DNA from: Haematomicrobium sanguinis DSM 21259 | GTDB lineage: Bacteria > Actinomycetota > Actinomycetes > Actinomycetales > Micrococcaceae | Length of the DNA: 64,000 bases | Assembly (NCBI RefSeq): GCF_000688395.1 | Contig: NZ_JIAG01000002.1 | Coordinates: forward strand, 124,001-188,000 | Direction: 5' to 3' | In this document: piece after piece, positions 1 to 64,000 of the stretch | Layout of the letters: every line of letters starts with the position of its first letter | Position numbering within the stretch: the first letter of the stretch is position 1 | Position numbers and translations under genes: made by a program | The notes under the pieces: generated by a model | Database searches by the model: none | Told to the model about the DNA's origin: nothing | Seen by the model: only the letters and a program-made list of their open reading frames with translations

Positions 1-27
1 CGTGTGGCCGCCCGGGTTGTGGCATGA
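1..27 (+). CDS. 3' end of an upstream gene (partial)
   Basis: The first 27 bases can be read as eight codons followed by TGA, and this stop overlaps the ATG of the next gene in an ATGA arrangement. That is how the other genes of this locus are packed, so this is probably the end of the preceding gene in a forward operon. GDP-mannose dehydratase often precedes GDP-fucose synthase, but eight residues cannot identify it. Confidence 0.4.
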   Translation, partial: RVAARVVA

Positions 28-1010
28 GTTCTGCGGAGAGTGCGACCGGCGTGAAGGACATCGACCTGGATCTTGACTCCCCCATCTACATTGCCGGCCA
101 TAAGGGCATGGTGGGTTCGGCGATTTGGCGGGATCTGGAAGCGCGCGGAGCTTCGCGCCTGGTCGGTGCGTCCTCGGCTGAGTTGGACTTGCGCGATCGG
201 CAGACGGTGTTCGATTTTGTTGCTCAGCACCGACCCGAGGTCGTGGTGCTTGCGGCCGCGCGCGTTGGAGGGATCCTGGCGAATGATACCTACCCGGTCG
301 ACTTCATCTCCGAAAACTTACAGATTCAAACGAACGTGATGGATGCGGCGCTCGAACACGAGGTGCCGCGGCTGCTTTTCCTCGGATCGTCCTGCATTTA
401 TCCCCGCGAGTCGCCGCAGCCGATCCGCGAGGACTACCTTTTGACGGGCAAGCTCGAGTCCACCAATGACGCCTACGCCATAGCCAAGATTGCCGGAATT
501 ATTCAGGTGCAATCGGTGCGTAAACAGTACGGTCTGCCATGGATTTCTGCGATGCCGACCAACCTGTATGGGCCCGGCGACAATTTTTCGCCGGATGGCT
601 CACATGTGTTGCCGGGCATGATCCGCCGTTACGATGATGCGGTCGCCTCCGGTGCCGACTCGGTCACGAACTGGGGATCGGGGACGCCGCGCCGCGAGCT
701 CATGCACGTCGAGGACATGGCAGCGGCTTGCGTGCATCTCTTAGAAAATTACGACGGCGTTTCTCACGTCAATGTGGGTACCGGTCAGGACCTGAGCATC
801 AAAGAATTGGCCGATGCCGTTGCCACGGCTACCGGATTTGAGGGCGAAACCGCGTGGGACACCAGCAAACCCGACGGCACCCCGCTGAAACGCTTGGACA
901 CCACGCTGTTGCAGTCTCTGGGTTTTACCCCGCGCGTCGATATCCGCGAGGGCGTGCAGGAAACGGTCCAGTGGTATCGAACGCACACCGAAACTTTGCG
1001 ATCTAAATAG
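24..1010 (+). CDS. fcl: GDP-L-fucose synthase
   Basis: This enzyme epimerises and reduces GDP-4-keto-6-deoxymannose to GDP-L-fucose in the cytosol, supplying an activated sugar for polysaccharide assembly. The 328-residue length is normal for the family. The N-terminal dinucleotide-binding loop GHKGMVG is at residues 25-31, the GSSCIYP segment with the catalytic Ser/Cys is at 121-127, and the Tyr-x3-Lys pair is at Tyr151 and Lys155. The start overlaps the preceding stop. Eight bases separate it from the secreted beta-helix gene, so the two are probably co-transcribed. The family call is firm; fucose in the final polymer is inferred from this gene alone. Confidence 0.93.
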   Translation: MSSAESATGVKDIDLDLDSPIYIAGHKGMVGSAIWRDLEARGASRLVGASSAELDLRDRQTVFDFVAQHRPEVVVLAAARVGGILANDTYPVDFISENLQIQTNVMDAALEHEVPRLLFLGSSCIYPRESPQPIREDYLLTGKLESTNDAYAIAKIAGIIQVQSVRKQYGLPWISAMPTNLYGPGDNFSPDGSHVLPGMIRRYDDAVASGADSVTNWGSGTPRRELMHVEDMAAACVHLLENYDGVSHVNVGTGQDLSIKELADAVATATGFEGETAWDTSKPDGTPLKRLDTTLLQSLGFTPRVDIREGVQETVQWYRTHTETLRSK

Positions 1011-1018
1011 GTATCCTC

Positions 1019-2584
1019 ATGTCGCAGCGGTCCCGGATGGTGCGAGTTATGGCTGGAGCCCTGCTCGTAGCACTGGTGCCGCTTGTTACATCGGGTTCGG
1101 CGCCCTTGCTGGACTTCAGCGCTATTCCGGTAACCAGTCGAGGCGATTCAGAAGGGGAAGCAGGAGCTCTGCTCGCCCCGTCCGCCGGCGGGGTCCCCGA
1201 ACCGCCTTTTGGCCCGCGACCGGTGTGCGGAACGTCCCTGGTTGTCGGCGCATCCTCTCCCCCGGCACGTGCAGTGCGAGTACCGGCAGGAGACAACAGC
1301 AAGGTTGATTTGTCCCGTAGCAACACTGTTTATTGGTTTGCACCCGGGACGCACACCGTCTCTGGCCGCGCATTCTTCGCCGAGGCCGGTACTAATAGCA
1401 GCTATCTGGGTGCCCCAGGGGCCATTCTTGATGGCAAGAACCGTGTTTCCTTCGCGTTCGTGGGCGGCTCGTCGGGCGCGCGGGTGCAACACCTGACGAT
1501 TCGAAATTTTGGGGTGGAGGGCGGAAACAAGAACGTGGCGGCGGTCAATCGAGACGGCGGTGATGGCTGGATAGTGCGTGGCAACACCATCACGCAGAAC
1601 GCGGGTGCGGGTGTGCGCGCCGGAAGCAACAGCGTCACCGCCGACAATTGTTTGAGCGACAACGGCCAACTTGGGCTGATGAGCTATGACGGGGATGCGG
1701 GAGTCTTTAATATCAGCGTCACCGGGAACGAGATTGCGGGGAACAACCGCGACGACTGGTCTCGACGAGAGCCGGGATGCGGGTGCGCGGCTGGAGCGAA
1801 GTTCTGGAATACCGAAAACGCAAAAGTCGAGGGTAATTACGTCCATTCCAACCGCGCAACCGGACTGTGGGCCGATACCAACAATCGCGGATTCCGCTTT
1901 GCCAACAATTACATCAGCGACAATGACTCCTTCGGCATCATGTATGAAATCTCCTACAATGCCCAGATAGTCGACAACGTCCTAGTAAGAAATGGGCTCG
2001 TCCGCGGCCCTACCGACCCGGCATTTCCCACCTCCGCCATCTACATTTCGGAGTCGGGAAGCGACCCGCGAGTGAACACCGCTTACTCTTCGGTATTCAT
2101 GATTGAACGAAACTTCCTGGCCAATAATTGGAGCGGTGTCACCCTGTGGGAGGACTCGGCGCGTTTTTGTTCGTCGCCAGCAAACCCCAGCAAGAACTAC
2201 TGCACTCTGGTGAACCCGCGCGCGAATCTCAACGCGTGCCGAAACGCTTCACCGAATAGCGCTATCGCCTGGGATTGCCGATGGCGGACTCAGCGAGTGC
2301 GCGTGGTGGACAATGTGTTTATCTCCCAACAAAGTGTCCTCGGCCCGCAATGCACGCCCGCACGCGGTTGCGGCTTCAATGCCGTGATGGCTGGCGGATC
2401 GCGCTTTGGCGTGAACTCCCCACTGGTTCCGGAAGACATTCAGAATTCACTCGTGCGCAACCAGGGAAATGTGTTCACCGACAATCGCTATTGGGGAAAT
2501 TGGCAGTTCATGGGACCACGGCAGGGTGTCGCCGTATCTCTTGAACTTTGGCCGGAAGTCGCAGGCACCGGGGGCACTAAGTGA
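1019..2584 (+). CDS. secreted right-handed parallel beta-helix protein
   Basis: 521 residues with an N-terminal signal peptide (Arg-rich start, hydrophobic stretch about residues 9-24). From about residue 130 to 480 there are repeated short strands with asparagine ladders (for example GNTI, GNEI, NNYI, DNVL, RNFL), the pattern of right-handed beta-helix repeats found in polysaccharide lyases and C5-epimerases. Several cysteines in the second half could form disulfides outside the cell. It follows the GDP-fucose synthase gene, so a role in trimming, modifying or binding the exported polysaccharide is likely. No catalytic residue set could be assigned, so lyase, epimerase and purely structural roles remain open. 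Its 3' end overlaps the convergent CDP-alcohol phosphatidyltransferase gene by 8 bases. Confidence 0.8.
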   Translation: MSQRSRMVRVMAGALLVALVPLVTSGSAPLLDFSAIPVTSRGDSEGEAGALLAPSAGGVPEPPFGPRPVCGTSLVVGASSPPARAVRVPAGDNSKVDLSRSNTVYWFAPGTHTVSGRAFFAEAGTNSSYLGAPGAILDGKNRVSFAFVGGSSGARVQHLTIRNFGVEGGNKNVAAVNRDGGDGWIVRGNTITQNAGAGVRAGSNSVTADNCLSDNGQLGLMSYDGDAGVFNISVTGNEIAGNNRDDWSRREPGCGCAAGAKFWNTENAKVEGNYVHSNRATGLWADTNNRGFRFANNYISDNDSFGIMYEISYNAQIVDNVLVRNGLVRGPTDPAFPTSAIYISESGSDPRVNTAYSSVFMIERNFLANNWSGVTLWEDSARFCSSPANPSKNYCTLVNPRANLNACRNASPNSAIAWDCRWRTQRVRVVDNVFISQQSVLGPQCTPARGCGFNAVMAGGSRFGVNSPLVPEDIQNSLVRNQGNVFTDNRYWGNWQFMGPRQGVAVSLELWPEVAGTGGTK

Positions 2585-3326
2585 AAGTGCGTACCTCTCG
2601 ATACCACTTGATCAGCGCGGCGGCCAGATACAGAACGTAGCACAAGGCTAGTAGCGCGTAGACGATGGTGAAGGCCGCGGGCCAGCCCCACAGCAGGAAA
2701 ACCCAGGAGAGCACGCCGAATTCCAGCGGTAGAACGAGCACCGAATACAGCACACTGGAACTACCCTCTCCGGCTAGGCGCATTTGAGACGAGCCACGCT
2801 GGAACCGGCGCATTTGATCGGTAAGCACAATCGCAAAGAAGCCGACAACGGAAACAAACTGGTAGGTCAGCGGAATGGCAAAGACCCAGGGCGCCTCGGT
2901 TCGGTACTGCAACCAATTAATGAGTACCGCGAGATGGAGCGCGGCAACTTTGGCTATGTCCACCACGTGATCGAACCACTCTCCGGCTAGCGATCCGCCG
3001 CCCCGCAATCGCGCAAGCTGGCCATCCGCAGAGTCCAGGGCGTAGCCACCGGCCAACAGCACGGCGATGAGGATTCCCAGCAGCCACGAAGCTGGAAAAA
3101 CTGCAATCAACACGATCGCAACCAACGAACACAGCGCGCTTGCCGCCGTCACCTGATTCGGGGTCAGCCCGAGCTTGAATGCGCAGGCGGCAAGGTAGCG
3201 ACCCCACGGCCTGTTGACGAACCGGGCATACGCGGACGCGCCCTTGTTCGTTTTCTGTTTGCCCTTGAGAACCTGGGTCAATTCGGAAATAGTTTTCCGT
3301 TTGTCTAGATTTGCGGTTTCACTCAT
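2577..3326 (-). CDS. CDP-alcohol phosphatidyltransferase family membrane protein
   Basis: Integral membrane enzyme family that transfers a phosphoalcohol from a CDP-linked donor. The full signature D-x2-D-G-x2-A-R-x8-G-x3-D-x3-D is present (Asp98, Asp101, Gly102, Ala105, Arg106, Gly115, Asp119, Asp123), so the Mg2+/CDP site is intact. Five or six hydrophobic segments follow a cytoplasmic N-terminus. An ATG 15 bases further upstream is possible, but the chosen start has a G-rich ribosome site just before it. It is divergent from the GT4 gene. In a polysaccharide locus it may make an inositol-phosphate or polyol-phosphate lipid or add a phospho-substituent; the substrate is not readable from sequence. 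Confidence 0.85.
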   Translation of the reverse strand: MSETANLDKRKTISELTQVLKGKQKTNKGASAYARFVNRPWGRYLAACAFKLGLTPNQVTAASALCSLVAIVLIAVFPASWLLGILIAVLLAGGYALDSADGQLARLRGGGSLAGEWFDHVVDIAKVAALHLAVLINWLQYRTEAPWVFAIPLTYQFVSVVGFFAIVLTDQMRRFQRGSSQMRLAGEGSSSVLYSVLVLPLEFGVLSWVFLLWGWPAAFTIVYALLALCYVLYLAAALIKWYREVRTFT

Positions 3327-3428
3327 AAATACCCCCGGCATCCAGGTTATCCCGATTTTCCGGTATGGAATAGTCCTTTATTGCACTCATCTGTGATCGT
3401 AGCCGGTAAGATTTTCCCAGGGGGATAC
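3327..3428. promoter_or_regulatory. divergent intergenic region
   Basis: About 100 relatively AT-rich bases separate the starts of the reverse CDP-alcohol phosphatidyltransferase gene and the forward GT4 gene, so promoters for both should lie here. An AGGGGGA ribosome site precedes the GT4 ATG. No operator palindrome is evident. Confidence 0.4.
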
Positions 3429-4610
3429 ATGCACATTCTTCAGGTTCACAATTACTACCGCAGCGAACAGCCCAGTGGCGAGGATGTGGTTGTTGACCAG
3501 GAGCGCCTGCTCTTGGAGGCGGCCGGACACACCGTGACGCAATTTGATCTGCACAGCGACGACATTGCTACCTTCTCCACGCTACGCAAAGCGCTAGTGC
3601 CGGCAAAGGTGGTGTATTCCCGCTCAGCCGGCCGGGTTTTTGATCGGCTTGTCGAGCGCGTCCGCCCCGATGTGGTTCACGTACACAACACTTTTCCGCT
3701 TATTGGCCCGGCACCGATTATCCGGGCGAAGCGCCGCGGACTGCCCGTCGTGGCGACCATGCACAATCACCGTCAAGTGTGTGCAGCCGCGACCCTCACG
3801 CGCGAGGGTTCCACCTGCGTCAAGTGCGTCGGCGGGAACCCGCTCCCCGGCCTGGTCCATGCTTGTTATCGAGGATCCCGGTTAGCGACGCTACCCTTGA
3901 CGATCTCGACAAGTGTTCACACCGCGTTACGTACCTGGTCTCGAAACGTAGACACGTTTATTTTCATGTCACGACTTGCGGCAGGGTTCTTTGACACCCT
4001 TGACATTTCCGAAGAGCAGATTCGCGTCAAACCGCATTCGGTTCCCGAACCGCAGGCGACTCGCGTGGGCCCGGGACGGTACGCGCTCTACCTTGGTCGC
4101 CTGAGCCAGGAAAAGGGCGCAGGGCCGCTGATCGACGCCTGGCCGGAATCCGCAATACCGCTGGTGGTCGTCGGCGATGGGCCGTTGCGCGAGGAACTGG
4201 AGCGAAAAGCTCATGGCAAGAACGTCGAGTTTCGCGGCAAAATGCCCCGGGAGGAAGCCATGCGCGTGCTGAGCGAGGCACGTTTTGTGGTCAACCCCTC
4301 CCCTGCCCTCGAAACGTTCGGGATGAGCGTCGTAGAAGCAATTTCCTACGGTGTCCCGGCATTGGCCGGCGATCATGCGGTTCCCGGTGAAATCATTACC
4401 CCGGGCCTCACCGGGGCAACTTATCGGGTGTCGGACGGTACCGGGCTCGAGGAAGCTATTTCCCTCCTCAGCGACGAGACAACGTCGCTCAAAATGGGCC
4501 AGGCGGCCCGAGCGGAGTACCTGGCAAAATACACCCCGGCGGCGAACACCGCCGCGTTGGAGGACATCTATCGCGATGCCCTCCAACGCCATGGGGGTGC
4601 CGGACGCTAG
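3429..4610 (+). CDS. GT4-family glycosyltransferase
   Basis: 393 residues with the GT-B layout: an N-terminal acceptor domain (opening HILQVHNYY, with a PDVVHVHNTFP segment about residue 90) and a C-terminal nucleotide-sugar domain with LYLGRLSQEKG and the E-x7-E style element around SPALETFGMSVVEAISYGVP. These are hallmarks of retaining GT4 enzymes. The ATG at 3429 is chosen over an in-frame ATG at 3381 because it has a strong AGGGGGA ribosome site and gives the family's usual start. It would add a sugar to the lipid-linked repeat unit at the inner face of the membrane. The 3' end overlaps the convergent propeller/PKD gene by four bases. Confidence 0.9.
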   Translation: MHILQVHNYYRSEQPSGEDVVVDQERLLLEAAGHTVTQFDLHSDDIATFSTLRKALVPAKVVYSRSAGRVFDRLVERVRPDVVHVHNTFPLIGPAPIIRAKRRGLPVVATMHNHRQVCAAATLTREGSTCVKCVGGNPLPGLVHACYRGSRLATLPLTISTSVHTALRTWSRNVDTFIFMSRLAAGFFDTLDISEEQIRVKPHSVPEPQATRVGPGRYALYLGRLSQEKGAGPLIDAWPESAIPLVVVGDGPLREELERKAHGKNVEFRGKMPREEAMRVLSEARFVVNPSPALETFGMSVVEAISYGVPALAGDHAVPGEIITPGLTGATYRVSDGTGLEEAISLLSDETTSLKMGQAARAEYLAKYTPAANTAALEDIYRDALQRHGGAGR

Positions 4611-7600
4611 TCCGCGGCGAGCGCGTTGAGATTATCCACTCGCAAGGTGAGGGGATTCTTCGCGCTCGTCGAGTTCACATAAAGCAGTATTCCCAGGCGG
4701 CCCGCCGCCTGCATTCCGGCGGTGGTATCGCTCGCCTGAATTACCCAGTTCCCCGCGCTCACGTCCGCCTGCGCGATCGTGGCGGCTATCGCCGTCGTAC
4801 CTCCTTGGGTGGTGGCACGTACTCTCAGCGCGAAGGATCCATCAGCTGCCACAGCGTTGGTGAGCTTGGTTTCCGGGGTGAGCGCGGTCTCCGCGCCCGC
4901 ACTGTTGGTGCGCACCAACTGGACCCACACGTTGGTGGGGTTGCGGTAGGTGATTTTGGCGCGGTACTCCCCCACGCCGTCGACCCCGCGAATCACCGTG
5001 GACAGGTAGGCGGTTCCTGGCGAGGGTGCGTCCGGGAACTGGTAGTTCACGGTCATATTCACGTTCGGGGTATCAACCACGGGTGTATTGATGCGTCGGG
5101 AGGAACTTGCTGGAACCGCGAGAATCCCGGCGCCATCGGCGACCGAGGCGCTCGTTCGAGAACCCACGTAGGAGTAGGCGCCGCCCAAAGTAGGTGTGCC
5201 CCATCCGCCGGTGAGGGTTCGCGCGAATTCGTCCTGAACCAGGGGACGATCGGGTGCCGGGGGCGCCACCGGGGTTGCGGTTTCGGTACGCGAGCCCACT
5301 ACCCCGTTGGCGTCCGTGGCGGTTAGCGTCACCGAGAAGGTGCCTCCCTCGGCGTACGTGTGCGTGGTGTTGGCGCCGGTGCCGCTTTGACCGTCGCCAA
5401 AGTCCCAGGCGTACTGCACGCCGTCCGGCTCGGCATTGGTCACGGCGCTGAAATCGCACTGCAGTTGCTGGCAGTTGACGGTGAAGGTCGCGTCCGGCGG
5501 TTCGACCGGAGCTTCTTCAACCACCACTTGTTGGGTGGCTTGGTGTGTTTGTCCGGTGTCATCGGTGACGGTGAGTGTCACCGTGTATTCGCCCGGTGCC
5601 GAGTAGCTGTGATCGGTGATGGCGGTGTTAGCCGTGGTGCCGTCGCCAAAGTCCCAGGCGTAGCCGGTGAGCTTCCCTTCTGGATCGCTGGACTTGCTCG
5701 CATCGAATGCGCATGCGAGCGCGTCACAGGTGGACACGAACTCGGCCTTCGGCGGCAAGTTGACCGCCACCGAACCCAGATCGAAGTGCTTCTTAATTTG
5801 GGTGGCGCTCAACGTCGAGGTGTAGATGGCCACCTCGTCAAAGTTTCCAGCCAGCCCGCTGCTGGATGGCTGATTGGGCCAGCCTTGCATGCCGTCCGCC
5901 CCGATGCGCCAGTAGCCGCTGTATTTTTGGGCGCTCACGCCCGAGCGGGATGCCACTTCCTTACCGTCCACGTAAAGGCGAATCACGGTCGGCGAGAACC
6001 AACCGCCCGGTTGCATGGTGGCGACAACTTGATGCCACTTTCCGTCGTTGAGCGGCGTCGGCGACTGGATGGTGTAGGTCTGTCCACCATAGGTGCCGAA
6101 GGTGACGCGGCCGCCATTATTCATGTACAGCACCCGGTCTCTGGAATTGCTTGTGCCCGTCGCCGCATTTCCGAAGCCCAGAATGCGTCCGCCCTGGGTT
6201 GAGGTGGTGTTGATCCACGCTTCGATGCTGAAGGTGGTGGGGTTGTTGTATTGCTTCGGGATCGACGCCGCACCATTGCCTTCTAGCCTCAGCCCGGAGG
6301 TCGCTAGGATGCCCGAAGCATCTTGATTACCGGCGCTCACGGTACCGTTGGCGCCGCCGACCAGGTCAATGGTGTTATTCCCGTTCTTTTCGTTGAGCGT
6401 GAAGTAATGGGCTGGCTTATCTGCCTTCACCGCGCTCATATAGGGGTTATCTGGCTCGGGTATGCGCACAATTTGGGACCAGTACGAGTTGGATTCGCTG
6501 GTTCCGTCGGTGGCAACAACGCGGTACGAGTATTCCTTCGTCGCTTCCAAACCCGTGTCCGTGAACTCCACTGTGGGAATGTCCCAGAATCGCGAGCGGA
6601 CCTGCCCGGTCCACGCCACCGTTTCTTGGGCGGTAGAAATGTCCTTGCGGTAGACGGTGTAGGACAGCGTCTCATTATCCAGGTCCACCGCCGCCTTGAA
6701 ACTCATCGTCGCCGAATTGCTGGTGAGGCTCTTGAGCTGTGGGGTACCTGCAATACCTGGGGCTGTGGGCGGCGTGCTGTAGAACGCGCCGATGCCCTGT
6801 TGTCCTACTCCGTTGACGTTGTAGAAATCGCCGCCCACCCAGAGCCGTTCGCCGTCGGTGGCCATCGCCAGCGGACCAACCATGGTGCTTCCGCCTCGGT
6901 CGGTGTTGGGGAACCAGCCGCCTAACGCCCCGGTTGCTGGGTCTTGAGCGAGCAGGTATCTAAAGGTGGGTTGCGGGAACCCGCCTTCCATGCTGCAGTC
7001 ATGCGCGTGGGAACCCTTGTACAGCCAGCCCTTCACGAGTATGAGTGCCTCGGTCGCGCCAAGACACTTATTGACCCAGGAAATTTGATCGGTTTGGGCG
7101 TTGACCGACCACGTACCGTCAAAGCAACCAAAACCGTCACCGGCGTTGGCGAAGTACATTTTCTCGCCGTCGGTCACAATATCGCGGACCACGGAACGGC
7201 ACTTGTAGTCCCACCCCGTAAACGGCAGGATTTTTCCTTGTTGCGCGTCCACTTGAGCAAGACCCATGCGGTATTCGCCATTAACGTAGTTGAAGCGTCC
7301 GCCGATATATATTTTTGTGCCGTCCGGTGAGGCTTTGACCACGTTGACGTCATCATCGGCACTAGGGTTCCAGGGAAGCAAGCTCCCATCGCTCGCCTTG
7401 ACCGCGGCGAGTTTGGCGCGCGGCTGACCCGCCACGGCTCCGAAGCTACCACCCAGGTACACGGTGCCGTTCTTTTCCTGGATCGTGTCTACGCGGTACG
7501 CCACGTAGGGTCGAAATGCGGAATCCCAGGTCATTGTGGTGGTGTCAAGGACAGCGATCCGTCCCCGGCTTTGACCGCCGATCGTGGTGAAGTCCCCGCC

Positions 7601-8143
7601 AACGTAGACGCGCTTCCCGTCCTCGGATACCGACAGGGCCCAGATCTTGCCGTTGGGTTGCGGGTCAAAATCCAGAGGCTGACCGGTCGTGGCGTTGAAG
7701 ACAGCCAAGTAGTTTCGCGGAATCTCGTCATACCCAAGGGCTGCCCCCGGCGGGCGGATCTTGGTGAATTCGCCGCCAACAAACAACATGCCGTTGGCGT
7801 AAACCATCGTGCGCACGGTGTTATTGGTCTGCCAGTAGGGAGTATCGGTCGCGGACAGGCCGGTATCCGAACCGGCAGAACCCGCCTCCATTTGCTGGTT
7901 TTCTAAGAGCGCGGTGTCCGGCACCGGCGCCAACGCCTCCGCCTGGCTGTTGGCGTCCTTTTGCGCTTCTTCCTTGGTGGGCTGTTTGAGCGGTGGCGGC
8001 GAGTCGGTTTGCGTCGCGTCGGGTGTCGCGTCGGGCGTCGCCGGGGCCGCTTGCGCCGGCAACGCGCCCACAAGAAATGCGCCGAGCAGTGCGATGAGCG
8101 CCAGTGGCACCGCAAGAACCTTTGCTAATGGAATTTTTGTCAT
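4607..8143 (-). CDS. large secreted beta-propeller / LamG / PKD protein
   Basis: 1178 residues. An Ala-rich signal peptide ends near residue 33. A Pro/Thr/Gln-rich linker follows, then a propeller-like region (about 90-450) with repeating VGGxF segments, a fibronectin-III-like segment (about 460-560), a LamG/concanavalin-like lectin fold (about 610-790), two PKD domains (about 795-970, each with a WDFGDG motif) and a C-terminal jelly-roll-like domain. There is no sortase signal or C-terminal membrane anchor, so it should be released or held by carbohydrate binding. Its ATG overlaps the stop of the Wzy gene, making it the last gene of the polysaccharide operon. A role as matrix or surface protein that binds the polysaccharide is inferred. 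Confidence 0.82.
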   Translation of the reverse strand: MTKIPLAKVLAVPLALIALLGAFLVGALPAQAAPATPDATPDATQTDSPPPLKQPTKEEAQKDANSQAEALAPVPDTALLENQQMEAGSAGSDTGLSATDTPYWQTNNTVRTMVYANGMLFVGGEFTKIRPPGAALGYDEIPRNYLAVFNATTGQPLDFDPQPNGKIWALSVSEDGKRVYVGGDFTTIGGQSRGRIAVLDTTTMTWDSAFRPYVAYRVDTIQEKNGTVYLGGSFGAVAGQPRAKLAAVKASDGSLLPWNPSADDDVNVVKASPDGTKIYIGGRFNYVNGEYRMGLAQVDAQQGKILPFTGWDYKCRSVVRDIVTDGEKMYFANAGDGFGCFDGTWSVNAQTDQISWVNKCLGATEALILVKGWLYKGSHAHDCSMEGGFPQPTFRYLLAQDPATGALGGWFPNTDRGGSTMVGPLAMATDGERLWVGGDFYNVNGVGQQGIGAFYSTPPTAPGIAGTPQLKSLTSNSATMSFKAAVDLDNETLSYTVYRKDISTAQETVAWTGQVRSRFWDIPTVEFTDTGLEATKEYSYRVVATDGTSESNSYWSQIVRIPEPDNPYMSAVKADKPAHYFTLNEKNGNNTIDLVGGANGTVSAGNQDASGILATSGLRLEGNGAASIPKQYNNPTTFSIEAWINTTSTQGGRILGFGNAATGTSNSRDRVLYMNNGGRVTFGTYGGQTYTIQSPTPLNDGKWHQVVATMQPGGWFSPTVIRLYVDGKEVASRSGVSAQKYSGYWRIGADGMQGWPNQPSSSGLAGNFDEVAIYTSTLSATQIKKHFDLGSVAVNLPPKAEFVSTCDALACAFDASKSSDPEGKLTGYAWDFGDGTTANTAITDHSYSAPGEYTVTLTVTDDTGQTHQATQQVVVEEAPVEPPDATFTVNCQQLQCDFSAVTNAEPDGVQYAWDFGDGQSGTGANTTHTYAEGGTFSVTLTATDANGVVGSRTETATPVAPPAPDRPLVQDEFARTLTGGWGTPTLGGAYSYVGSRTSASVADGAGILAVPASSSRRINTPVVDTPNVNMTVNYQFPDAPSPGTAYLSTVIRGVDGVGEYRAKITYRNPTNVWVQLVRTNSAGAETALTPETKLTNAVAADGSFALRVRATTQGGTTAIAATIAQADVSAGNWVIQASDTTAGMQAAGRLGILLYVNSTSAKNPLTLRVDNLNALAAD

Positions 8144-9456
8144 GGTCTTACCCCCTGTAGTGGCCGCGCCTCACGGCCGAGTGGTGTGGTGATAGATGAT
8201 GGCAACCCAACGCGGGTGGCCGCTGCCGCGCTGACGGCGACGAGAGCATAAATGGAGTGCGAGGAAAAGTCGGTCAATCCGCTTTCGCTCACACTGGATA
8301 CGGTGATGTACGCCATCAAGAACACTGCTAGCGCGCGAACCAAGCCCCGTGGCGCCCGCAAACAGGTCACCCAGGCAGCCACAAACACCAGGATGATCAG
8401 AATGAGCCCAATGATCCCGGTCTGCCAGAACGCGTCAAGCCAGGTGTTATCGATGGCCATCTGGTTGACGTCGCCTTCGCCGCGCAAGAGCGTCACTCGC
8501 TTAGACCCGAGCCCCTGACCGAGCAAGAGTTCTTCGGGGCTGTATTGCCGGGTAAGAATAAAGTTCCACACGTAAGTGCGGCCGGTTAGTTGACTCAGCA
8601 TTTCGGGGTCCTGGCCGCGTTGCAGCCAGGTGAGTAGCGCCGGTAACGCCGCGAGTGCGGCAATCCCGGCCGCGCCGAGTACCGCAAACACGCGGCGGGC
8701 GCCTTTCGTTCTGGCGACCGCAAGGGTCCCCAGGATGAGCGCCACCGCTAGCGCCGCGACCGGGGTCCTGGTCTTACTGAGCACCATGAGCGCTACACCG
8801 AGGATGAACGCTACGGCCAGAAACCACGCCGAGAAGCGCCGAAAAGCCCAGTAGAACACCGCCAGCCCGACCAGGATCGCGCCAATTTCGGCGACACGCG
8901 GCGGCAACATCGGTAGCAATACTCCCATCAGCCGGCCGCCCGGTTCCCCCGTCCCGCCAGTGCCGCCGGTGCCTCCAGTGGCGCGCCAGGCGCTTCCGGG
9001 CGCAAGGACAAGCCCGGCAACCACGCTCAGCCCCAACAGGAACTGAGCGAAAAACAGCGCGTCAACAAGCCGAATAGGTGCGCTCCGATAGAGCGGCCAC
9101 ATCAGGACAAATGCTGCAATACCTGCCGCCAGGCGAAGCGCTCGAACAAGGATGGATCCGGAGTCGTCCAGGAACACCGCAGTCAGGATGACAAAGACGG
9201 CGAAGAGAAGGTACGCCATTGCCGCCGGTGCGTAGCCGAGCGGAGCGCGGGCACGTAGCAGGGTGAGTGCCAGAATAAGAACGACGACGATCGCACCTAC
9301 CTTGGCCACTCCCACCAGGGCGTTTTCGCTGCCTTCTTGCGCGCTCACCCACGGTTGCACGCTCACCAGAAGGATGGTGAACATGAGCGTGAGCAACCAC
9401 GACTCGCGTGGAATCCGACGCGCAGAGTGGATAGTGCTGGGCAGCGGGTGCGACAT
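8140..9456 (-). CDS. O-antigen ligase/Wzy-like polysaccharide polymerase
   Basis: 438 residues with 10 to 12 hydrophobic segments and a large extracytoplasmic loop containing LTGRTYVWNFIL, the typical loop of the O-antigen ligase/Wzy superfamily. It lies between the chain-length protein and the secreted propeller protein in the reverse operon, fitting polymerisation of flipped repeat units. A Gly/Thr run (residues about 160-175, a GGTGGTGG pattern) is encoded by a short near-repeat in DNA. The start is two bases after the stop of the chain-length gene. Polymerase is favoured over ligase because the locus has a flippase and a chain-length protein. Confidence 0.82.
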   Translation of the reverse strand: MSHPLPSTIHSARRIPRESWLLTLMFTILLVSVQPWVSAQEGSENALVGVAKVGAIVVVLILALTLLRARAPLGYAPAAMAYLLFAVFVILTAVFLDDSGSILVRALRLAAGIAAFVLMWPLYRSAPIRLVDALFFAQFLLGLSVVAGLVLAPGSAWRATGGTGGTGGTGEPGGRLMGVLLPMLPPRVAEIGAILVGLAVFYWAFRRFSAWFLAVAFILGVALMVLSKTRTPVAALAVALILGTLAVARTKGARRVFAVLGAAGIAALAALPALLTWLQRGQDPEMLSQLTGRTYVWNFILTRQYSPEELLLGQGLGSKRVTLLRGEGDVNQMAIDNTWLDAFWQTGIIGLILIILVFVAAWVTCLRAPRGLVRALAVFLMAYITVSSVSESGLTDFSSHSIYALVAVSAAAATRVGLPSSITTPLGREARPLQGVRP

Positions 9457-9458
9457 GT

Positions 9459-10667
9459 TTACTCCGCTGTGCCCGTTTTCGCGGTGCCCGTTTTCGCGGT
9501 GCCCGTTTTCGCTGTGCCGAACGTCACGCCATGCGGTGTTGCGTGGGTGGGTTCGGACGGGGCAGGCTCAACCAACATGACGGCAATGGTGGTGTGGCCG
9601 AGATTTGCAAGCTGGTTGCGTAGCGCGGCGATGTCGAGAACGTCGTCACGGCCCTTTTCAATCACAATGACGGGAATCCCAAGCGTCATATCGGGATCGT
9701 CGGCGTGCCCTCGCCCCGACACCGCGGTGTCGCTGCCGCGCTGAAACAGCCAATCGGACTCGTTTCCGGGGAGGCGGGAGGAGACGATTTTCGTGGCGGC
9801 AACTTCCGCCTGCGGGTTGCTCGGTGAAATCAGCGTGACTTTGAGCGGACCGCTCTCACCTGTCTCGACCCTTCGTGAGCGTGCGGCTTCGCGTAGCATC
9901 ACCAGGTCGCTGTTGCGTCCGGTCAAGACGAGAGAGTCCCCCAACACTTGCGCCAAGTCCCGGTTGGTGCGCACCCGGCGGGTGAACACGCGCCGGATGA
10001 GGGCGGCAATGAAGCCCAACACGGCGCCAATGACTCCACCGCTCAAAATGAGGATGGTTGAGTTCAGCGGACCTTCGGCCAGATCGGCGGCCGCCGGGCG
10101 ATATATTTGTCCGCCGCCATCAAAGGTCTTTGACATTGCCTTGAGGTCCTTGGCGGTATTGGCGTTGAGCCCGGTCTTGCTCGCGAGCTGGGCGAGCTCG
10201 GCGCGGCCCTTTTCGGCGCGAACCTCAAGGTAACCCTGAGCCATCGCGTTTGCCCGCTCGGCGGCCAGCGCGGCAGTTGGCCCGGTGGATTCGATCGCGA
10301 AACTGTTATCCGTCACAGCGGAAACCGTGGTGCGCTCCTCTAGGTCTTTGATCGCGGCCGCGTCCGTGTCTCCCAGGATCTTAGCGGCTTGCTTTGCGGT
10401 GGCAGGACTGTCAATGAGCTGCACCTGAGAATTGGCGGGAAGCTCCAGGCCGAGCGGCCCGGCATCGGCGATGGCCGCGACCGACTCTACTTCGGGTCCT
10501 AGCGCGTAGGTTCCGGTCATGAGCTCGGCGCGTGCCGTGTAACTTCCTGGACGCAGCTGCACCCACATTCCGGCGACAACGGCCCCCAGGACGGCGAAGA
10601 CCAGGATGGACTTCCAATATTTGACCCACACGTCCTTGATGACGTCGGGTATCGATTCTTCCCTCAT
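9459..10667 (-). CDS. Wzz/CapA-like chain-length determinant
   Basis: 402 residues: a short cytoplasmic N-terminus, a transmembrane helix at about residues 18-37, an extracytoplasmic helical region to about 195, a second helix about 200-220, then a cytoplasmic domain. This is the Wzz/CapA/YveK polysaccharide co-polymerase layout. The C-terminal cytoplasmic part resembles the tyrosine-kinase fold seen in such proteins, but I see no Walker A motif, so it is probably not a kinase. The extreme C-terminus is a Thr-Gly-Thr-Ala-Lys repeat, encoded by perfect 15-bp repeats. The ATG overlaps the flippase stop. It should set polymer length together with the Wzy-like gene downstream. Confidence 0.82.
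   Translation of the reverse strand: MREESIPDVIKDVWVKYWKSILVFAVLGAVVAGMWVQLRPGSYTARAELMTGTYALGPEVESVAAIADAGPLGLELPANSQVQLIDSPATAKQAAKILGDTDAAAIKDLEERTTVSAVTDNSFAIESTGPTAALAAERANAMAQGYLEVRAEKGRAELAQLASKTGLNANTAKDLKAMSKTFDGGGQIYRPAAADLAEGPLNSTILILSGGVIGAVLGFIAALIRRVFTRRVRTNRDLAQVLGDSLVLTGRNSDLVMLREAARSRRVETGESGPLKVTLISPSNPQAEVAATKIVSSRLPGNESDWLFQRGSDTAVSGRGHADDPDMTLGIPVIVIEKGRDDVLDIAALRNQLANLGHTTIAVMLVEPAPSEPTHATPHGVTFGTAKTGTAKTGTAKTGTAE
9469..9513 (-). repeat. 15-bp tandem repeat in the chain-length gene
   Basis: Three consecutive 15-bp units (GTGCCCGTTTTCGCG on the plus strand, the third with one change), with partial units on both sides, encode a repeated TGTAK pentapeptide at the C-terminus of the Wzz-like protein. 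The unit length keeps the frame, so copy number could vary by slippage without loss of the gene. Confidence 0.9.
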
Positions 10668-12004
10668 GCATCCCCCTTGTGTGACCTAGTCAAATCCCAC
10701 TCACGTGTGGCCTGCCGATAACTTAGGTGCCAGCCCACCACGTTTAGCAAGGTCCCTGCGGCCAGCCCCCACGCCGCACCGAGCGCGAGGTTTCCGCCTA
10801 ACAGGGCAGCCACAGCAATACCGAGTCCGGTGCCCGCCAACCGCAGGGCCGAGGTGAGAATCCGAGTCCACATGCCGCGGCGGGCAGCACCCAGAGCACG
10901 AATCCCGGCGATTGAGCCAATATTGAAAGAGTTGAGAACCTGGGCGATCGCTAGCGCTGGTAGCAGTACGAGCGCTCCCTGAATAGATTCCCCGGCAACG
11001 GCGCTCAACCAGTTGGCGGGCACTACAAGCAAGGCCGCCGCCCATGTGCCTGAGACCGCCACGGTGACGCCGCCATAGACGCGGGACATTTTGCGGCCGG
11101 TGGCAGGGTTGTTTTCTTGGACGGCCCCATGTCGCACCAGCTCCGGCACGGCTACCGCCCAGATTCCTTGCACCAGAACCGCAATGGGACCAAGCAAGAT
11201 CAGAATCAAGCGGAATTGTCCAGCTGCCGCAAGCCCGGCGACGAAAGCAACCAGCATCAGGATCGCCTGCTGCACCCCGCTCGTCACCATGGCATCGACG
11301 CTAAACCGCGGCCACAACTCACGGTGGCGGTGCAGCCACCATCCAGTGCGCGAAATCCGGGGAACCACTCCCAGGAGAATGAGTCCCGCGATCACCGCCG
11401 GCGCATAGGCCAAATTACCCCATAGCAGGTAGCCAGACGCGGTGGTGGTGTCGGTTGCGGTGAGTCCGACAAGGCTCCCAGCAAGAATGAGCGCATAGCC
11501 GAGATTAATGGCTACCGCACGCTGTGGCTTGCCCAACGCGAGGAAAACCGAGCGCAAGGCGTCATGCAAAAGAACCAGGGGCGTGGTGAGCGCGAGTACC
11601 AGTGCCAGCGCAACCGCTTCGGCGCCAGCCCCGGAAAGGGAGAGCGCCGCTGCCGCCGCGAGCGCGAGCAGAGCGGCAATCAATCCCACGGCGAGAGCGG
11701 TGCCGAGGACGGCGCTGACTCCGCGTCGGGGCAGGTCTTTGCGCATGGAGTAGCGGACCGCAAACGGCTCACTGGAAAGCGAGCGCGACATGCTTTGAGC
11801 CATCATGAGCATGCCAAAAGCGAGCGCAAACAAACCAAAATCAACCGGATTGACCATGCGCGCTACAGCCAGGCCCAATACAAAATTGGCGAGGCTGCTC
11901 ACCGCCTGGTCGAAGAGCCCCCAGACGGACCGTCGGCGCGCTCCGCCACCGCCGACCTTCACCGGTCGGCGCAGGTGACGCTCGGGTGCGAGTGTCGCGC
12001 TCAC
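10664..12004 (-). CDS. Wzx-like polysaccharide flippase
   Basis: 446 residues with about 12 to 14 transmembrane segments, in the MATE/polysaccharide-transporter superfamily. It would flip undecaprenyl-linked repeat units across the membrane. I place the start at GTG 12004, which forms a GTGA overlap with the stop of the WecG-like gene; the frame stays open further upstream, but that part overlaps the upstream gene and does not look like a transporter N-terminus. Its 3' end overlaps the chain-length gene by four bases. The location between glycosyltransferase and chain-length genes supports the role. Confidence 0.85.
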   Translation of the reverse strand: MSATLAPERHLRRPVKVGGGGARRRSVWGLFDQAVSSLANFVLGLAVARMVNPVDFGLFALAFGMLMMAQSMSRSLSSEPFAVRYSMRKDLPRRGVSAVLGTALAVGLIAALLALAAAAALSLSGAGAEAVALALVLALTTPLVLLHDALRSVFLALGKPQRAVAINLGYALILAGSLVGLTATDTTTASGYLLWGNLAYAPAVIAGLILLGVVPRISRTGWWLHRHRELWPRFSVDAMVTSGVQQAILMLVAFVAGLAAAGQFRLILILLGPIAVLVQGIWAVAVPELVRHGAVQENNPATGRKMSRVYGGVTVAVSGTWAAALLVVPANWLSAVAGESIQGALVLLPALAIAQVLNSFNIGSIAGIRALGAARRGMWTRILTSALRLAGTGLGIAVAALLGGNLALGAAWGLAAGTLLNVVGWHLSYRQATREWDLTRSHKGDA

Positions 12005-12798
12005 GCAGCGTCCATACTCGGTGGTCGCCGGAGAATTCGAATCATAAAACGCGGGATGTTCACCAGATAGCGCTTGTACAGTCGGCGTGGTTCTTGCATG
12101 AGCCGGTAACTCCACTCCAAACCTGAGCGTTGCATCCACAGCGGGGCACGCTTGACTTTGCCTGCGTGCATATCAAACGCCGCACCGACGCCGAGCACGA
12201 GGTTCGCATCCAGGTGCTTGGCGAACTTCCCCATCCAGCGCTCTTGTTTGGGCGCCCCCAAGCACAGCCACACAATATTGGCCCCGCTCGCGTTGATCTC
12301 GGCAATGATCTCTAGCCATTCCGCATCGCTGAGTTCGCGGAAGGGCGGACTCATCTGTCCTGAAACGGCGAGCCCGGGGTAACGATCCTGCATGGTGTCC
12401 ACGAGAACCTCGATGACTTCGGGTGAGCCCCCAAGAAAATAAGAGCCCCACCCTTTAGACACCGAGAGTTCTAGAAGCGCGGGCATCAGGTCCGGACCGG
12501 AAACCCGGTTCATCCAGCTCGCGCCGGCGCGCCGCCCCGACCACACCAGCGGCATCCCGTCCGGGACGGTCAGCGCAGAATTGTTGAATACCAGTGTCAG
12601 CTCCGGATCGGTGCTGGCGTTCATCAAGGCATTCACGTCGCTCACGCAGACGTAGTTACCTCGCCGGTCCGATTCGATGATCTCGGTCAGTTCGGCGAGC
12701 GCCCGGTTCATATTGGTTGCGCTCACCTTGACACCCAGAATGTCCACTCGCCCGGAACGCGTTGCGTCAGGAAGCGGTTTTGCGACTTCAGGACACAT
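12001..12798 (-). CDS. WecG/TagA/CpsF-family glycosyltransferase
   Basis: 265 residues. The core shows TVPDGMPLVW, a SYFLGGSPEV segment and WLCLGAPKQERWM, the conserved blocks of the WecG/TagA/CpsF (GT26) family, which adds N-acetylmannosaminuronic acid, ManNAc or a related sugar to a lipid-linked acceptor. No transmembrane helix is seen; the basic C-terminus (RRLYKRYLV to the end) probably binds the membrane. It overlaps the cytidylyltransferase-like gene upstream by 11 bases and the flippase downstream by four. Confidence 0.9.
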   Translation of the reverse strand: MCPEVAKPLPDATRSGRVDILGVKVSATNMNRALAELTEIIESDRRGNYVCVSDVNALMNASTDPELTLVFNNSALTVPDGMPLVWSGRRAGASWMNRVSGPDLMPALLELSVSKGWGSYFLGGSPEVIEVLVDTMQDRYPGLAVSGQMSPPFRELSDAEWLEIIAEINASGANIVWLCLGAPKQERWMGKFAKHLDANLVLGVGAAFDMHAGKVKRAPLWMQRSGLEWSYRLMQEPRRLYKRYLVNIPRFMIRILRRPPSMDAA

Positions 12799-13222
12799 GA
12801 GGCACGGCCCGTCCCTCTACGTAGCTTCGCAATAAAGTACTAGAAGTGTGTGCGGTATACGGCAAGTAAACAATCTCGACTCCGGTGTGCGCGAAGTCGC
12901 GTTCCAGTTCCTCGCCCTTGACGCTACCGCGCCAGTCGTCCCCCTTGAATAGAGCCGTAAACCGCAAGTCTCCCCACATGTCTAACTTGCTATCCCGATC
13001 CTCCACTACCGCAATGTCGACGTATTCGATTCGGGAGACGATTTCCAGCCGCTCCACCAACGGAACCACAGGTAGGCGGTCCTTACGGGCCAAGATCAGC
13101 TCGTCCGAAACGACACCGGCGATCAGGCGGTCGCAGCGCGCGGCGGCGTTGCGCAAGAGGTTGAGATGTCCAATGTGAAACATGTCAAACGCCCCCGCGG
13201 CATATCCAACAACTTCCGACAT
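12788..13222 (-). CDS. cytidylyltransferase-like protein (TagD/GCT type)
   Basis: 144 residues in the small nucleotidyltransferase family. GAFDMFHIGH (HIGH at residues 16-19) and the late TSSTLLR block are the two nucleotide-binding motifs. Family members make CDP-glycerol, CDP-ethanolamine or other activated alcohols or sugars. Together with the CDP-alcohol phosphatidyltransferase family protein at 2.6 kb this suggests a phospho-alcohol substituent in the polymer; that link is inference. It starts immediately after the sugar transferase stop. Confidence 0.85.
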   Translation of the reverse strand: MSEVVGYAAGAFDMFHIGHLNLLRNAAARCDRLIAGVVSDELILARKDRLPVVPLVERLEIVSRIEYVDIAVVEDRDSKLDMWGDLRFTALFKGDDWRGSVKGEELERDFAHTGVEIVYLPYTAHTSSTLLRSYVEGRAVPHVS

Positions 13223-14779
13223 TTAGTAGGCTCCTTCTCCCGTGCGGATGGCTTTAATGGTTCGCCACATGATGGTGAGGTCGTTGGTGATCGACCAGTT
13301 CTCCACGTAATAGAGATCGAGCCGGACGGACTCGTCCCAGGAAAGATCAGAGCGGCCATTAATCTGCCACAGACCCGTCATGCCGGGCTTGACCAATAAC
13401 CGACGGTTGACCTCGTCCACGTACTCCCCCACTTCGCTTTGCAGTGGTGGACGCGGACCGACCAAGGACATGTGACCCAAGAACACATTGAGCAGTTGCG
13501 GCAATTCATCCAGCGAGAATCGGCGCATCCACCGCCCGGTCTTGGTCACTCGCGGGTCGCTCTTGAGTTTGAACAGCGGCCCCGAACCGTCATTGGCGTC
13601 TTCCAGCTCTACCCGGATTTTCTCGGCATCCTCGACCATCGTGCGGAACTTGAGCATTCCGAAAGACCGACCATCTCTACCCACCCGTTTTTGGCGGAAG
13701 AACACCGGACCCGGCGAGTCCAGTTTTACCAAGACTGCCAGTGCAATAAGCAGCGGTGAGATGAGCAGGGTTCCGACCGTCGATCCAACAAGATCCATTG
13801 AGCGCTTAATGATGTGCCTGCCGCCGGTAAAGCGCGGCCGTTCCACATGCATGAGCGGCAAACCTTCCACCGGGCGCACCGAAATACGTGGACCGGCAAC
13901 GTTTGTCAGACTCATCGCCAGAATGAGGTCGGTATCCGACTCCTCCAGCTGCCAGGCAAGCTTTTGCACGGCGCTAGCACCGCCGTGGATCGGTCCCGCG
14001 ACGATGACGCAACTGCAGTCGAACTCCTCGATGAGCGCGGGAAACTCTTCCATGCCGTGATAAACCGGGATGGTTTTTTCCTCGGAAATGTCCATCTTTC
14101 CGCCGGCCTGAGGAAGTAGGGGTTTAACGCCGTCGTTCTTTTGCTGGTTCTCGGCAGGCACGGTGGGTTGGGCACCTTGGTCCGGAACGATTGCCGCCAC
14201 CACTTCAAACGCGGGCGAGTTCTTATTGCAGATCTGGTGCCCCACGAAATGGATGTCATCGCCATTGCCCAGCACGATCGCCCGAGCAAGATAGGTCCCG
14301 CGCTGGGACAAGACGCCAAGCCGTTTGCGCCACAGCCAGCGCGCCACCAGGAGCAGGAGCATTCCGCTGCCGATGGTGAGCGCGGTCTCCAGGCCCTCCA
14401 AGCGAAGGTCGAAAACCAGGGCGCCGATGGCCAGCAGCGCCACGAGGCAGAAGGAGGCGCGGGCGATGCGCTTGTACTCGTCGGTGCCCATGCCAAGTAT
14501 GTGGTGATCCCGGGAGCGGCTCAACTGCAGAATGAGGATCCAGCTGAGCGCCAGGAACATTCCACCAAAGGGCACCGGAAGTTCGGTAAGCGTGGTGCGA
14601 TGTCCGCTAAAGACGTAGGTGAGGGTGGCACCGGCAAGGGAGACAACGAATATGACCACAACATCGGTAAAGGCGAGCAACTGACGATAGGTACGCAGCC
14701 AATCGTCAGAGTGCGAGGCGTGTGAACTTGTGGTTTCTGGTCTCCGGGTCGCTACGGGTGCGGTCCGGGTTATGACCAT
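13223..14779 (-). CDS. initiating polyprenyl-phosphate sugar-1-phosphate transferase
   Basis: 518 residues in the WbaP/CpsE family that starts each repeat unit by moving a sugar phosphate onto undecaprenyl phosphate. The N-terminal half has four to five transmembrane helices and a CoA-binding-like domain. The C-terminal catalytic part (from about residue 320) contains KRSMDLVGS, PVFFRQKRVGRDG, MLKFRTM, SLDELPQ and LVGPRPP, all diagnostic. A Gln/Lys-rich insert lies near residues 205-230. It is the first gene of the reverse operon, so the promoter should lie in the gap upstream. The sugar (often galactose, glucose or a HexNAc) cannot be told. Confidence 0.92.
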   Translation of the reverse strand: MVITRTAPVATRRPETTSSHASHSDDWLRTYRQLLAFTDVVVIFVVSLAGATLTYVFSGHRTTLTELPVPFGGMFLALSWILILQLSRSRDHHILGMGTDEYKRIARASFCLVALLAIGALVFDLRLEGLETALTIGSGMLLLLVARWLWRKRLGVLSQRGTYLARAIVLGNGDDIHFVGHQICNKNSPAFEVVAAIVPDQGAQPTVPAENQQKNDGVKPLLPQAGGKMDISEEKTIPVYHGMEEFPALIEEFDCSCVIVAGPIHGGASAVQKLAWQLEESDTDLILAMSLTNVAGPRISVRPVEGLPLMHVERPRFTGGRHIIKRSMDLVGSTVGTLLISPLLIALAVLVKLDSPGPVFFRQKRVGRDGRSFGMLKFRTMVEDAEKIRVELEDANDGSGPLFKLKSDPRVTKTGRWMRRFSLDELPQLLNVFLGHMSLVGPRPPLQSEVGEYVDEVNRRLLVKPGMTGLWQINGRSDLSWDESVRLDLYYVENWSITNDLTIMWRTIKAIRTGEGAY

Positions 14780-15000
14780 GGTGCCCCGTTTCGCAACCGA
14801 ATTGGGGACCGGGGTGAGCGTGGCATGTGTTCACAGGTTTGCACGCGTAACGCCACGCACGGGTGAGTGATGAGCTTCAATTTTCCCCCCAGGAATAAAA
14901 GCTTTTGGAATGTGTTCATTCCTCGTTCAATCTAACTTCGTATTGATTTCTCCTGCATCAGTGGTGCTTACCCGAATTACGATTTGGTAACGCCCGGCGA
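14780..15000. promoter_or_regulatory. gap upstream of the polysaccharide operon
   Basis: This gene-free stretch, more AT-rich than its surroundings, lies between the stop of the first LuxR-type gene and the start of the initiating sugar transferase, both reverse. It should hold the promoter of the seven-gene operon and perhaps the terminator of the regulator gene. A short palindrome ACTACGTAGT lies at about 15000 next to the regulator's stop. No clear -35/-10 pair could be fixed. Confidence 0.35.
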
Positions 15001-17601
15001 CTACGTAGTATTACCTAGGAGGCGTGGCGCGTAATTCAAGGGATCGGGAGCGCTCGGTGAGAGTTGCCTCTCGGCCTCCGGCTTCCCAAACGAGATTGTG
15101 CTCGAATTAAGCGCATTATCCAGTTGAGAACGGGTATGAACACCGAGCTTTTGGTATGCCCTTTGCAGATGCCCCTCCACGGTTCGCACCGACACGCCCA
15201 ATCGTGACGCGATGGCCGCGGAGGAATGATTTTTTGCGGCAATGCTGGCAATCTCCCGTTCGCGCTCTGTCAGGCTATCCAAATGAATTGCCGCACTGTC
15301 TTCTCGCATCCTCGCCATCCCCTCCTGCTCTATCCGGATGATGCGGTCGCGCGCCGCCGCGATGGCAGGGGCGCTATATCCCCGCTTGAGCGCGAGTTCG
15401 TGTGCCAGGTGTTGCACTCGGAGCAAGTTTCGAGATGCCGCTTCATCGGCGATATCAAGGATTGCGGTGAGACCGCGGGCCGAAGTGAGCCGACGCTTAT
15501 ACGTCACTAATGTGTCGACCCATGAGGGCCCGCCAGTCGAGAGCGCATCTTCCATCGCACCTTTGGTCTTGACCCCTCCGGCAAGTGATAGCGAAATTGC
15601 CTGTGATAGTGGAGTTCCCAAGTCATCACTGAGCGCCGGCCATTGCTCGGCCCCTGGGGCCGGTCCCTCGGAAGCGTTGAGCACTCCGAGCGTCAGATCT
15701 AAGAATGGGTAGTCGGGGGCGGCCCACCATCGCGGTTCCAATTTAGGGAGCAACCGTGTTGCCTCGATGGTGAAATCGATGGGAGTCGAGTGGTCGGCGC
15801 TCGGTTCTGCGTCCCCAGATCCAATGCCCCTGGGCCGCGCCTTGCTGGTCGGTTTCTTACCATTGTGCAGCTGCGAGGCCGCATACAGCCCGACCGAAGC
15901 GGCCAATGGACTGAGGTAAAAGGGATCGTATTTCTCCAGTGATTCAAGTGCCTGGCGCGCATCGACAAAGCTATCGGCAAAGAGCCCTTGAAACATGCGG
16001 GTTAGCGCTCGAGACGCGAAAAGCGTTCCGCGCGCAGCCCGCCAACCCCGATCTCCCCTGGCTGTCAGCGTCGAGGCGAGTGCCCTCGCTGACGCCCAGT
16101 CCGCCGAGAGAAGGGCGATCGCCAGGAATTGAGACCGCGCCAGGAACAGTGCCCATTCTTGTGCTGCGGGGTGTTCTGAACCGGTGACGGCAAGCACCCA
16201 CTCAATCTCCTGCCACGCAGCTCTCAGGTGGCCGCCAGCGGTGAGCGCTCGAGCCGAGCGCAGGAATTGGGCAGCGCTTCGCGAGCCGATTCGGAGGACC
16301 TCGGTGCACTCGAGTCCCGCCTCGAAAACGCTTGTGATCCGGTGATCTTGGGAGACGAACGGGCCCGCGAGCCCTTCCTCCGAGATGCTTGCGATGGTGA
16401 GGTTGAGCTCATCCCACCGCCCAGTGAGAAGTTCGGCCAGCAACTTCGCCGAGCGGACATCGCGAGCATCGGCGGCGTCTGCGCCTGCGTCTGCGTCTGC
16501 GGCCCAGGGTTCCAGGTCGGCAGCCCGCTCAAAATCTAAAGCCAGAAAGAGTTGCTGGGCTCGCTGTGCTGCCTCGGTCCTATCCACATTCCTTGCTGCG
16601 GCCTCGTTTCCCAGTGCTCGTTGCCGCAAGGCGATCACCAGCAATTCGCCAGATATTCGCAGTTGCAGGGTGGCTCTCGCCTGTGTCAGCTCTGCGCGCA
16701 AGGGTAAACCCGCGTCGACGAGCCGCATCGCCAGCAACGTTTTAATGGCGCCCGGTCCGAACTTTGCAACGGCAAGCTCCAATTGCATTGGCCCCCATGA
16801 CGCGAGGTCCCCCAATAATTGCTTAGCTTGGGGGTCCAGTTCCGAGAGAAAACCGAGAAAAGTTTCTTTCCCGACAATATCTGTAGCGCTCGGTGTCGCC
16901 TCACGGTGAAACCCAGTATCGGATTCGGCGGTCTGTCCGTGTTGGGCCAGCCAGTCGAGTACCGGGACAATCCAGCGGGGCCTCCCGCCAGTCCACCGGA
17001 AAAGCAAATCCAGCGTTTCCTCGTCCGGCTCTCCATCTAGAATCTCCCCTGCAGTTCGGCGAATCTCCTCTACGTTGAGGAGCGCGAGCTCCACCAAGTC
17101 GGCCGAGCCCTGCCGCAAGAGCGCGCGGAACGGTTCCGGCAGATGCGTACCTGCGAGAAGAGTCGCGACAATTGACAATTCTCCGCGGGCCGCGGACGCT
17201 ACGGCTTCGTGTGCGCTCGCTTCGTCAAGATGCTGAAGGTCGTCAATTGCCAGCAACCAAGTATCTTGCAGGGAAGGCACGTTAGGCTGGCGACGCTTGT
17301 GCGGGACAGTAGCGGGCCTCGTGCTCGCAGGAGCATCATGAGAGTCGCCATCACCATCAGGCTCCACCAGCCAACGGGCACCGTCCAGCGCCGACCGCGG
17401 CACATTGGAGAGCAATCTCTTGCCCGAGAGCAACAGGACGCCCTTTTCGGGTTGCGGGAGCGATGCAGCGTAATGTTCGGCGGTGTGCACCAGGTAGTCG
17501 CTCTTGGCCGAGGCCCAGGGACCCCGAATAATGAGGGTGCGCCCGGCCGATCGACTCAACTGGGCGACCCACTGGTGCACCAGCCATGGTCGTATGAGCA
17601 A
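15001..17601 (-). CDS. large LuxR-family ATPase-type regulator
   Basis: 866 residues. The N-terminal part has a degenerate nucleotide-binding loop (RGPWASAKSD, about residues 26-35, lacking the usual GKS/T) and a Walker B-like LLAIDDLQ, as in MalT/LAL regulators. A helical middle follows. The C-terminal LuxR helix-turn-helix (LTEREREIASIAAKNHSSAAIASRLGVS and following) is complete and sits about 50 residues from the end. The TTG start lies two bases after the stop of the second large regulator, suggesting translational coupling. The altered loop may mean it no longer hydrolyses ATP. Control of the adjacent polysaccharide operon is plausible but unproven. Confidence 0.8.
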   Translation of the reverse strand: MLIRPWLVHQWVAQLSRSAGRTLIIRGPWASAKSDYLVHTAEHYAASLPQPEKGVLLLSGKRLLSNVPRSALDGARWLVEPDGDGDSHDAPASTRPATVPHKRRQPNVPSLQDTWLLAIDDLQHLDEASAHEAVASAARGELSIVATLLAGTHLPEPFRALLRQGSADLVELALLNVEEIRRTAGEILDGEPDEETLDLLFRWTGGRPRWIVPVLDWLAQHGQTAESDTGFHREATPSATDIVGKETFLGFLSELDPQAKQLLGDLASWGPMQLELAVAKFGPGAIKTLLAMRLVDAGLPLRAELTQARATLQLRISGELLVIALRQRALGNEAAARNVDRTEAAQRAQQLFLALDFERAADLEPWAADADAGADAADARDVRSAKLLAELLTGRWDELNLTIASISEEGLAGPFVSQDHRITSVFEAGLECTEVLRIGSRSAAQFLRSARALTAGGHLRAAWQEIEWVLAVTGSEHPAAQEWALFLARSQFLAIALLSADWASARALASTLTARGDRGWRAARGTLFASRALTRMFQGLFADSFVDARQALESLEKYDPFYLSPLAASVGLYAASQLHNGKKPTSKARPRGIGSGDAEPSADHSTPIDFTIEATRLLPKLEPRWWAAPDYPFLDLTLGVLNASEGPAPGAEQWPALSDDLGTPLSQAISLSLAGGVKTKGAMEDALSTGGPSWVDTLVTYKRRLTSARGLTAILDIADEAASRNLLRVQHLAHELALKRGYSAPAIAAARDRIIRIEQEGMARMREDSAAIHLDSLTEREREIASIAAKNHSSAAIASRLGVSVRTVEGHLQRAYQKLGVHTRSQLDNALNSSTISFGKPEAERQLSPSAPDPLNYAPRLLGNTT

Positions 17602-17603
17602 AG

Positions 17604-19853
17604 TTAGAGTCCGCCTACCGGATCGGGGTTGCTGTGAACCGTGGGGAGGAGCATCCCATGGCTGGTTTTCAGGTGACTGACTTCGTGTCGACGGTTTAAC
17701 CCCAGTTTGTGTAGCACTCGACCAACGTGGCTTTCCGCGGTTCTGACGGAGACGTTGAGGTGATCGCTGATTTCGCGATTGCTCGCCCCCTCCCGCAGCA
17801 GGTCCAAAACTTCGCTCTCCCGCGCGGTCAAACTTCCCAATCCCTCAGGCTGCGACCGTTCGTGAAGCACCGAGCGCGAGTGGGAGGTAGTCGTGTTTCC
17901 TCTTCGGTGCCCGCCGTGGGGAGAGAGCTTCGCGAGCATATGACGCATTCTCTTTTCCAACGAGCGCACCCGGTACGTCGAACACACATCAATGGCACGT
18001 TGGACGTGCTCAAGTGTGGGGTTGCGCATCGCGGTAATTGCCGCCGTCAGTGCTTGCGCGAGTGGGGTTTCACAGCGGCCTGTCACTGCCAGAACCCGTT
18101 CATATTCGTCTTCTGAGGTTGGGGCGCTCCCTAGGAACAGTTCCAACACCCGCAACGATGGAACCTGCTGATCTGTGGTTTCTACATGACCTGCGTCTAA
18201 CTCCTTTTCGTGAGCGCGGTTGCCCAAAATGAAATGCGCCCGAGCCGCAAGCAGACTGACCAGTCCTTCTACCAGGGCATGAGAACTTGGCGGTATGAGC
18301 TCGAAGCGCCGGATTTCGGCAACCGCTTTCTTTTTTCGTCCAGCCTGAGCGTCAAGAACCGCGGAGAGCGCAAACGCCGCCCTGGCAAACGTGATGTCCG
18401 TCGGATCCGGGAGCACCTGGATGCAGGCAATAATGTGGCTTCGTGCGGCACCGGCTTTGCCCTGCAAGAAAGCTTCCAGACCCAACAGCAATTCGATGAG
18501 GGCAGCTGACTCGGGAGCAATGTGCCCTCCTTCGCTAAAGACCTCATCCAACGTCTGGTGGAGGAGGCCCCATTTGCCCTCGATCACGGGCAGCCATGCC
18601 CGTTCTGTCCAATCCTCCGGTTGCGCATCGGCTAGCGACGCCTCCGATGTCAGCTCGGCGCTATCGGGCAGGCGTGTGTGTAGCGACTCCAGCATGTCCC
18701 CGGCGATCTGGGACTTTAAACTCGCTTGGATCCCGCGAAGCTGCACCAGGTGGTTGTTCGCTGCGGCATGGTCCTCGGAATCCAGTGCCTGTTCGATCAG
18801 CGCGTAGGTTGCGGCAAATTCGGCCTTGAGCGCTTTTCTGCTCAGCGCTGGCTTTGCGGACTGCCTGCCCTCAGCTAGATCCGCGGTGAAGTTCAGGCTC
18901 AGGGCGACGTCCGAGCCCATTCGCGCGGGCCCCGGTGCCACTCGCACTATCCCGGCTCGCTCCAATTCGAGAGCACTATCTGCCGGCCCCGCGAGCCCTG
19001 AGAACGCCCCGAGACGCTCTTCCAGTCGAGGCTCGGCGCTAAGCTTTGTCAGCACACCGAGTGCGCTCGCCGACAGGGTTGATTCAGCATCGAGCAGGGT
19101 GGTGAGTTCGGCGGCCGCGGTCGCAGCGCTCCCCCAATCCTTAATCATCCACGCTCCTTCGACCCGGAGCAGGCTTCCACGTTGCAAATGCTCGCTCACG
19201 AGCGCATAGAGTCTCAGCACCTGTCCTCCGCTCCATGACCAGAGCGCTTCCAGAGTGCTCGTCGCGACCGCGCCGGAGAGCATGTGTTCAAGGAATTCGC
19301 CGGCCTGCGAGCGATCCATCGGCACCAGCCGTAGCACCTCGCTCTGGGTTGCGTTCACGGTGCCGAGTTCGGTCAGCCGCTCCTCCGCGTAATCGCTCAG
19401 AAGTAGCAGCGTGCGCGATTTCCGGTGCAGGGACAGCGCCAGCTGACTAATGGATTCGTCGGAGAGCGAGTTCGCCCGATCAATGACCCACGCACCCACG
19501 CCCTCATCGCTGGGCAGTTCAACGGTCCCATCTTCTGGCGCGGCGAACCAGTTTACTTCTCCGCCATCCTGGTCGCCGTACCTTGACAAAATTGCCCGCG
19601 CGATGGCGCCGCGCTCGATCGGGGTGCCCCCTTCGAGAAAAAGCGTGAGCGCTCCGGACTCGAGAAGCAGGGCCCGGAGTCGGCGAATGTCGTCAAGATA
19701 ACGCCGCTTAATCCAGTAGCGGCGCGAATTTAGCCGTGTCGCGAGACCCGCTACGTCCCAATCATGTGGCGGCGCTCCCACGAGCCTGGTGCCGGGCACC
19801 GGAGTACGCGAAATCAACACAAAAGCCCCCCGCTCTTGTTCTGTGATTGACAA
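17604..19853 (-). CDS. large LuxR-family regulator, paired with its downstream neighbour
   Basis: 749 residues with a C-terminal LuxR helix-turn-helix (LTARESEVLDLLREG, then SVRTAESHVGRVLHKL). The long N-terminal and middle parts are helical, resemble the neighbouring 866-residue protein, and have a weak nucleotide-binding region without a clear Walker A. The two genes are two bases apart and probably arose by duplication. The TTG start is uncertain; no good ribosome site is seen, and a start some 12 to 30 codons later is possible. The gene diverges from the ClC transporter gene with a palindrome between them. Confidence 0.75.
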   Translation of the reverse strand: MSITEQERGAFVLISRTPVPGTRLVGAPPHDWDVAGLATRLNSRRYWIKRRYLDDIRRLRALLLESGALTLFLEGGTPIERGAIARAILSRYGDQDGGEVNWFAAPEDGTVELPSDEGVGAWVIDRANSLSDESISQLALSLHRKSRTLLLLSDYAEERLTELGTVNATQSEVLRLVPMDRSQAGEFLEHMLSGAVATSTLEALWSWSGGQVLRLYALVSEHLQRGSLLRVEGAWMIKDWGSAATAAAELTTLLDAESTLSASALGVLTKLSAEPRLEERLGAFSGLAGPADSALELERAGIVRVAPGPARMGSDVALSLNFTADLAEGRQSAKPALSRKALKAEFAATYALIEQALDSEDHAAANNHLVQLRGIQASLKSQIAGDMLESLHTRLPDSAELTSEASLADAQPEDWTERAWLPVIEGKWGLLHQTLDEVFSEGGHIAPESAALIELLLGLEAFLQGKAGAARSHIIACIQVLPDPTDITFARAAFALSAVLDAQAGRKKKAVAEIRRFELIPPSSHALVEGLVSLLAARAHFILGNRAHEKELDAGHVETTDQQVPSLRVLELFLGSAPTSEDEYERVLAVTGRCETPLAQALTAAITAMRNPTLEHVQRAIDVCSTYRVRSLEKRMRHMLAKLSPHGGHRRGNTTTSHSRSVLHERSQPEGLGSLTARESEVLDLLREGASNREISDHLNVSVRTAESHVGRVLHKLGLNRRHEVSHLKTSHGMLLPTVHSNPDPVGGL

Positions 19854-19865
19854 TTTTACACTCTG

Positions 19866-19879
19866 TGTGACGCATCACA
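19866..19879. promoter_or_regulatory. palindrome between the divergent regulator and ClC genes
   Basis: TGTGACGCATCACA is an imperfect inverted repeat 13 bases upstream of the regulator start. It resembles a CRP/FNR-type half-site pair but with a four-base rather than six-base spacer, so the identity of the binding protein is open. Confidence 0.35.
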
Positions 19880-19951
19880 TTTATTGAAAGATGTACGACG
19901 GCGCGCCAAGACATCCGCCCGCATCTCACCTTCTAACGGGGTGCCTTAGGC

Positions 19952-21250
19952 GTGGGTTCAATCAGGTTGGGTGCAACAATGATGTGCGTGGGAGACAAGA
20001 CATTTGAAGGCGGTCCAGCATCGGGGCGCCTCGCGACACAGGTTCAGCCGTTGGTGACCGCGATCATTGCCGGTGCTCTTGCCGGGCTCGTCGCGATTCT
20101 GACGTATCAAGCCATGCTGTGGCTCCAGCGAACCGTGTGGACGACCGGTACGGGCGACGGCGAGGAGAGCCCGCTGCGAATATTTGTGACCATTCTTGCT
20201 GGTGGTGCGCTGCTCCTTTTGCTCCGCCGCATTGCGCCGACCGAGTCGGTGGTTGAGTTGCTGGCAGATTCGCAGGAACCGCGAAAGCGTGTGCCCAAAC
20301 GCATTGCGGTGACTGCGCTGTCCGCTATTGTCGCCGTTGCTTTTGGCGGTGCCATCGGGCCCGAGGCGGGGCTTTTGGCGGTAGTGGCCGAGTGCTCTGT
20401 GGTTGTCTCGAAATTCATCGCGCGGGACGAGGCGCAAGCCAGGCGCATTTCGCAGGCCGGAGTTGCTGGTGTGCTTGGCGGACTCTACGGTTCGCCTCCC
20501 GCCGCTGCCGCGCTCGACGGAGAAGGTGAAACACTCGCGCCCAGCAAACTCATGTCTTTTGTTGCTGGCGTCTGCGGATTCCTGGTGTTCGTGTTCATGG
20601 CCCGCAACGTCTTTAGCGGCGAGGGTGTCGCGACGATTCCTCTCCCGGTTTCGGAGGTGGGCCAGTCGGCCGCAAACCCGTGGCTGGTAATCATCCCGGT
20701 GCTGGTCGGCGCGACGCTGGGTCTCGGGTTCAGATACTTGCATCATGGCGGTGATTGGCTGGCCGCAAAGATCGGGCGGCCGTGGTTGGTTATGAGCCTC
20801 GGTACGGTTCTTTTCGCCGGGCTTGCGGCCGCGGTTCCGTTGGTGCGCTTTTCTGGACACCACGAGATGAACGAGGTCCCGGTCCTGTTCTCTGAAGGGG
20901 CCGCGCCCGAGTTATGGTTGCTCGCCATTGCGAAAGTGTTCGCGCTGGTGCTGTGCCTGGTTGCCGGTTGGCGCGGCGGCGAGGTGTTTCCGCTGATATT
21001 TATTGGCGGCGCCGCCGGAGCCGCAGTGGCGCTCTGGTTGCCAGGACTTGATCCTGCCGCTGCCGTAGCGGGTGCGATGGCGGCAACCCTAGCACTGGGG
21101 TGGAAGCGTCCACTCGCGTCCATCCTGATCCTTGCGCTGGTGCTAGATGCGGGCGTCGCCTTGCCGATCATGGTGGGTATCGCGGTCGCCGTTGCGGTGG
21201 ACAAGCTCATTCCCGAATCTCAATCCGCGGAACTCAAGAGCGCTCACTAG
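19952..21250 (+). CDS. ClC-family chloride channel/antiporter
   Basis: 432 residues with 10 to 12 hydrophobic segments. The segment GGAIGPEAGL near residue 130 corresponds to the anion-selectivity GxxxP motif of ClC proteins, and GWRGGEVFPLIFIGGAAGA matches the second conserved block. The family carries chloride or fluoride by channel or H+ exchange. Start uncertain: GTG at 19952 gives the longest protein, while an ATG pair at 19979/19982 is equally plausible. The gene ends 14 bases before a VOC remnant next to the tRNA attachment site, so it is the last intact chromosomal gene before the integrated element. Confidence 0.85.
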   Translation: MGSIRLGATMMCVGDKTFEGGPASGRLATQVQPLVTAIIAGALAGLVAILTYQAMLWLQRTVWTTGTGDGEESPLRIFVTILAGGALLLLLRRIAPTESVVELLADSQEPRKRVPKRIAVTALSAIVAVAFGGAIGPEAGLLAVVAECSVVVSKFIARDEAQARRISQAGVAGVLGGLYGSPPAAAALDGEGETLAPSKLMSFVAGVCGFLVFVFMARNVFSGEGVATIPLPVSEVGQSAANPWLVIIPVLVGATLGLGFRYLHHGGDWLAAKIGRPWLVMSLGTVLFAGLAAAVPLVRFSGHHEMNEVPVLFSEGAAPELWLLAIAKVFALVLCLVAGWRGGEVFPLIFIGGAAGAAVALWLPGLDPAAAVAGAMAATLALGWKRPLASILILALVLDAGVALPIMVGIAVAVAVDKLIPESQSAELKSAH

Positions 21251-21264
21251 ATTCCGGGTCATGA

Positions 21265-21375
21265 ACTAGATTTGAAAACATCGGGATCGCCGTGGAGGAC
21301 ATCTACAAGCTCAGCTACGTCCGCGGCCCCAGCGGAATCATCATCATGTTCGCCCAGAAACTGCGACAAAAATAG
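21265..21375 (+). pseudogene. C-terminal remnant of a VOC/glyoxalase-family gene
   Basis: A 36-codon open stretch ends in TAG and reads ...EDIYKLSYVRGPSGII..., matching the last strand of VOC (glyoxalase/dioxygenase) proteins, where the metal-ligand glutamate would be near the end. No start codon or upstream part is present; a stop closes the frame just before it. It is a gene remnant between the ClC gene and the tRNA-derived attachment site, left by an old rearrangement. Confidence 0.6.
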
Positions 21376-21402
21376 CCTTAGAAACGTTGTCCGTCTCTAA
21401 GG
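21376..21402 (-). terminator. hairpin downstream of the tRNA 3' end
   Basis: CCTTAGA and TCTAAGG form a 7-bp stem with a 13-base loop. It lies a few bases beyond the tRNA-Pro 3' end on the reverse strand, where a tRNA terminator belongs. No long T-run follows. Confidence 0.5.
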
Positions 21403-21409
21403 CAATCTG

Positions 21410-21451
21410 TCGGGTTGACAGGATTTGAACCTGCGACCCCTTGACCCCCAG
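21410..21451 (-). tRNA. tRNA-Pro(GGG) 3' remnant / integration attachment site
   Basis: On the reverse strand these 42 bases read as the 3' part of tRNA-Pro: anticodon loop CTGGGGG, 3' anticodon stem, variable loop, T-arm with GGTTCAAATCC, acceptor strand CAACCCG and discriminator A. The 5' part of the tRNA is missing: the bases right of 21451 do not pair with the anticodon stem. This is the footprint of integration into the 3' end of a tRNA gene. The native terminator lies to the left, so the element extends to the right, and the rebuilt full tRNA should lie beyond its far end, outside this window. Confidence 0.85.
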
Positions 21452-21526
21452 GCGTCCAAACGGCTTCGGCCTGCCCGGATTCCGCGTGATTCCGGGCGTC
21501 AGATCATGCAGAACACGTCACGGGAT

Positions 21527-21551
21527 GCATGGATTGCATGATTCTGGTCCC
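21527..21551 (+). repeat. left copy of a 25-bp imperfect direct repeat
   Basis: The motif starts GCATGGATTGCATGA and ends TGGTCCC. A copy matching at 21 of 25 positions lies at 25190-25214. The two copies bracket the Gabija-type operon. This copy is about 75 bases from the tRNA remnant, where recombinase arm sites or module boundaries may be expected. Confidence 0.5.
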
Positions 21552-21576
21552 CTTCTGGTCCCCCTCGTAGGCAAGC

Positions 21577-23199
21577 TCAGTTCGCGGCCAGAGCCGCGAG
21601 AGGCGCTACGGCGGCGTGGAACCTGTTGCCCACGAGCAGCACGACGATCTTGTGTCTGGCTCTGGAGAAGACCACGTAGAGGAGCCGACTTGTTGTGGGG
21701 AACGGTTCTGATTCGTAGCCCATGAAGTCTCCCTCCCGCAACACCACGACGGTTGCGTCGGCCTCGCGTCCCTTCGTCTAGTAGAGGTTCATTAGTTGAA
21801 CCTCTCGCGGGCTCAGCGCCGAGTCCGTGAGCGCCGCGTAACTCGCCTCACGAGCTTCCGCACAGATCGCTGCAACCATCTGACGGTCATCGCGGGCGCT
21901 GCTCGTGCGTGCCGCTCGCGCGTACATCACCGAGAGCAGGGTTGCTGCTTGCTGCCAGGCGCCCGACTTCTGCGGTAGTCCGAGCGCGTCGTGTGCCGTC
22001 GCCGCTACCTCGATTACCTCCCGAATGGACCCCGCCTCGGAGAGACGCTCTCGAAGAGCGCTCAGGCGAGCTTGCAGGGTCGTGGGGCCTGAACCGTTCA
22101 TCACCTGGTACGCGATGGGGGGCGCCTTCTGCCCACGTTGCGCGCTCGTCAGGAACACGGCTATCGCTTCGAGAACAATTCCCCAGGTGCCATCGCCGGT
22201 GTGGAATCGCGCCATCGCAGTCTGGGCGTCGAGGGCGGCGGCGAGCGCGTCACTGAGACCGGCAACTTCATGTTCGATCCCGTCGGCTTCAAGTGCATCC
22301 GAGAGAGCCGCGAGCATGTCGTTATGGTGCGTGAATACTGCCACGCCCATATCTTTCGCGGCTAACTCGCTAACGACCCGTGCGACGTGACTGGTCTCGT
22401 CGGAGAGTGGTATTCCGTCTTGGATGACCAGTCTTTCGTCCTGGATGGCGGCCGCGATGGCCTCTGAGTCGAACAGGCGTCCCCTGATGGCGTTGGCGAC
22501 GGCCGGGATGATCCCGGAGGGGTCTCGGAAGGAGGTTTCTGGCAGCAGGATGGTGTTCTCTGTCCCAGCGGCCGAGCAGGCTTCATCGATGCGCTCCACT
22601 CTGACGCCGTCTTCGGCGAGGAACGTGTAGATGCACTGGTTCGGGTCGCCGAGCAGTATCAGCCTGCTGTCGCGGGCAATCAGCTGAAGGAGGTCTTGCT
22701 GCGCATCGCCGGTGTCCTGAAATTCGTCGACGATTACGAGGCCCCATCGGGTGCGAAGGTGTTCTGCGACAGCAGGTGCGGCCTGAGCGATTTCGAGTGT
22801 GAGCGGGATGAGCCTGCTGTATCCGATCTCGTGCTGGGCCAGCCCGAGCTTCTCGCGAGCGGGGCTGACGAGGACGGCGTCGCCGTGTCCGACCAGATTC
22901 CCGAATCTCCGGACCACGGAGAACGCGAGCGAGTGGAACGTCATGATGTCCACCTGGGAGCCTCGGCGGCCGAGAATCTCGTTTGCGCGGGAGGCTATGC
23001 GCGCCACCGAGGAACGAGAGAACGAGAGGAACAGGACCCGATCGTGGGGTTCGCTTTCTGCTACTCGTTCAAGATGGGCGTGAGCTGCGGCGAGCGCGCT
23101 GGTCGTCTTTCCGACACCCGCTCCGCCGAGCACGACAGTGAGTTCGGCCTGCGTCGCTACGACTCGCTGCTGCTCCGGGTTCTGCGGGGCGAATGTCAT
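21577..23199 (-). pseudogene. gajB: GajB-like UvrD/SF1 helicase with in-frame stop
   Basis: Codons run in frame for 541 triplets from ATG 23199 to TGA 21577, broken once by TAG at 21778-21780, where Gln (CAG) is the likely original. The N-terminal 473 residues hold Walker A GGAGVGKTT, Walker B DEFQDT and GDPNQCIYTF. The part beyond the TAG holds helicase motif VI (LLYVVFSRAR), needed for ATP hydrolysis, so the truncated protein should not work unless the stop is read through. The gene overlaps gajA by ATGA. Size and partner match GajB of the Gabija defence system, where it helps activate the GajA nuclease. A single sequencing error could also explain the stop. Confidence 0.8.
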
Positions 23200-24917
23200 G
23201 GTAGATCAGGGATGTCGATGCGTCCGAGCGTATCGCCGCAGACTGCTTCGATCGCGGACCGCGCGATCGGCGGCTGTCGTGTCAGTGCGTGAGCCCAGGC
23301 TGCCCCTAGCCCCTGTTTCTTGATCACTTTCGTCGCGATGAGGTGGTCCGCGATGTCGTCGTCGCCGAGATCGGGTGGCAGGGCGGGCATGCCGAAGTCT
23401 TCCAGGGTCTCGACCGTCTCTCGGAGCTGATCTCCGGGTACGCCGCGGATGAGTGCGGCCTCCACGGCGGTGCGAGTGGGAAGCACGACGAGTTGTTCGA
23501 TCATTCCTGCAAGGACTCCGACTGCTGGATCTTCGTGTCCTGGCTTGTCATTGTCGACGATCGCTCGGACGTGGAATCCGAGTTCAAGGGCGATCTCGGC
23601 AATGGCTGGGAGCCGGGTAACTCCTCCGTCTGACCCTGGCGGGGCGACCAGGCGGATGCCGTTAGCGGGGAGGCTGTGGTGCGGTTCGTTCGTCTTCCGG
23701 AAGAGCCGCGACGCGAGCGCGCCGTACCCCTCGACATCGAGCGGCCCCTCCAGGAGGACAACGGTTCTCGCGCTCAGCGCTGCGAGAAGCTGCTCCAGGA
23801 TGAGCCTCCGGTTGACTCGGCCCGTCTTGTCCGTGACTGCAGAGAGCTGGTGCTGTCGTCTCTCGCCGTGGCTGACCGTGAGCCGAACCAGCTCACCGGG
23901 ATCGAATGCTCGTACTACCTCAGGACGGCGCGTTGTGAGGATCGCTTGCCCTGCCGTTACGTGGATGAGCCGCGCCATGTGTTCAGATGACGATGCGTCA
24001 AGGCGATCTCCGAAGTCATCGCCGATGATGACGACGCCTGATTGTGCATCTCGCGCGGCTGCGATGGCTTCAGCGGCCGAGAGCACACTCTCGAGAGTCG
24101 ACCCCTGGGAACGGACGGGAAGGGCCCCGGCCGCACCCATCGAGATCGCTGGTTGAAGCGCTCTGAGGAGGGCAGCCATAGAACCGTCATCCGCCAGAAA
24201 ACTGATGTCGGCGGAGTCATCGATACCGAAGAGAGTCTGCGGTCCGGAATCAATGACCTTATCCAGAACGCTAGTGACCACCTCCGTCTCAGAGAACGAC
24301 CCGGTTGCAGCATGGACGGCCGAATCCAGATCGGTGAGGGCGCTGTCCAGGCCACCAGGATCGGCATCAGCAAGGAGTGCTCTCAGGACTCCCTCTGCCC
24401 GCAGCTGGAGAGCCGGCGCACTGTCAACGAACTGGACAGGCAGAGACTCACGCTCGATCCGGCTCGCCTTCTTGAACACACCGGCAGCGGGATCACTTCG
24501 CGCCGGGTAATCGACCCAGTGCTCGCCGGTGTCCGTATCGAGGTCATATCGTGCGCGATAGCACAGACGTACGCCCAGAACCGCGTCGCCCGCGTTGCTT
24601 GGCGTGGCGATCTCCCCGGTTGCCCGGTCGAACGTTTCCAGATTCTCGCTGAGAAGAGTTTCGAGGTCCTCCCCGAGGTCGAGGAGAGTCACCTCTACCT
24701 CCGTCAAGGACTCTTCATCGCCGTCAGCAGGTCGGTAGACGTCGAGAGGATTCACGCGGGACCGAGTACTGCGGGCGTCGAGAACCCGGCGCAGGGCCTC
24801 GACGATGTCAGTGCGGCCCGCCTGCGGCTCACCTGCAAGCACCATGTTCTCTGGCACCACGAGCGCTGCATGGCGATAACCCCGGAAACGTCCGATACGG
24901 ATGCGCGCGACCCTCAT
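23196..24917 (-). CDS. gajA: GajA-like OLD-family ATPase/TOPRIM nuclease (Gabija)
   Basis: 573 residues, close to the length of known GajA. The N-terminal half is an ABC/RecF-like ATPase; its loop AGEPQAGRTD (about residues 28-37) has Arg where Walker A normally has Lys. The C-terminal half is a TOPRIM domain with VVLLEGPLDVEGYGAL (catalytic Glu) and AIVDNDKPG (Asp pair). GajA proteins cut DNA when nucleotide falls during phage replication. Start ATG 24917 has a good AGGAGT site. GajB follows directly with an ATGA overlap, which distinguishes this from solitary OLD proteins. The Arg substitution may alter nucleotide handling. Confidence 0.85.
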   Translation of the reverse strand: MRVARIRIGRFRGYRHAALVVPENMVLAGEPQAGRTDIVEALRRVLDARSTRSRVNPLDVYRPADGDEESLTEVEVTLLDLGEDLETLLSENLETFDRATGEIATPSNAGDAVLGVRLCYRARYDLDTDTGEHWVDYPARSDPAAGVFKKASRIERESLPVQFVDSAPALQLRAEGVLRALLADADPGGLDSALTDLDSAVHAATGSFSETEVVTSVLDKVIDSGPQTLFGIDDSADISFLADDGSMAALLRALQPAISMGAAGALPVRSQGSTLESVLSAAEAIAAARDAQSGVVIIGDDFGDRLDASSSEHMARLIHVTAGQAILTTRRPEVVRAFDPGELVRLTVSHGERRQHQLSAVTDKTGRVNRRLILEQLLAALSARTVVLLEGPLDVEGYGALASRLFRKTNEPHHSLPANGIRLVAPPGSDGGVTRLPAIAEIALELGFHVRAIVDNDKPGHEDPAVGVLAGMIEQLVVLPTRTAVEAALIRGVPGDQLRETVETLEDFGMPALPPDLGDDDIADHLIATKVIKKQGLGAAWAHALTRQPPIARSAIEAVCGDTLGRIDIPDLP

Positions 24918-25437
24918 TGGCTACTCCTTGCATACCCCCCGATGCAAGCTGAGCGCTCGGCTCGCAACGGGACGATGAGCGTGAATCAACGGACCTTCTC
25001 CCGCTCGGAACCGGCGGCTCCCATGCCTATCGTCCCACGGACTGTGGACAGTACCAGGCGGCGACGCACCATGGCCGTCCCGTGAAGACACGCGACGACA
25101 GGTTCCGTACAAGCGTCCGAAGTGGCAGCTCGGCCTCGTTTCCGTCTGGTTCCGCAGTTCACGCGACCACGCGGCGTCGCCGGCAGGCTGCATGGTTTGC
25201 ATGACCGTGGTCCCGTGCCTGGGCGCCTGCCCGCGTCGAGAACTGTCACGGCGTCACGGGCGCCTATGGCAACCAGTTCGTGCGTTCGCGCGTCAGAGGA
25301 GCTTCGGTTGATGCGCCTCGACGTGTCTCAGCCCGATCGCGAAACAGCGCGGCTACAGTTAGGACTGAACGACAGCTCTCGTCCGTTCGGCACCGAGGGC
25401 GTAGATCGCCGGACGGATCATCGAGACGAGGCTGGAC
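24918..25437. other. 520-base gap between the Gabija pair and the ParB-like gene
   Basis: The two flanking genes diverge, so promoters for both should be here. It also contains the right copy of the 25-bp direct repeat (25190-25214). No convincing gene, tRNA or terminator was found; short open frames on both strands look like noise. Confidence 0.5.
25190..25214 (+). repeat. right copy of a 25-bp imperfect direct repeat
   Basis: Starts GCATGGTTTGCATGA and ends TGGTCCC. It pairs with the copy at 21527-21551, 3.66 kb away, in the same orientation. Confidence 0.5.
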
Positions 25438-26955
25438 ATGGCTTACGAGCAGCTACCCATCGTGGAGGTCGAGCTGAGCCGGCTCCTGCTCGACCTGGAG
25501 AACTACCGCATCCCGACTCGTCGCGACGATGAAGCCGGAGCCTTGAAGTATCTGTTCGCTTCCGAGGACGTCCTCGGCGCGGCGCGGCTGATCCTTCGCG
25601 ACGGCTACTTCGACAACGAGGTGCCGATCGTGATCGCGGCGGAGTCACGGGACGAGCCGCCTTCGTACATCGTCCTGGAAGGCAACCGGCGCGTCAGCGC
25701 ACTCAAGGCTCTCTACGACCCGACGATCGTGCCTGGTCACGAAGCCGAGGTTCGCTCACTGCTCAAGCGGTACGCAGTCGAGGCAGAAAACCTCCCCGAG
25801 CGAATCCGCGTGATCGTGGCGCCTGATCGCGCGACCGCCGCCCCGCACGTTGCCCGACTGCACACTGGCATCTCCAAGAAGCGGTGGAGCCGCGACCAAC
25901 AAGCAACCTTCTACTACTCACTCGTGGACGACCAGACGACTGTGGAGGACGTCAAGGCGCAGTACCCCGATGTCGAGGTCGCAAGGTTCATGAAGATGGC
26001 TGTGATGCGACGCTTCCTTGCCGCTGCGCCATTCTCCGATCACACCCTCCGGCAGTACGCCGCCAGCGACGACTTGGCGATGTCGGCCTTTGAGTACGCG
26101 TACCGAAGTAAGGACATCGCGGCTGCGATCGGGGTGGAGTTCGATAGAGACGGCATGTTGCTTCCTCGGTCCTCAACTCCCGAAAAGATCGCGTCGAAAC
26201 TTCCAAAGAAGAAGCTCGGTGCATTGGAGTATCTAGTCGGGGAGTTTCGCGCTGGAAGGCTCAACACCCGCTCTCCGGAGCTCAAGAAGCGTGATGACGC
26301 CTACCAGCCGTTCGTGGACCGTCTCAACGGTGTACCCACTACAGCAACGCCGACACCATCACCCGCCGCGCCCGCACCACCGACTCCGCCTGGACCGTCG
26401 CAAGGTGTCAGCCACGGAATGCCTCCAAGCGGTCCCGGTAGCGCGACCGGCGGGGCAACGCCACCCCAGCCTGAGCCTCCGAGCGGAGCAGGAAGCCGTG
26501 GACCGAACCATCCAGACACAAAGGACACGCTCGATCTGTCTGGCCTCGACTACGAGAACGCACCACTGAACCTCAAACTGCGCTACTTCGAGCTACGACG
26601 GATCAACCTGGGAAACTTGCCTATCGCGTCCGCGATCCTATTGCGCTCTGTTCTCGAAGCCACCATCAAGGTCCATTTCGAGGGCTCTGCAACGCCCGCG
26701 ACAGGCGAGTTGAGTGCGGTTTTCAAAGTGGTCGCGCAAACCTATGGCTCGGAGAAGACTCTCAAATCGACCATCGGCGCCATACAGTCGGGAAACGCCC
26801 ACAAACATGGCTCTATCCAGTGGTTCAATCTCATCGCGCACAGCGCAGATGCGTCAGTGACCGCAGAGGACGTTCGGCAGGCGTGGAAGGTGGTCAATCC
26901 GCTGCTCAGGCGCTTGTTGCGTCCGCCATTACAGTCTGCCCCTGCAACGCCTTGA
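25438..26955 (+). CDS. ParB-like nuclease-domain protein with helical C-terminus
   Basis: 505 residues. The N-terminal 150 or so carry a ParB/Srx-type domain (PIVEVELSRLLLDLENYRIP, then IVLEGNRRVSALKAL, where GNRR replaces ParB GERR). A middle region of about 110 residues is helical, followed by a Pro/Gly-rich linker (about 300-360). The C-terminal 140 residues (YFELRRINLGNLPIASAILL onward) look like an all-helical HEPN-type domain, but this is a weak call. There is no partner ParA and the layout is unlike a partition ParB. It sits between a Gabija pair and a convergent DNA adenine methyltransferase, overlapping its 3' end by 50 bases, so a defence role is proposed. A GAGG ribosome site precedes the ATG. 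Confidence 0.7.
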   Translation: MAYEQLPIVEVELSRLLLDLENYRIPTRRDDEAGALKYLFASEDVLGAARLILRDGYFDNEVPIVIAAESRDEPPSYIVLEGNRRVSALKALYDPTIVPGHEAEVRSLLKRYAVEAENLPERIRVIVAPDRATAAPHVARLHTGISKKRWSRDQQATFYYSLVDDQTTVEDVKAQYPDVEVARFMKMAVMRRFLAAAPFSDHTLRQYAASDDLAMSAFEYAYRSKDIAAAIGVEFDRDGMLLPRSSTPEKIASKLPKKKLGALEYLVGEFRAGRLNTRSPELKKRDDAYQPFVDRLNGVPTTATPTPSPAAPAPPTPPGPSQGVSHGMPPSGPGSATGGATPPQPEPPSGAGSRGPNHPDTKDTLDLSGLDYENAPLNLKLRYFELRRINLGNLPIASAILLRSVLEATIKVHFEGSATPATGELSAVFKVVAQTYGSEKTLKSTIGAIQSGNAHKHGSIQWFNLIAHSADASVTAEDVRQAWKVVNPLLRRLLRPPLQSAPATP

Positions 26956-27814
26956 CCACACCGGCGACCGCGGGCGATGCAACGAGCAGTTCTTCGGCCT
27001 GCCCCGGATACCGCGCGGAGTAGGTCAGTTCCAAGCGGCATTGGAAGTGCTCGCGATACAGCTTCTCAATCAGTGGAGCCGTGTCATACGTCATGAGCCA
27101 GTGCGCCTTCTCCACCGTATTGACGATCGCCGCGAGGGCTGTGTGATCGCGCCCGTCGAACGCGTTGAGGTAGAGCTGAGACCCCGCCTGAACATAGGGC
27201 GGATCGATGTACATAAATGCTCGATCGTCCTGAGCGTAACGCTGGATCACTGTCCTGCCGTCAAGGTCTGAGACCGTGATCTGATCGGCCAAGCCTCCGA
27301 TCGCAGTCAATCGTTCGATGAGCGTTTCGCGATTGAAGCGGGCGTCAATCTTGTATCTCCCTTCCTGCCGCTGACCGCCGATAACTCCGGCATTCAGAAT
27401 CCCTGAACGATTGGTCCTGTTCAGAAAGAAGAAGGCGAACCCGAGGCGGAGTGAATCTCGCTCATCGCGCGATCTGTATATCTCTCGCTGCTTCTGCCAT
27501 TCAGCGATCGTAAGTGGGACGGACGCAACCATTTCAACGAAGCTGGCATTGTCTCCGACCGCAGATTTCCAGAAGGCGTACACCGCAGGGTCAATGTCGT
27601 TGATAACCAGTTCTTCGACAATGCCCTCACGGAGCAACGCAATCCCAGCTCCCACGCCACCGGCATATGGCTCGATATAACGTGCGCGCTCGACCCTGAG
27701 AGCATCGATGATGTCGCCAAAGAAGCCAGCGAGCGCCGCCTTTCCTCCCGGATAGCGGAGCGGCGAGAGCGTTCCGTACCGACGTGACGCGACAACCCGC
27801 AGCGTGTCACTCAT
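26906..27814 (-). CDS. D12-class N6-adenine DNA methyltransferase (Dam-like)
   Basis: 302 residues. The N-terminal SAM motif region LRYPGGKAALAGFF with YIEPYAGGVGAG and the catalytic MYIDPPYV (DPPY) are those of Dam/DpnM alpha-type adenine methyltransferases. It should methylate adenine in a short site. The start overlaps the stop of a small zinc-finger gene (TGATG), so the two are one operon. The 3' end overlaps the ParB-like gene tail to tail. No cognate restriction enzyme of known type is adjacent, so it is either an orphan, an anti-restriction enzyme, or the protective half of a system with the ParB-like protein. Confidence 0.9.
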   Translation of the reverse strand: MSDTLRVVASRRYGTLSPLRYPGGKAALAGFFGDIIDALRVERARYIEPYAGGVGAGIALLREGIVEELVINDIDPAVYAFWKSAVGDNASFVEMVASVPLTIAEWQKQREIYRSRDERDSLRLGFAFFFLNRTNRSGILNAGVIGGQRQEGRYKIDARFNRETLIERLTAIGGLADQITVSDLDGRTVIQRYAQDDRAFMYIDPPYVQAGSQLYLNAFDGRDHTALAAIVNTVEKAHWLMTYDTAPLIEKLYREHFQCRLELTYSARYPGQAEELLVASPAVAGVVKALQGQTVMADATSA

Positions 27815-28008
27815 CAGGACTCCTTCCCCGCTCGATGCGCGGCGACTCGACAGCGAGCCGAGCAGAAGCGCGCATCACCTCGCCCGAGGAACGCCTGATC
27901 GCAACGCTCGCAGTTACGCCACGCCTTACGGCGACGTAGCCGCTCATGACGCAGCGCTCGATCAACGTCAGTGAGGCCCGCGTCGCTCAGGCTCGTGAAG
28001 TCCTGCAT
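27814..28008 (-). CDS. small zinc-finger protein upstream of the methyltransferase
   Basis: 64 residues from ATG 28008 (a start further upstream would give 91). The C-terminal half has Cys-x2-Cys ... Cys-x3-Cys (CERC and CSARC) ending in a basic RVAAHRAGKES tail, a treble-clef or CGNR-like zinc knuckle. It overlaps the methyltransferase start by one base and probably shares its mRNA. Such a basic zinc knuckle could bind DNA and act with the methyltransferase. I do not recognise the family. Confidence 0.6.
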   Translation of the reverse strand: MQDFTSLSDAGLTDVDRALRHERLRRRKAWRNCERCDQAFLGRGDARFCSARCRVAAHRAGKES

Positions 28009-28145
28009 GTAACGGATACTACTCGTAACGACATCACAGAGCCATCGACACGCCGAATCGATGCGGTACACCGTGAAGGGACGCGCCAACCGAATGCGAC
28101 TGTGTCGTGGTCAGTGCCCTATGGCGCGGTGGGCTCGCCTGCGCG

Positions 28146-28475
28146 TCACCGCGAGGACGGCACCGGTTGCCGTTCGCGACGCTCCCCCGCACGGACACTT
28201 ATGAGCTGGATCAGACTGACGGGGCCGATCCAAAGGAACTTGAAGGCGTTCCAGACGAACACCAGGACCAGCAGGTAGAGCCAACCGGGACCCCCGTCGT
28301 TGATGATCGTGGTGCAGATCGCCGCGGCGTAGAAGTAGACCCCGGCGAGCAGCATCGCGGGGACGCCCCACTTCAGGCCGCGCCGTGTGCGGATCGCGTT
28401 GAGCAGCAGGTTCGTGGGTGCGTAGCGGAGTACGCCATAGCCTCGTGCGCTGAGCGCCACGGACGTCCGGAGCAT
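28146..28475 (-). CDS. small conserved element membrane protein
   Basis: 109 residues with two hydrophobic segments (about 38-55 and 62-88) and a basic C-terminus. The ATG has a good GGAAAGAGG site. Proteins of this size and pattern commonly lie beside DprA-like genes in actinobacterial mobile elements and are sometimes labelled sulfate permease, but it is much too short to be one. Function unknown. Confidence 0.65.
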
Positions 28476-28685
28476 TGCAGGCCTCTTTCCTCGTCATAGC
28501 GCGACGGTGTTCCGTCGTGGAGGCGGCTATGAACCGAGTGCCCGCGAAGGGCCGTCCCGAAGGACCCGCATAGTTTGCTGAACCTGCCTCGCTACCGAGT
28601 TTACGACTGTCCTATGGCAGAGGGAACCCCATCGGCAGGCGGGCGTGTACCTCGTCGGTGACCTTGGAGCGAGAGGACACCGATC

Positions 28686-29066
28686 ATGGCCACGTTGGCG
28701 GAGCAGGTGCAGGGTGAGCGGATGGCGCGGGTCGCGTTGTCGATGATCGCCGAGCCGAACGACCCGATCACGGGGTACGTCCTGGCCCGTCACGGCGGGG
28801 TCGAGACGCTGCGGCTGATCGAGTCCGACGACGAAGTGCCCGGCCTGGCACGCGCCGACACACTGATGTGGCGCGAACGACTGACGGCGCGGGTCACACC
28901 CGGCCTGCTGGATCAGATGGCTCAGGCGGAGCGGCATGGATTCGGCACGCTCATCCCCGCCGACAAGGAATGGCCCGCCGGCCTGAACGACCTGAGCGAT
29001 CGTGCGCCGTACCTGCTGTGGACTCGCGGTGCGGTCTCGTTCTTGATGACGGCGCTGAGCGATCGG
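28686..29066 (+). pseudogene. dprA-like gene, 5' fragment
   Basis: 127 codons of a DprA/Smf-like protein: the N-terminal helical domain and the lead-in to the Rossmann fold (APYLLWTRGAVSFLMTALSDR). The reading frame then enters foreign DNA and stops after two codons. The rest of the gene resumes at 36264 in the same orientation. DprA proteins load RecA on single-stranded DNA; copies on conjugative elements probably help the incoming strand. The split should abolish function unless the inserted element excises. Confidence 0.88.
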
Positions 29067-29096
29067 TATTGGTAACCCGCGTTATTCGAGTTGGCG

Positions 29097-29270
29097 CTAT
29101 TCGGTGTCAGAGAACGGCGTTTCGGTGTGTTCGATCAGTCCGTGTGAGGGGCAGAGCCAGACGAGTGTGATGGTGTCGTCAATGTGCCCGGGTTCGAGCG
29201 GCTGGCCGCAGGCGGGGCAGTCGCGGCCGGCGGGGAGGCCGTAGTCGTCGAGGTTGCCGTGCTCATTCAT
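29097..29270 (-). CDS. small Cys-rich protein of the nested element
   Basis: 57 residues. CPACGQPLEPGH and a later CPSHG give a C-x2-C / C-x2-H zinc-ribbon pattern. The ATG overlaps the stop of the 129-residue zinc-ribbon gene by eight bases, so it is the last gene of the reverse unit. It ends about 30 bases from the element's left boundary. Family not recognised. Confidence 0.6.
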   Translation of the reverse strand: MNEHGNLDDYGLPAGRDCPACGQPLEPGHIDDTITLVWLCPSHGLIEHTETPFSDTE

Positions 29271-29652
29271 CACGCGCGCGGTCTTCCTGACGGAGCAGTT
29301 GGGTGTGCGCGTCGCAGAGGGTCCGGATCCAGCCACGGAGGGTGACCTGTTGGGCGGGTTCTCCGCATTCCTCGCAGATGCTGGTGCTCTGATCCTCGGC
29401 TTCTCGGATAATCTCGTTGAACGTCATCTGAAGGTCGATGTCGTCCGCGTCTGCGGGGCGCGCGTAGTAGCGCAGGCCGCCGTATTTCGTCTTGCATTGC
29501 TCGAGGATGTAGTCGGGTGAGAGTCGTGTGAGCCGCGCGTCAAGGTCGGCGATGAGGTCGAACCAGCCGGGGCCAGCGTCGATCGTCTCGCCCCAACTGT
29601 CAGCGAGGCAGTCTGCGATCGCTTGGATCCGTGGAGGCAGCTTGTCGGTCAT
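29263..29652 (-). CDS. zinc-ribbon hypothetical protein of the nested element
   Basis: 129 residues. An N-terminal acidic, helical part contains GPGWFDLIADLDARL and a YGGLRYY block; a C-terminal zinc ribbon follows (CEECG ... CDAH). The C-x2-C/C-x2-H arrangement fits a structural zinc site. It starts two bases after the preceding gene's stop and is translationally coupled to the 57-residue gene. The YGGLRYY block recurs in phage and element hypothetical proteins. Function unknown. Confidence 0.65.
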   Translation of the reverse strand: MTDKLPPRIQAIADCLADSWGETIDAGPGWFDLIADLDARLTRLSPDYILEQCKTKYGGLRYYARPADADDIDLQMTFNEIIREAEDQSTSICEECGEPAQQVTLRGWIRTLCDAHTQLLRQEDRARDE

Positions 29653-29654
29653 GT

Positions 29655-30395
29655 TCAGAGGTCGGTGGGGGCGTCAGCGGCGATTGAATCGGTCTCGTTG
29701 ATGAAGGCGAGGAATCGTTGCCCTTTGCTCGAGGTGCGTGGGGCGAAGATGCCCTGGGCGCTCATCATGGTCGTGAGCGGAATGGACGCCAGGCCATTGC
29801 GATCGAGATCGGCGGCGGCCTGCTTGACCGGGCCGTCCCAGACGCCCGGGTGGACGTTGAGCGCGGACCCGAGGGGGCCATCGATGCCGCCCATCATGAT
29901 GTTCGCGTGCTGTTGGTAGAGATCCCGCGCTTGGAGCCAACCGGCCGGGTCTGTGAAGTAGTGCAGCAGCCAGATGTGCAGGGCGTCGAACTCATCGACC
30001 AGGCGGGTGAACTGCTCCCGCTCGGTCGCGGCGAACGGTGCCCAGTTGCCGCCGTTCGCGACCGCGGCCGCGAGCCGCTCCCGCTTTTGCTGGCTCGCGG
30101 TCTCGGCCGCGGCGCGTTGCGCGCGGGTGACGGCGGCGATGAACTCATCCGATCCGACGATGTCTTCGATCGTGGCGGTCTCGTCGAGCTGGTCGAGCGC
30201 GGTCGTGAGGGCGCGGGCGATCGCGACGTTGAACTCGTGCTGTCGTTGCGCCTGCCGGCTCTCGAGCGCATGCGCGAGAGTCTCGGCTGCGAGCGACCCG
30301 ACGACGGGGACCATCGTCAGGGCTGCTTTCCCTGCGAACGCGAGCGCGTCTTCTGCGGGCTCGTGCGGCGGGACGAGGGCATCGAGATCGGTCAT
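29655..30395 (-). CDS. hypothetical helical protein of the nested element
   Basis: 246 residues. One hydrophobic stretch (AGKAALTMVPVVGSLAAETLAHAL, about residues 20-43) is followed by a long helical region rich in Ala, Glu and Arg and a C-terminal part with LHYFTDPAGWL and a PLTTMMSAQGIFAPRTS segment. The layout recalls membrane-associated proteins that accompany transporters or toxins, but I cannot assign it. It starts 14 bases downstream of the MFS stop, so it is probably in the ArsR/MFS transcript. Confidence 0.6.
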   Translation of the reverse strand: MTDLDALVPPHEPAEDALAFAGKAALTMVPVVGSLAAETLAHALESRQAQRQHEFNVAIARALTTALDQLDETATIEDIVGSDEFIAAVTRAQRAAAETASQQKRERLAAAVANGGNWAPFAATEREQFTRLVDEFDALHIWLLHYFTDPAGWLQARDLYQQHANIMMGGIDGPLGSALNVHPGVWDGPVKQAAADLDRNGLASIPLTTMMSAQGIFAPRTSSKGQRFLAFINETDSIAADAPTDL

Positions 30396-30409
30396 GATCC
30401 CATGATGGA

Positions 30410-31651
30410 TCAGGTCGCAGACACTGTGGAGGCGCGGCCCGCTCCCAGCAGGCGAGTTCGTGCGTAGAAAAACGCGATCGTTCCCGCGACTGCGCCGATG
30501 ATGAGCAGCGCGATCGCTGCGCCGGTGAGGTTCGCCGCGCCCAGCCAACCGGCGATCGGGTAGGTGACGAGGAAGCAGGCGTGGGAGAGGGCGAACTGGG
30601 CGGTGTAGACGAGGTTCCGGTTCGCCGGCGTGGATGCGTCCGCGAGCAGCCGGGACGAGGGAGTGTTCACCAGGGAAGTGCCCATGCCCAGCAGCACCCA
30701 GGTGCCCAGCAGCACGAACCACCCCGCCCCGGTGCTCGTCGCGACCGCGGTGACCGCGACGGCGACCACGAGCCCGACGACGATGACGGTCGCGCCGGTG
30801 ATCATGGTGCGGATCACGCCGAGCTTGCCGACCAGCCACGGGATGTTCAGCGCAACGACCAGGGAGCCGATGCCGTAGCAAGCCAACGCCAACGCGAGTG
30901 CCTGGTCGCCGAGCCCGAACACGCCGCGGGCATAGACGACCGAGTTCACCAGGACGATCGCGGTGCCCGCGGCAACCACGACGTTGGTGAGCATCAGGAA
31001 CCGCAGTGTCGGTGTGCGGGCGAACACCTTCGCGCCCAGCGGCAGCCGCTGCCAGAACGGCAGTGCAGGCCCATCATCGGGGTGTGCGGGCAGCTTCGAG
31101 AACAGCACCAGCAGGGCGGAGCAGGTGAAGCCGATCGCGGTGCCGACGAACAGGTTGTTGTAGCTGATCACGGTCAGCAGTGCCGCGGCGATCGTCGGGC
31201 TCAGCAGCGCCTCGAGGTCGTAGGCCAGTCGGGACAGCGACAGCGCCCTCGTGTATTCGTCAGGCTCCGGGAGGACCGACGGGATGAGGGACTGGAACGC
31301 GGGCGTGAACGTGGCCGAGGCGGACTGCAGGACGAACACGAGCACGTAGATCTGCCAGGCTTCGGTCACGAACGGCAGCATCAACGCGATAGCCAGGCGG
31401 ATCAGGTCCGCGGAGATCAGGACGGCCTTCTTCGGCAGCCGGTCGACGACCGCGGCGATCAGCGGCGCAACACCGACGTAGGCGACCATCTTGATCGTCA
31501 ACGCCGTGCCGAGCACCGACCCTGCGGCAGCGCCGGCGATGTCGAACGCGAGCAGACCCAGAGCGACGGTGAGCAGGCCCGTTCCGAGCAGGGCGATCAC
31601 CTGCGCGGAGAACAGCTTCGCGTAGGTCGGGTTGCGCAGAACCTGCAGCAT
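30410..31651 (-). CDS. MFS-family exporter
   Basis: 413 residues with 12 predicted transmembrane helices and the basic A-loop element DRLPKKAVL between helices 2 and 3 typical of MFS drug/metal exporters. The ATG overlaps the arsR stop (ATGA), so the pair is one operon. The ArsR partner suggests the substrate is a metal ion, metalloid or metal complex, but ArsR-linked MFS proteins can also export organics. The element may therefore give a conditional resistance phenotype to its host. Confidence 0.85.
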   Translation of the reverse strand: MLQVLRNPTYAKLFSAQVIALLGTGLLTVALGLLAFDIAGAAAGSVLGTALTIKMVAYVGVAPLIAAVVDRLPKKAVLISADLIRLAIALMLPFVTEAWQIYVLVFVLQSASATFTPAFQSLIPSVLPEPDEYTRALSLSRLAYDLEALLSPTIAAALLTVISYNNLFVGTAIGFTCSALLVLFSKLPAHPDDGPALPFWQRLPLGAKVFARTPTLRFLMLTNVVVAAGTAIVLVNSVVYARGVFGLGDQALALALACYGIGSLVVALNIPWLVGKLGVIRTMITGATVIVVGLVVAVAVTAVATSTGAGWFVLLGTWVLLGMGTSLVNTPSSRLLADASTPANRNLVYTAQFALSHACFLVTYPIAGWLGAANLTGAAIALLIIGAVAGTIAFFYARTRLLGAGRASTVSAT

Positions 31652-32022
31652 CAGCGGACCTCCCCGGGGGTGGGGTGCTCGCCGCGGTGGTGCGCCGGGT
31701 CGGCGCTGAGGGTGTGCTGGGCCTGGAAGATCGCATCCGCGACCAGCTGCCGGGCGTGCTCGTTCGTCAGCCGGTAGAACACCTTCGTGCCCTCCTGCCG
31801 GGTCGACACGATCCGCGCCAGGCGCAGCTTCGCGAGATGCTGCGAGACCGCGGGGGCGGACTTGTCGACGATGTCCGCGAGGTGGTTCACCGACAGTTCC
31901 TGGTCGCGCAGCGCGAGGATGATCCGGATCCGGGTCGCGTCGGCGAGCATCGAGAACACCTCGACCGCGAGCTCGACATACTCGCTTTCCGCCGACAAGG
32001 AACACTTCGTATCTGCGTGCAT
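31651..32022 (-). CDS. ArsR/SmtB-family repressor
   Basis: 123 residues with a winged helix-turn-helix (SVNHLADIVDKSAPAVSQHLAKL). A Cys near the N-terminus (residue 7), a His on the last helix (NEHARQLVADAIFQAQH) and a His-rich tail (PAHHRGEH) are candidate metal ligands. From memory, the last helix aligns with the NmtR/KmtR alpha-5 sensor helix, keeping two of four ligand positions; this is a hint of metal sensing, not proof. It is co-operonic with the MFS exporter and probably represses both from the palindrome over its own start. Confidence 0.85.
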   Translation of the reverse strand: MHADTKCSLSAESEYVELAVEVFSMLADATRIRIILALRDQELSVNHLADIVDKSAPAVSQHLAKLRLARIVSTRQEGTKVFYRLTNEHARQLVADAIFQAQHTLSADPAHHRGEHPTPGEVR

Positions 32023-32030
32023 ACGCAGAT
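32011..32030. promoter_or_regulatory. probable ArsR operator over the arsR start codon
   Basis: ATCTGCGTGCATACGCAGAT is a 7-6-7 inverted repeat that includes the arsR ATG. An AT-rich -10-like TATGAAAT lies just upstream on the reverse strand, so the message may be leaderless and blocked when ArsR binds. Confidence 0.55.
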
Positions 32031-32034
32031 TATT

Positions 32035-34629
32035 TCATAGATGGGAGGGTGCGAGGTCCGGAAGAGGGATGCTGACGCGGTCGATGACGGTCGCCGCGTA
32101 GGCGGCGTTGTTCGCGGCGATGGCAGTGGACCAGGCGATGGCCGAATTGATCTCCAGGCCGGTGAGGCGGCTGAGCACCACGGGCGGGAGCTGCTGGGTG
32201 AGCGCGATAAGGGCACTTGCCCGGGCGAGCCGCGGGGGGATGCCGAGGTCTCTGAGCCGCTGGTTGAGGGTGGAGGGGGCCATGTGCTGTCCGGCGCGGG
32301 CTCCGGGATAGAGCCATTCCTGCTCGATGCTCTCGACGAACATCCGCGGTGCTGTCCGGTTGCGGGCCGCGCCCTCAGCGAATGGGGCGAGCTCGGCGGG
32401 CAGCACGAGCGGCGCTTCGCCGAGACGGACAAGAACGGTGTCATCGGCGATAGTGAGGTCGTCCGCGCGCAACTGGACGGTGCGCGCAGCCCGGATCCCG
32501 AACATCAGCATGAGGCCGGCGGCGAACTTCGTGTGCGGGTCGATGGCAGGGTCTGTGGTGATGTCGGCGAACAGTCGCCAGCGTTCGTCGTCGCTGATCC
32601 CGCGAGGGCTCAGGGGGCTGCTCTTCGGGGTCGGCGCGGCGAGGGGTGCGGTGAAGCGCCGGGAGGATGCCCATCGGACGAAGTGGTGCAGGTGCGGCCT
32701 GGGGCCGGCTGCGAGCCAGGCATCGAGGTCGCCCTGCGACAGCGACGACAGGGAGCCGCCGCGTCCGCGGATCCAGGCCAGGAGATCGATGATGGACATG
32801 ATCTCGATCCGCCGCCAGGACAGCTGCCCGGAGCGGGTGGGCATGGTGTTCTTCCGCAGCTGACGAAGGTGCCGCCAACGCGCGTATTGCGTGATCCGAC
32901 GTCGCTCGCCTGGATCGGCGATTTCCGCGAGTGCCTCCGCGAGCCAGGTCTCGAAACGGGCGAGGAGTTCGTCCCGCGGAGGGAGCAGGCCGTGGTCGAC
33001 GAGCACGGATCTCACCGACCTGGTCTGGCTCTCGGACCCAGCCTGATCGAGATACTCGTGGGTGCGTAGCCCCGGTGTGGTGAGGAGCTTCGTGACCAGC
33101 GCGCAGGCGACCGTTCCGCGTTCAAACGCGTAGATGACCTTAGACGGGGTGCCGTGGAACCAGCGAGCTCTCATCTCCGCGATCCGGGAATCACTAGCGG
33201 CGAGATCGTCGGGGATCATCTCGCGGATCATCTCGTCGGCGCGGCAGCGCGGGCAACGCTTCGCGATCAGTCGCGTGACTGTGCCGCAGACGGTGCAGGG
33301 GCGGAACGACTCCGGTTGCCTCGGGTAACAGAGCGGGCAGAACGGCTGCCCGTCGACGCGTCCGTTGACCAGGCGATCGTCGCCGCAGCTCGTGCAGGTC
33401 TCGATGATCTGCGGGGTGCAGGCCCAGCAGAGGTAGCCGGGCCCGTCGTCGGCGCGCTTGTGGCGGAGCCTGACTTCGCCGCAGCTCACGCAGGGCGTGC
33501 GGGGATTCGCGCATTGCTCGCAAACGGCGCGAGCGGTGTCCGGCCATCGGCACTGGCGCGTGTTCCCGCAGGCCGTGCAGGTGTCGATGCTGGCCGCGTC
33601 GCTGCAGGCCTTGCAGATCGCCTTCTCGCTGCCGTGGAACAGGCAGGCGGCGACCGTCCCGCAGACACTGCAGGTATCCGTCTGCGAGGCGGATCGGCAG
33701 GTCGAGCAGACCGGGCCGTCCGGGCCGCGGAACGCGATGAGCCGATGGTTCCCGCAGGCCACGCAGGCGGCGTTCTCGTCGTCGAGCTTGTTCGTGCATC
33801 GCTGGCAGAGCCTCCGGCCGTCGGAGAGCACACGCTCCAGGTTCGTGACATCGCCGCAACCATCGCAGGGCTGGTGGTGGGCGATGCGGTAGCAGCGCCG
33901 ACAGCTCACCTTCCCCTCGACGCGCTCGGTCAGCGTGCGGGTCGTCCCGCAGCCTCCGCAGCGCCGCTCCGGAAGCCGGGCCCCGCCGACGCGCATCAGA
34001 TCATAGAACGTGCCGAACAGCACCGACCCGGCCGCGGGATCCGCGAACCACTCGCTCCCGTGAGCGGCGAGCTCGAGCATGAGCCTCGTGCTGCGATCCC
34101 GCGCAGAGGGCATGCTCGCCAGAGCGGTGCGGATTACCTCGGCAGCGATGCGTCGATGGCGACGGACCTCATCGACGATCCGGGCGCGCGCATCGCGCCC
34201 CATCTCTCTCCAGCAGCGCCGGCAGTAAGCGGCCTCGCCTGGCCCCGGCTGCAACCAACGCTCCTCATGGCAGCGGTCGCAGCGTCCGGTCCGCCCCGTT
34301 CTGCGTCGCGCGCACGGGCTGCAGATCCGCCCCTGTTCGATCACCTGAATCAGCGGGCGCTGCTGCCCGCAGAGCGCGCATCCGGGAGGACGCACTGTCT
34401 CCGCCCCTGCATCTCGCAGACGCAGCAGCAGCCCGGCCAATGCTGGAGGCATGTGCGGGTCCATCGAGGTCAGCAGCTGCGGCGAGGCGTCCACCAGGTC
34501 CCGTGTGCGCTTCGCGACGGGCAGCTGCTTGAAACTGGCTTCCACGACCTCCTGGATTCGCGCGGGGTCGAGGATGCGTTCGACTGCGGTGATCCGGGCT
34601 GTCAGTTCCGCGAAAACCGGATCACGCAT
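32035..34629 (-). CDS. large zinc-ribbon-array protein with recombinase-like C-terminus
   Basis: 864 residues from ATG 34629. Residues about 80-470 contain ten or more Cys-x2-Cys pairs in regular spacing (for example CALCG, CGGCG, CDGCG, CVACG, CSVCG, CTACG, CVSCG, CTSCG, CTVCG), an unusually long zinc-ribbon array. The C-terminal 300 residues resemble a tyrosine-recombinase core (SDDERWRLFADI, then LMFGIRAARTVQL), but the H-x2-R box and catalytic Tyr look lost. It overlaps the XRE gene by eight bases in a recombinase/XRE/large-protein operon. A DNA-bridging or target-selection role in transposition is inferred. Tn554 TnpB is a distant candidate relative. Confidence 0.7.
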   Translation of the reverse strand: MRDPVFAELTARITAVERILDPARIQEVVEASFKQLPVAKRTRDLVDASPQLLTSMDPHMPPALAGLLLRLRDAGAETVRPPGCALCGQQRPLIQVIEQGRICSPCARRRTGRTGRCDRCHEERWLQPGPGEAAYCRRCWREMGRDARARIVDEVRRHRRIAAEVIRTALASMPSARDRSTRLMLELAAHGSEWFADPAAGSVLFGTFYDLMRVGGARLPERRCGGCGTTRTLTERVEGKVSCRRCYRIAHHQPCDGCGDVTNLERVLSDGRRLCQRCTNKLDDENAACVACGNHRLIAFRGPDGPVCSTCRSASQTDTCSVCGTVAACLFHGSEKAICKACSDAASIDTCTACGNTRQCRWPDTARAVCEQCANPRTPCVSCGEVRLRHKRADDGPGYLCWACTPQIIETCTSCGDDRLVNGRVDGQPFCPLCYPRQPESFRPCTVCGTVTRLIAKRCPRCRADEMIREMIPDDLAASDSRIAEMRARWFHGTPSKVIYAFERGTVACALVTKLLTTPGLRTHEYLDQAGSESQTRSVRSVLVDHGLLPPRDELLARFETWLAEALAEIADPGERRRITQYARWRHLRQLRKNTMPTRSGQLSWRRIEIMSIIDLLAWIRGRGGSLSSLSQGDLDAWLAAGPRPHLHHFVRWASSRRFTAPLAAPTPKSSPLSPRGISDDERWRLFADITTDPAIDPHTKFAAGLMLMFGIRAARTVQLRADDLTIADDTVLVRLGEAPLVLPAELAPFAEGAARNRTAPRMFVESIEQEWLYPGARAGQHMAPSTLNQRLRDLGIPPRLARASALIALTQQLPPVVLSRLTGLEINSAIAWSTAIAANNAAYAATVIDRVSIPLPDLAPSHL

Positions 34630-34978
34630 CCGGCGGAAGGATCTGCGCCCGGCGGGGACGCAGGCCCGACTCGCGAAGACGCTTCGTCGCCGAATCTCCC
34701 CGCTCCGGTGCCGCATGGGTCGTTCCCGTCGCAGCGGCCTCGCCGCCCAACAGCACCCGCGGAGCGAGCTCCTCGAACGTGCAGTCGAAGATGTCCAGCA
34801 GCGCGACCAACGCCTGCATGTTCATCCGCTCCGGCTTCTCCGCCGCGAGCCGATAGACCTGGCTCGTCGACAGATGCACCCCTCTCTCCTCGAGAAGCGG
34901 CACCAGCTTCGTCGTGGAGAACATCCCCGCCGCCGCCATCACCTCGCGAAGACGCCATTCGTAGCCGATCAACCTCAT
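34622..34978 (-). CDS. XRE-family helix-turn-helix protein
   Basis: 118 residues. The central part reads LREVMAAAGMFSTTKLVPLL with STSQVYRLAAEKPERMNMQALVALLDIFDCTFEEL, a Cro/CI-type helix-turn-helix. ATGA overlap with the recombinase upstream and an 8-base overlap with the zinc-array gene downstream show a translationally coupled trio. It may regulate the trio or act as a recombination accessory factor. Confidence 0.8.
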   Translation of the reverse strand: MRLIGYEWRLREVMAAAGMFSTTKLVPLLEERGVHLSTSQVYRLAAEKPERMNMQALVALLDIFDCTFEELAPRVLLGGEAAATGTTHAAPERGDSATKRLRESGLRPRRAQILPPDA

Positions 34979-36117
34979 GATTCCGTTCCTTCCTCACCGC
35001 TCGGACGGTGACGTGTTCGCTCCAGTGCCTGACTCATCATCGTGTTCATGTAGTCCGTGCTCACCCCGGTGTAGATCGCGGTCGTCGACTGGTGCAGATG
35101 CCCAACCTGCCGCTGAACGAACCCCGGATCGACACCCGACTCGATCAGGTGCGTCACATACGAGTGCCGCAACGCGTGCGGCGTGAGCACTTCATCCAAG
35201 CCCAACGCGTCCCGGTAGGTCGCAAACCGCGAATCGAGCTCCCGAGTCCGCAGACGCGTCCCACGCTCAGACAACCAGAGCGCCGTCGTGCACTCCGAAC
35301 GCACCATCAGTGGCCGCACCTGCTCGATGTACTCCTGCAGCGCCTCAACCGCCCAATCGAACAGCGACACCACCGCCCGCCTCTTCGGCGGACCACCCCG
35401 CGACGACTTGCCGTGACGCACCTGCATCACGCCCAGCTCCCCGAATTGCGGGGCCTTCGCGTTGCGGTAGAAGTCCGTCACATCCAGCCCGACCGCTTCG
35501 CTCGCCCGCAAACCCCACGCATAGACGACCTTCATCAGCGTCGCGTCACGGAATGCCGGCAACGCGCCCTTGCGGTGCCCATCCAACACCCGAGACACCT
35601 CGTCATCGGCATGATCGAGCAGGCGTTGCAGCTCCTGGCGCGTCAACGGCCGCCGCCCAGCCCCGCCCTCGTAGTCCTGCAGATGAGGGAGCGTGTTCCA
35701 CTCGTGACAGACCTGCACCGGATGCGTGCCGAACCGTTGCATGCACTCGTCGACCCATCCGTAGTGCGGCGAGCAGACGTAGTCGCAGAACTGGCGCACC
35801 GCGCCCTGATACGACCGGATCGTGGATGCCGCCACCTGGCGTTGCGAGACGAGCAGCATCATCCACTCGTCGAAATCGCTCGCCGACCATTCCCACGGCT
35901 TCTTCATCGCATACGCCTCGAACCGGCGCACCACACCGACCCCGGCCGTCACCGAATCCCCCTTGAGCCGACGGCCGCCGAGCTGCTGCATCCGCCAGCC
36001 CTCGATCATCGCGTCGAACACCGACTCGGGCGCGTTCAGGAACGAGACACCACTCGCCAAGTACAACGACGACACCCCATGCGGCACCCGTTTCGCCACA
36101 CCCACACCCACTCTCAT
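34975..36117 (-). CDS. tyrosine recombinase of the nested element
   Basis: 380 residues. The catalytic residues are complete: Arg in WGLRASEAVGL, HALRHSYVTH (H-x-x-R), the GH of QRQVGH and the nucleophile Tyr in AIYTGVSTDY. The N-terminal core-binding domain (SASDFDEWMMLLVSQR onward) is present. It is the first gene of the reverse trio and starts about 146 bases inside the right junction with dprA, so it is the likely enzyme that put the element there and could excise it. It is not adjacent to the tRNA-Pro site and is probably not the integrase of the whole element. Confidence 0.92.
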   Translation of the reverse strand: MRVGVGVAKRVPHGVSSLYLASGVSFLNAPESVFDAMIEGWRMQQLGGRRLKGDSVTAGVGVVRRFEAYAMKKPWEWSASDFDEWMMLLVSQRQVAASTIRSYQGAVRQFCDYVCSPHYGWVDECMQRFGTHPVQVCHEWNTLPHLQDYEGGAGRRPLTRQELQRLLDHADDEVSRVLDGHRKGALPAFRDATLMKVVYAWGLRASEAVGLDVTDFYRNAKAPQFGELGVMQVRHGKSSRGGPPKRRAVVSLFDWAVEALQEYIEQVRPLMVRSECTTALWLSERGTRLRTRELDSRFATYRDALGLDEVLTPHALRHSYVTHLIESGVDPGFVQRQVGHLHQSTTAIYTGVSTDYMNTMMSQALERTRHRPSGEEGTES

Positions 36118-36263
36118 AACGCGCTAATCCTGCATTAAACGCGAAACCTGGAAGCGCTGCAACTTCGATCCGCGGCATCACGCGGACACCACTGCGGCGC
36201 GGTGTAGCTTTTCCGACAGGGGGAATCCCGCGGATCCTGCATCCACCGCAATACCGCCGAGAA

Positions 36264-36887
36264 GCCACGATCACGGGCGCTCGCGCTGCGACCGCCTATG
36301 GAGAGCAGGTCGCGGGCGAGCTGGCGGCGGGTCTTGCCGATGAGGAACGGGTCGTCGTCTCCGGTGGCGCCTATGGGATCGAAGGGGCCGCGCACAAGAG
36401 CGTGCTTGCCGCGAGCGGTCAGACGATCGCCGTTCTGGCCGGCGGGTTGGACCGCCCCTACCCGGCCGGGCACAGCGAGCTGCTGAATCGCATTGGGGAT
36501 GTCGGCTTGCTGGTGAGCGAGCTGCCGCCGGGAGCCGCACCGACCAGACACAGGTTCCTGGCCCGCAACCGCCTGCTGGCGGCGCTCTCGGGTGCGACCG
36601 TGATCCCCGAGGCCGGTCCTCGGTCCGGGTCGATGACCACTGTCATCGCCGCACGCGAACTCAGCCGGGGCGTCGGTGCGGTGCCCGGCCCGGTGACCAG
36701 CGTCGCGAGCGCGGGGCCGAACGAACTCATCAAGCAAGGCTTCGCCTCGCTCGTCACCCAGCCCAGCGACGTGATCGACCTACTCGACGCCGACAGAACC
36801 CCGGACCGGACTGTGACGCGGCCCGAGGTCGGACGCGAGTTCGGGCACCGGCACCCGTCGCCGGGCACGCCGGGGCGCTCTCTCTGA
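36264..36887 (+). pseudogene. dprA-like gene, 3' fragment
   Basis: 207 codons with the Rossmann-type DprA core: ITGARAATAYG, SGGAYGIEGAAH, LAGGLDRPYPAGH, RFLARNRLLAALS and PGPVTS. No start or ribosome site precedes it. It completes the fragment at 28686-29066; together they would give about 334 residues. A poorly conserved tail follows. It converges on the relaxase gene, 22 bases away. Confidence 0.88.
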
Positions 36888-36909
36888 CGGCCGCCCTCGC
36901 TGGACGGGT

Positions 36910-39900
36910 TCACAAGCTCGGTGCGGGGCGTGATGTGGTCGCTGGCCGCACCGCATCAGCCGTCGTACCTTCGTGAGCGATCGCCTGGGCGCGGTTGAGG
37001 GCGGCGCGGGCGCGGATGGCGTCGATCTTCTGGCTGGTGCTCTCCGGCGTCGGGCCGAGCGGGGTCCGGTCGTCGGTGATGCCGTAGCGGTCGCGGTAGG
37101 CGGCGACGGTGCGAGCGGCACGCCACCACGCCGCCTTCTGCTTGTCGCCCCTCGGAGCCGCGCCGAGGTCGGCCGTCCACGGCTCCTCATCGGTGAGGTA
37201 GCCGCGGAGCACGGCGTCGGCGCGGCCTTCGATCAGCTCGCGGCGCTCGTCCAGGGCTCGCCGCATGTCGTCTGCCATCTGCCCGCCGGCGTGCGGGATC
37301 AGTCCGACGATCAGCCTCGGGGCCTTGCGGGTGCGGCCTGATCCGGCGGGCCGGGCGGTGGCGCGTGCCACGCGGGCGTGCAGGACGGAGGCGATGTCAT
37401 CGGCATCGTCCAGACTCCGCGCGGCGACCAGCCGCGGGAGCAGCGCGTCGAGGTCGTGGTGGTTGGCCTCGGCGTGACGCAGCTCGGCCGACAGCGCGCC
37501 GTAGGCGTCGGAGCCGAGCACGTCTTCGATCTGCTCGGCGGTGATCCCGGACGCGGCGAGCAAGGTCGCCCAGCGGTCGTGCTGGGCGGCTTGCGCGATC
37601 GTGTCGTACTCGGCCGCGAGCGGCGCGATCGAGCCCCAGCGGTCCTGCTCGGCAGCGACCGTCTCGTGCGCAGACAGCTCGGCGCCGATGTGCTGCAACA
37701 CGCCGTAGAGGATCGAGCGAGCGGTGACGTTCGGGTTGTCTCCGGGATGCGGCACCGCGTGTTCTGCGTCCTCTCGGTCGACGGTGACATAGGCGTGGTT
37801 GCTGTGGGCGCCGCGGGTCATGGAGACGTAGAAGTTCTCCCGCGTCGTGGTGGCGGTGACGACCGCGTGCGCGGTGTCGGTGGTGACGCCCTGGGCGCGG
37901 TGCGCGGTGATCGCGTAGCCGAGGTCCAGGTGCTCGGCCACATAGTCGGCCGGCAGGACGATCCCGCCGCCGAACCTGCGCCCGGCCGGGCGGATGCTGA
38001 CCGACCCGTCCTCGCGAACTCCGGTGACGGTCCAGCGGGAGCCGTTGCGGACCCAGGTTCGGCCGTTGCGGAGCCGCCGGTCGTTCTCGCGGGTGATGAC
38101 CAGATCGCCCTCGGAGACCGCGGTGCCGTCGCGCAGCGGCAGTTCGCGGGTCGGGTTTACGGTGCCGTCGATGATCCGATCCGCCCGCGCTCTGGCGTTC
38201 AGCTCGGTGACGGTCGCGTGGGTCTCGGTCACCAGGATCGACGCCCGCCCGGCAGCAAGATCGGCCCGCCATTCTGTGTAGGCGGCGTCGATCATCGCTT
38301 CCTCGTCGCCGCCGGTGATCCGGCCGTGCTCGATCAGGGCGTCGATCGCCTCGGCACGGCCGTGGCGTAGCTGGAGCGAGGTGGTCTTCTCCCATTCGTT
38401 GGTGAAGCGGTGCAGATCGGTCAGCTCGGGGGCGTCATCGCGGGCGTGCACGAGCATGGCGAAACTGCCGCCGGCGCCGGGTGATTGGAGCTGGCCCCAG
38501 TCGCCGACCAGGAGGACTTTCGCGCCGGCCTTCTCGGCTTCGTGGGTGAGCCGATCCAACGACATCGTGCCGGCCAGGCTCGCCTCGTCGATGATGACGA
38601 GCTGCCCGGCCGTGAACGTAGTCCCGTACATGAGGTGGTTCTGCCACCACTTCGCCGTGTTCTCCGTGGCGATGCCGAGGTCATCGGCGAGGACCTGCGC
38701 GGCGACCGCCGAGGGGGCGAGCCCGATCACCGACCCTGTGCCGTGCTCCTTCTCCCACGCCCTGCGGAGCCCGTTCATCGCCGTCGTCTTCCCGGCCCCA
38801 GCCGGGCCGACCAGCACGTCCACGACCCGACCGGAGACCGCGATCGCGGCAAGGGCCGCGGCCTGATCCTCGCCGAGCACCCGGCCGCGTGCGTCGGGCT
38901 TGCGGGCGATCCTCTCAACCGTCTCCAACGGCACCACCGGCCCGGCCGTTGTGGCGGCACGCGCCAGGAGTCGGTCTTCGGCGGCCAGCAGGACTTCGGA
39001 TGAGAACAGGGTCGAGGCGTGCGGCCGGAACCGAGAGGTGCCGTCCACGCGGCGGAACTGCAACGGGCTGGACGCCAGCTCCGGCGGCGTCAGCCGCAGC
39101 GAAGCGTGCTCGGCGGCATCGACCACGAGCCCGGTGATCGCCTCCCGGTCCTGGATGCTGGCGAACCGCCACCCCATCAACTGCCGGGATGCTTCGGCAT
39201 GCAGGTTCCAGCGGGTCCAGGTCGAACGCTTCTCGCCCACCGTCTCCATCACGGTCTGCCCGACCTCGCGCACCACATCCAGCGGCACGTCGTCGGCGCG
39301 CAGCACCCGCCGCGGTGCGTCTGCGGTGGATGCGGTGAACGTGCGCGCCCAGCCGTTCGCGTCCCGGCGCAGCACCCGGCCGGCGCGCTGCCGCCACTCG
39401 GCGGTGAGGTCGGCCAGCGACCGGACCTGCTTCTCCGGCCTCGTGGCGAGCGTCGCCTGCGCCCGAAGTTTCAGCACCGTTCGCGCGGAGGGCTGCCTGC
39501 CGTGCTTGGCGACGTACCCGGCGATGAGGCGGTCTTTCTCGGCCTCGATGTGTCGGGACCGGGTGGAGAACTCGGTCACCAGCTCGTCGGGCACGCCCTC
39601 GATTTCCCATGCCGGGTTCCGGTCCCTGCCCCGTTCGCGTGCTTCCCATTCGACGCCGAGGACGCGGGTGAGCTGGTCGGCCAGCGCGGCGTTGTAGAGC
39701 TCGGAGACTGCGACGACCACGGAGTGCATCGGCCGGCCGGCGAGGGTCCGCCAGCGGCCGTCCTGCACGGTCAGGACCTTGTTGCTGACGACGACGTGGG
39801 TGTGCAACTGCGGGTCGCCCGCACGGCTGTCGTAGTGATCGAATGCCGCGGCCACGACACCGGCGACGTCGACGTGCGCAACCGCGCCGTCCGGCCCGGT

Positions 39901-40476
39901 TGCACCGACGCGGGTTGCGGCAACCTCGCGTTCGAGGAACGCAACCAGCTCTGCAACCGCCGCATGATGGGCGTCCGCGATCAGGGCTTGGGTGCCGGCG
40001 TCCGCGACCGCCCAGATCGTGGAGACTGACTTGGGCACGCTGAATGTGAAGTCGTAACCGGCTACTGCGCGGCGGGTGCCGCGCTCGGCTTCCTCCGCCT
40101 CGATCGCGGCCACTTCCTGCGCTCGAGTCGCCGGCCCCAACTCGGGGTCGAGGGCGTCGACGCGCTGCTTGATCCGCTCGGTGATCGACGCGAACTGCTG
40201 GTAGGCGCGGCCCAGCGGCTCGCCCGTGATCGGGTCATGGCCCATCCCGACCAACAGCGCGAGCTGAGCTTCAGAGACCTGCCCTCCCTCGACCAGGTCG
40301 CCGTGCCCGAGACGACCCAGCCCCGAGCCCATCCAGAAGCCCGGCGGCGTGCCCGCCTCCGCGTAGTAGCGGGTCAGCGGCGTGCTCAGGCTCCGGTCGC
40401 CGTCGCCCGCGGCGATGGACTTCAACAGGTACTTGTATCCATCGCCCGCGCTCATCACGCGCATCGAAACCGTCAC
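36910..40476 (-). CDS. MobF-family relaxase/helicase (TraA/TrwC-like)
   Basis: 1188 residues from GTG 40476, chosen because GGAAGGAG lies eight bases upstream; the frame extends further, but that part is not relaxase-like. The N-terminal relaxase domain has GYDFTFSVPKSVSTIWAV and the metal-binding DPQLHTHVVV; the nucleophile Tyr is probably in the first residues (YKYLL). The helicase part has Walker A VGPAGAGKTT, IDEASLAG, GDWGQL and a late YAITAHRAQG. It nicks oriT and unwinds the transferred strand. It converges with the dprA 3' fragment. This is the element's main transfer protein and looks intact. Confidence 0.92.
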   Translation of the reverse strand: MTVSMRVMSAGDGYKYLLKSIAAGDGDRSLSTPLTRYYAEAGTPPGFWMGSGLGRLGHGDLVEGGQVSEAQLALLVGMGHDPITGEPLGRAYQQFASITERIKQRVDALDPELGPATRAQEVAAIEAEEAERGTRRAVAGYDFTFSVPKSVSTIWAVADAGTQALIADAHHAAVAELVAFLEREVAATRVGATGPDGAVAHVDVAGVVAAAFDHYDSRAGDPQLHTHVVVSNKVLTVQDGRWRTLAGRPMHSVVVAVSELYNAALADQLTRVLGVEWEARERGRDRNPAWEIEGVPDELVTEFSTRSRHIEAEKDRLIAGYVAKHGRQPSARTVLKLRAQATLATRPEKQVRSLADLTAEWRQRAGRVLRRDANGWARTFTASTADAPRRVLRADDVPLDVVREVGQTVMETVGEKRSTWTRWNLHAEASRQLMGWRFASIQDREAITGLVVDAAEHASLRLTPPELASSPLQFRRVDGTSRFRPHASTLFSSEVLLAAEDRLLARAATTAGPVVPLETVERIARKPDARGRVLGEDQAAALAAIAVSGRVVDVLVGPAGAGKTTAMNGLRRAWEKEHGTGSVIGLAPSAVAAQVLADDLGIATENTAKWWQNHLMYGTTFTAGQLVIIDEASLAGTMSLDRLTHEAEKAGAKVLLVGDWGQLQSPGAGGSFAMLVHARDDAPELTDLHRFTNEWEKTTSLQLRHGRAEAIDALIEHGRITGGDEEAMIDAAYTEWRADLAAGRASILVTETHATVTELNARARADRIIDGTVNPTRELPLRDGTAVSEGDLVITRENDRRLRNGRTWVRNGSRWTVTGVREDGSVSIRPAGRRFGGGIVLPADYVAEHLDLGYAITAHRAQGVTTDTAHAVVTATTTRENFYVSMTRGAHSNHAYVTVDREDAEHAVPHPGDNPNVTARSILYGVLQHIGAELSAHETVAAEQDRWGSIAPLAAEYDTIAQAAQHDRWATLLAASGITAEQIEDVLGSDAYGALSAELRHAEANHHDLDALLPRLVAARSLDDADDIASVLHARVARATARPAGSGRTRKAPRLIVGLIPHAGGQMADDMRRALDERRELIEGRADAVLRGYLTDEEPWTADLGAAPRGDKQKAAWWRAARTVAAYRDRYGITDDRTPLGPTPESTSQKIDAIRARAALNRAQAIAHEGTTADAVRPATTSRPAPSL

Positions 40477-40790
40477 CTCGGCTGCTCCTTCCGGCCGCGC
40501 TCGGAGAGCAGGTGAGCCCGCGAGACCGGTCGCATCAGATGCGACAAAGCCCGAAACGGCCTCGTCTGAAAGACGTGTGATGGCTCGGTGGGCCGGCGAA
40601 CGAGAGCTGGCGGCGCCGCCTGAGTCACGGATTCCGAAGTACGCGGGGGTGGTGCGCCGCGCGCGGGTCACGGCATCGGCGACGAGGCAAGCGGTGGCGG
40701 TTCGAGTGGTCGCGCACCTGGTCGCTGACCAGCCCGGTGGTGACCTCATGCGTGAAGTCCGACCGGGATCACCCGTCAACCGGAGCCCTC
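40477..40790. other. gap upstream of the relaxase, possible oriT region
   Basis: The relaxase (reverse) and the methyltransferase gene (forward) diverge from this 314-base stretch. oriT of MobF elements usually lies next to the relaxase start, so this is the best place to look, but I saw no decisive nic-type inverted repeat. Promoters for both genes should also be here. Confidence 0.3.
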
Positions 40791-41993
40791 ATGCACGACC
40801 CTCACGACCGGACTCGCCCACTCAGGGTCGGATCACTGTTCTCCGGGTACGGCGGTCTCGACCTCGCCGTCGAACATGCCTTGGATGGCGAGACGATCTG
40901 GTTCTCCGAGAACAACGAACACGTCTCCCGCATCTTCGCCCACCACTGACCCGACGCCCCCAACCTGGGCGACATCACCACCATCGACTGGCGCACCGTC
41001 GAGCCGGTCGATGTTCTCTGTGGAGGCTTCCCCTGCCAGGACGTCTCGACCGTGGGCAAGCGCGCCGGCCTCGCGCCCGGCACCCGCTCCGGGCTCTGGT
41101 CGTACATGGCCGCCGCGATCGACGCGCTGCAACCCCAGCTCGTCGTCATCGAGAACGTGCGCGGCCTGCTGTCCTCACCCGCCGTCCGCGCACCCCTAGA
41201 AGAAGACGACGATGCGCATAGCAATCCCGACCACGCAACCCCCGGCGATGCAGCCCTTCGCGAAGTGGAACCCGACCCGTGGGGTCTGGGAGACCTCGCA
41301 GCTCGACCTCTCCGGGCAGTCGGCGCCGTACTCGGCGATCTGGCCGACCTGCGGTATGACACGCAATGGATCGGCCTACCAGCGTCCCTTGTCGGCGCTC
41401 CTCATCCCAGGCTTCGCGTCTTCATCCTCGCCCGCAGCCGGGGCACTGTTCAGGACGCCGCTCGCCACGGACTCGACTCGTGGCGGCGAGTCACTGGAAC
41501 AGGTGAGGGCGAGGCGGGGGACGATCGCGCTCTCGCATCAGATCATCGACCTCGCGCTAAACGGGCCGACTGGCTTGCAGAGCAAGAGCAGCGAACCCGA
41601 GATGCTGTGGTTCCTGATCGAGGACATCTTCGCCGCTGGGGACGCTACGCCCGCGCCATCGCCCGATGGGAGCATGTGACAGGACGAATCGCGCCAGCGC
41701 TGCTAGACAGGACTAGTGGACCGCGGCCGTCGCCCGAGTTCGTGGAGTGGTTGATGGGTCTCCCCAGTGGTTGGATCACTGATCCGATCCATCAACTCAC
41801 GGCTAATCAGCAGATCGCTGCGCTCGGCAACGGCGTTCTTCCGCTACAAGCGCTCTCGGCGATGCGCGTCGGCGCACTCGTGCAGGCCGATGCTGCTTCG
41901 TTGGCTGGAGTCCAGCACCCGATGGTGTCGCGAGGATGCACGGTCTCGCAGGAGGAGGAAGGCGAGGACGAGAAAGCCGGCGAGAGTGCCTGA
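40791..41993 (+). pseudogene. cytosine-5 DNA methyltransferase with in-frame stop
   Basis: 401 in-frame codons are broken by TGA at 40947-40949, where homologues have Trp (TGG) in an AHHWPDAPN-like segment. N-terminal LRVGSLFSGYGGLDLAVEHA is SAM motif I; beyond the stop lie GGFPCQDVSTVGKRAG (catalytic Cys), IENVRGLL, GAPHPRLRVFILA and ALGNGVLP, so the rest is complete. Without a start after the stop the catalytic part is not made unless a GTG inside is used. Its last 150 bases overlap the convergent lnt gene. On elements these enzymes protect DNA from host restriction. Confidence 0.85.
41212..41679 (+). CDS. overlapping-frame protein within the methyltransferase gene
   Basis: 155 codons in another frame, wholly inside the methyltransferase gene. 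The product looks like a real protein: AKWNPTRGVWETSQLDL, IWPTCGMTRNGSAYQRPLS and FRTPLATDSTRGG resemble small proteins (WPxSGMTRNG ... LLPTP) found beside cytosine methyltransferases in phages and elements. So this stretch may code in two frames. It may alternatively be a chance frame; its start has only a weak ribosome site. Confidence 0.45.
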   Translation: MRIAIPTTQPPAMQPFAKWNPTRGVWETSQLDLSGQSAPYSAIWPTCGMTRNGSAYQRPLSALLIPGFASSSSPAAGALFRTPLATDSTRGGESLEQVRARRGTIALSHQIIDLALNGPTGLQSKSSEPEMLWFLIEDIFAAGDATPAPSPDGSM

Positions 41994-43490
41994 GACGATC
42001 AGCGTGTTGATCGACTGCGCCAACATGACGGCGGCGGTGAGCCCGTCCCGGAGCTCAAGTTCGGCGATCATGAGTCCGGGTTCGTCCGCGGGTAGTGCGG
42101 CCAGCGTGGCGCCGTTCGGGGCGAGTACCTGGCTAGTGCCGGTGGTGGAGAGGTTGACCACGCTGCGGCCGGTCTCGATGGCGCGCATGCGCGCGAGCGC
42201 AAGCTGTTGCAGGTTCTCATCGGTGCCGCGGAAGTCGGCGTTGTTCGTCTGGAACATGAGCACCTGGGCACCGCTGTTCGCGGCTTCGTGAATGACATCA
42301 TCGAATGCCACGTCGAAGCAGATCGCCAGTCCCACCTCTACGCCGTCGACCTCGATGGCGGGCGTGTCGACGCCGGCGGCGTACTCGCGTTCAAGGAGGT
42401 CTACCAGGCTGGGCACGAGCGCGCCGTAGAGCCACCGGTCGGGCACGTACTCGCCGAAGGGGACGGGATGGCGTTTGGCGTGGGTGGCCATCGGCCCGTT
42501 CGAGGTCCAGAGGAAGGAAGTGTTGTAGACGAGGTGGCCGTCTGCCGCGGCGGCATTGAGCAGGATCGGCGCATCGTATCGGGCGGCTGCATCGTCGAGC
42601 GCGTGAGCGGTGGCCTCGTCGGCGAGGGGATCACTGTCGACGCCGCCCTCGGGCCACAGCACGACGTCGACCTGTTCGTCTTCGAGAGGGGCGGAAGCGG
42701 CGAGCTGCGATTCCAGGACCGCGCCCGGTTCGTGCTCATCGACGTACGCGGCGGGGCCGTTGCCCTGCACAGCGCCCACCCGGATGGTGCCTGCGTGACT
42801 GGTCGGGAACTGCGGCACCAGGACCATCACCGCTGCGAGACCGAGCGCAGGGATCGGCGCCGCCCACGAAGCTAGAGGTGTTCTTGGGCGCTCGGTGGCG
42901 TTACCGCGTGCCGGTTGCGCGCGCACGATCCAACGGAGTGCTTCGATCGCGGCGGCGCACACGGCGACCATCAGGAAGCCCGGGCCGGAGACGCCGACCC
43001 ATGACGCGATCGGCGCGATCGGGCTTTCCGATTGGCTCATCGCCACCCGTCCCCACGGGAATCCGCCGTAGGGCCAGGAGCCCATGATGAGTTCGCGGAT
43101 CGTCCAGGCTCCCGCTACCAGCAGCGGCAGCGCCAGCAGCCGAATCGCGGAGGTGTTGCGCCGGCGCGGCAGCCATCGGTAGGCGAGGGCGATCGGCACC
43201 GTCAGCACAGCCGTGTAGATCGTCAGCGCGCCAGCTAGGGCCACCCACGGGACCCAGCTCAGCGGATGCTCCCCGAGAAACTGCGCCGACCAGGACACGT
43301 GAGGAAACCAGAACGCTGCGCCGAAGACTGTCCCGACCAGCAGCGCCGCCCAGGACCGTCGCCCGATGAGAGTGACCAGGGACAACGTCACCGAGACGAA
43401 CGCCAGCGGCCACCACCCGAGTGAGGGGAACGCCGCATCCATCGCGAGCCCGGCCACGCCGGCAACTGGCATCGCGGCCCACAGCGGCAA
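41844..43490 (-). CDS. lnt: apolipoprotein N-acyltransferase
   Basis: 548 residues. Several N-terminal transmembrane helices precede a nitrilase-type domain with the catalytic Glu (LWPEGGVD), Lys (HAKRHPVPFGEYVPD) and Cys (LAICFDVAFDD). A final helix follows, then a tail of about 35 residues that lies antisense to the methyltransferase gene and is not Lnt-like. It N-acylates lipoproteins at the outer membrane face; a lipoprotein gene lies in the same island. The start is uncertain: TTG 43490 is given, but the frame is open upstream to a GGGAG site near 43560 with no ATG or GTG. It is downstream of thioredoxin on the reverse strand. Confidence 0.88.
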   Translation of the reverse strand: MPLWAAMPVAGVAGLAMDAAFPSLGWWPLAFVSVTLSLVTLIGRRSWAALLVGTVFGAAFWFPHVSWSAQFLGEHPLSWVPWVALAGALTIYTAVLTVPIALAYRWLPRRRNTSAIRLLALPLLVAGAWTIRELIMGSWPYGGFPWGRVAMSQSESPIAPIASWVGVSGPGFLMVAVCAAAIEALRWIVRAQPARGNATERPRTPLASWAAPIPALGLAAVMVLVPQFPTSHAGTIRVGAVQGNGPAAYVDEHEPGAVLESQLAASAPLEDEQVDVVLWPEGGVDSDPLADEATAHALDDAAARYDAPILLNAAAADGHLVYNTSFLWTSNGPMATHAKRHPVPFGEYVPDRWLYGALVPSLVDLLEREYAAGVDTPAIEVDGVEVGLAICFDVAFDDVIHEAANSGAQVLMFQTNNADFRGTDENLQQLALARMRAIETGRSVVNLSTTGTSQVLAPNGATLAALPADEPGLMIAELELRDGLTAAVMLAQSINTLIVSGTLAGFLVLAFLLLRDRASSRHHRVLDSSQRSSIGLHECADAHRRERL

Positions 43491-43569
43491 GGGCGCAGGC
43501 TCGGACGCCCGCGTGCGCGTGGCGGCAGATGTCTCGACTCTGAGCCCGGAAATGGTGCTGCTCCCTGTT

Positions 43570-43935
43570 CTAGCGAGGGTCGGACTCCTGTATTTGCGCG
43601 CGTACGTGGTCCATGTCTAGGTCGCGGATTTTGCCGATCAGTTCGTGTAGCGCTTTGGCTGGGAGTGCTCCGGGCTGGGAGTAGACCAGGACGCCGTCTT
43701 TGAAGCCCATCAGCGTGGGGATGGAGGTGATCTGTGCGGCGGCGGCCAGGGATGCCTGGGCCTCGGTGTCGACCTTGGCGAACAGGATGTTGGGATGCTC
43801 GGCGGACGCGGCCTCGAAGACGGGGGCGAAGCTGCGGCATGGTCCGCACCAGGCGGCCCAGAAGTCGACCAGCACGATGGGATGGTCGGTGATGGCGGCT
43901 GAGAATGCGTCTTCGGTGAGGTCGATGGTTGTCAT
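43570..43935 (-). CDS. thioredoxin
   Basis: 121 residues with the WAAWCGPC active site near residue 30 and the cis-proline segment SIPTLMGF, so a complete redox-active thioredoxin. No signal peptide, so cytoplasmic. Before the IS5 insertion it probably lay directly downstream of tauE in the same reverse unit. It could reduce protein disulfides and persulfides formed under sulfur stress, which fits the persulfide genes further upstream. Confidence 0.93.
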   Translation of the reverse strand: MTTIDLTEDAFSAAITDHPIVLVDFWAAWCGPCRSFAPVFEAASAEHPNILFAKVDTEAQASLAAAAQITSIPTLMGFKDGVLVYSQPGALPAKALHELIGKIRDLDMDHVRAQIQESDPR

Positions 43936-44013
43936 GAGGGTGGGGCTCCGGAGTCTGGTCGGCGACGGTGTGTTGTGAGGTGAAGCGGATCAGCCCGGGG
44001 TCGGTCGGGCTAG

Positions 44014-44934
44014 GGCGTGTCTCGTAAAGATTCTTGTGGGAACTGGGAGTGTGGAGGCATGTCACGTTTCCAGCTCCTCTCGGATAATCAATGGGGGATG
44101 ATCGCTGATCTGCTGCCCGGCCCGACGGGCAGGCAGGGCCGCCCGTTCGCTGATGCGCGCACAATGGTCGAGGGCATCATCTACCGGTATCGGTGCGGGA
44201 TCGCGTGGCGTGATCTCCCCGAAGTGTTCGGGCCGTGGCAGACCGTCTGGCGGTGGCATGCCCGGATGGCTCGCGAGGGCAGCTGGGATCTCGTGCAGGC
44301 TCGCCTGCACGAGCACGCCGATCGTGCAGGCCTGATCGACTGGTCGGTGTCGGTGGATTCCACGATCGCTCGCGCGCACCAGCACGCAACGAATGTGGCT
44401 CGGGTAAAAAAGGGATTCATCGAATTACAAGAATCTGCTGATCGAGCCGCTTGATCATGCGATCGGTCGTTCCCGGGGCGGGTTATCAACGAAGACGCAT
44501 CAACTCGTTGACGGGCAGGGCCTGCCGCTCGTGACGATCTGCACGGCCGGTCAGGACGGAGACTCGCCGATGCTGATCCCGCTCATGGAACAGCTTCGTG
44601 TCGGGCGTCGCAACAGGCCCGACGCCCTGTTGGGTGACAAGGCGTACTCATCGCGGGCGAACCGGACCCACCTCAGAGACCGTGGTATCGAGGCAGTGAT
44701 CCCCGAACCTCGCGACCAGCAGGCCAACCGGAAGCGGCGCGGTTCGCGAGGTGGCCGCCCGCCGAGGTTCGATGCTGAGAAGTACCGGGACCGGAACGCG
44801 ATCGAACGAGGCTACTGCCGGTTGAAGCAATGGCGTGGGCTCGCCACCCGGTACGACAAACTCGCGATCGTGTACCGGGCCTCGGTTGTGCTCAATGGTG
44901 TGATTGCCTGGCTCAACTATTTACGAGACACACC
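44014..44934 (+). mobile_element. IS5-family insertion sequence
   Basis: A 921-bp element with terminal inverted repeats (GGCGTGTCTCGTAAA at the left and its partner TTTACGAGACACACC at the right, one mismatch) and direct repeats CTAG at 44010-44013 and 44935-44938. It encodes a DDE transposase in two frames. It lies between thioredoxin and the 3' end of tauE and swaps the last few codons of tauE. Confidence 0.88.
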
Positions 44935-44938
44935 CTAG
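44059..44938 (+). CDS. IS5-family transposase, two frames
   Basis: The first frame (44059-44454) has WSVSVDSTIARAHQHA with the first catalytic Asp. The second (open from 44408) has GDKAYSS (second Asp) and ERGYCRLKQWR (Glu). A run of six A and three G at 44406-44414 lies where the second frame opens, in the +1 frame relative to the first, so a full-length transposase needs a frameshift there, either programmed as in many IS5-family members or mutational. The TAG stop is formed by the flanking CTAG target repeat, not by the element itself. Confidence 0.8.
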
Positions 44939-45750
44939 GCCGAAGGGACAGTTGAGAGCGGTCAGCCGGCAGACGAGGACGAGGACCACCGTGATGAGTC
45001 CGAGGCCTCCGGTGGCGATCGCCCAGGCCGGCGGCAGCTCGATGAGGAGCACGAGCGTTCCGGTGAGCAGGACGAAGATGCCGAAGACCTTCTGGAGGGC
45101 GTCGGCTGGTATGCGTCCTGACAGGCGCGCACCGAGGAGCGCTCCGAGCACGGCCATCGCGGTGACCGCGGCCACGAGGGGCCAGTCGAGGGTCACCGTG
45201 GTCAGGTAGCCGGCGAGTCCGGCGAAGGACTTCATCGCGATCACCAGCAGTGAGGTGCCCACGGCCACCGGCATGCTGAGGCCGCCCAGCAGCACGAGGG
45301 CGGGGACGATGAGGAAGCCGCCGCCGGCGCCGACGATCCCGGTGATGAGGCCGACGACGATGCCTTCGAGCATGGTCCGCAGCATCGGCAGCGAGTGGGC
45401 GCGGCCGGTCCCCGCATCGGCGGTGGGTTGGTCGGTGTCGCGCCTGGGCTTTCTGGTGACCATCGCGATCGCGGTGGCGATCATCATGATCGCGAAGGCC
45501 ACCATCAGCACGGCACCGGGGAGCTGGCCTCCGATGAGTCCTCCGGCGAAGGCGCCCACCATGCCAGCGGCTCCGAAGATGAGCCCGGTGCGCCATCGGA
45601 CTCGACGGTGCCGGGCGTGCACGACGAGGCTGGACAGCGAGGTCACGCCGACGATCAGAAGCGAGGCCGCGATGGCCTCTTTCGGGGGCATGCCTGCGAT
45701 GTAGGTGAGCAGCGGGACGGTCAGGATCGACCCGCCACCGCCGAGCGTCC

Positions 45751-46842
45751 CTAGTGTCCCGCGCCGTTAGTTCGTTGCAATAGTCGTCCGAGGGATTCGA
45801 GGATCTGGTCGGCGGTCTTGGTCCAGATGAAGGGCTTCGGGTTCTCGTTCCATGCCTTGACCCAGTCGCGCAGATCCTTCTCCAGCGCCTGGACGCTGCG
45901 GTGATCCGAGCGTTGCAGGAGGTCGCGGGTCACCTCCGCGAAGAGCCGTTCGACTTGGTTGATCCAGGAGGAGTATGTGGGCGTGAAGTGCATGTGGAAC
46001 CGGGGGTGCTTTTCCAGCCAGGTCTTCACGGTCGGATGCTTGTGCGTGCCGTAGTTGTCGCAGACCACGTGGATATCGAGGTGTGCGGGCACTTCTTTGT
46101 CGATCTTGGCCAGGAACGTCTTGAACTCTGTGGCCCGGTGTCTTCGATGCGTGGATGCGATCACGGTGCCGTCTTCAACGTTCATCGCCGCGAAGAGGCT
46201 CGTGGTGCCGTGCCGGAAGTAGTCGTGGGTGCGCTTCTCCGGCATGCCAGGCATCATCGGGAACGCCGGCTGGGACCGGGACAGCGCCTGCACCTGGGAC
46301 TTCTCGTCAACGCTGAGCACGACCGCGGACTCGGGCGGATCCAGGTAGAGCCCGACGATGTCGTAGACCTTCTCCACGAACAACGGGTCGTTGGAGAGCT
46401 TGAACCCGTCCGTGCGGTGAGGCTTGAGCCCGAACGCCTTCCAGACCCGCCCGATCGTCGAGCGCGACAGCCCGGTGCGCTCGGCCATCTTCGCCCTTGA
46501 CCAATGCGTCGCGTTCTCCGGCGTCGACTCCAACGTGGCCACCACGACATCCTCCACCTGCTCCGCGGTCACCGTCGCGGGCCGGCCGGGACGCGGATCA
46601 TCGACGAGCCCGTCCAGGCGATGCTCCAGAAACCGCGACCGCCACTTCCCGACCGTGGGGCGACTGATCCCGAGACGCTCGGCCACCACCGTGTTCGCGT
46701 CCCCCGTCGCGCACTCCAGCACGATCCGCGAGCGCAACGCCAGAGCCTGCGACGACTTGCGCCGCCGAGCCCAGCGAACCAGCTGCGCACGCTCGTCATC
46801 GGCGAGAACCAGATCAGCCTTCGGACGCCCCGTTCGTGCCAT
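45751..46842 (-). CDS. IS630-family transposase
   Basis: 363 residues: an N-terminal helix-turn-helix (SRPTVGKWRSRFLEHRLDGL), a second one (SRSTIGRVWKAFGL) and the DDE core with VLSVDEKSQVQAL, VCDNYGTHKHP and SSWINQVERLFAEVT. The frame is intact, so the element may still move. Its TAG stop is completed by the TA target duplication plus the adjoining target base, so the element itself ends without a stop codon. Confidence 0.93.
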   Translation of the reverse strand: MARTGRPKADLVLADDERAQLVRWARRRKSSQALALRSRIVLECATGDANTVVAERLGISRPTVGKWRSRFLEHRLDGLVDDPRPGRPATVTAEQVEDVVVATLESTPENATHWSRAKMAERTGLSRSTIGRVWKAFGLKPHRTDGFKLSNDPLFVEKVYDIVGLYLDPPESAVVLSVDEKSQVQALSRSQPAFPMMPGMPEKRTHDYFRHGTTSLFAAMNVEDGTVIASTHRRHRATEFKTFLAKIDKEVPAHLDIHVVCDNYGTHKHPTVKTWLEKHPRFHMHFTPTYSSWINQVERLFAEVTRDLLQRSDHRSVQALEKDLRDWVKAWNENPKPFIWTKTADQILESLGRLLQRTNGAGH

Positions 46843-46886
46843 ACCCCATTCTAAAACATAGACAACGAATTACTGGCGCATGACAC
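45754..46886 (-). mobile_element. IS630-family insertion sequence inside tauE
   Basis: A 1133-bp element flanked by duplicated TA (45752-45753 and 46887-46888), as is usual for IS630. The ends are related inverted repeats: GTGTCCCGCGCCG at the left, GTGTCATGCGCCA as complement of the right end. Confidence 0.9.
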
Positions 46887-47064
46887 TAGCGCGAGCCCGA
46901 CACCGACGGCGAGCACGAGGGTGAGGATCAGGGTGCCGCTCACTCGTGCTCACCGGGCATCGTGGTTGGTGCTGCGGGTCGTGACGCCGACCGTGCCGAT
47001 GCCGGTCCAAGATGCGGGGTCGTTGCAGTTGAACGCCGTCGGAACGTCGGAGCACGCAAGGGCA

Positions 47065-47664
47065 TCACAGTTCCCGGGTCGCGACCGGGATGGATGCGAT
47101 CGCGCTCCGTGCGGTGGGGCTGGCCGTGACCTTGTTCCAGGGCATGCGGGAGAGGATGCGGCCCATCAGGCAGGAGCCGGTGAGCGCCGCGACGACGAGC
47201 CCGGCGCTGAGCGCGAACGCGATGAACCGGGACTCCGGCCAGAGGAACTCGGCCACGAGCAGGCTCACCAGGACGATCAGCCCGGCCGTGAACCGCACCT
47301 GGCGCTCGATGTCCCAGCGAGCTGCGCCGCGGACCACCTGGCCGCCAGCGGCTTCGAAGGCGGGCACGCCGCCGGTGAGCACGTTGGCCGTCCGCACGCC
47401 GGCGGCAGCGAGATGCTGCTGGGCCTGGGCGGCGCGGTTGCCGGACTGGCACACCAGCACCGCGCGGTGCCCGAGCCGCTCTGCCAGCTCCGAGGCGTGT
47501 TCGGTCAGCAGCGGCAGCGGGACGTTGTACGAGCCGTGGATATGGAGGGTCTCGAACTCGGCCGGTGACCGCACGTCGATGATCGTGAGGTCGTCGTGGA
47601 GCTGACGCCACTGGGCGAGTTCCTCGGCGGTGATCGTTCGGAGTTCGGCGGAGGGATTGGTCAT
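47065..47664 (-). CDS. rhodanese with DUF2892 membrane domain
   Basis: 199 residues. The N-terminal rhodanese domain carries the active-site loop VCQSGNRAAQAQQHL (catalytic Cys), which holds a persulfide. The C-terminal part has two transmembrane helices in a DUF2892 arrangement (WDIERQVRFTAGLIVLVSLL). Rhodaneses move sulfane sulfur to or from thiosulfate, sulfite and thiols, here at the inner membrane face. It is about 100 bases downstream of the persulfide dioxygenase and upstream of tauE, and probably on the CstR-controlled transcript. Confidence 0.88.
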   Translation of the reverse strand: MTNPSAELRTITAEELAQWRQLHDDLTIIDVRSPAEFETLHIHGSYNVPLPLLTEHASELAERLGHRAVLVCQSGNRAAQAQQHLAAAGVRTANVLTGGVPAFEAAGGQVVRGAARWDIERQVRFTAGLIVLVSLLVAEFLWPESRFIAFALSAGLVVAALTGSCLMGRILSRMPWNKVTASPTARSAIASIPVATREL

Positions 47665-47764
47665 GGGGTGGTTCCTCGTCAGGTCTGGCCGCGGGCAGCG
47701 GAGATGCGAACGGAAGGGGCTGGGGCCGACCGCCCGTCGGAGGATGCGAGCGGTCCGCTGTGCA

Positions 47765-49174
47765 TCAGGCCAGTGCGGTCTCGCTGGTGGCCTCCTGCCA
47801 TGCGCGCCAGGCGTTGTAGCTGCCGTCGAGTTCTACGACGTCGTGCCCGGCGCGTCGTAGGGCGCTGGCGGCGACGGTGTTCCGCATCCCGGACTGGCAG
47901 TAGGTCACGATCGTGCCGGAGCGCGGCAGCTCGTCTTGGTGCCAGAGCACGCGCGCGGCGCTGAGCTGTGTGGCGCCGGGGATGTGCCCGGCGGCGTACT
48001 CGCTGCGCTGGCGCACGTCCAGCAGCAGCGCGGCATCGAAACCTGCCAGCTCGGCCGGCTCGATGAGGGGCGGGACGAACAGGGGAAGCCCGTCGATGGT
48101 GGTGACGTAGCCGGCGGTCTGGTCGATGCCGACCCGCAGCAGCCGATCCGCGATCGCCTGGGCGGCGGTCTGGTCGTCGGCCAGCAGAACCAGCGGACGC
48201 GAGTCGGTCTCGGGATCGTAGGCCCAGGCGGCGTAGGTGGCGGTCTTGGGGCCATCGGGGATGTTGAGCGAGCCGGCAACGGTGCCCTGATGGGCCTGCG
48301 CCGGCGGGCGGGTGTCGACGAAGGTGATCTCGTCGGCCTCCAGCCGCCGCGCCACCTCCGCTACGGCCAGCTCTGGCACCGGGCCGCGCTCGCCCAGCAC
48401 AGCGGGACCCTCGCGGTTCTGCTTCTTCATCCTCGCGAAGTAGGCGTGCGCGTCGGGCTGCCCGTCGAGCAGCTCCTCGATGAACCCCTGCTCGTCGTCG
48501 GCAGCCAGGTGACGCGACCACCAGGCGTTCGCGCGTTCGTAGCCGACCGTGGTCGAGGGCAGCGCTCCGAGCGCCTTGCCGCACGCACTGCCGGAGCCGT
48601 GCCCCGGGTGGACCTGGACGTGATCGGGCAAGGTCAGGAACACCTCACGCAAGCTGGTGAACAGTTGCCGCGCGCCCTCGAAGCGGGTGTCGACCCCGCC
48701 CGCGGCCTCGTCCAGCAGGTCGGGGCGGCCCAGGTCCCCGGCGAACACGAAGTCGCCGGAGATGAGGTAGCCGGGCTCGCTGGCGAAGGCGCCGTCGGTG
48801 ACCAGGAACACCAGGTGCTCAGGGGTGTGACCAGGCGTGTGCCGGGCCTGGATCGTGATGTTGCCGATCGTGATCGTGTCGCGGTCGTACAGACGCCGGG
48901 CGTCGAACCCGTACTGCCAGTCCGCGCCGCCCTCGCCGGAGACGTAGACCTCGGCGCCGACCGCCGCAGCCAGCTCGCGGGTCCCGGACAGGTAGTCAGC
49001 GTGGATGTGGGTCTCGGTCACTGCGACGATCCGCATGCCGTGCTTGGCCGCGAGCGCCAGGTAGTCCGCGATGTCGCGGCGCGCGTCGATCACCACCGCC
49101 TCGCCCTTGGCCTGGCAGCCGATGAAGTACCCGGCCTGCGCCAGGTCCTCGTCGTAGATGCGTTCGAGGAGCAC
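47765..49174 (-). CDS. persulfide dioxygenase-rhodanese fusion (CstB-like)
   Basis: 469 residues. The N-terminal metallo-beta-lactamase fold has THIHADYLSG, HTPGHTPEHL, SGDFVFAGDLGRPDLL and HPGHGSGSACG, the iron-binding pattern of ETHE1/CstB persulfide dioxygenases. Two rhodanese domains follow: the first (about 260-350) lacks the active Cys, and the second (about 370-465) has TYCQSGMRN with Cys. It oxidises persulfide to sulfite, and the rhodanese joins sulfite and sulfane sulfur to thiosulfate. Start GTG 49174 is chosen for the GGAAGGA site seven bases upstream. Two CstR-type operators lie just upstream. Confidence 0.9.
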   Translation of the reverse strand: MLLERIYDEDLAQAGYFIGCQAKGEAVVIDARRDIADYLALAAKHGMRIVAVTETHIHADYLSGTRELAAAVGAEVYVSGEGGADWQYGFDARRLYDRDTITIGNITIQARHTPGHTPEHLVFLVTDGAFASEPGYLISGDFVFAGDLGRPDLLDEAAGGVDTRFEGARQLFTSLREVFLTLPDHVQVHPGHGSGSACGKALGALPSTTVGYERANAWWSRHLAADDEQGFIEELLDGQPDAHAYFARMKKQNREGPAVLGERGPVPELAVAEVARRLEADEITFVDTRPPAQAHQGTVAGSLNIPDGPKTATYAAWAYDPETDSRPLVLLADDQTAAQAIADRLLRVGIDQTAGYVTTIDGLPLFVPPLIEPAELAGFDAALLLDVRQRSEYAAGHIPGATQLSAARVLWHQDELPRSGTIVTYCQSGMRNTVAASALRRAGHDVVELDGSYNAWRAWQEATSETALA

Positions 49175-49200
49175 TGTTCATCCTTCCGTCGATGGCATTG

Positions 49201-49244
49201 ATACCCCTGGGGGTCTTTTTACCGTCTCATACCCCCTGGGGTAT
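49201..49244. promoter_or_regulatory. two CstR/CsoR-type operators
   Basis: ATACCCCTGGGGGTCT (49201-49216) and ATACCCCCTGGGGTAT (49229-49244) are G-rich palindromes of the CsoR/CstR type, placed 27 to 70 bases upstream of the persulfide dioxygenase start. They match the operator at 56888-56903 in front of the operon that carries the repressor. Confidence 0.8.
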
Positions 49245-50483
49245 TTCAAGTCGAGAGTGCGACCCGAGCGCCCCCATACCGGCGGGGCTGGAGGTCGGGG
49301 AGGACTCGTTCAGAGGGGACTCAGCGATCGTCGCCACCAGGTGCCGTCGTTCCTGGAGGAGGAGTGCAGCGCCGTTGATGGTGATGTGGGTGGGCACGAT
49401 GATCGGTCCTTGGCCGTCGGGTTCGTAGGCTTGGGCGACATCGCCGGTGAGGACGTTGTGGACCCGGATCGCTCCGTCCTCTCGCAGGTAGAGGAAGACG
49501 CCGCCGATCGCCGCGATGGTGGTCTCGGCGGCAACAGGCAGGGACCACAGCGGTCGGTCGTCGGTGTCGTAGCCGTGCAGGCCGGTGTCGTCCAGGGTGA
49601 CGAGGGTCCCGGTGGTGGGGTCTACGGCGGCGTCGCGTGCGGTGCTGCTCACGATGCTGCCCTGATCCAGGTCGAGGAGTGCGCCGGTGGTCTCGGAGGT
49701 GGCGATGAGCGCGAGCCCGTCTCCCGGTGCAGGGCGCAGGGACGCGCTGATGGACGCCGCTGTCCAGCCGTGCTCGGCGAGGGGGACGCGCCAGAGCTCG
49801 TGATCGTCGGCCGTGTCGCGCGCGATCAGAGCGTCCTCGTGGGTGAGCAGCACGATGCCGTGGTACTCGCCGATGATGCGGATGCGTTCGGGGCTCGACT
49901 CGTCGGCCGCGACGTCTCCGGTGGTGGGGTCGAGCGCGACGCGTGGGCCGGTCTCGCCCATGAAGCCTTCGGGAGGTGCGGCGAAGACCAGGCCGGGGCC
50001 TTGGTAGGGGCCGGGAACCTCGACCGGGCCCCAGACCTGTTCTCCGGTCGTCAGGTCGTAGGCGGTGGCAGTCGTGGCGGCCAGGGCGTCGGCCGTGGTC
50101 TGGAGGTCGCCCAGGATCGCGAGGGTTCGGCCGTGCGCGTCGGTGGTCACGACGAACCCGGTGCAGCTCGCTGGACGTTGCGCGGCCCACAGCACGTCGC
50201 CGTGGACGTCCACGGCGGTGAACTCCAGCACGCCGTCGTGTTCGCCGGCGGCCAGATACACCCCGTCCGCGTACTGCGGAGTGATGTCCCACCCGGGGTC
50301 CACGACCTCCAGCTCCTCGAATGGCGTCGGCAGCCGCATGCCCGAGGTGTCCACCACGGGTAGCGACCCATCGACCGGGTAGGGGTCTCGGACGGGTTCG
50401 GGCTCGGATGCCCCGCAGCCGGTCACCAGCAGCGCGGCCACGGCGGCGAGGGCAAGGCTGGAGCGTCGCCGGCGCGGCGTCAT
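49227..50483 (-). CDS. PQQ-like beta-propeller lipoprotein
   Basis: 418 residues. The N-terminus has an Arg-rich start, a hydrophobic run and lipobox VTGC with the lipidated Cys at residue 23. The rest shows repeated beta-strand segments of a PQQ/WD40-like propeller (for example LAILGDLQTTADAL, IAAIGGVFLYLREDGAI). The ATG overlaps the stop of the CcdA-like gene, so it ends the DsbA-CcdA-propeller operon. It should sit on the outer face of the membrane, perhaps as a scaffold or chaperone for the DsbA-like protein. Its stop codon touches the CstR operator. Confidence 0.82.
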   Translation of the reverse strand: MTPRRRRSSLALAAVAALLVTGCGASEPEPVRDPYPVDGSLPVVDTSGMRLPTPFEELEVVDPGWDITPQYADGVYLAAGEHDGVLEFTAVDVHGDVLWAAQRPASCTGFVVTTDAHGRTLAILGDLQTTADALAATTATAYDLTTGEQVWGPVEVPGPYQGPGLVFAAPPEGFMGETGPRVALDPTTGDVAADESSPERIRIIGEYHGIVLLTHEDALIARDTADDHELWRVPLAEHGWTAASISASLRPAPGDGLALIATSETTGALLDLDQGSIVSSTARDAAVDPTTGTLVTLDDTGLHGYDTDDRPLWSLPVAAETTIAAIGGVFLYLREDGAIRVHNVLTGDVAQAYEPDGQGPIIVPTHITINGAALLLQERRHLVATIAESPLNESSPTSSPAGMGALGSHSRLEIPQGV

Positions 50484-51349
50484 GACTGTTCCGTGCGGTG
50501 CTCGCCCGCCTGGGCGTCAGCGCGAGCGCGGGTGCGGCGGCGTCTGGCCCAGAGCACGAGCACGATCCCGGCGATGAGGACGACGGCGAGGATGTCCAGG
50601 ATCGGGTTCGCCAGGATCGCGGTGTTCTCCTGGAGCCAGGCCTGGGCGTCGATCGGAACCAGTTCGGGAGCCCCGACCAGGCCGTTGGTGGTCCAGAACA
50701 GCACCCCGACGCCCATGATGAGCAGCCCGGTGACCACCGAGGTGGTGTGCAGCTCCCGGCCCAGCACGGTGAACGCTCGCCCGCGCAGGAACCGGCGTCC
50801 GCGGGCGCCGAGGCGCTGCCAGAGCGCGGCGATCAGCAGTAGCGGCAGCACCATTCCCGCGCCGTACACGGCGAGCATGACGCCGGCGGCGAGGGTGTCG
50901 CCGCCGGCGGCGGCCAGGGTGAGCACGGCGCCCAGGATCGGGCCGGCGCAGAATCCCGCGATGCCGCTGGCAGCGCCCAGCAGCACCGTCTTGACCAGTC
51001 CGGTCTTGGACGCCGCTTGCGCGTGCAGGTCGGCCCCGGCCGGTAGCAGCCGGGCAGGGTCGAACCCGAACCCGAGCGCCTGTGCCGCGCCGAGGACGAC
51101 CAGGACCAGCGAGGCGACGAGCACGATCGCCTGCCGGTGGGTCACGAACAGCGTCCCCAGGGCGCCGGCTCCGACTCCCACGGGGACCAGGACGGTCAGC
51201 AGGCCGACGTAGAACACGGCTCCGTGCAGCAGCAGTCGGGGGCCGGTGCCGATCGTGGAGGCGAAGAACGCCGGCATCAGCAGCGCCGCGCACGGGCTCA
51301 GCAGCGCGAGCGTGCCGCCGGCGAACGCGGCGAGCAGTCCGATGTCCAC
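50480..51349 (-). CDS. CcdA/DsbD-like membrane thiol-disulfide transporter
   Basis: 289 residues with six or more hydrophobic segments. The two redox cysteines of CcdA are present in SPCAALLMP (helix 1) and GFCAGPILG (helix 4). An extra C-terminal helix and basic tail are seen. It carries electrons from cytoplasmic thioredoxin to extracytoplasmic proteins. Start GTG 51349. It lies between the DsbA-like and propeller genes and overlaps the latter. Together with the thioredoxin at 43.6 kb this would form a full electron path. Confidence 0.85.
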   Translation of the reverse strand: MDIGLLAAFAGGTLALLSPCAALLMPAFFASTIGTGPRLLLHGAVFYVGLLTVLVPVGVGAGALGTLFVTHRQAIVLVASLVLVVLGAAQALGFGFDPARLLPAGADLHAQAASKTGLVKTVLLGAASGIAGFCAGPILGAVLTLAAAGGDTLAAGVMLAVYGAGMVLPLLLIAALWQRLGARGRRFLRGRAFTVLGRELHTTSVVTGLLIMGVGVLFWTTNGLVGAPELVPIDAQAWLQENTAILANPILDILAVVLIAGIVLVLWARRRRTRARADAQAGEHRTEQS

Positions 51350-51355
51350 GCGGGG

Positions 51356-52108
51356 TCACTCCGCCGCGTCGAGCGCGGTCTGGAACGCGTCCTCGAAGAT
51401 CTCGGTGGGCTGCGCCCCGACGATCGGCTGTCCGCCCAGGATGAAGATCGGGGTGGAGGTGGCGCCGAGGTCGAATCCGAACTGCTGGTTGGCGGCGATC
51501 ACCTGCGCCGTCTCCTCCGAGCCCAGGTCGGCGGTGAACTGCTCGGTGTCCAAACCGAGTTCGCCGGCCAAGGCGATCAGGGCTTCCTCGCTCAGTTCGC
51601 TCTCGGACCTGCGCTCCCCGTCCTCGAACAGGGCGTCGTGGTACTCCCAGAGCGCCCCCTGGAGGGCGGCGGCGTACGAGGCCCGCGCTGCGCGCTCGGA
51701 CGCGGGACCGAACACGTTGATGTCGCGCCACTCGATCCGCAGGTCACCGGCGTCGACGTGCTCCATCATCGATGGCAGCGTCTGCTCGCTCCACCTGGCG
51801 CAGAACGGGCACTGATAGTCCGAGAACACCACGAGCACTACCGGCGCATCCACGGGCCCGGCAGCGAGCAGGTCCGCCTCGTCCCTGGTCTCGGCCGCAG
51901 ACAGGTCCGGTTGCTCGGGGTTCTGCACCTCCGTCGGCGCGCCGTTATCCGACGGCGAGCCCCCTTCCTCGGCCGTCGTGCCACCCCAGTTCACCGCCAC
52001 GATCACGGCGATCAGGACAGCAGCCAGGGTCAACACGGCGACCGGCACGACCCATGACGACCTCGAACGGTTCGACGGTTTCGGGCGGTTCGTGGTCTCG
52101 GTGGGCAT
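51356..52108 (-). CDS. DsbA-like membrane-anchored thioredoxin-fold protein
   Basis: 250 residues. An N-terminal transmembrane helix (about 18-38) and an acidic Ser/Glu/Pro linker precede the thioredoxin fold with active site CPFC (SDYQCPFCARWSEQT) and a cis-proline loop STPIFILGGQ. DsbA-like proteins of this shape form disulfides in exported actinobacterial proteins. Start ATG 52108 has a GGAGA site. It is the first gene of a reverse operon, divergent from the CPVC/BlaI/M56 operon across the BlaI-type operators. Confidence 0.88.
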   Translation of the reverse strand: MPTETTNRPKPSNRSRSSWVVPVAVLTLAAVLIAVIVAVNWGGTTAEEGGSPSDNGAPTEVQNPEQPDLSAAETRDEADLLAAGPVDAPVVLVVFSDYQCPFCARWSEQTLPSMMEHVDAGDLRIEWRDINVFGPASERAARASYAAALQGALWEYHDALFEDGERRSESELSEEALIALAGELGLDTEQFTADLGSEETAQVIAANQQFGFDLGATSTPIFILGGQPIVGAQPTEIFEDAFQTALDAAE

Positions 52109-52145
52109 AGGGATTCTCCTGTCACTGTCGCGGGCACCGATCTCT

Positions 52146-52177
52146 ACTATCTCAGATAGTCGACTATGCGTGGTAGT
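52146..52177. promoter_or_regulatory. pair of BlaI-type operators
   Basis: ACTATCTCAGATAGT (52146-52160) and ACTATGCGTGGTAGT (52163-52177) are 5-5-5 inverted repeats, 17 bases apart, between the divergent DsbA and CPVC/BlaI/M56 operons. The same pattern appears twice at 57107-57137. The neighbouring blaI gene supplies the likely binding protein. Confidence 0.75.
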
Positions 52178-52191
52178 CGAGTCATGTCAGA

Positions 52192-52794
52192 ATGGGTTCC
52201 ATGACCTCTCCCACGACTCGATCCCGCCAGGGCATCGGTGAAAGCTTCCGGTTGGCGGTCCAGGCGCTTCGAGGGTGGACGGGCCGGCAGGTGCTGGTCG
52301 CGATCGCCGCCTCGGCGGTCGTCGCGGTGGTGATCGGGGTGGCGACGGTGCTGATCCCCAACCCGGTGTTCGGTCGAGACATCCCGCCGGTGTGGTGGAA
52401 CTATCCGGTGTGGCTGGTCACCTCGGTGCTGTCGGGCATGCTGGTCGCCACCTATGTCCGCCCGTACCGCGCCGCCGCGGACAAGCAGCAGGCGAACGTG
52501 GTCAGCGAGGACGGCAGCACCGCCACCGACGCGGCCGATGAGGTGCAGGCGCGGCGCAGCAGTCGGATGGGGATGGCCGGCGGCATCCTGGCGTGGTTCG
52601 CGGTGGGGTGCCCGGTGTGCAACAAGCTGGCGCTGCTGGCGCTGGGGTACTCGGGAGCGATCACCTGGTTCACTCCCGTGCAGCCGTTCCTCGCGCTCGG
52701 CGCGCTGATCCTGACCGGCGTCGCACTGGTGTGGCGACTGCGCGGGCAGGTCGCGTGCCCGGTCCGCCCCGAGCCGGTGGCGGCTGTGCGATGA
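52192..52794 (+). CDS. CPVC-motif membrane protein
   Basis: 200 residues with a cytoplasmic N-terminus, helices at about 30-50, 66-82, 123-141 and 147-170, and a GCPVCNKLALLALGYSG segment in which a C-x2-C pair lies at the start of a helix. Such pairs in membrane proteins often exchange disulfides. Two ATG codons (52192, 52201) are possible, and no good ribosome site is seen, so the mRNA may be leaderless. It overlaps blaI by ATGA and is first of a three-gene operon. I do not recognise a named family; a thiol relay or quinone-linked role is inference. Confidence 0.7.
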   Translation: MGSMTSPTTRSRQGIGESFRLAVQALRGWTGRQVLVAIAASAVVAVVIGVATVLIPNPVFGRDIPPVWWNYPVWLVTSVLSGMLVATYVRPYRAAADKQQANVVSEDGSTATDAADEVQARRSSRMGMAGGILAWFAVGCPVCNKLALLALGYSGAITWFTPVQPFLALGALILTGVALVWRLRGQVACPVRPEPVAAVR

Positions 52795-53180
52795 AGGCCG
52801 CCGATGGGGGCTCGGGCGACCTGCTGCGCCTGGGGGCGCTGGAGGCGCAGGTGATGGACGTGCTGTGGGACCACGGCCCGGCCACCGTCCGCGAAGTGAT
52901 CGAGCACCTGCCCTCCGACCCCGCCTACACCACCATCGCGACCGTGCTCACCAACCTGGATCGCAAGCGCCTGGTGACCATCACGAGGCAGAACCGGTCC
53001 ACCCGGTACGGCGCCAAGATCAGCAGGCACGAGCACGCCGCGGGGCTGATGGAGCAAGTGCTGGAGGCCAGCCGCGACCGGGCCGCCTCGATCCTGCAGT
53101 TCGTGGACTCGATGCCCGAGAACGACCTGGACCTGCTGCGCGACTACCTGGAACGCCGCGACCGGGGAGACATGCCATGA
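52791..53180 (+). CDS. blaI: BlaI/MecI-family transcriptional repressor
   Basis: 129 residues. The winged helix LGALEAQVMDVLWDHGPATVREVIEHLPSDPAYTTIATVLTNLDRKRLV is the BlaI DNA-binding domain; in known members the C-terminal helices (MEQVLEASRDRAAS) dimerise and are cleaved by an M56 protease. It lies between the CPVC gene and the M56 gene, with ATGA overlaps on both sides. It probably represses its own operon, the divergent DsbA operon and the sortase-like gene through the shared palindromes. Confidence 0.9.
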   Translation: MKAADGGSGDLLRLGALEAQVMDVLWDHGPATVREVIEHLPSDPAYTTIATVLTNLDRKRLVTITRQNRSTRYGAKISRHEHAAGLMEQVLEASRDRAASILQFVDSMPENDLDLLRDYLERRDRGDMP

Positions 53181-54160
53181 CCGTGGGCATGCTCACGGTG
53201 GCGCTTTCGGCCGGACTGATCGCGTTGGCGGTGTTCGGGCCGGCTCTGCTGCGGCACGCGGCCCCCGCTCTGGTGCGGGTCCCGCGCCTGGCGATCGTGG
53301 TCGTCGCCGGCGGCATCGGGGTCTGGCTGGTCACGCTGCTGGCGATCGGCCCCGTGCTGGCCTGGGCCGGAGCCGGCCCCGCGCTGCTGCCCGAACGCGC
53401 GGCCGAGGTCTGCCAACGGTGCCTGAGCGCCGCGAACCCGTTCGCCGCCGACACCACCGACACCCTGGTGCCCGCGGTGCTGCTGCTCGCCCTGCCGGTG
53501 GCGCTGGCCCTTGCCCTGGGAGCAGGGCTTGCCCGCCAGATGTCCCGGCGTAGCTCCCGCTCCCGGCACGCCGCCCGCACGCTGCTGCACGGCGCGCGGC
53601 GGCAGCTCCTGCATGGACACGAGGTGGCACTGGTCGACGCCGAGCACCCGTTCGCGCTCACCTTCCCCGCCCGTCACGGCGGGATCGTGCTCTCCACCGG
53701 CGCGGTGCGCGCGCTGGAGCCGGGCGAGCTGGCCGCCGTGCTGGCCCACGAGCACGCCCACCTGCACCAACGCCACCACCTCATCACCGCGCTGGTGGAC
53801 AGCATCGCCGCCTACCTGCGGTGGGTGCCGCTGATCCGCGCTGCCGCCGACGCGCTGCCGCACTACCTGGAGATCGCCGCGGACGACCAGGCCCGCCGTC
53901 ACGCAGGAACCCCGGCGCTGGTCAGCGCCCTGGTCAAGCTCGGCGAACGCACCCACCCCGCCATGCCGCAGCACTCCTGCCCGGTCGCCCTCCACGCCGC
54001 CGGTCCCGAACGCATCCGCCACCTCGTCCACCCCAGCGCCGGGCTGGCAGGCGCCCTGCCCGCCGTCGCGATCGCCGCATATCTGGTCGGCATGGCCGCC
54101 CTTGCCGCCGCCGTCCACCTGCCCTACGTCTCGGCCGCCCTCACCGGCTGCGCCACCTGA
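53177..54160 (+). CDS. M56-type membrane zinc metalloprotease (BlaR1-like, no sensor domain)
   Basis: 327 residues with four or more hydrophobic segments and the zinc site HEHAHLHQRHH (HExxH) around residue 195, followed by an EIAADDQARRHAG third-ligand region. It overlaps blaI. BlaR1-like proteases cleave BlaI on a signal. The C-terminal penicillin-binding sensor domain is absent, so beta-lactam sensing is unlikely; two Cys (VCQRC, about residue 75-78) in the first external loop could sense thiol state. Confidence 0.85.
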   Translation: MTVGMLTVALSAGLIALAVFGPALLRHAAPALVRVPRLAIVVVAGGIGVWLVTLLAIGPVLAWAGAGPALLPERAAEVCQRCLSAANPFAADTTDTLVPAVLLLALPVALALALGAGLARQMSRRSSRSRHAARTLLHGARRQLLHGHEVALVDAEHPFALTFPARHGGIVLSTGAVRALEPGELAAVLAHEHAHLHQRHHLITALVDSIAAYLRWVPLIRAAADALPHYLEIAADDQARRHAGTPALVSALVKLGERTHPAMPQHSCPVALHAAGPERIRHLVHPSAGLAGALPAVAIAAYLVGMAALAAAVHLPYVSAALTGCAT

Positions 54161-54192
54161 CCCCGCCAGAACAAGAGAGAACAACCAAGCCC

Positions 54193-54519
54193 ATGGATGA
54201 GAACCCTCGTGAGGTGATCCTGCACGTGGCCGACGACCCCGCCGACGTGCAACGGGCGCTGGACGCCGCCGCCGGACTCCACGCCGCCGGCCTGGGAGTG
54301 CGGGTGCGGGTCGTCGTCAACGGCCCGGCACTGGCCGGCCTGACCGGCACCGATGCCGTCCAGGTGCCCGAGCACACCGAGGTGGCCGCGTGCAGCGTCG
54401 GGCTCGGACGGCGCGGCATCGACCCCGGCGAGCTGCGACCCGAGGTCGGCACCGTCCCCTCCGCGGTCACCGCGATCGTCCACGCGCAACTGGCCGGCGC
54501 CGCCTACATCCGCATCTGA
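54193..54519 (+). CDS. DsrE/DsrF-like sulfur-relay protein
   Basis: 108 residues. EVILHVADDPADVQRALDAAAGLHAAG and a Cys at VAACSVGL are typical of the DsrE/YchN fold, where the Cys can carry persulfide sulfur. It starts 32 bases after the M56 gene on the same strand and precedes the racemase-like gene. A role in handling sulfane sulfur fits the island. Confidence 0.75.
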   Translation: MDENPREVILHVADDPADVQRALDAAAGLHAAGLGVRVRVVVNGPALAGLTGTDAVQVPEHTEVAACSVGLGRRGIDPGELRPEVGTVPSAVTAIVHAQLAGAAYIRI

Positions 54520-54549
54520 CCGGACCAGAAGGTGGCAGATGGAGCGCCG

Positions 54550-55248
54550 ATGAGGACCATCGGGTTGCTGCACGGGATGAGCAGCGTCGCGACGGTGGAC
54601 TACTACCGCCGGATCAACGACCGCGTGAACGAGCTGCGTGGCGGGCATGAGCGAGCCGAGCTGGTGCTGTCCAGCGTGAACTTCGGCGTCATCGAACGAT
54701 GCGTGCGCGCCGAAGCCTGGGATGAGGCCGGACAGTATCTGGCAGGCAAAGCCCGGGGCCTGCAGCGGGCGGGAGCGGACTTCATCGCCTGCGGGAGCAA
54801 CACCATGCACCGGGTCGCGCCCGTCATCGAGGCGGCGATCACCGTCCCGTTCCTGCACATCGCCGATGTGGTCGCGACCGCAGCGACCGACCTCGGGGTG
54901 ACCCGGCTGGGACTGCTCGGCACCGCGCCGACGATGGAACAGGACTTCTACCGGGGAAGACTCGAGCGAGCGGGCTTCACTGTGCTGACCCCGGAGCCCG
55001 TCGACCGGGCCACGGTCGATCAGATCATCTTCGACGAGCTGACCAGACACGTGTTCCGGCCAGAGTCTCGGGAGACCTACATCCGGGTCATGACAGACCT
55101 CCACGCGGCCGGGGCCGAGGCGATCGTGCTCGGATGCACCGAGATCATCCTCTTGGTCGGCCCCGACGACGTGCCGGGACTGCCGCTGCTGGACTCGACC
55201 ACGCTGCACGTCGAAGCCACCGTCCAGACCGCGATGTCCCGCGGCTAA
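54550..55248 (+). CDS. aspartate/glutamate racemase-family protein
   Basis: 232 residues with two-domain racemase blocks: GLLHGMSS at the start and the second catalytic Cys in VLGCTEI. At the first catalytic site the usual C-N-T-x-H is S-N-T-M-H (ACGSNTMH), so Ser stands in for Cys; a Cys is two residues earlier. Some family members use Thr here and still racemise slowly, from memory. It follows the DsrE-like gene on the same strand. Substrate unknown; amino-acid racemase or a decayed relative are both possible. Confidence 0.8.
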   Translation: MRTIGLLHGMSSVATVDYYRRINDRVNELRGGHERAELVLSSVNFGVIERCVRAEAWDEAGQYLAGKARGLQRAGADFIACGSNTMHRVAPVIEAAITVPFLHIADVVATAATDLGVTRLGLLGTAPTMEQDFYRGRLERAGFTVLTPEPVDRATVDQIIFDELTRHVFRPESRETYIRVMTDLHAAGAEAIVLGCTEIILLVGPDDVPGLPLLDSTTLHVEATVQTAMSRG

Positions 55249-55287
55249 GCCGCCCCACAGCGGGTCCGCCGCGCCGGGACGAGCCGG

Positions 55288-55941
55288 TCACCGGCGCTGG
55301 AGGAGAAGCACCCCGTCGGTCAGCTCGGCGGCCTCGCCGGAGGGTGCGGTGGCGTGTCGGGTGTGCGTCTGGATGCTCAAGACGAGCCAGTCGTGCTCGT
55401 TGAGGTTCAGCTCCACGAACTGTCGTGCCGGGCTGGGAAAGCTGTGCGCGGGATGATCCGCGGCGTCGACCCAGGGTGGGGGTGCGGCGTGGGAGAGGAC
55501 CACGAGGTGACCGCCGGCGCGCACCGCGGTGGCTGCGCGTTGCAGGATCGCGATGCGCGGGAGCGGGACAGGCGAGTGCAGGAAGCTGGCGGTCACCAGA
55601 TCGTAGGGGCCGTCGTCCGGCTCCCACCGTGCCAGGTCGGCGGTGACGAACCGGGTGGCCGCGCTGGCCTGTTGACGCTGAGCCTCGCGGCGTGCGCGCG
55701 CGGTCGCGGTGGCGGAGATGTCCACGCCGGTGACGATCCAGCCCTGGGTGGCGAGCCAGATCGCGTCGGCGCCCTCCCCGCACCCCAAATCCAGCGCTTT
55801 CCCCGGAGCCAAGTGCTGCACAGCGTGGACCAGGCTAGGGTTCGGGCGGCCCGACCACACGCGCTCGGCGTCCCGGTAGCGGCCCTCCCAGAACTCCTGA
55901 GGATTCTGAGAGGGCGAGTCGTGGCGCGTGGCGCCTGTCAT
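55288..55941 (-). CDS. class I SAM-dependent methyltransferase
   Basis: 217 residues. ALDLGCGEGADAIWLA is motif I, followed by VTGVDISATAT and a DLVTASFLHSPV post-motif. The family includes TehB-like and thiopurine/thiol methyltransferases that methylate small soft nucleophiles. ATG overlaps the stop of the small Cys-rich gene, so it ends the CstR-controlled operon. Methylation of a sulfur or metalloid compound is a reasonable inference; no substrate residues can be named. Confidence 0.85.
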   Translation of the reverse strand: MTGATRHDSPSQNPQEFWEGRYRDAERVWSGRPNPSLVHAVQHLAPGKALDLGCGEGADAIWLATQGWIVTGVDISATATARARREAQRQQASAATRFVTADLARWEPDDGPYDLVTASFLHSPVPLPRIAILQRAATAVRAGGHLVVLSHAAPPPWVDAADHPAHSFPSPARQFVELNLNEHDWLVLSIQTHTRHATAPSGEAAELTDGVLLLQRR

Positions 55942-56114
55942 CGTCCGAACAGGCGGGCGAAGAACCCGCCCGTCGCGGGTGCCTTCTCCTTCTCCTTGTC
56001 GTGTCCGGGGCACCACTGGCCCGCCGGCACGGTGCGCTTGACCTCGGCGATGTGCTGGCCGCAGCCGGCCCAGGTGGTCTTGCCGCAGGTCTTACAGGTC
56101 ACAGCTCGGCACAT
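55938..56114 (-). CDS. 58-residue Cys-rich zinc-knuckle protein
   Basis: A short gene easily missed. Its 58 residues start MCRAVTCKTCGKTTWAGCG and end in a basic FFARLFGR. Two Cys-x2-Cys/His sites (CKTCG, CPGH) could hold one zinc or react with sulfane sulfur. The stop overlaps the methyltransferase ATG (ATGA) and it follows the CstR gene, so it is a member of that operon. Similar small proteins occur widely in actinobacteria; function unknown. Confidence 0.75.
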   Translation of the reverse strand: MCRAVTCKTCGKTTWAGCGQHIAEVKRTVPAGQWCPGHDKEKEKAPATGGFFARLFGR

Positions 56115-56168
56115 GGATTGCTTCTTCCTTCGAGGGCTGTCTGTCGGTTGGTCGTGAGGATCGCTCGT

Positions 56169-56444
56169 TCAGGCGAGCGTGAGGAACAGCTTCTCCAGCT
56201 CCTCGGTGGTGATGTCGTCGGCACGGTTGGTGCCGTCGGGGTCGGCGATGCAGTCCTTCATCGCGGTGGAGATGATCGCGAACCCGGCACGGTCAAGCGC
56301 CGAGGAGACCGCCGCGAGCTGGGTCACCACCTCCCGGCACGACCCGCCGCCTTCGACCGCGTCAATGACGGCGTTGAGCTGGCCGCGGGCGCGGCGGAGC
56401 CGGTTGAGGATGCGGCGCTGGGCGTCGGGGTCACTCGTGGACAT
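56169..56444 (-). CDS. cstR: CstR-type persulfide-sensing repressor (CsoR/DUF156 family)
   Basis: 91 residues of the CsoR/RcnR fold (RRILNRLRRARGQLNAVIDAV). Cys36 and Cys65 are present, but the copper ligand His61 of CsoR is Ala here. This Cys-Cys, no-His set is that of CstR, which forms di- to tetrasulfide bridges in response to reactive sulfur. It overlaps the DUF2892 gene upstream by 14 bases. Its G-rich operators lie at 56888-56903 and before the persulfide dioxygenase. There is no copper ATPase or copper chaperone nearby. Confidence 0.9.
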   Translation of the reverse strand: MSTSDPDAQRRILNRLRRARGQLNAVIDAVEGGGSCREVVTQLAAVSSALDRAGFAIISTAMKDCIADPDGTNRADDITTEELEKLFLTLA

Positions 56445-56751
56445 GAGAACTCCTGTTCGGGACGGGGGCGCTCGTCAGGTCGACGTGCTGCCGGGCATCG
56501 GGGATGTCGAGTGTGTGCTGCGGCGTCTGAGACTGCCGACCAGTGGTGAGCCAGTTCGTCGGGCATGTTCCCGTGACCGCCATGACCGCGATGACGGCGG
56601 CCATCACGCCGGCGACTACCGCGATCGCCGGGTCCGTCGACAGCATGGACGCACCGAACGAGCCGACGATCAGGGCGACGGCTCCACGGCTCAGCCGCGC
56701 CCATACGCCGGCGCGGCATGCCGGGGCGCAGGTGAGCTGTTGGTCAGACAT
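56431..56751 (-). CDS. DUF2892-family small membrane protein
   Basis: 106 residues with two hydrophobic segments (about residues 18-48), then a GTCP Cys-Pro motif and a hydrophilic tail. DUF2892 domains are fused to rhodaneses or lie beside them in sulfur-detoxification loci, including the rhodanese at 47 kb. It has a strong GGAGGAG site. Overlaps with cstR downstream and a small open frame upstream mark it as early in the operon under the operator at 56888. Confidence 0.8.
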   Translation of the reverse strand: MSDQQLTCAPACRAGVWARLSRGAVALIVGSFGASMLSTDPAIAVVAGVMAAVIAVMAVTGTCPTNWLTTGRQSQTPQHTLDIPDARQHVDLTSAPVPNRSSHVHE

Positions 56752-56878
56752 AGGCGAAACTCCTCCGACGGTCAGGAACGCCGTCGAGCGGGTGGTCGGC
56801 CCAAAGGCCCAGGATCAGCACCGAGCTCTCCTCGACCACCCGGGTCGGGTTCTCTCGCCTGATCTCGGTCGCACCCAT
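56744..56878 (-). CDS. possible 44-codon leader gene behind the CstR operator
   Basis: A 44-codon open frame begins ten bases after the CstR operator and ends eight bases inside the DUF2892 gene, so the latter's ribosome site lies within it. The ATG has no ribosome site, and the transcript may be near leaderless. It could be a leader peptide coupling translation to the operon, or chance. Confidence 0.35.
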   Translation of the reverse strand: MGATEIRRENPTRVVEESSVLILGLWADHPLDGVPDRRRSFAYV

Positions 56879-56887
56879 GACTCCAAC

Positions 56888-56903
56888 ATACCCCCGGGGG
56901 TAT
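56888..56903. promoter_or_regulatory. CstR operator of the cstR operon
   Basis: ATACCCCCGGGGGTAT is a perfect 16-bp palindrome, matching the two operators at 49.2 kb. Its place upstream of the DUF2892-cstR-small protein-methyltransferase operon indicates autoregulation. Confidence 0.85.
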
Positions 56904-57106
56904 CTCGATCTCAACTCTTGTCATCGCAGCGTCGCGAACGAGGTCTCCGCGACAGAGGCAAGCGGACTCTCCGCAGGGTTGTGCAGCGCCCGCCGATCGC
57001 TCCTCACGCAGCCCACTCCTCTCGGGCCGTGTAGGCCGCAGAGGTCACGGGCCGGCCGGGAGGCGGCTACCTCACGGCGGCCGGCGAAGACCGGCTGAAC
57101 CATACG

Positions 57107-57137
57107 ACTATGCTAGATAGTAACTATGATGGATAGT
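57107..57137. promoter_or_regulatory. pair of BlaI-type operators before the sortase-like gene
   Basis: ACTATGCTAGATAGT (57107-57121) and ACTATGATGGATAGT (57123-57137) are perfect 5-5-5 inverted repeats, 16 bases apart. A -10-like TATGAT (57125-57130) lies inside the second, so binding would block the promoter. The same arrangement controls the BlaI operon at 52.15 kb. Confidence 0.78.
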
Positions 57138-57179
57138 CGAGCATGAGCTTTGGTCGACGCGCGGAACGGGGTTCGGAGC

Positions 57180-57728
57180 ATGCGGGAGACAGTCGGACGG
57201 AGCAAGCAGCCGCCGCGGCGCTGGCATGGGACCCTCGGCGCGGCGGCGGGGACGGTCCTCGTCCTCGCTGGCGGGGCGGTGCTGGTAGGCCTTCTCGCCG
57301 CGCCGGAGCGGGTCGAGTATGTGTACGGGACGGTGAAGACGGCGGTGACGGGAAGCATCCATGCCGCGCGGGAGGACGCGTTCGGAGACCTGCCCACCGT
57401 GGACTTGGGCGCCACGGGTGGCGTGCACGAACTAGACGGCTGCGACGGAACGTTCACGGAGATGAGTTCCTACGAGCGGGAGGGTGTTCCGCCGGTATGG
57501 GCAGCCCACAACAACTGTCAAGGCGACGTCCTGCTCCCCTGGGAGATAGGCCAACGGGTGCAGGTCGAGGGCAGCGATCAGGTGTATGAAGTGGTTGATA
57601 TCCGCCACACGCCAAAGACCTGGGCGACCACCGACGACCTGCTTGGCCTCGACGGTTCATTCGCCTTGCAGACATGCTTCTACGGCGAGGACCGGATGAA
57701 GTTCGTTGGGCTCGAACCGGTCGATTAG
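57180..57728 (+). CDS. sortase-like membrane-anchored protein
   Basis: 182 residues. A transmembrane helix at about residues 17-40 precedes an external domain with the sortase order: WAAHNN (His), then VQVEGSDQVYEVVDI, and late FALQTCFYGEDRMKFVGLEPV (catalytic Cys in a QTC motif, with Arg after it). Sortases join surface proteins to peptidoglycan or pilins. It is forward, 43 bases after the BlaI-type operators, and is the first gene right of the CstR operon. No LPxTG-type substrate was noticed in the island. ATG 57180 is preferred; TTG 57150 is an alternative. Confidence 0.7.
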   Translation: MRETVGRSKQPPRRWHGTLGAAAGTVLVLAGGAVLVGLLAAPERVEYVYGTVKTAVTGSIHAAREDAFGDLPTVDLGATGGVHELDGCDGTFTEMSSYEREGVPPVWAAHNNCQGDVLLPWEIGQRVQVEGSDQVYEVVDIRHTPKTWATTDDLLGLDGSFALQTCFYGEDRMKFVGLEPVD

Positions 57729-57735
57729 TCGCGGG

Positions 57736-58788
57736 ATGGTCGAGACCCGCCCGTCGCGCAGTCCTCAGCGCGGTCCGTCTGGTGCCCGCGAAAGAGGTGG
57801 TCAGGAATCCCATCCCAGGAATGCGGTTGATGAGCCCGAATCGGTCGCCGCGTCGAACCAACACGAGTCCTGCAGTCTCCGCGGTTTCGCGCCCATCCTC
57901 GCCCGGAACCGCATCATCGTCCAGCCGGTCGGGCCGTTGGCCTACGACTGCGTTCAGGTCATCGTCGTTCGCGATGGAAGCGCCATCCTGTTTAGCGAGT
58001 TCAAGCAGAAGTTGGTCAAGTTTGGGGACGTGATTCTCCTGGGGGCCAACACACTGCTTGGGGGTGAACCCGAGGGTCGTGCAACTGTGACGACGGTCTA
58101 TCTCGATACCGACTACTTGATCGACCAGATTTTCTGGCAACACGTCGGCATATTACGGGACCGCCTCGACGCGCAGTGCTTTGCCGAGACTATGTATGCC
58201 GAGCCTGCGCAGGTACTTCATATCGGCGAAGATCGAGCGAGAATGCTGATGCCGCGTCTCGATGAGCTGGTTGCTCTCAGTATCGATGGCCGATTCGCGG
58301 AGAACTTCAATCGAATGCAGGCATTGTGGTTCAGCATCGCTCATGTCGTGACTCCCTTTATCAAAACCTCACCGATCCGTACATCCCCGACGCAGCGCGC
58401 GACCGCGATACCCTCGCTACCTCGTGTTCGTCGGTTTGCGCCGTTGCGCACAGAAGCGCGCAAGGTCGCTGAACTCTTACGGACGGACCCGGCGCGGCGT
58501 TGGTCCGTGTCGGAATTGGCAGATGAAGTACATCTGTCGAAGTCACAGGTCAACCGCATCTTCGTTGAGGCGTACGGGAAGTCACCGATCGCTTACCTGA
58601 CCATGCAGCGAGCCGAGCGGATGGCGCATCTTCTACGCACGACGTCCCGCTCTGTTGCGGCGATCGCTCAGGAGGTGGGCTGGAGCGATCCTGACTTCGC
58701 CGCTCGCCAGTTCCGCCGCGGCGTCGGCCTTACTCCCAGCGACTACCGGACGATGCATCGGGTGACGTCCACGCAAGCGGCCGGGTGA
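57736..58788 (+). CDS. AraC-family transcriptional regulator
   Basis: 350 residues. The C-terminal 100 have a double helix-turn-helix (WSVSELADEVHLSKSQVNRIFVE and RSVAAIAQEVGWSDPDFAARQFRR). The N-terminal cupin-like part (RNRIIVQPVGPLAYDCVQVIVVRDGSAIL) would bind a ligand. The first 45 or so residues are low-complexity, and the true start is uncertain. It follows the sortase-like gene and precedes the element backbone, and may regulate transfer or replication genes. Confidence 0.8.
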   Translation: MVETRPSRSPQRGPSGARERGGQESHPRNAVDEPESVAASNQHESCSLRGFAPILARNRIIVQPVGPLAYDCVQVIVVRDGSAILFSEFKQKLVKFGDVILLGANTLLGGEPEGRATVTTVYLDTDYLIDQIFWQHVGILRDRLDAQCFAETMYAEPAQVLHIGEDRARMLMPRLDELVALSIDGRFAENFNRMQALWFSIAHVVTPFIKTSPIRTSPTQRATAIPSLPRVRRFAPLRTEARKVAELLRTDPARRWSVSELADEVHLSKSQVNRIFVEAYGKSPIAYLTMQRAERMAHLLRTTSRSVAAIAQEVGWSDPDFAARQFRRGVGLTPSDYRTMHRVTSTQAAG

Positions 58789-59009
58789 AGGACGCATCTG
58801 TCCGGGTGATAGCCGCGGGATCGGTGGCCGCAGGCCCCCGGGCCAGTTCCGATCCGGTAGGCCGGTAGAGACTCGTCGGGTTCGTCGCGGAGCCTGGCGG
58901 TCGCCAGTCTTGTTCCGTCGTCCGTCTCGTCTTCCTGATCCGCCCGGCGTACCTCGCGGTCGCACGGTCGCTCCCCCTCGGAGTGGCCCTGGCGGAAGGA
59001 GGTCAGACG

Positions 59010-60106
59010 ATGGCTGCGAACGAGGACAAGCAGGCGACACGGCAAGCGACGCTCGACGCGCTGGAAGAACGCATCGTGCGCTCGGTCGAGGAACTGGTCT
59101 CGGGCGATGACTGGCGCCGTGCGATCGAGTTCGCGGCGAGGTTCCGTACCCGCTCGTTCAACAACACGCTCTTGATCTGGGCGCAACATCTCGAAGCTTA
59201 TGAACAGGGCCGGGTGCCGACGCCGACGCCGACCTGGGTGGCGGCGTTCAAGGACTGGCGGAAGATGGGTCGCTGGCCGGAGAAGGACGGCGGCTATCGG
59301 ATTCGCGGTCCGGTCAAGGCGAGGTTCGCGTCGGCCACCCCGCGCGATCCGGCGTCGTGGCGACGGCTGGGGTCCTGGGAGAAGCCGCGACCGGGCGAGG
59401 TCGTGCGCAGGCGGATCGTCAGCGTCGTCCCGGCCTATGTGTGGGACGTGTCGAGGACGCACGGCGCACCGCTTCCCGAGCTGCCCCGTCCGAGGCTGCT
59501 GGAAGGCGAAGCCCCGGCCGGGCTGTGGGAGGGCCTGACCGAGCAGGCGGAGTCGCGGGGTTCGAGGTGCTGCGGATGCCGCGCGACCGCATCGAACGGG
59601 GCGCGAACGGCTGCATCGACTTCGAGACCCGGCAAGTGATGGTCTGCGCGGACATGGACCCGGCCGCGCAGGTCAAGACCCTCGCGCACGAGCTGGCGCA
59701 CGTCCGGCTGGACGGCCCGAATCAGCGGGACGACGCCCGCGAGCATCGAGGAATCAGCGAGGTACGCGCGGAGTCGGTCGCGTTGATGATCGCCGCCGCA
59801 CACGGCATGGACACCAGCGACTACACGATCCCGTATGTCGCCGGATGGGCGAGCAACGTGGACGGGAAAGACCCCGTGGCGGTGGTCCGCGCCACGGGCG
59901 AGCAGGTGCGCAGCACCGCATTCGACATTCTCGACAAGCTCGACACCACACAGCTCGGGAACGGCAACCCGCTGTCCCTGCGTGTCGATGGCCCGGAGCA
60001 CACGCCGCAGGCCCAGGAGACGCCAGAGCAGGCCGCGCGCCAGGTCGAGCCGCTGCCGGAGCGGGAGACGCCGGCGGCCTCAGTCGGCTCGGGACGGGGC
60101 CTGTGA
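59010..60106 (+). pseudogene. ArdC-like antirestriction/zincin gene, frameshifted
   Basis: Start ATG 59010 has a strong GGAGG site. Frame one gives an ArdC-type N-terminal domain (FNNTLLIWAQHLEAYEQGR, then WRKMGRWPEKDGGYRI), then loses sense after 59560. The other frame, from 59561, goes on GFEVLRMPRDRIERG and has the zincin motif HELAHVRLDGP and a SEVRAESVA third-ligand region. One extra G in the GGGG at 59557-59560 would join them into about 365 residues. ArdC proteins protect incoming DNA from restriction. A homopolymer sequencing error is a real alternative to a mutation. Confidence 0.82.
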
Positions 60107-61020
60107 TGGTCACCCCCGCCACGGCTGCCGCCGTGTTCGGTCAGCTCGACGGGGCACCGTTGCCGGTCGCGGCTGGTGAGCTGGCGCGGGCCGGAGTTCC
60201 GGTGTTCCCCTGTGCGCCGGCCGGGAAGCGGCCGATCCCGGAGCGCGGATTCCACGAGGCCAGCATCGACCCGAGCCGTGTTGAGGCGTGGTGGCGGGCG
60301 CGGCCGGCCGCGAACATCGGCATCCCGACCGGTGCCGTCTCGGGGCTGGTAGTGATCGACGTGGATGTGCACGGCGTCAACGGGTACGCCGCCTACGCGC
60401 GGTCAGCCCGGGCCGGGCTGATCCCCGAGCCGCTGGCGGTCGTGCGCACACCCACCGGCGGCCAGCACGCCTACTTTCCAGCCGACCCGAACCAGGCGCA
60501 ACGGTCCTGGCAGGCAGGGAAGGTCGGCATCGACTGTCGCGGGGACGGCGGCTACATCATCGCCCCGCCCTCGCTGCTACGGCTCGACGGCCTGCGCACG
60601 CCGTACCGGGTCGAGCAGCTCGCGGCCGGTGCGGCCTGGCCGATAGATGCGGGCCGGCTGCGAGACTTCCTTGATCCTCGGCCCGCGCCTCGGCCGCGCC
60701 TCGGTGGGCCAGTGCGGCGCGAGGATGCGGAGCGGCTGGCGACGTGGCTGGGGCGGCAGGCCACAGACCGCAACCTCAAACTCTTCTGGGCCTCGTGCCG
60801 GTTGTCCGAGGGCGGGGTGCCGCTCACGGATGCCCTGGACGCGATGGTGACGGCCGCACAATCCGATTTCGGGGAGCGGGAGATCACCCGCACCGTCTAC
60901 AGCGCCTATCGCAGCGTCGGCGCCGGAGCCCGCCGGGACCGTCCGGCCGCATCGGCTTCGGGCGAGTTCGCTCGCGGGAACGCGCAGCAGCGGGCGCCCG
61001 CCACGCGGGGGCTGTCATGA
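60106..61020 (+). CDS. bifunctional primase-polymerase (prim-pol)
   Basis: 304 residues. The archaeo-eukaryotic primase fold shows IDVDVHG (catalytic Asp-x-Asp), TPTGGQHAYF and GIDCRGDGGYIIAPPS. The C-terminal part is a helical domain (TDRNLKLFWASCRLSEG). These enzymes prime and extend strands on plasmids and integrative elements, making DNA after conjugation. ATG overlaps the ardC stop (TGATG) and its own stop overlaps the DUF2637 gene (ATGA), so it is part of a four-gene backbone operon. Confidence 0.88.
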   Translation: MVTPATAAAVFGQLDGAPLPVAAGELARAGVPVFPCAPAGKRPIPERGFHEASIDPSRVEAWWRARPAANIGIPTGAVSGLVVIDVDVHGVNGYAAYARSARAGLIPEPLAVVRTPTGGQHAYFPADPNQAQRSWQAGKVGIDCRGDGGYIIAPPSLLRLDGLRTPYRVEQLAAGAAWPIDAGRLRDFLDPRPAPRPRLGGPVRREDAERLATWLGRQATDRNLKLFWASCRLSEGGVPLTDALDAMVTAAQSDFGEREITRTVYSAYRSVGAGARRDRPAASASGEFARGNAQQRAPATRGLS

Positions 61021-61727
61021 AGGAGCTACGCGGCCGCCGGTGGGCGGTCATCACCTCGGTCGCCGGGACGGTGTTCATCGCTGCCGGCGCGTTCTGGTTG
61101 TCGTTCACGTCCCTGGCCGACCTTGCCCGCCGCTCCGGGATCGGGGCCGGGCAGGCGTGGGCGTGGCCGCTGATCGTCGACGGCGTAATCGTGGTCTCCA
61201 CGGTGGCCGTCGTTGCCCTCGCCGGTGAGCGAGCGGCGTGGTATCCGTGGGCGTTGCTGGTCGGCGGTGCCGCGGTGTCGGTGACGGCGAACTCGCTGCA
61301 TGCGGTGGTCGCGGCCGACGCCGACGTGCCCGGACCGCTCGCGGCCGCGGTCGCTGCCGTGCCGCCGGTCGTGCTGCTGGCGATCACGCATCTGACCGTT
61401 GTGCTGACCCGCGCCACCGCACGCCCGGCTACTGCGCTCGAGTTGCCGCCGGCGCTCGAGCCGATCACCCCGTTGCCCCAGAGCGAGACGGCATCTCTTG
61501 ACCCGCCATCTACGGCGGCAGGCGTCACCGCTGCGGACACGGACGGCGGGCCGGATCGTCGGGCGCTGGCGGCAGAGCTGCGAGAGCAGGACTGGTCGAA
61601 CAAGGCCATCGCCCGGCATTTGGGCGTGCATCCCTCGACGGTGGGTCGCTGGCTGCCTCGTGCTCACCAGTCCGATGAGGCCGACCCGTCCGGGTCGCAG
61701 CCCGAGATGGAAGGAGCCCTGCCATGA
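61017..61727 (+). CDS. DUF2637 membrane protein with C-terminal helix-turn-helix
   Basis: 236 residues: four transmembrane helices (about 12-130) with the DUF2637 features (SLADLARRSGI, WAWPLIVDGVIVVSTV), a linker, then a helix-turn-helix (LREQDWSNKAIARHLGVHPSTVGRWL). DUF2637 proteins are common on actinobacterial conjugative elements (SpdB-like spread proteins). The fused DNA-binding end suggests it anchors element DNA to the membrane. It is coupled to prim-pol and the next gene by overlaps. Confidence 0.85.
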   Translation: MKELRGRRWAVITSVAGTVFIAAGAFWLSFTSLADLARRSGIGAGQAWAWPLIVDGVIVVSTVAVVALAGERAAWYPWALLVGGAAVSVTANSLHAVVAADADVPGPLAAAVAAVPPVVLLAITHLTVVLTRATARPATALELPPALEPITPLPQSETASLDPPSTAAGVTAADTDGGPDRRALAAELREQDWSNKAIARHLGVHPSTVGRWLPRAHQSDEADPSGSQPEMEGALP

Positions 61728-62128
61728 ACGATCAGGACCGGATGCGGGAGCAGCATCGCTCCGAGCCCGAGCCGCCACCCCGTAAGCGGAACGACCTGAA
61801 CCCAACCGAGGCGACCGAAGCAGCGGGGACGCCGGATGCGGTCAAGGCCGCCGCGTCCCGCACGGCGGCGAAGGAGAAGCTGGCGCGGGTACGGGGCCGG
61901 GGCGTGGATTGGGTGCGCCCGACCGACCTGATCGCCCAAGGCGGCGGCCGGCTGTCCCGCCGGGGCATCGACCGGACCGCCGATATGAACCGGCACGTTC
62001 GCGCCCCGATCGAGAAGGGCGCCCGCTGGGTCGCCGAGCGAGCCAAGCGTCTGCCGCCTCTGAGCGCCTTCGGCCGTCGCGGCGGCGCCGAGCAGGGACC
62101 GCACCGCTCCGGGGTCGGGATGAGGTAG
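61724..62128 (+). CDS. hypothetical basic element protein
   Basis: 134 residues with high Arg, Glu and Pro content, no membrane segment and no known domain. Parts such as WVRPTDLIAQGGGRLSRRGI and VAERAKRLPPLSAFGRRG look conserved-like. ATGA overlap with the DUF2637 gene places it in the same operon. It could be a DNA-binding accessory of transfer; no firm role. Confidence 0.65.
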   Translation: MNDQDRMREQHRSEPEPPPRKRNDLNPTEATEAAGTPDAVKAAASRTAAKEKLARVRGRGVDWVRPTDLIAQGGGRLSRRGIDRTADMNRHVRAPIEKGARWVAERAKRLPPLSAFGRRGGAEQGPHRSGVGMR

Positions 62129-62220
62129 CCGGGTGGTGATGAGTCATGGGCGCTCATTCCGTCAAGGCGAGCCCCGCAGTCGTCTGCGGGTGCACCTCGC
62201 CGTCGGGAGGTGCCCAGACC

Positions 62221-63117
62221 ATGACCAACGACACCAGCACCATGAGCGAGACCAGCGGCCGGACGGCTGAGGACTACCGCACCAGCGAGGGCCTGCGTGC
62301 CCTGCTGAAACGGCTGCACGCCGCCGGCCAGCGCGCCTGGGAGCACGACCCGGTAGCGGCAGAGCTGATGGCGTTCGCGGCCGAGAAGTACGCGGCGCTG
62401 GCGCACAAGCACCGGCTCGATCCGTGGGAGGCCGCATCGGCGGCGTTCGACGTGATGCGCACCAAGGCCGCCCGCACCGCCGATGACCCGTGGGCGGTCA
62501 TCACGCACGCGGTACGGATCACCTGCATCGCCGAGGAACGCGGCCAAGGGCTGCTGTGCTCGACCCACCAGGCACGCCGGCCCCGCTACTCGATCTTCCA
62601 CGACCCCGAACGGCTCTCCGACCGCGAGAACGTCCTGAGCGACTACCATCCCGCGTTCCAGATCAAGGACGCCCACGACCGCGACAACACCCCGGAGCAG
62701 GCACCGGCCGAGCCGGCGGCAACCACCGCGGCGTCGGCGGTCGAGGACGCGATCACGCTGCTGATGCTGCTGGACTGGCCCGAGGGCACGGCACGCCCGG
62801 CGGTAGAACACGTCTGCGTGGCGCTGACGCGCGTCGGGAACCGGCACACCGCCTACGAGACACTGCGACGCGACAAGCACGCCCGAGCCCTGATCGACCT
62901 TCCTGGCCGGTCCTGGGCGGTGCTGCTGCGCGCCCTGCTCGGCTGCCCGGACCCGGCGCTCGCGGCGACCGGCGCGGGACGCGGCATCCTGCTGCGGCTG
63001 CTGATCGGCGAGACCCTGCCGGTGCTGCTGCGCGATGACGACCTCGTGCTCACCCTCTCCCTGGCCGCACCGGGCATCAGCAAGCCGGGCGCGAGAAAGG
63101 CGCGAGGTGCGGGATGA
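62221..63117 (+). CDS. conserved element protein of unknown function
   Basis: 298 residues, helical, without membrane segments. The middle reads DPWEAASAAFDVMRTKAARTADDPWAVI, and a later ENVLSDYHPAF block is followed by an Ala/Glu-rich linker and a helical C-terminal domain. Related proteins accompany ParB and DUF2637 on actinobacterial elements and are often mislabelled serine/arginine repetitive matrix protein. The ATG at 62221 has a GGGAGG site. Its stop overlaps the start of parB by ATGA. Function unknown, probably replication or partition support. Confidence 0.7.
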   Translation: MTNDTSTMSETSGRTAEDYRTSEGLRALLKRLHAAGQRAWEHDPVAAELMAFAAEKYAALAHKHRLDPWEAASAAFDVMRTKAARTADDPWAVITHAVRITCIAEERGQGLLCSTHQARRPRYSIFHDPERLSDRENVLSDYHPAFQIKDAHDRDNTPEQAPAEPAATTAASAVEDAITLLMLLDWPEGTARPAVEHVCVALTRVGNRHTAYETLRRDKHARALIDLPGRSWAVLLRALLGCPDPALAATGAGRGILLRLLIGETLPVLLRDDDLVLTLSLAAPGISKPGARKARGAG

Positions 63118-64000
63118 GCGCACCGGCCGGACACATCGAGCTGGAGCGGGCGGTTGACTCCATCACTGTCGGCCGCCGGCACCGCACGGACCTGGGCGAC
63201 ATCGACGCGCTCGCGGCGTCGATCGACCGGGACGGTCTGTTGCAGCCGCCGACGATCACCCCGGACGGGGTGCTGGTGTGCGGGGCGCGCCGGATGGCCG
63301 CGATCAAGAAGCTCGGCTGGCGCCGCGTCAGCGTGTGGGTGCGCTCCGGTATCTCGGACCGGCTGGGGCATCTGCTGGCCGAGCAGGACGACAACCAGCT
63401 CCACAAGCCGCTCACCGCGATCGAGGCCGCCGCCTTGTACCGGGAGATCAAGGAACTCATGGCCGAGGACGCCGCACGCCGCAAGGCCAAGACCCAGTTC
63501 CACGAGGGCCACGAGCCCGGAAAGCATGGTCCCGCCGATTCGGCGGGACCATCGGACTCGCACCAGCTCGGAGACGCTCGGACACAGGCGGCGCGGATGG
63601 TGACCGGCTCGGCGTCCTACAGTCGGCTGGAACAGATCGGCTACCTGCAACACCTGGCCGACGATCCGAGCACCCCGGAGACGATCCGCGTCCAGGCGCG
63701 GGACGGGCTGACGCAGATCGAGGCCGGTGCGGCGGTCAACCCGATCTTCCAGCGCCTCCGCGACAGCCAAGCCAAGGCCGACAGCGAGCGGGACCAACGG
63801 TTGCACGAGCTGGCCGACGAAGCCCTGGCCCGCGTCCACGCCGCCAAGACCAGCAAGGCCAGCAAGGTCAGCAAGCCGGCCACGCCGAAGCGTCGCCCCG
63901 TCGTTGAGGACGAGGAACCGACGCGGTACCCGCTGCGGGCGTTCGTACTGACCTGGGGCGACCTGGAAGCGTGGTGGACCCACTACGACGTGGACGAGCT
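63114..64000 (+). CDS. parB: ParB/Spo0J-family protein (partial, runs off the window)
   Basis: About 295 residues are visible; the frame is open to the edge. The N-terminal ParB nuclease-like domain has DSITVGRRHRTDLGDIDALAASIDRDGLLQPPTITP and LVCGARRMAAIKKLG (the GxRR box). A helix-turn-helix region follows (SASYSRLEQIGYLQHLA), then a Lys/Ala-rich linker. It should bind element DNA and help partition or copy control. It is the last gene of the backbone operon seen here; its length and any ParA are beyond the window. Confidence 0.85.
   Translation, partial: MSAPAGHIELERAVDSITVGRRHRTDLGDIDALAASIDRDGLLQPPTITPDGVLVCGARRMAAIKKLGWRRVSVWVRSGISDRLGHLLAEQDDNQLHKPLTAIEAAALYREIKELMAEDAARRKAKTQFHEGHEPGKHGPADSAGPSDSHQLGDARTQAARMVTGSASYSRLEQIGYLQHLADDPSTPETIRVQARDGLTQIEAGAAVNPIFQRLRDSQAKADSERDQRLHELADEALARVHAAKTSKASKVSKPATPKRRPVVEDEEPTRYPLRAFVLTWGDLEAWWTHYDVDE

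Follow-up and report, generated by a model that had tools for sequence, protein, structure and literature searches.

What does a BlaI/M56 pair, a type of repressor and protease that governs penicillin resistance elsewhere, control, and to what does it respond, when its neighbours on a mobile element are thiol-disulfide genes? The question arises from the window analysed here, a stretch of 64,000 nt from Haematomicrobium sanguinis DSM 21259 (NZ_JIAG01000002.1, positions 124,001-188,000, forward strand). Our computational analysis makes it very likely that BlaI and M56 govern a regulon of dsbA/cpvC thiol-disulfide genes. With less confidence, we favour the fuller reading in which BlaI and M56, on a conjugative element, would run a locally wired regulon of extracytoplasmic thiol-disulfide chemistry, receive a thiol-reactive or sulfur input and act through M56-driven inactivation of BlaI.

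Two divergent operons and their operators

The minus-strand operon encodes a DsbA-family protein (51356..52108) with an N-terminal membrane anchor, a thioredoxin fold (PF01323, E 1.4e-18) and a CxxC motif, CPFC (C100, C103). This protein matched DsbA chains in the PDB, and its match to the DsbG-like model NF041057 fell below cut-off. The same operon holds a CcdA/DsbD-type membrane electron carrier with two cysteines, C20 and C134 (50480..51349, minus strand; PF02683, DsbD_TM/CcdA, 8.3e-12), and a lipoprotein with PQQ/BamB-like repeats (49227..50483, minus strand; PF13360, 7e-7). On the plus strand, a CPVC membrane protein (52192..52794) precedes a BlaI/MecI/CopY-family repressor (52791..53180), whose winged-helix domain scores 94.8 bits against a cut-off of 22.6 (PF03965, Penicillinase_R, E 5.7e-27) and whose recognition helix reads TTIATVLTNL. 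The M56 membrane metalloprotease (53177..54160, plus strand) comes next, with a DsrE-like small protein downstream (54193..54519, plus strand; PF02635, E 0.0036, below cut-off).

The M56 protein carries an HEHAH motif and matches M56 in Pfam at 2.9e-6 and 27.1 bits, under the 31-bit cut-off, and M48 at 1.1e-7, above cut-off. It has several hydrophobic segments and 327 residues, its terminus lying just past the last hydrophobic segment, and a Pfam search of the whole protein gave no penicillin-binding domain, as the preliminary description had proposed in stating that it lacks a beta-lactam sensor. Its cysteines include C79xxC82, predicted to lie in an extracellular loop, and C325 in the tail.

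Alignments and hhalign (92%) make the CPVC protein (C140, C143, C189) a remote relative of MerT, the profile likeness covering about 70 residues in the C-terminal half of CPVC. With the MerT Pfam model (PF02411), one of 11 family members matches (E 9e-4) and the window protein does not; among the CPVC relatives nothing came above cut-off. One cysteine of the CPVC motif, which is CPIC in one haloarchaeon, falls near the vicinal pair of MerT, and the C-terminal cysteine near MerT C76. In contrast with MerT, which has a vicinal Cys-Cys in its first helix, CPVC has CxxC in the alignment, extra N-terminal helices, and no MerA/MerP neighbours. A PDB fold search with its AlphaFold2 model (pLDDT 75) gave no clear match. 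The locus gives this MerT-like family a first functional context.

The window has three exact copies of the palindrome ACTAT-N5-ATAGT (52146-52160, 57107-57121 and 57123-57137) and a fourth with one mismatch, ACTATGCGTGGTAGT at 52163-52177. The dinucleotide-shuffled window holds no exact copy. The 2.93 Mb genome has no exact one beyond these three, and one-mismatch copies elsewhere in it stay at about the level of the reversed-pattern control. The four form two tandem pairs, to which no strand is assigned. Pair 1, ACTATCTCAGATAGT-CG-ACTATGCGTGGTAGT (52146..52177, 17-bp step), lies between the dsbA start at 52108 (minus strand) and the cpvC start at 52192 (plus strand), a position kept in relatives; coordinates and domain matches agree with the placement, claimed earlier, between divergent DsbA-CcdA-lipoprotein and CPVC-BlaI-M56 operons. 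Pair 2, ACTATGCTAGATAGT-A-ACTATGATGGATAGT (57107..57137, 16-bp step), lies upstream of a sortase-like gene and araC. Both of the closely similar tandem pairs first described are real; only three of the four copies are exact, and with steps of 17 and 16 bp the pairs are alike in content and different in register. A scan for sigma-70 promoters found a single promoter-like match, on the minus strand across pair 1, and nothing at pair 2; we take neither result as evidence. BlaI dimers on both tandem operators of pair 1 would repress the two divergent operons, blaI and the M56 gene included.

Operators and BlaI in related loci

If the palindromes serve BlaI, they should accompany it. Of the related loci, which are partly non-independent, all 49 that hold dsbA, cpvC and blaI have the operator next to dsbA or cpvC, against none of the six with dsbA and cpvC and no blaI. 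The gene set and the operator thus travel together, and the case that would speak against the switch, blaI/M56 kept without palindromes near DsbA, was looked for in the related loci and did not occur. Genomes with this BlaI (n=33, two of them probably one genome) contain 75 exact sites compared with 10 of the reversed pattern, and on the genome scale the sites single out the thiol locus. Across 70 sites from 32 loci, ACTA and TAGT are invariant, and 30 of the 34 steps measure 17 bp.

The operators also stay with their target genes through rearrangement. Three loci in which dsbA-ccdA is rearranged (L023, L034, L042) keep their own sites there; another (L028) has a second dsbA/lipoprotein copy with its own operator pair; and in Gulosibacter (L090) the lipoprotein gene, displaced by 47 kb, has an operator 25 bp before its ATG. 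The operator is conserved across many actinobacteria, and a diverged branch of seven loci has TCTAT-N5-ATAGA-type sites. In the alignment the BlaI helix is TTIATV in the ACTAT group and TTISTV or TTVSTV in those seven loci, so that recognition helix and operator change together; such pairs may be read as a specificity code for BlaI proteins.

This correlation points to BlaI as the probable operator binder, in line with the predicted dyad operators at the promoters of its own and its target operons, present as pairs in 49/49 loci. That BlaI is just a neighbour and the palindromes serve a different regulator is very improbable. AraC and CstR regulators do lie near the palindromes; however, such sites are missing at the AraC homologues (31-70%) of 22 further loci in the order and of three more on plasmids, CstR has separate GC-rich boxes, and blaI, with its covarying helix, is the sole constant across the 49 operator-bearing loci. 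AraC and CstR were dropped as ACTAT binders on these grounds.

The second pair and the element that carries it

Pair 2 ends 43 bp before the ATG of an ORF for a membrane-anchored sortase-like protein (57180..57728, plus strand) with conserved C88, C113, C166 and H110. Next comes an AraC-family regulator (57706..58788, plus strand; PF12833), whose true start is probably downstream of 57706; in related conjugative elements, ArdC usually comes after it. The sortase-like window protein had no sequence match in Pfam, NCBIfam or the PDB. One homologue (L209) matches PF04203 below cut-off (E 0.004), H110 and C166 are invariant in five homologues, and the Arg column is not fixed. A profile of the five sequences found no sortase in the PDB, and the single-sequence model is poor (pLDDT 53). 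The sortase identity is tentative.

Is this gene part of the regulon? The pair is located over its promoter region, as first described, and BlaI bound there would repress an element-specific sortase-like/araC operon. General membership did not hold up: the gene is confined to near-identical copies of the window's element, there is no palindrome at a 63% homologue elsewhere, and a Brevibacterium casei element without the sortase carries its second operator pair directly before araC. For these reasons the sortase as conserved target was set aside in favour of araC or both. It is a real, if minority, possibility that pair 2 is no more than a cpvC promoter copied during cargo insertion, with no regulatory role, which would leave sortase and AraC outside the regulon. 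The element-specific gene, the step of 16 and not 17 bp, and a locus (L015) in which pair 2 is absent and the sortase truncated all fit it. Against it, the B. casei pair has both sites exact before an AraC that is only 55% identical.

That the locus is mobile, as also proposed, agrees with a tyrosine integrase (34975..36117, minus strand) and a TrwC (MOBF) relaxase (36910..40779, minus strand) in the window and a TraG/T4SS coupling protein downstream. The same island holds sulfur genes: a TauE/SafE-family sulfur-anion exporter (44921..45691), a rhodanese with a YgaP-like transmembrane part (47065..47664), a persulfide dioxygenase-like protein with an MBL fold and two rhodanese domains (47765..49174; PF00753, PF00581) and a CsoR/CstR-family repressor (56169..56444), all on the minus strand. 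The repressor is CstR-like in its CsoR fold (PF02583), Cys pair and exact GC-rich boxes, no His ligand being visible, and its persulfide sensing is putative. One CsoR/CstR-type box, ATACCCCCGGGGGTAT (56888..56903), lies upstream of the cstR genes and two (49201..49244) upstream of the MBL-rhodanese gene. These neighbours belong in part to a separate CstR regulon. Class-wide, CstR or MBL/rhodanese genes lie within about 5 kb at 10 of 40 CPVC loci, and a Streptomyces plasmid carries cpvC-dsbA-ccdA without blaI beside CstR/rhodanese.

Candidate signals and known systems

Because CstR, persulfide-dioxygenase and rhodanese genes lie close by, we favour a thiol or sulfur signal. Thiol-reactive envelope stress, most likely from reactive sulfur species such as persulfide or polysulfide and possibly from a soft metal, would activate M56 and inactivate BlaI. 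Polysulfides oxidise DsbA thiols in vitro (PMC11921322). Derepression would supply the cell with DsbA, CcdA, the lipoprotein and MerT-like CPVC, a set that may jointly carry electrons and thiol-bound cargo through the membrane.

A metal may be the inducer, since related cpvC/BlaI/M56 sets have copper genes alongside. A switch for copper, mercury or a similar soft metal, in which DsbA/CcdA repair metal-oxidised envelope thiols and CPVC handles the metal, seems to us rather unlikely. It fits the cysteine columns of CPVC near those of MerT and the weak match of BlaI to the CopY/TcrY model. It also suits a CPVC-TlpA-BlaI-M56 set beside a multicopper oxidase in Mycolicibacterium, a Natrinema CPVC locus that has SCO, copper-binding and CcdA genes nearby, and an Amycolatopsis contig whose ACTAT sites lie close to BlaI/M56, CopA-like ATPases and a DUF305-like protein. 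However, the window island has no metal ATPase, MerA, MerP or multicopper oxidase and its neighbours are mostly sulfur genes, and CPVC lacks the MerT vicinal pair.

How M56 would perceive the signal is a further question, for which its extracellular C79xxC82 and C325 are the candidate input. C79 is present in 38/38 aligned sequences of the ACTAT group and 0/16 others, C82 in 54/54 and C325 in 50/54, so the extracellular-loop CxxC occurs in every M56 of the ACTAT operator group and in none outside. BlaR1 is N-out/C-out, and its signalling loop is EL1, which lies between helices 2 and 3 (PMC9834060). Tentatively, the M56 proteins of this group may be direct thiol/disulfide receptors, the C79xxC82 loop, at the BlaR1 signalling-loop position, swapping disulfides with C325 or with DsbA/CPVC and so gating BlaI proteolysis; DsbA, CcdA and CPVC would then be both response and feedback. 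The CxxC may also be a clade marker, because loci of the TCTAT branch have these genes under regulation too and lack C79.

On a quite improbable reading, the locus would respond to beta-lactams or cell-wall stress in the manner of mycobacterial BlaI/Rv1845c, and the thiol genes would be accessory targets. Mycobacterium tuberculosis also pairs BlaI with a sensorless M56 whose signal reception is stated to be unclear (PMC9834060). Against this reading, neither a beta-lactamase nor a PBP is encoded in the operator-bearing operons, it is the thiol locus that the sites mark across the genome, and the window M56 has no penicillin-binding domain.

We found no description in the open-licence literature of BlaI with DsbA/CcdA/M56, copper or persulfide. 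CstR/CsoR persulfide regulons (persulfide dioxygenase, rhodanese, TauE) share the island and the sulfur theme and have their own GC-rich boxes, but they use a cytosolic thiol sensor and another operator, and CstR leaves the ACTAT pairs unexplained. With the staphylococcal bla/mec divergon (BlaI/BlaR1, MecI/MecR1) the locus shares a winged-helix BlaI, dyad operators in a divergent promoter region, an adjoining M56 protease and, here by position only, an autoregulated operon. It differs in an M56 with an extracellular-loop CxxC and no penicillin-binding sensor domain, and in targets that are DsbA, CcdA, a lipoprotein and a MerT-like protein instead of beta-lactamase or PBP2a.

The targets of M. 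tuberculosis BlaI include blaC and ATP-synthase-linked genes. Rv1303 is among those reported (PMC12565901). That system (Rv1846c/Rv1845c) shares an actinobacterial BlaI and an M56 partner without sensor domain, and differs in that the literature found describes no dsbA/cpvC linkage for it. Sensorless M56 proteins next to BlaI repressors recur in actinobacteria. With a small regulon, sharply defined and conserved operators, a chemically coherent output and three mutable candidate sensor cysteines, the system described here is a test case for what such proteases detect.

Operators and module in related genomes

Pattern search of the window found the exact palindrome ACTAT-N5-ATAGT at 52146, 57107 and 57123, which are also the only exact copies in the whole 2.93 Mb genome, and shuffled sequence had none. 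The two closely similar tandem pairs of the preliminary description therefore hold with a correction: the fourth copy, at 52163, has one mismatch, and the step is 17 bp in one pair and 16 bp in the other. With gene identities confirmed by Pfam, the first pair lies between a minus-strand operon of dsbA (51356-52108), ccdA (50480-51349) and a PQQ-like lipoprotein gene, and a plus-strand operon of cpvC (52192-52794), blaI (52791-53180), an M56 protease gene (53177-54160) and a dsrE-like gene. DsbA and CcdA match NCBIfam thioredoxin-like (seleno)protein models (NF041057, TsoB), both below the cut-off. The element also carries an apolipoprotein N-acyltransferase gene (41844-43490), perhaps linked to the module's lipoprotein.

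Scanning GTDB genomes with BlaI returned 36 loci, 35 of them with the same module (dsbA, ccdA, cpvC, blaI, M56, sometimes the lipoprotein) and ACTAT palindromes by dsbA/cpvC, a count that admits modules lacking a few genes or cut by a contig end. Six near-identical copies of the element, in Microbacterium, Cellulosimicrobium, Nocardia, Microlunatus and Thermocrispum, indicate recent transfer; the remaining loci (about 54 to 88% BlaI identity) belong to Micrococcales, Nocardia, Brevibacterium, Nonomuraea and a Nitriliruptor-group genome. The two-site pattern was found in 6/197 family and 2/396 phylum genomes, the window's own included in both, and its reversed control in none of these; exact single sites number 75 in 33 BlaI-carrying genomes, and reversed-control sites 10. 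To offset the bias of the BlaI scan towards near relatives, CPVC was sought in 395 genomes of the class, of which 43 were positive and 40 regions were read. With all loci combined, [AT]CTAT-N5-ATAG[AT] stands near dsbA or cpvC in 49/49 loci with dsbA, cpvC and blaI, whereas it is found in 0/6 with dsbA and cpvC but lacking blaI; where dsbA or cpvC is missing, 28 loci have no site and the three that have one all carry blaI. The palindrome thus follows dsbA, cpvC and blaI in relatives. Pooled, the sites give the motif GACTAT-S-NNN-S-ATAGTC, and their step is 17 bp in 30/34 cases.

Operators also move with their targets. Three loci (L023, L034, L042) have dsbA-ccdA arranged otherwise and keep their own sites, and Promicromonospora has a second dsbA/lipoprotein copy with its own operator pair, adjoining a predicted CoA-disulfide reductase-rhodanese-like gene. 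In Gulosibacter, only one exact site is found outside the module, 47 kb away; it stands 25 bp upstream of the start codon (ATG) of a displaced gene (L090:5575-6828) related to the module's lipoprotein, which has retained its own operator. Seven loci from a single family carry, at the same place, sites of the TCTAT-N5-ATAGA type, some of them imperfect or mixed; their BlaI has TTISTV or TTVSTV in the recognition helix, versus TTIATV in the ACTAT group. Of the computational evidence, this covariation, in groups that are also clades, argues most strongly that BlaI would read the sites. Judging from conservation, BlaI very probably acts through them on dsbA and cpvC, and a BlaI regulon on these genes is well supported.

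Protease and putative signal

The M56 protein has an HEHAH motif and no penicillin-binding domain was found in it by Pfam, in agreement with the proposed lack of a beta-lactam sensor. All 54 aligned M56 proteins have C82 and almost all have C325. C79, which completes a CxxC, occurs in 38/38 sequences of the ACTAT group, where one locus counts twice, and in 0/16 others; many M56/M48-like proteins from 40 class genomes lack all three. Hydropathy places C79/C82 in a loop before the helix preceding the protease domain and assigns C325 to the tail. BlaR1, which is N-out/C-out, signals through the corresponding loop, EL1 (PMC9834060), so that M56 may plausibly have a thiol-disulfide input; the TCTAT branch lacks C79.

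In the CPVC family of this group, the CPVC motif and a C-terminal Cys are invariant in the alignment. Its profile, which included distant relatives picked by similarity to CPVC and not to MerT, matched five MerT sequences with 92% probability over 71 columns, and one relative matches the MerT Pfam model at 9e-4. We read CPVC as a putative MerT-like membrane thiol carrier.

The island contains persulfide-dioxygenase-like, rhodanese, TauE, thioredoxin and CstR-like genes, and DsbA and protein thiols are oxidised by polysulfides (PMC11921322). CstR or MBL/rhodanese genes lie near 10 of 40 class-wide CPVC loci (raw count). On a Streptomyces plasmid that has no blaI there, cpvC-dsbA-ccdA adjoins CstR-like and rhodanese genes, and an Arthrobacter plasmid carries an ACTAT pair, blaI and rhodanese/TauE genes. 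Copper genes accompany some relatives, which speaks against a purely sulfur reading; a metal signal is a real though lesser possibility, ranked behind sulfur/thiol. Of the proposed switch answering thiol or sulfur, the regulon is well supported and its sulfur/thiol signal moderately so. Separately, a 65 kb contig of Amycolatopsis palatopharyngis (C63; loci L091, L210, L211) holds six exact sites, copper ATPases, a DUF305-like protein, a CPVC-like protein and a BlaI whose recognition helix is of another type; together they look like a BlaI regulon for copper that uses the same operator. CsoR/CstR boxes flank the island, before cstR (56888-56903; gene 56169-56444, minus strand) and before the dioxygenase gene (49201-49244), a second, separate CstR sulfur regulon interleaved with that of BlaI.

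The second pair

The pair at 57107/57123 is followed by a sortase-like ORF (57180-57728), araC (57706-58788) and ardC. Its position is as first described, but a role for the sortase is weak: in a B. casei element an exact pair precedes araC by about 125-140 bp and no sortase was detected there. No such site, even under a relaxed pattern, accompanies the AraC homologues at 22 other loci in the order or the three on plasmids. As ardC follows araC in 8/11 relatives inspected, araC belongs to the conjugative backbone, and from two elements only we infer that BlaI has captured this backbone regulator where the module is carried. Three cysteines and H110 are conserved in the sortase-like protein, which could be a DsbA client; both its status as a sortase and its gene's place in the regulon are weakly supported.

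The Thermocrispum municipale copy (L015:7428-8100) lacks the pair-2 region and its sortase-like gene is truncated. CsoR-like genes lie just upstream of araC in other elements too (L221, L222), so cargo may have inserted repeatedly at a point ahead of araC-ardC. A 58% identical AraC homologue lies beside an MFS transporter on the sul2-bearing E. coli plasmid pN56338-1 (L097, 5620-6564), and a Salmonella plasmid gave a similar match.

Relation to the bla divergon

The BlaI regulon described here would work like the bla divergon, but it has no penicillin-binding sensor domain and no beta-lactam target gene; it is therefore a variant within the BlaI/M56 kind.
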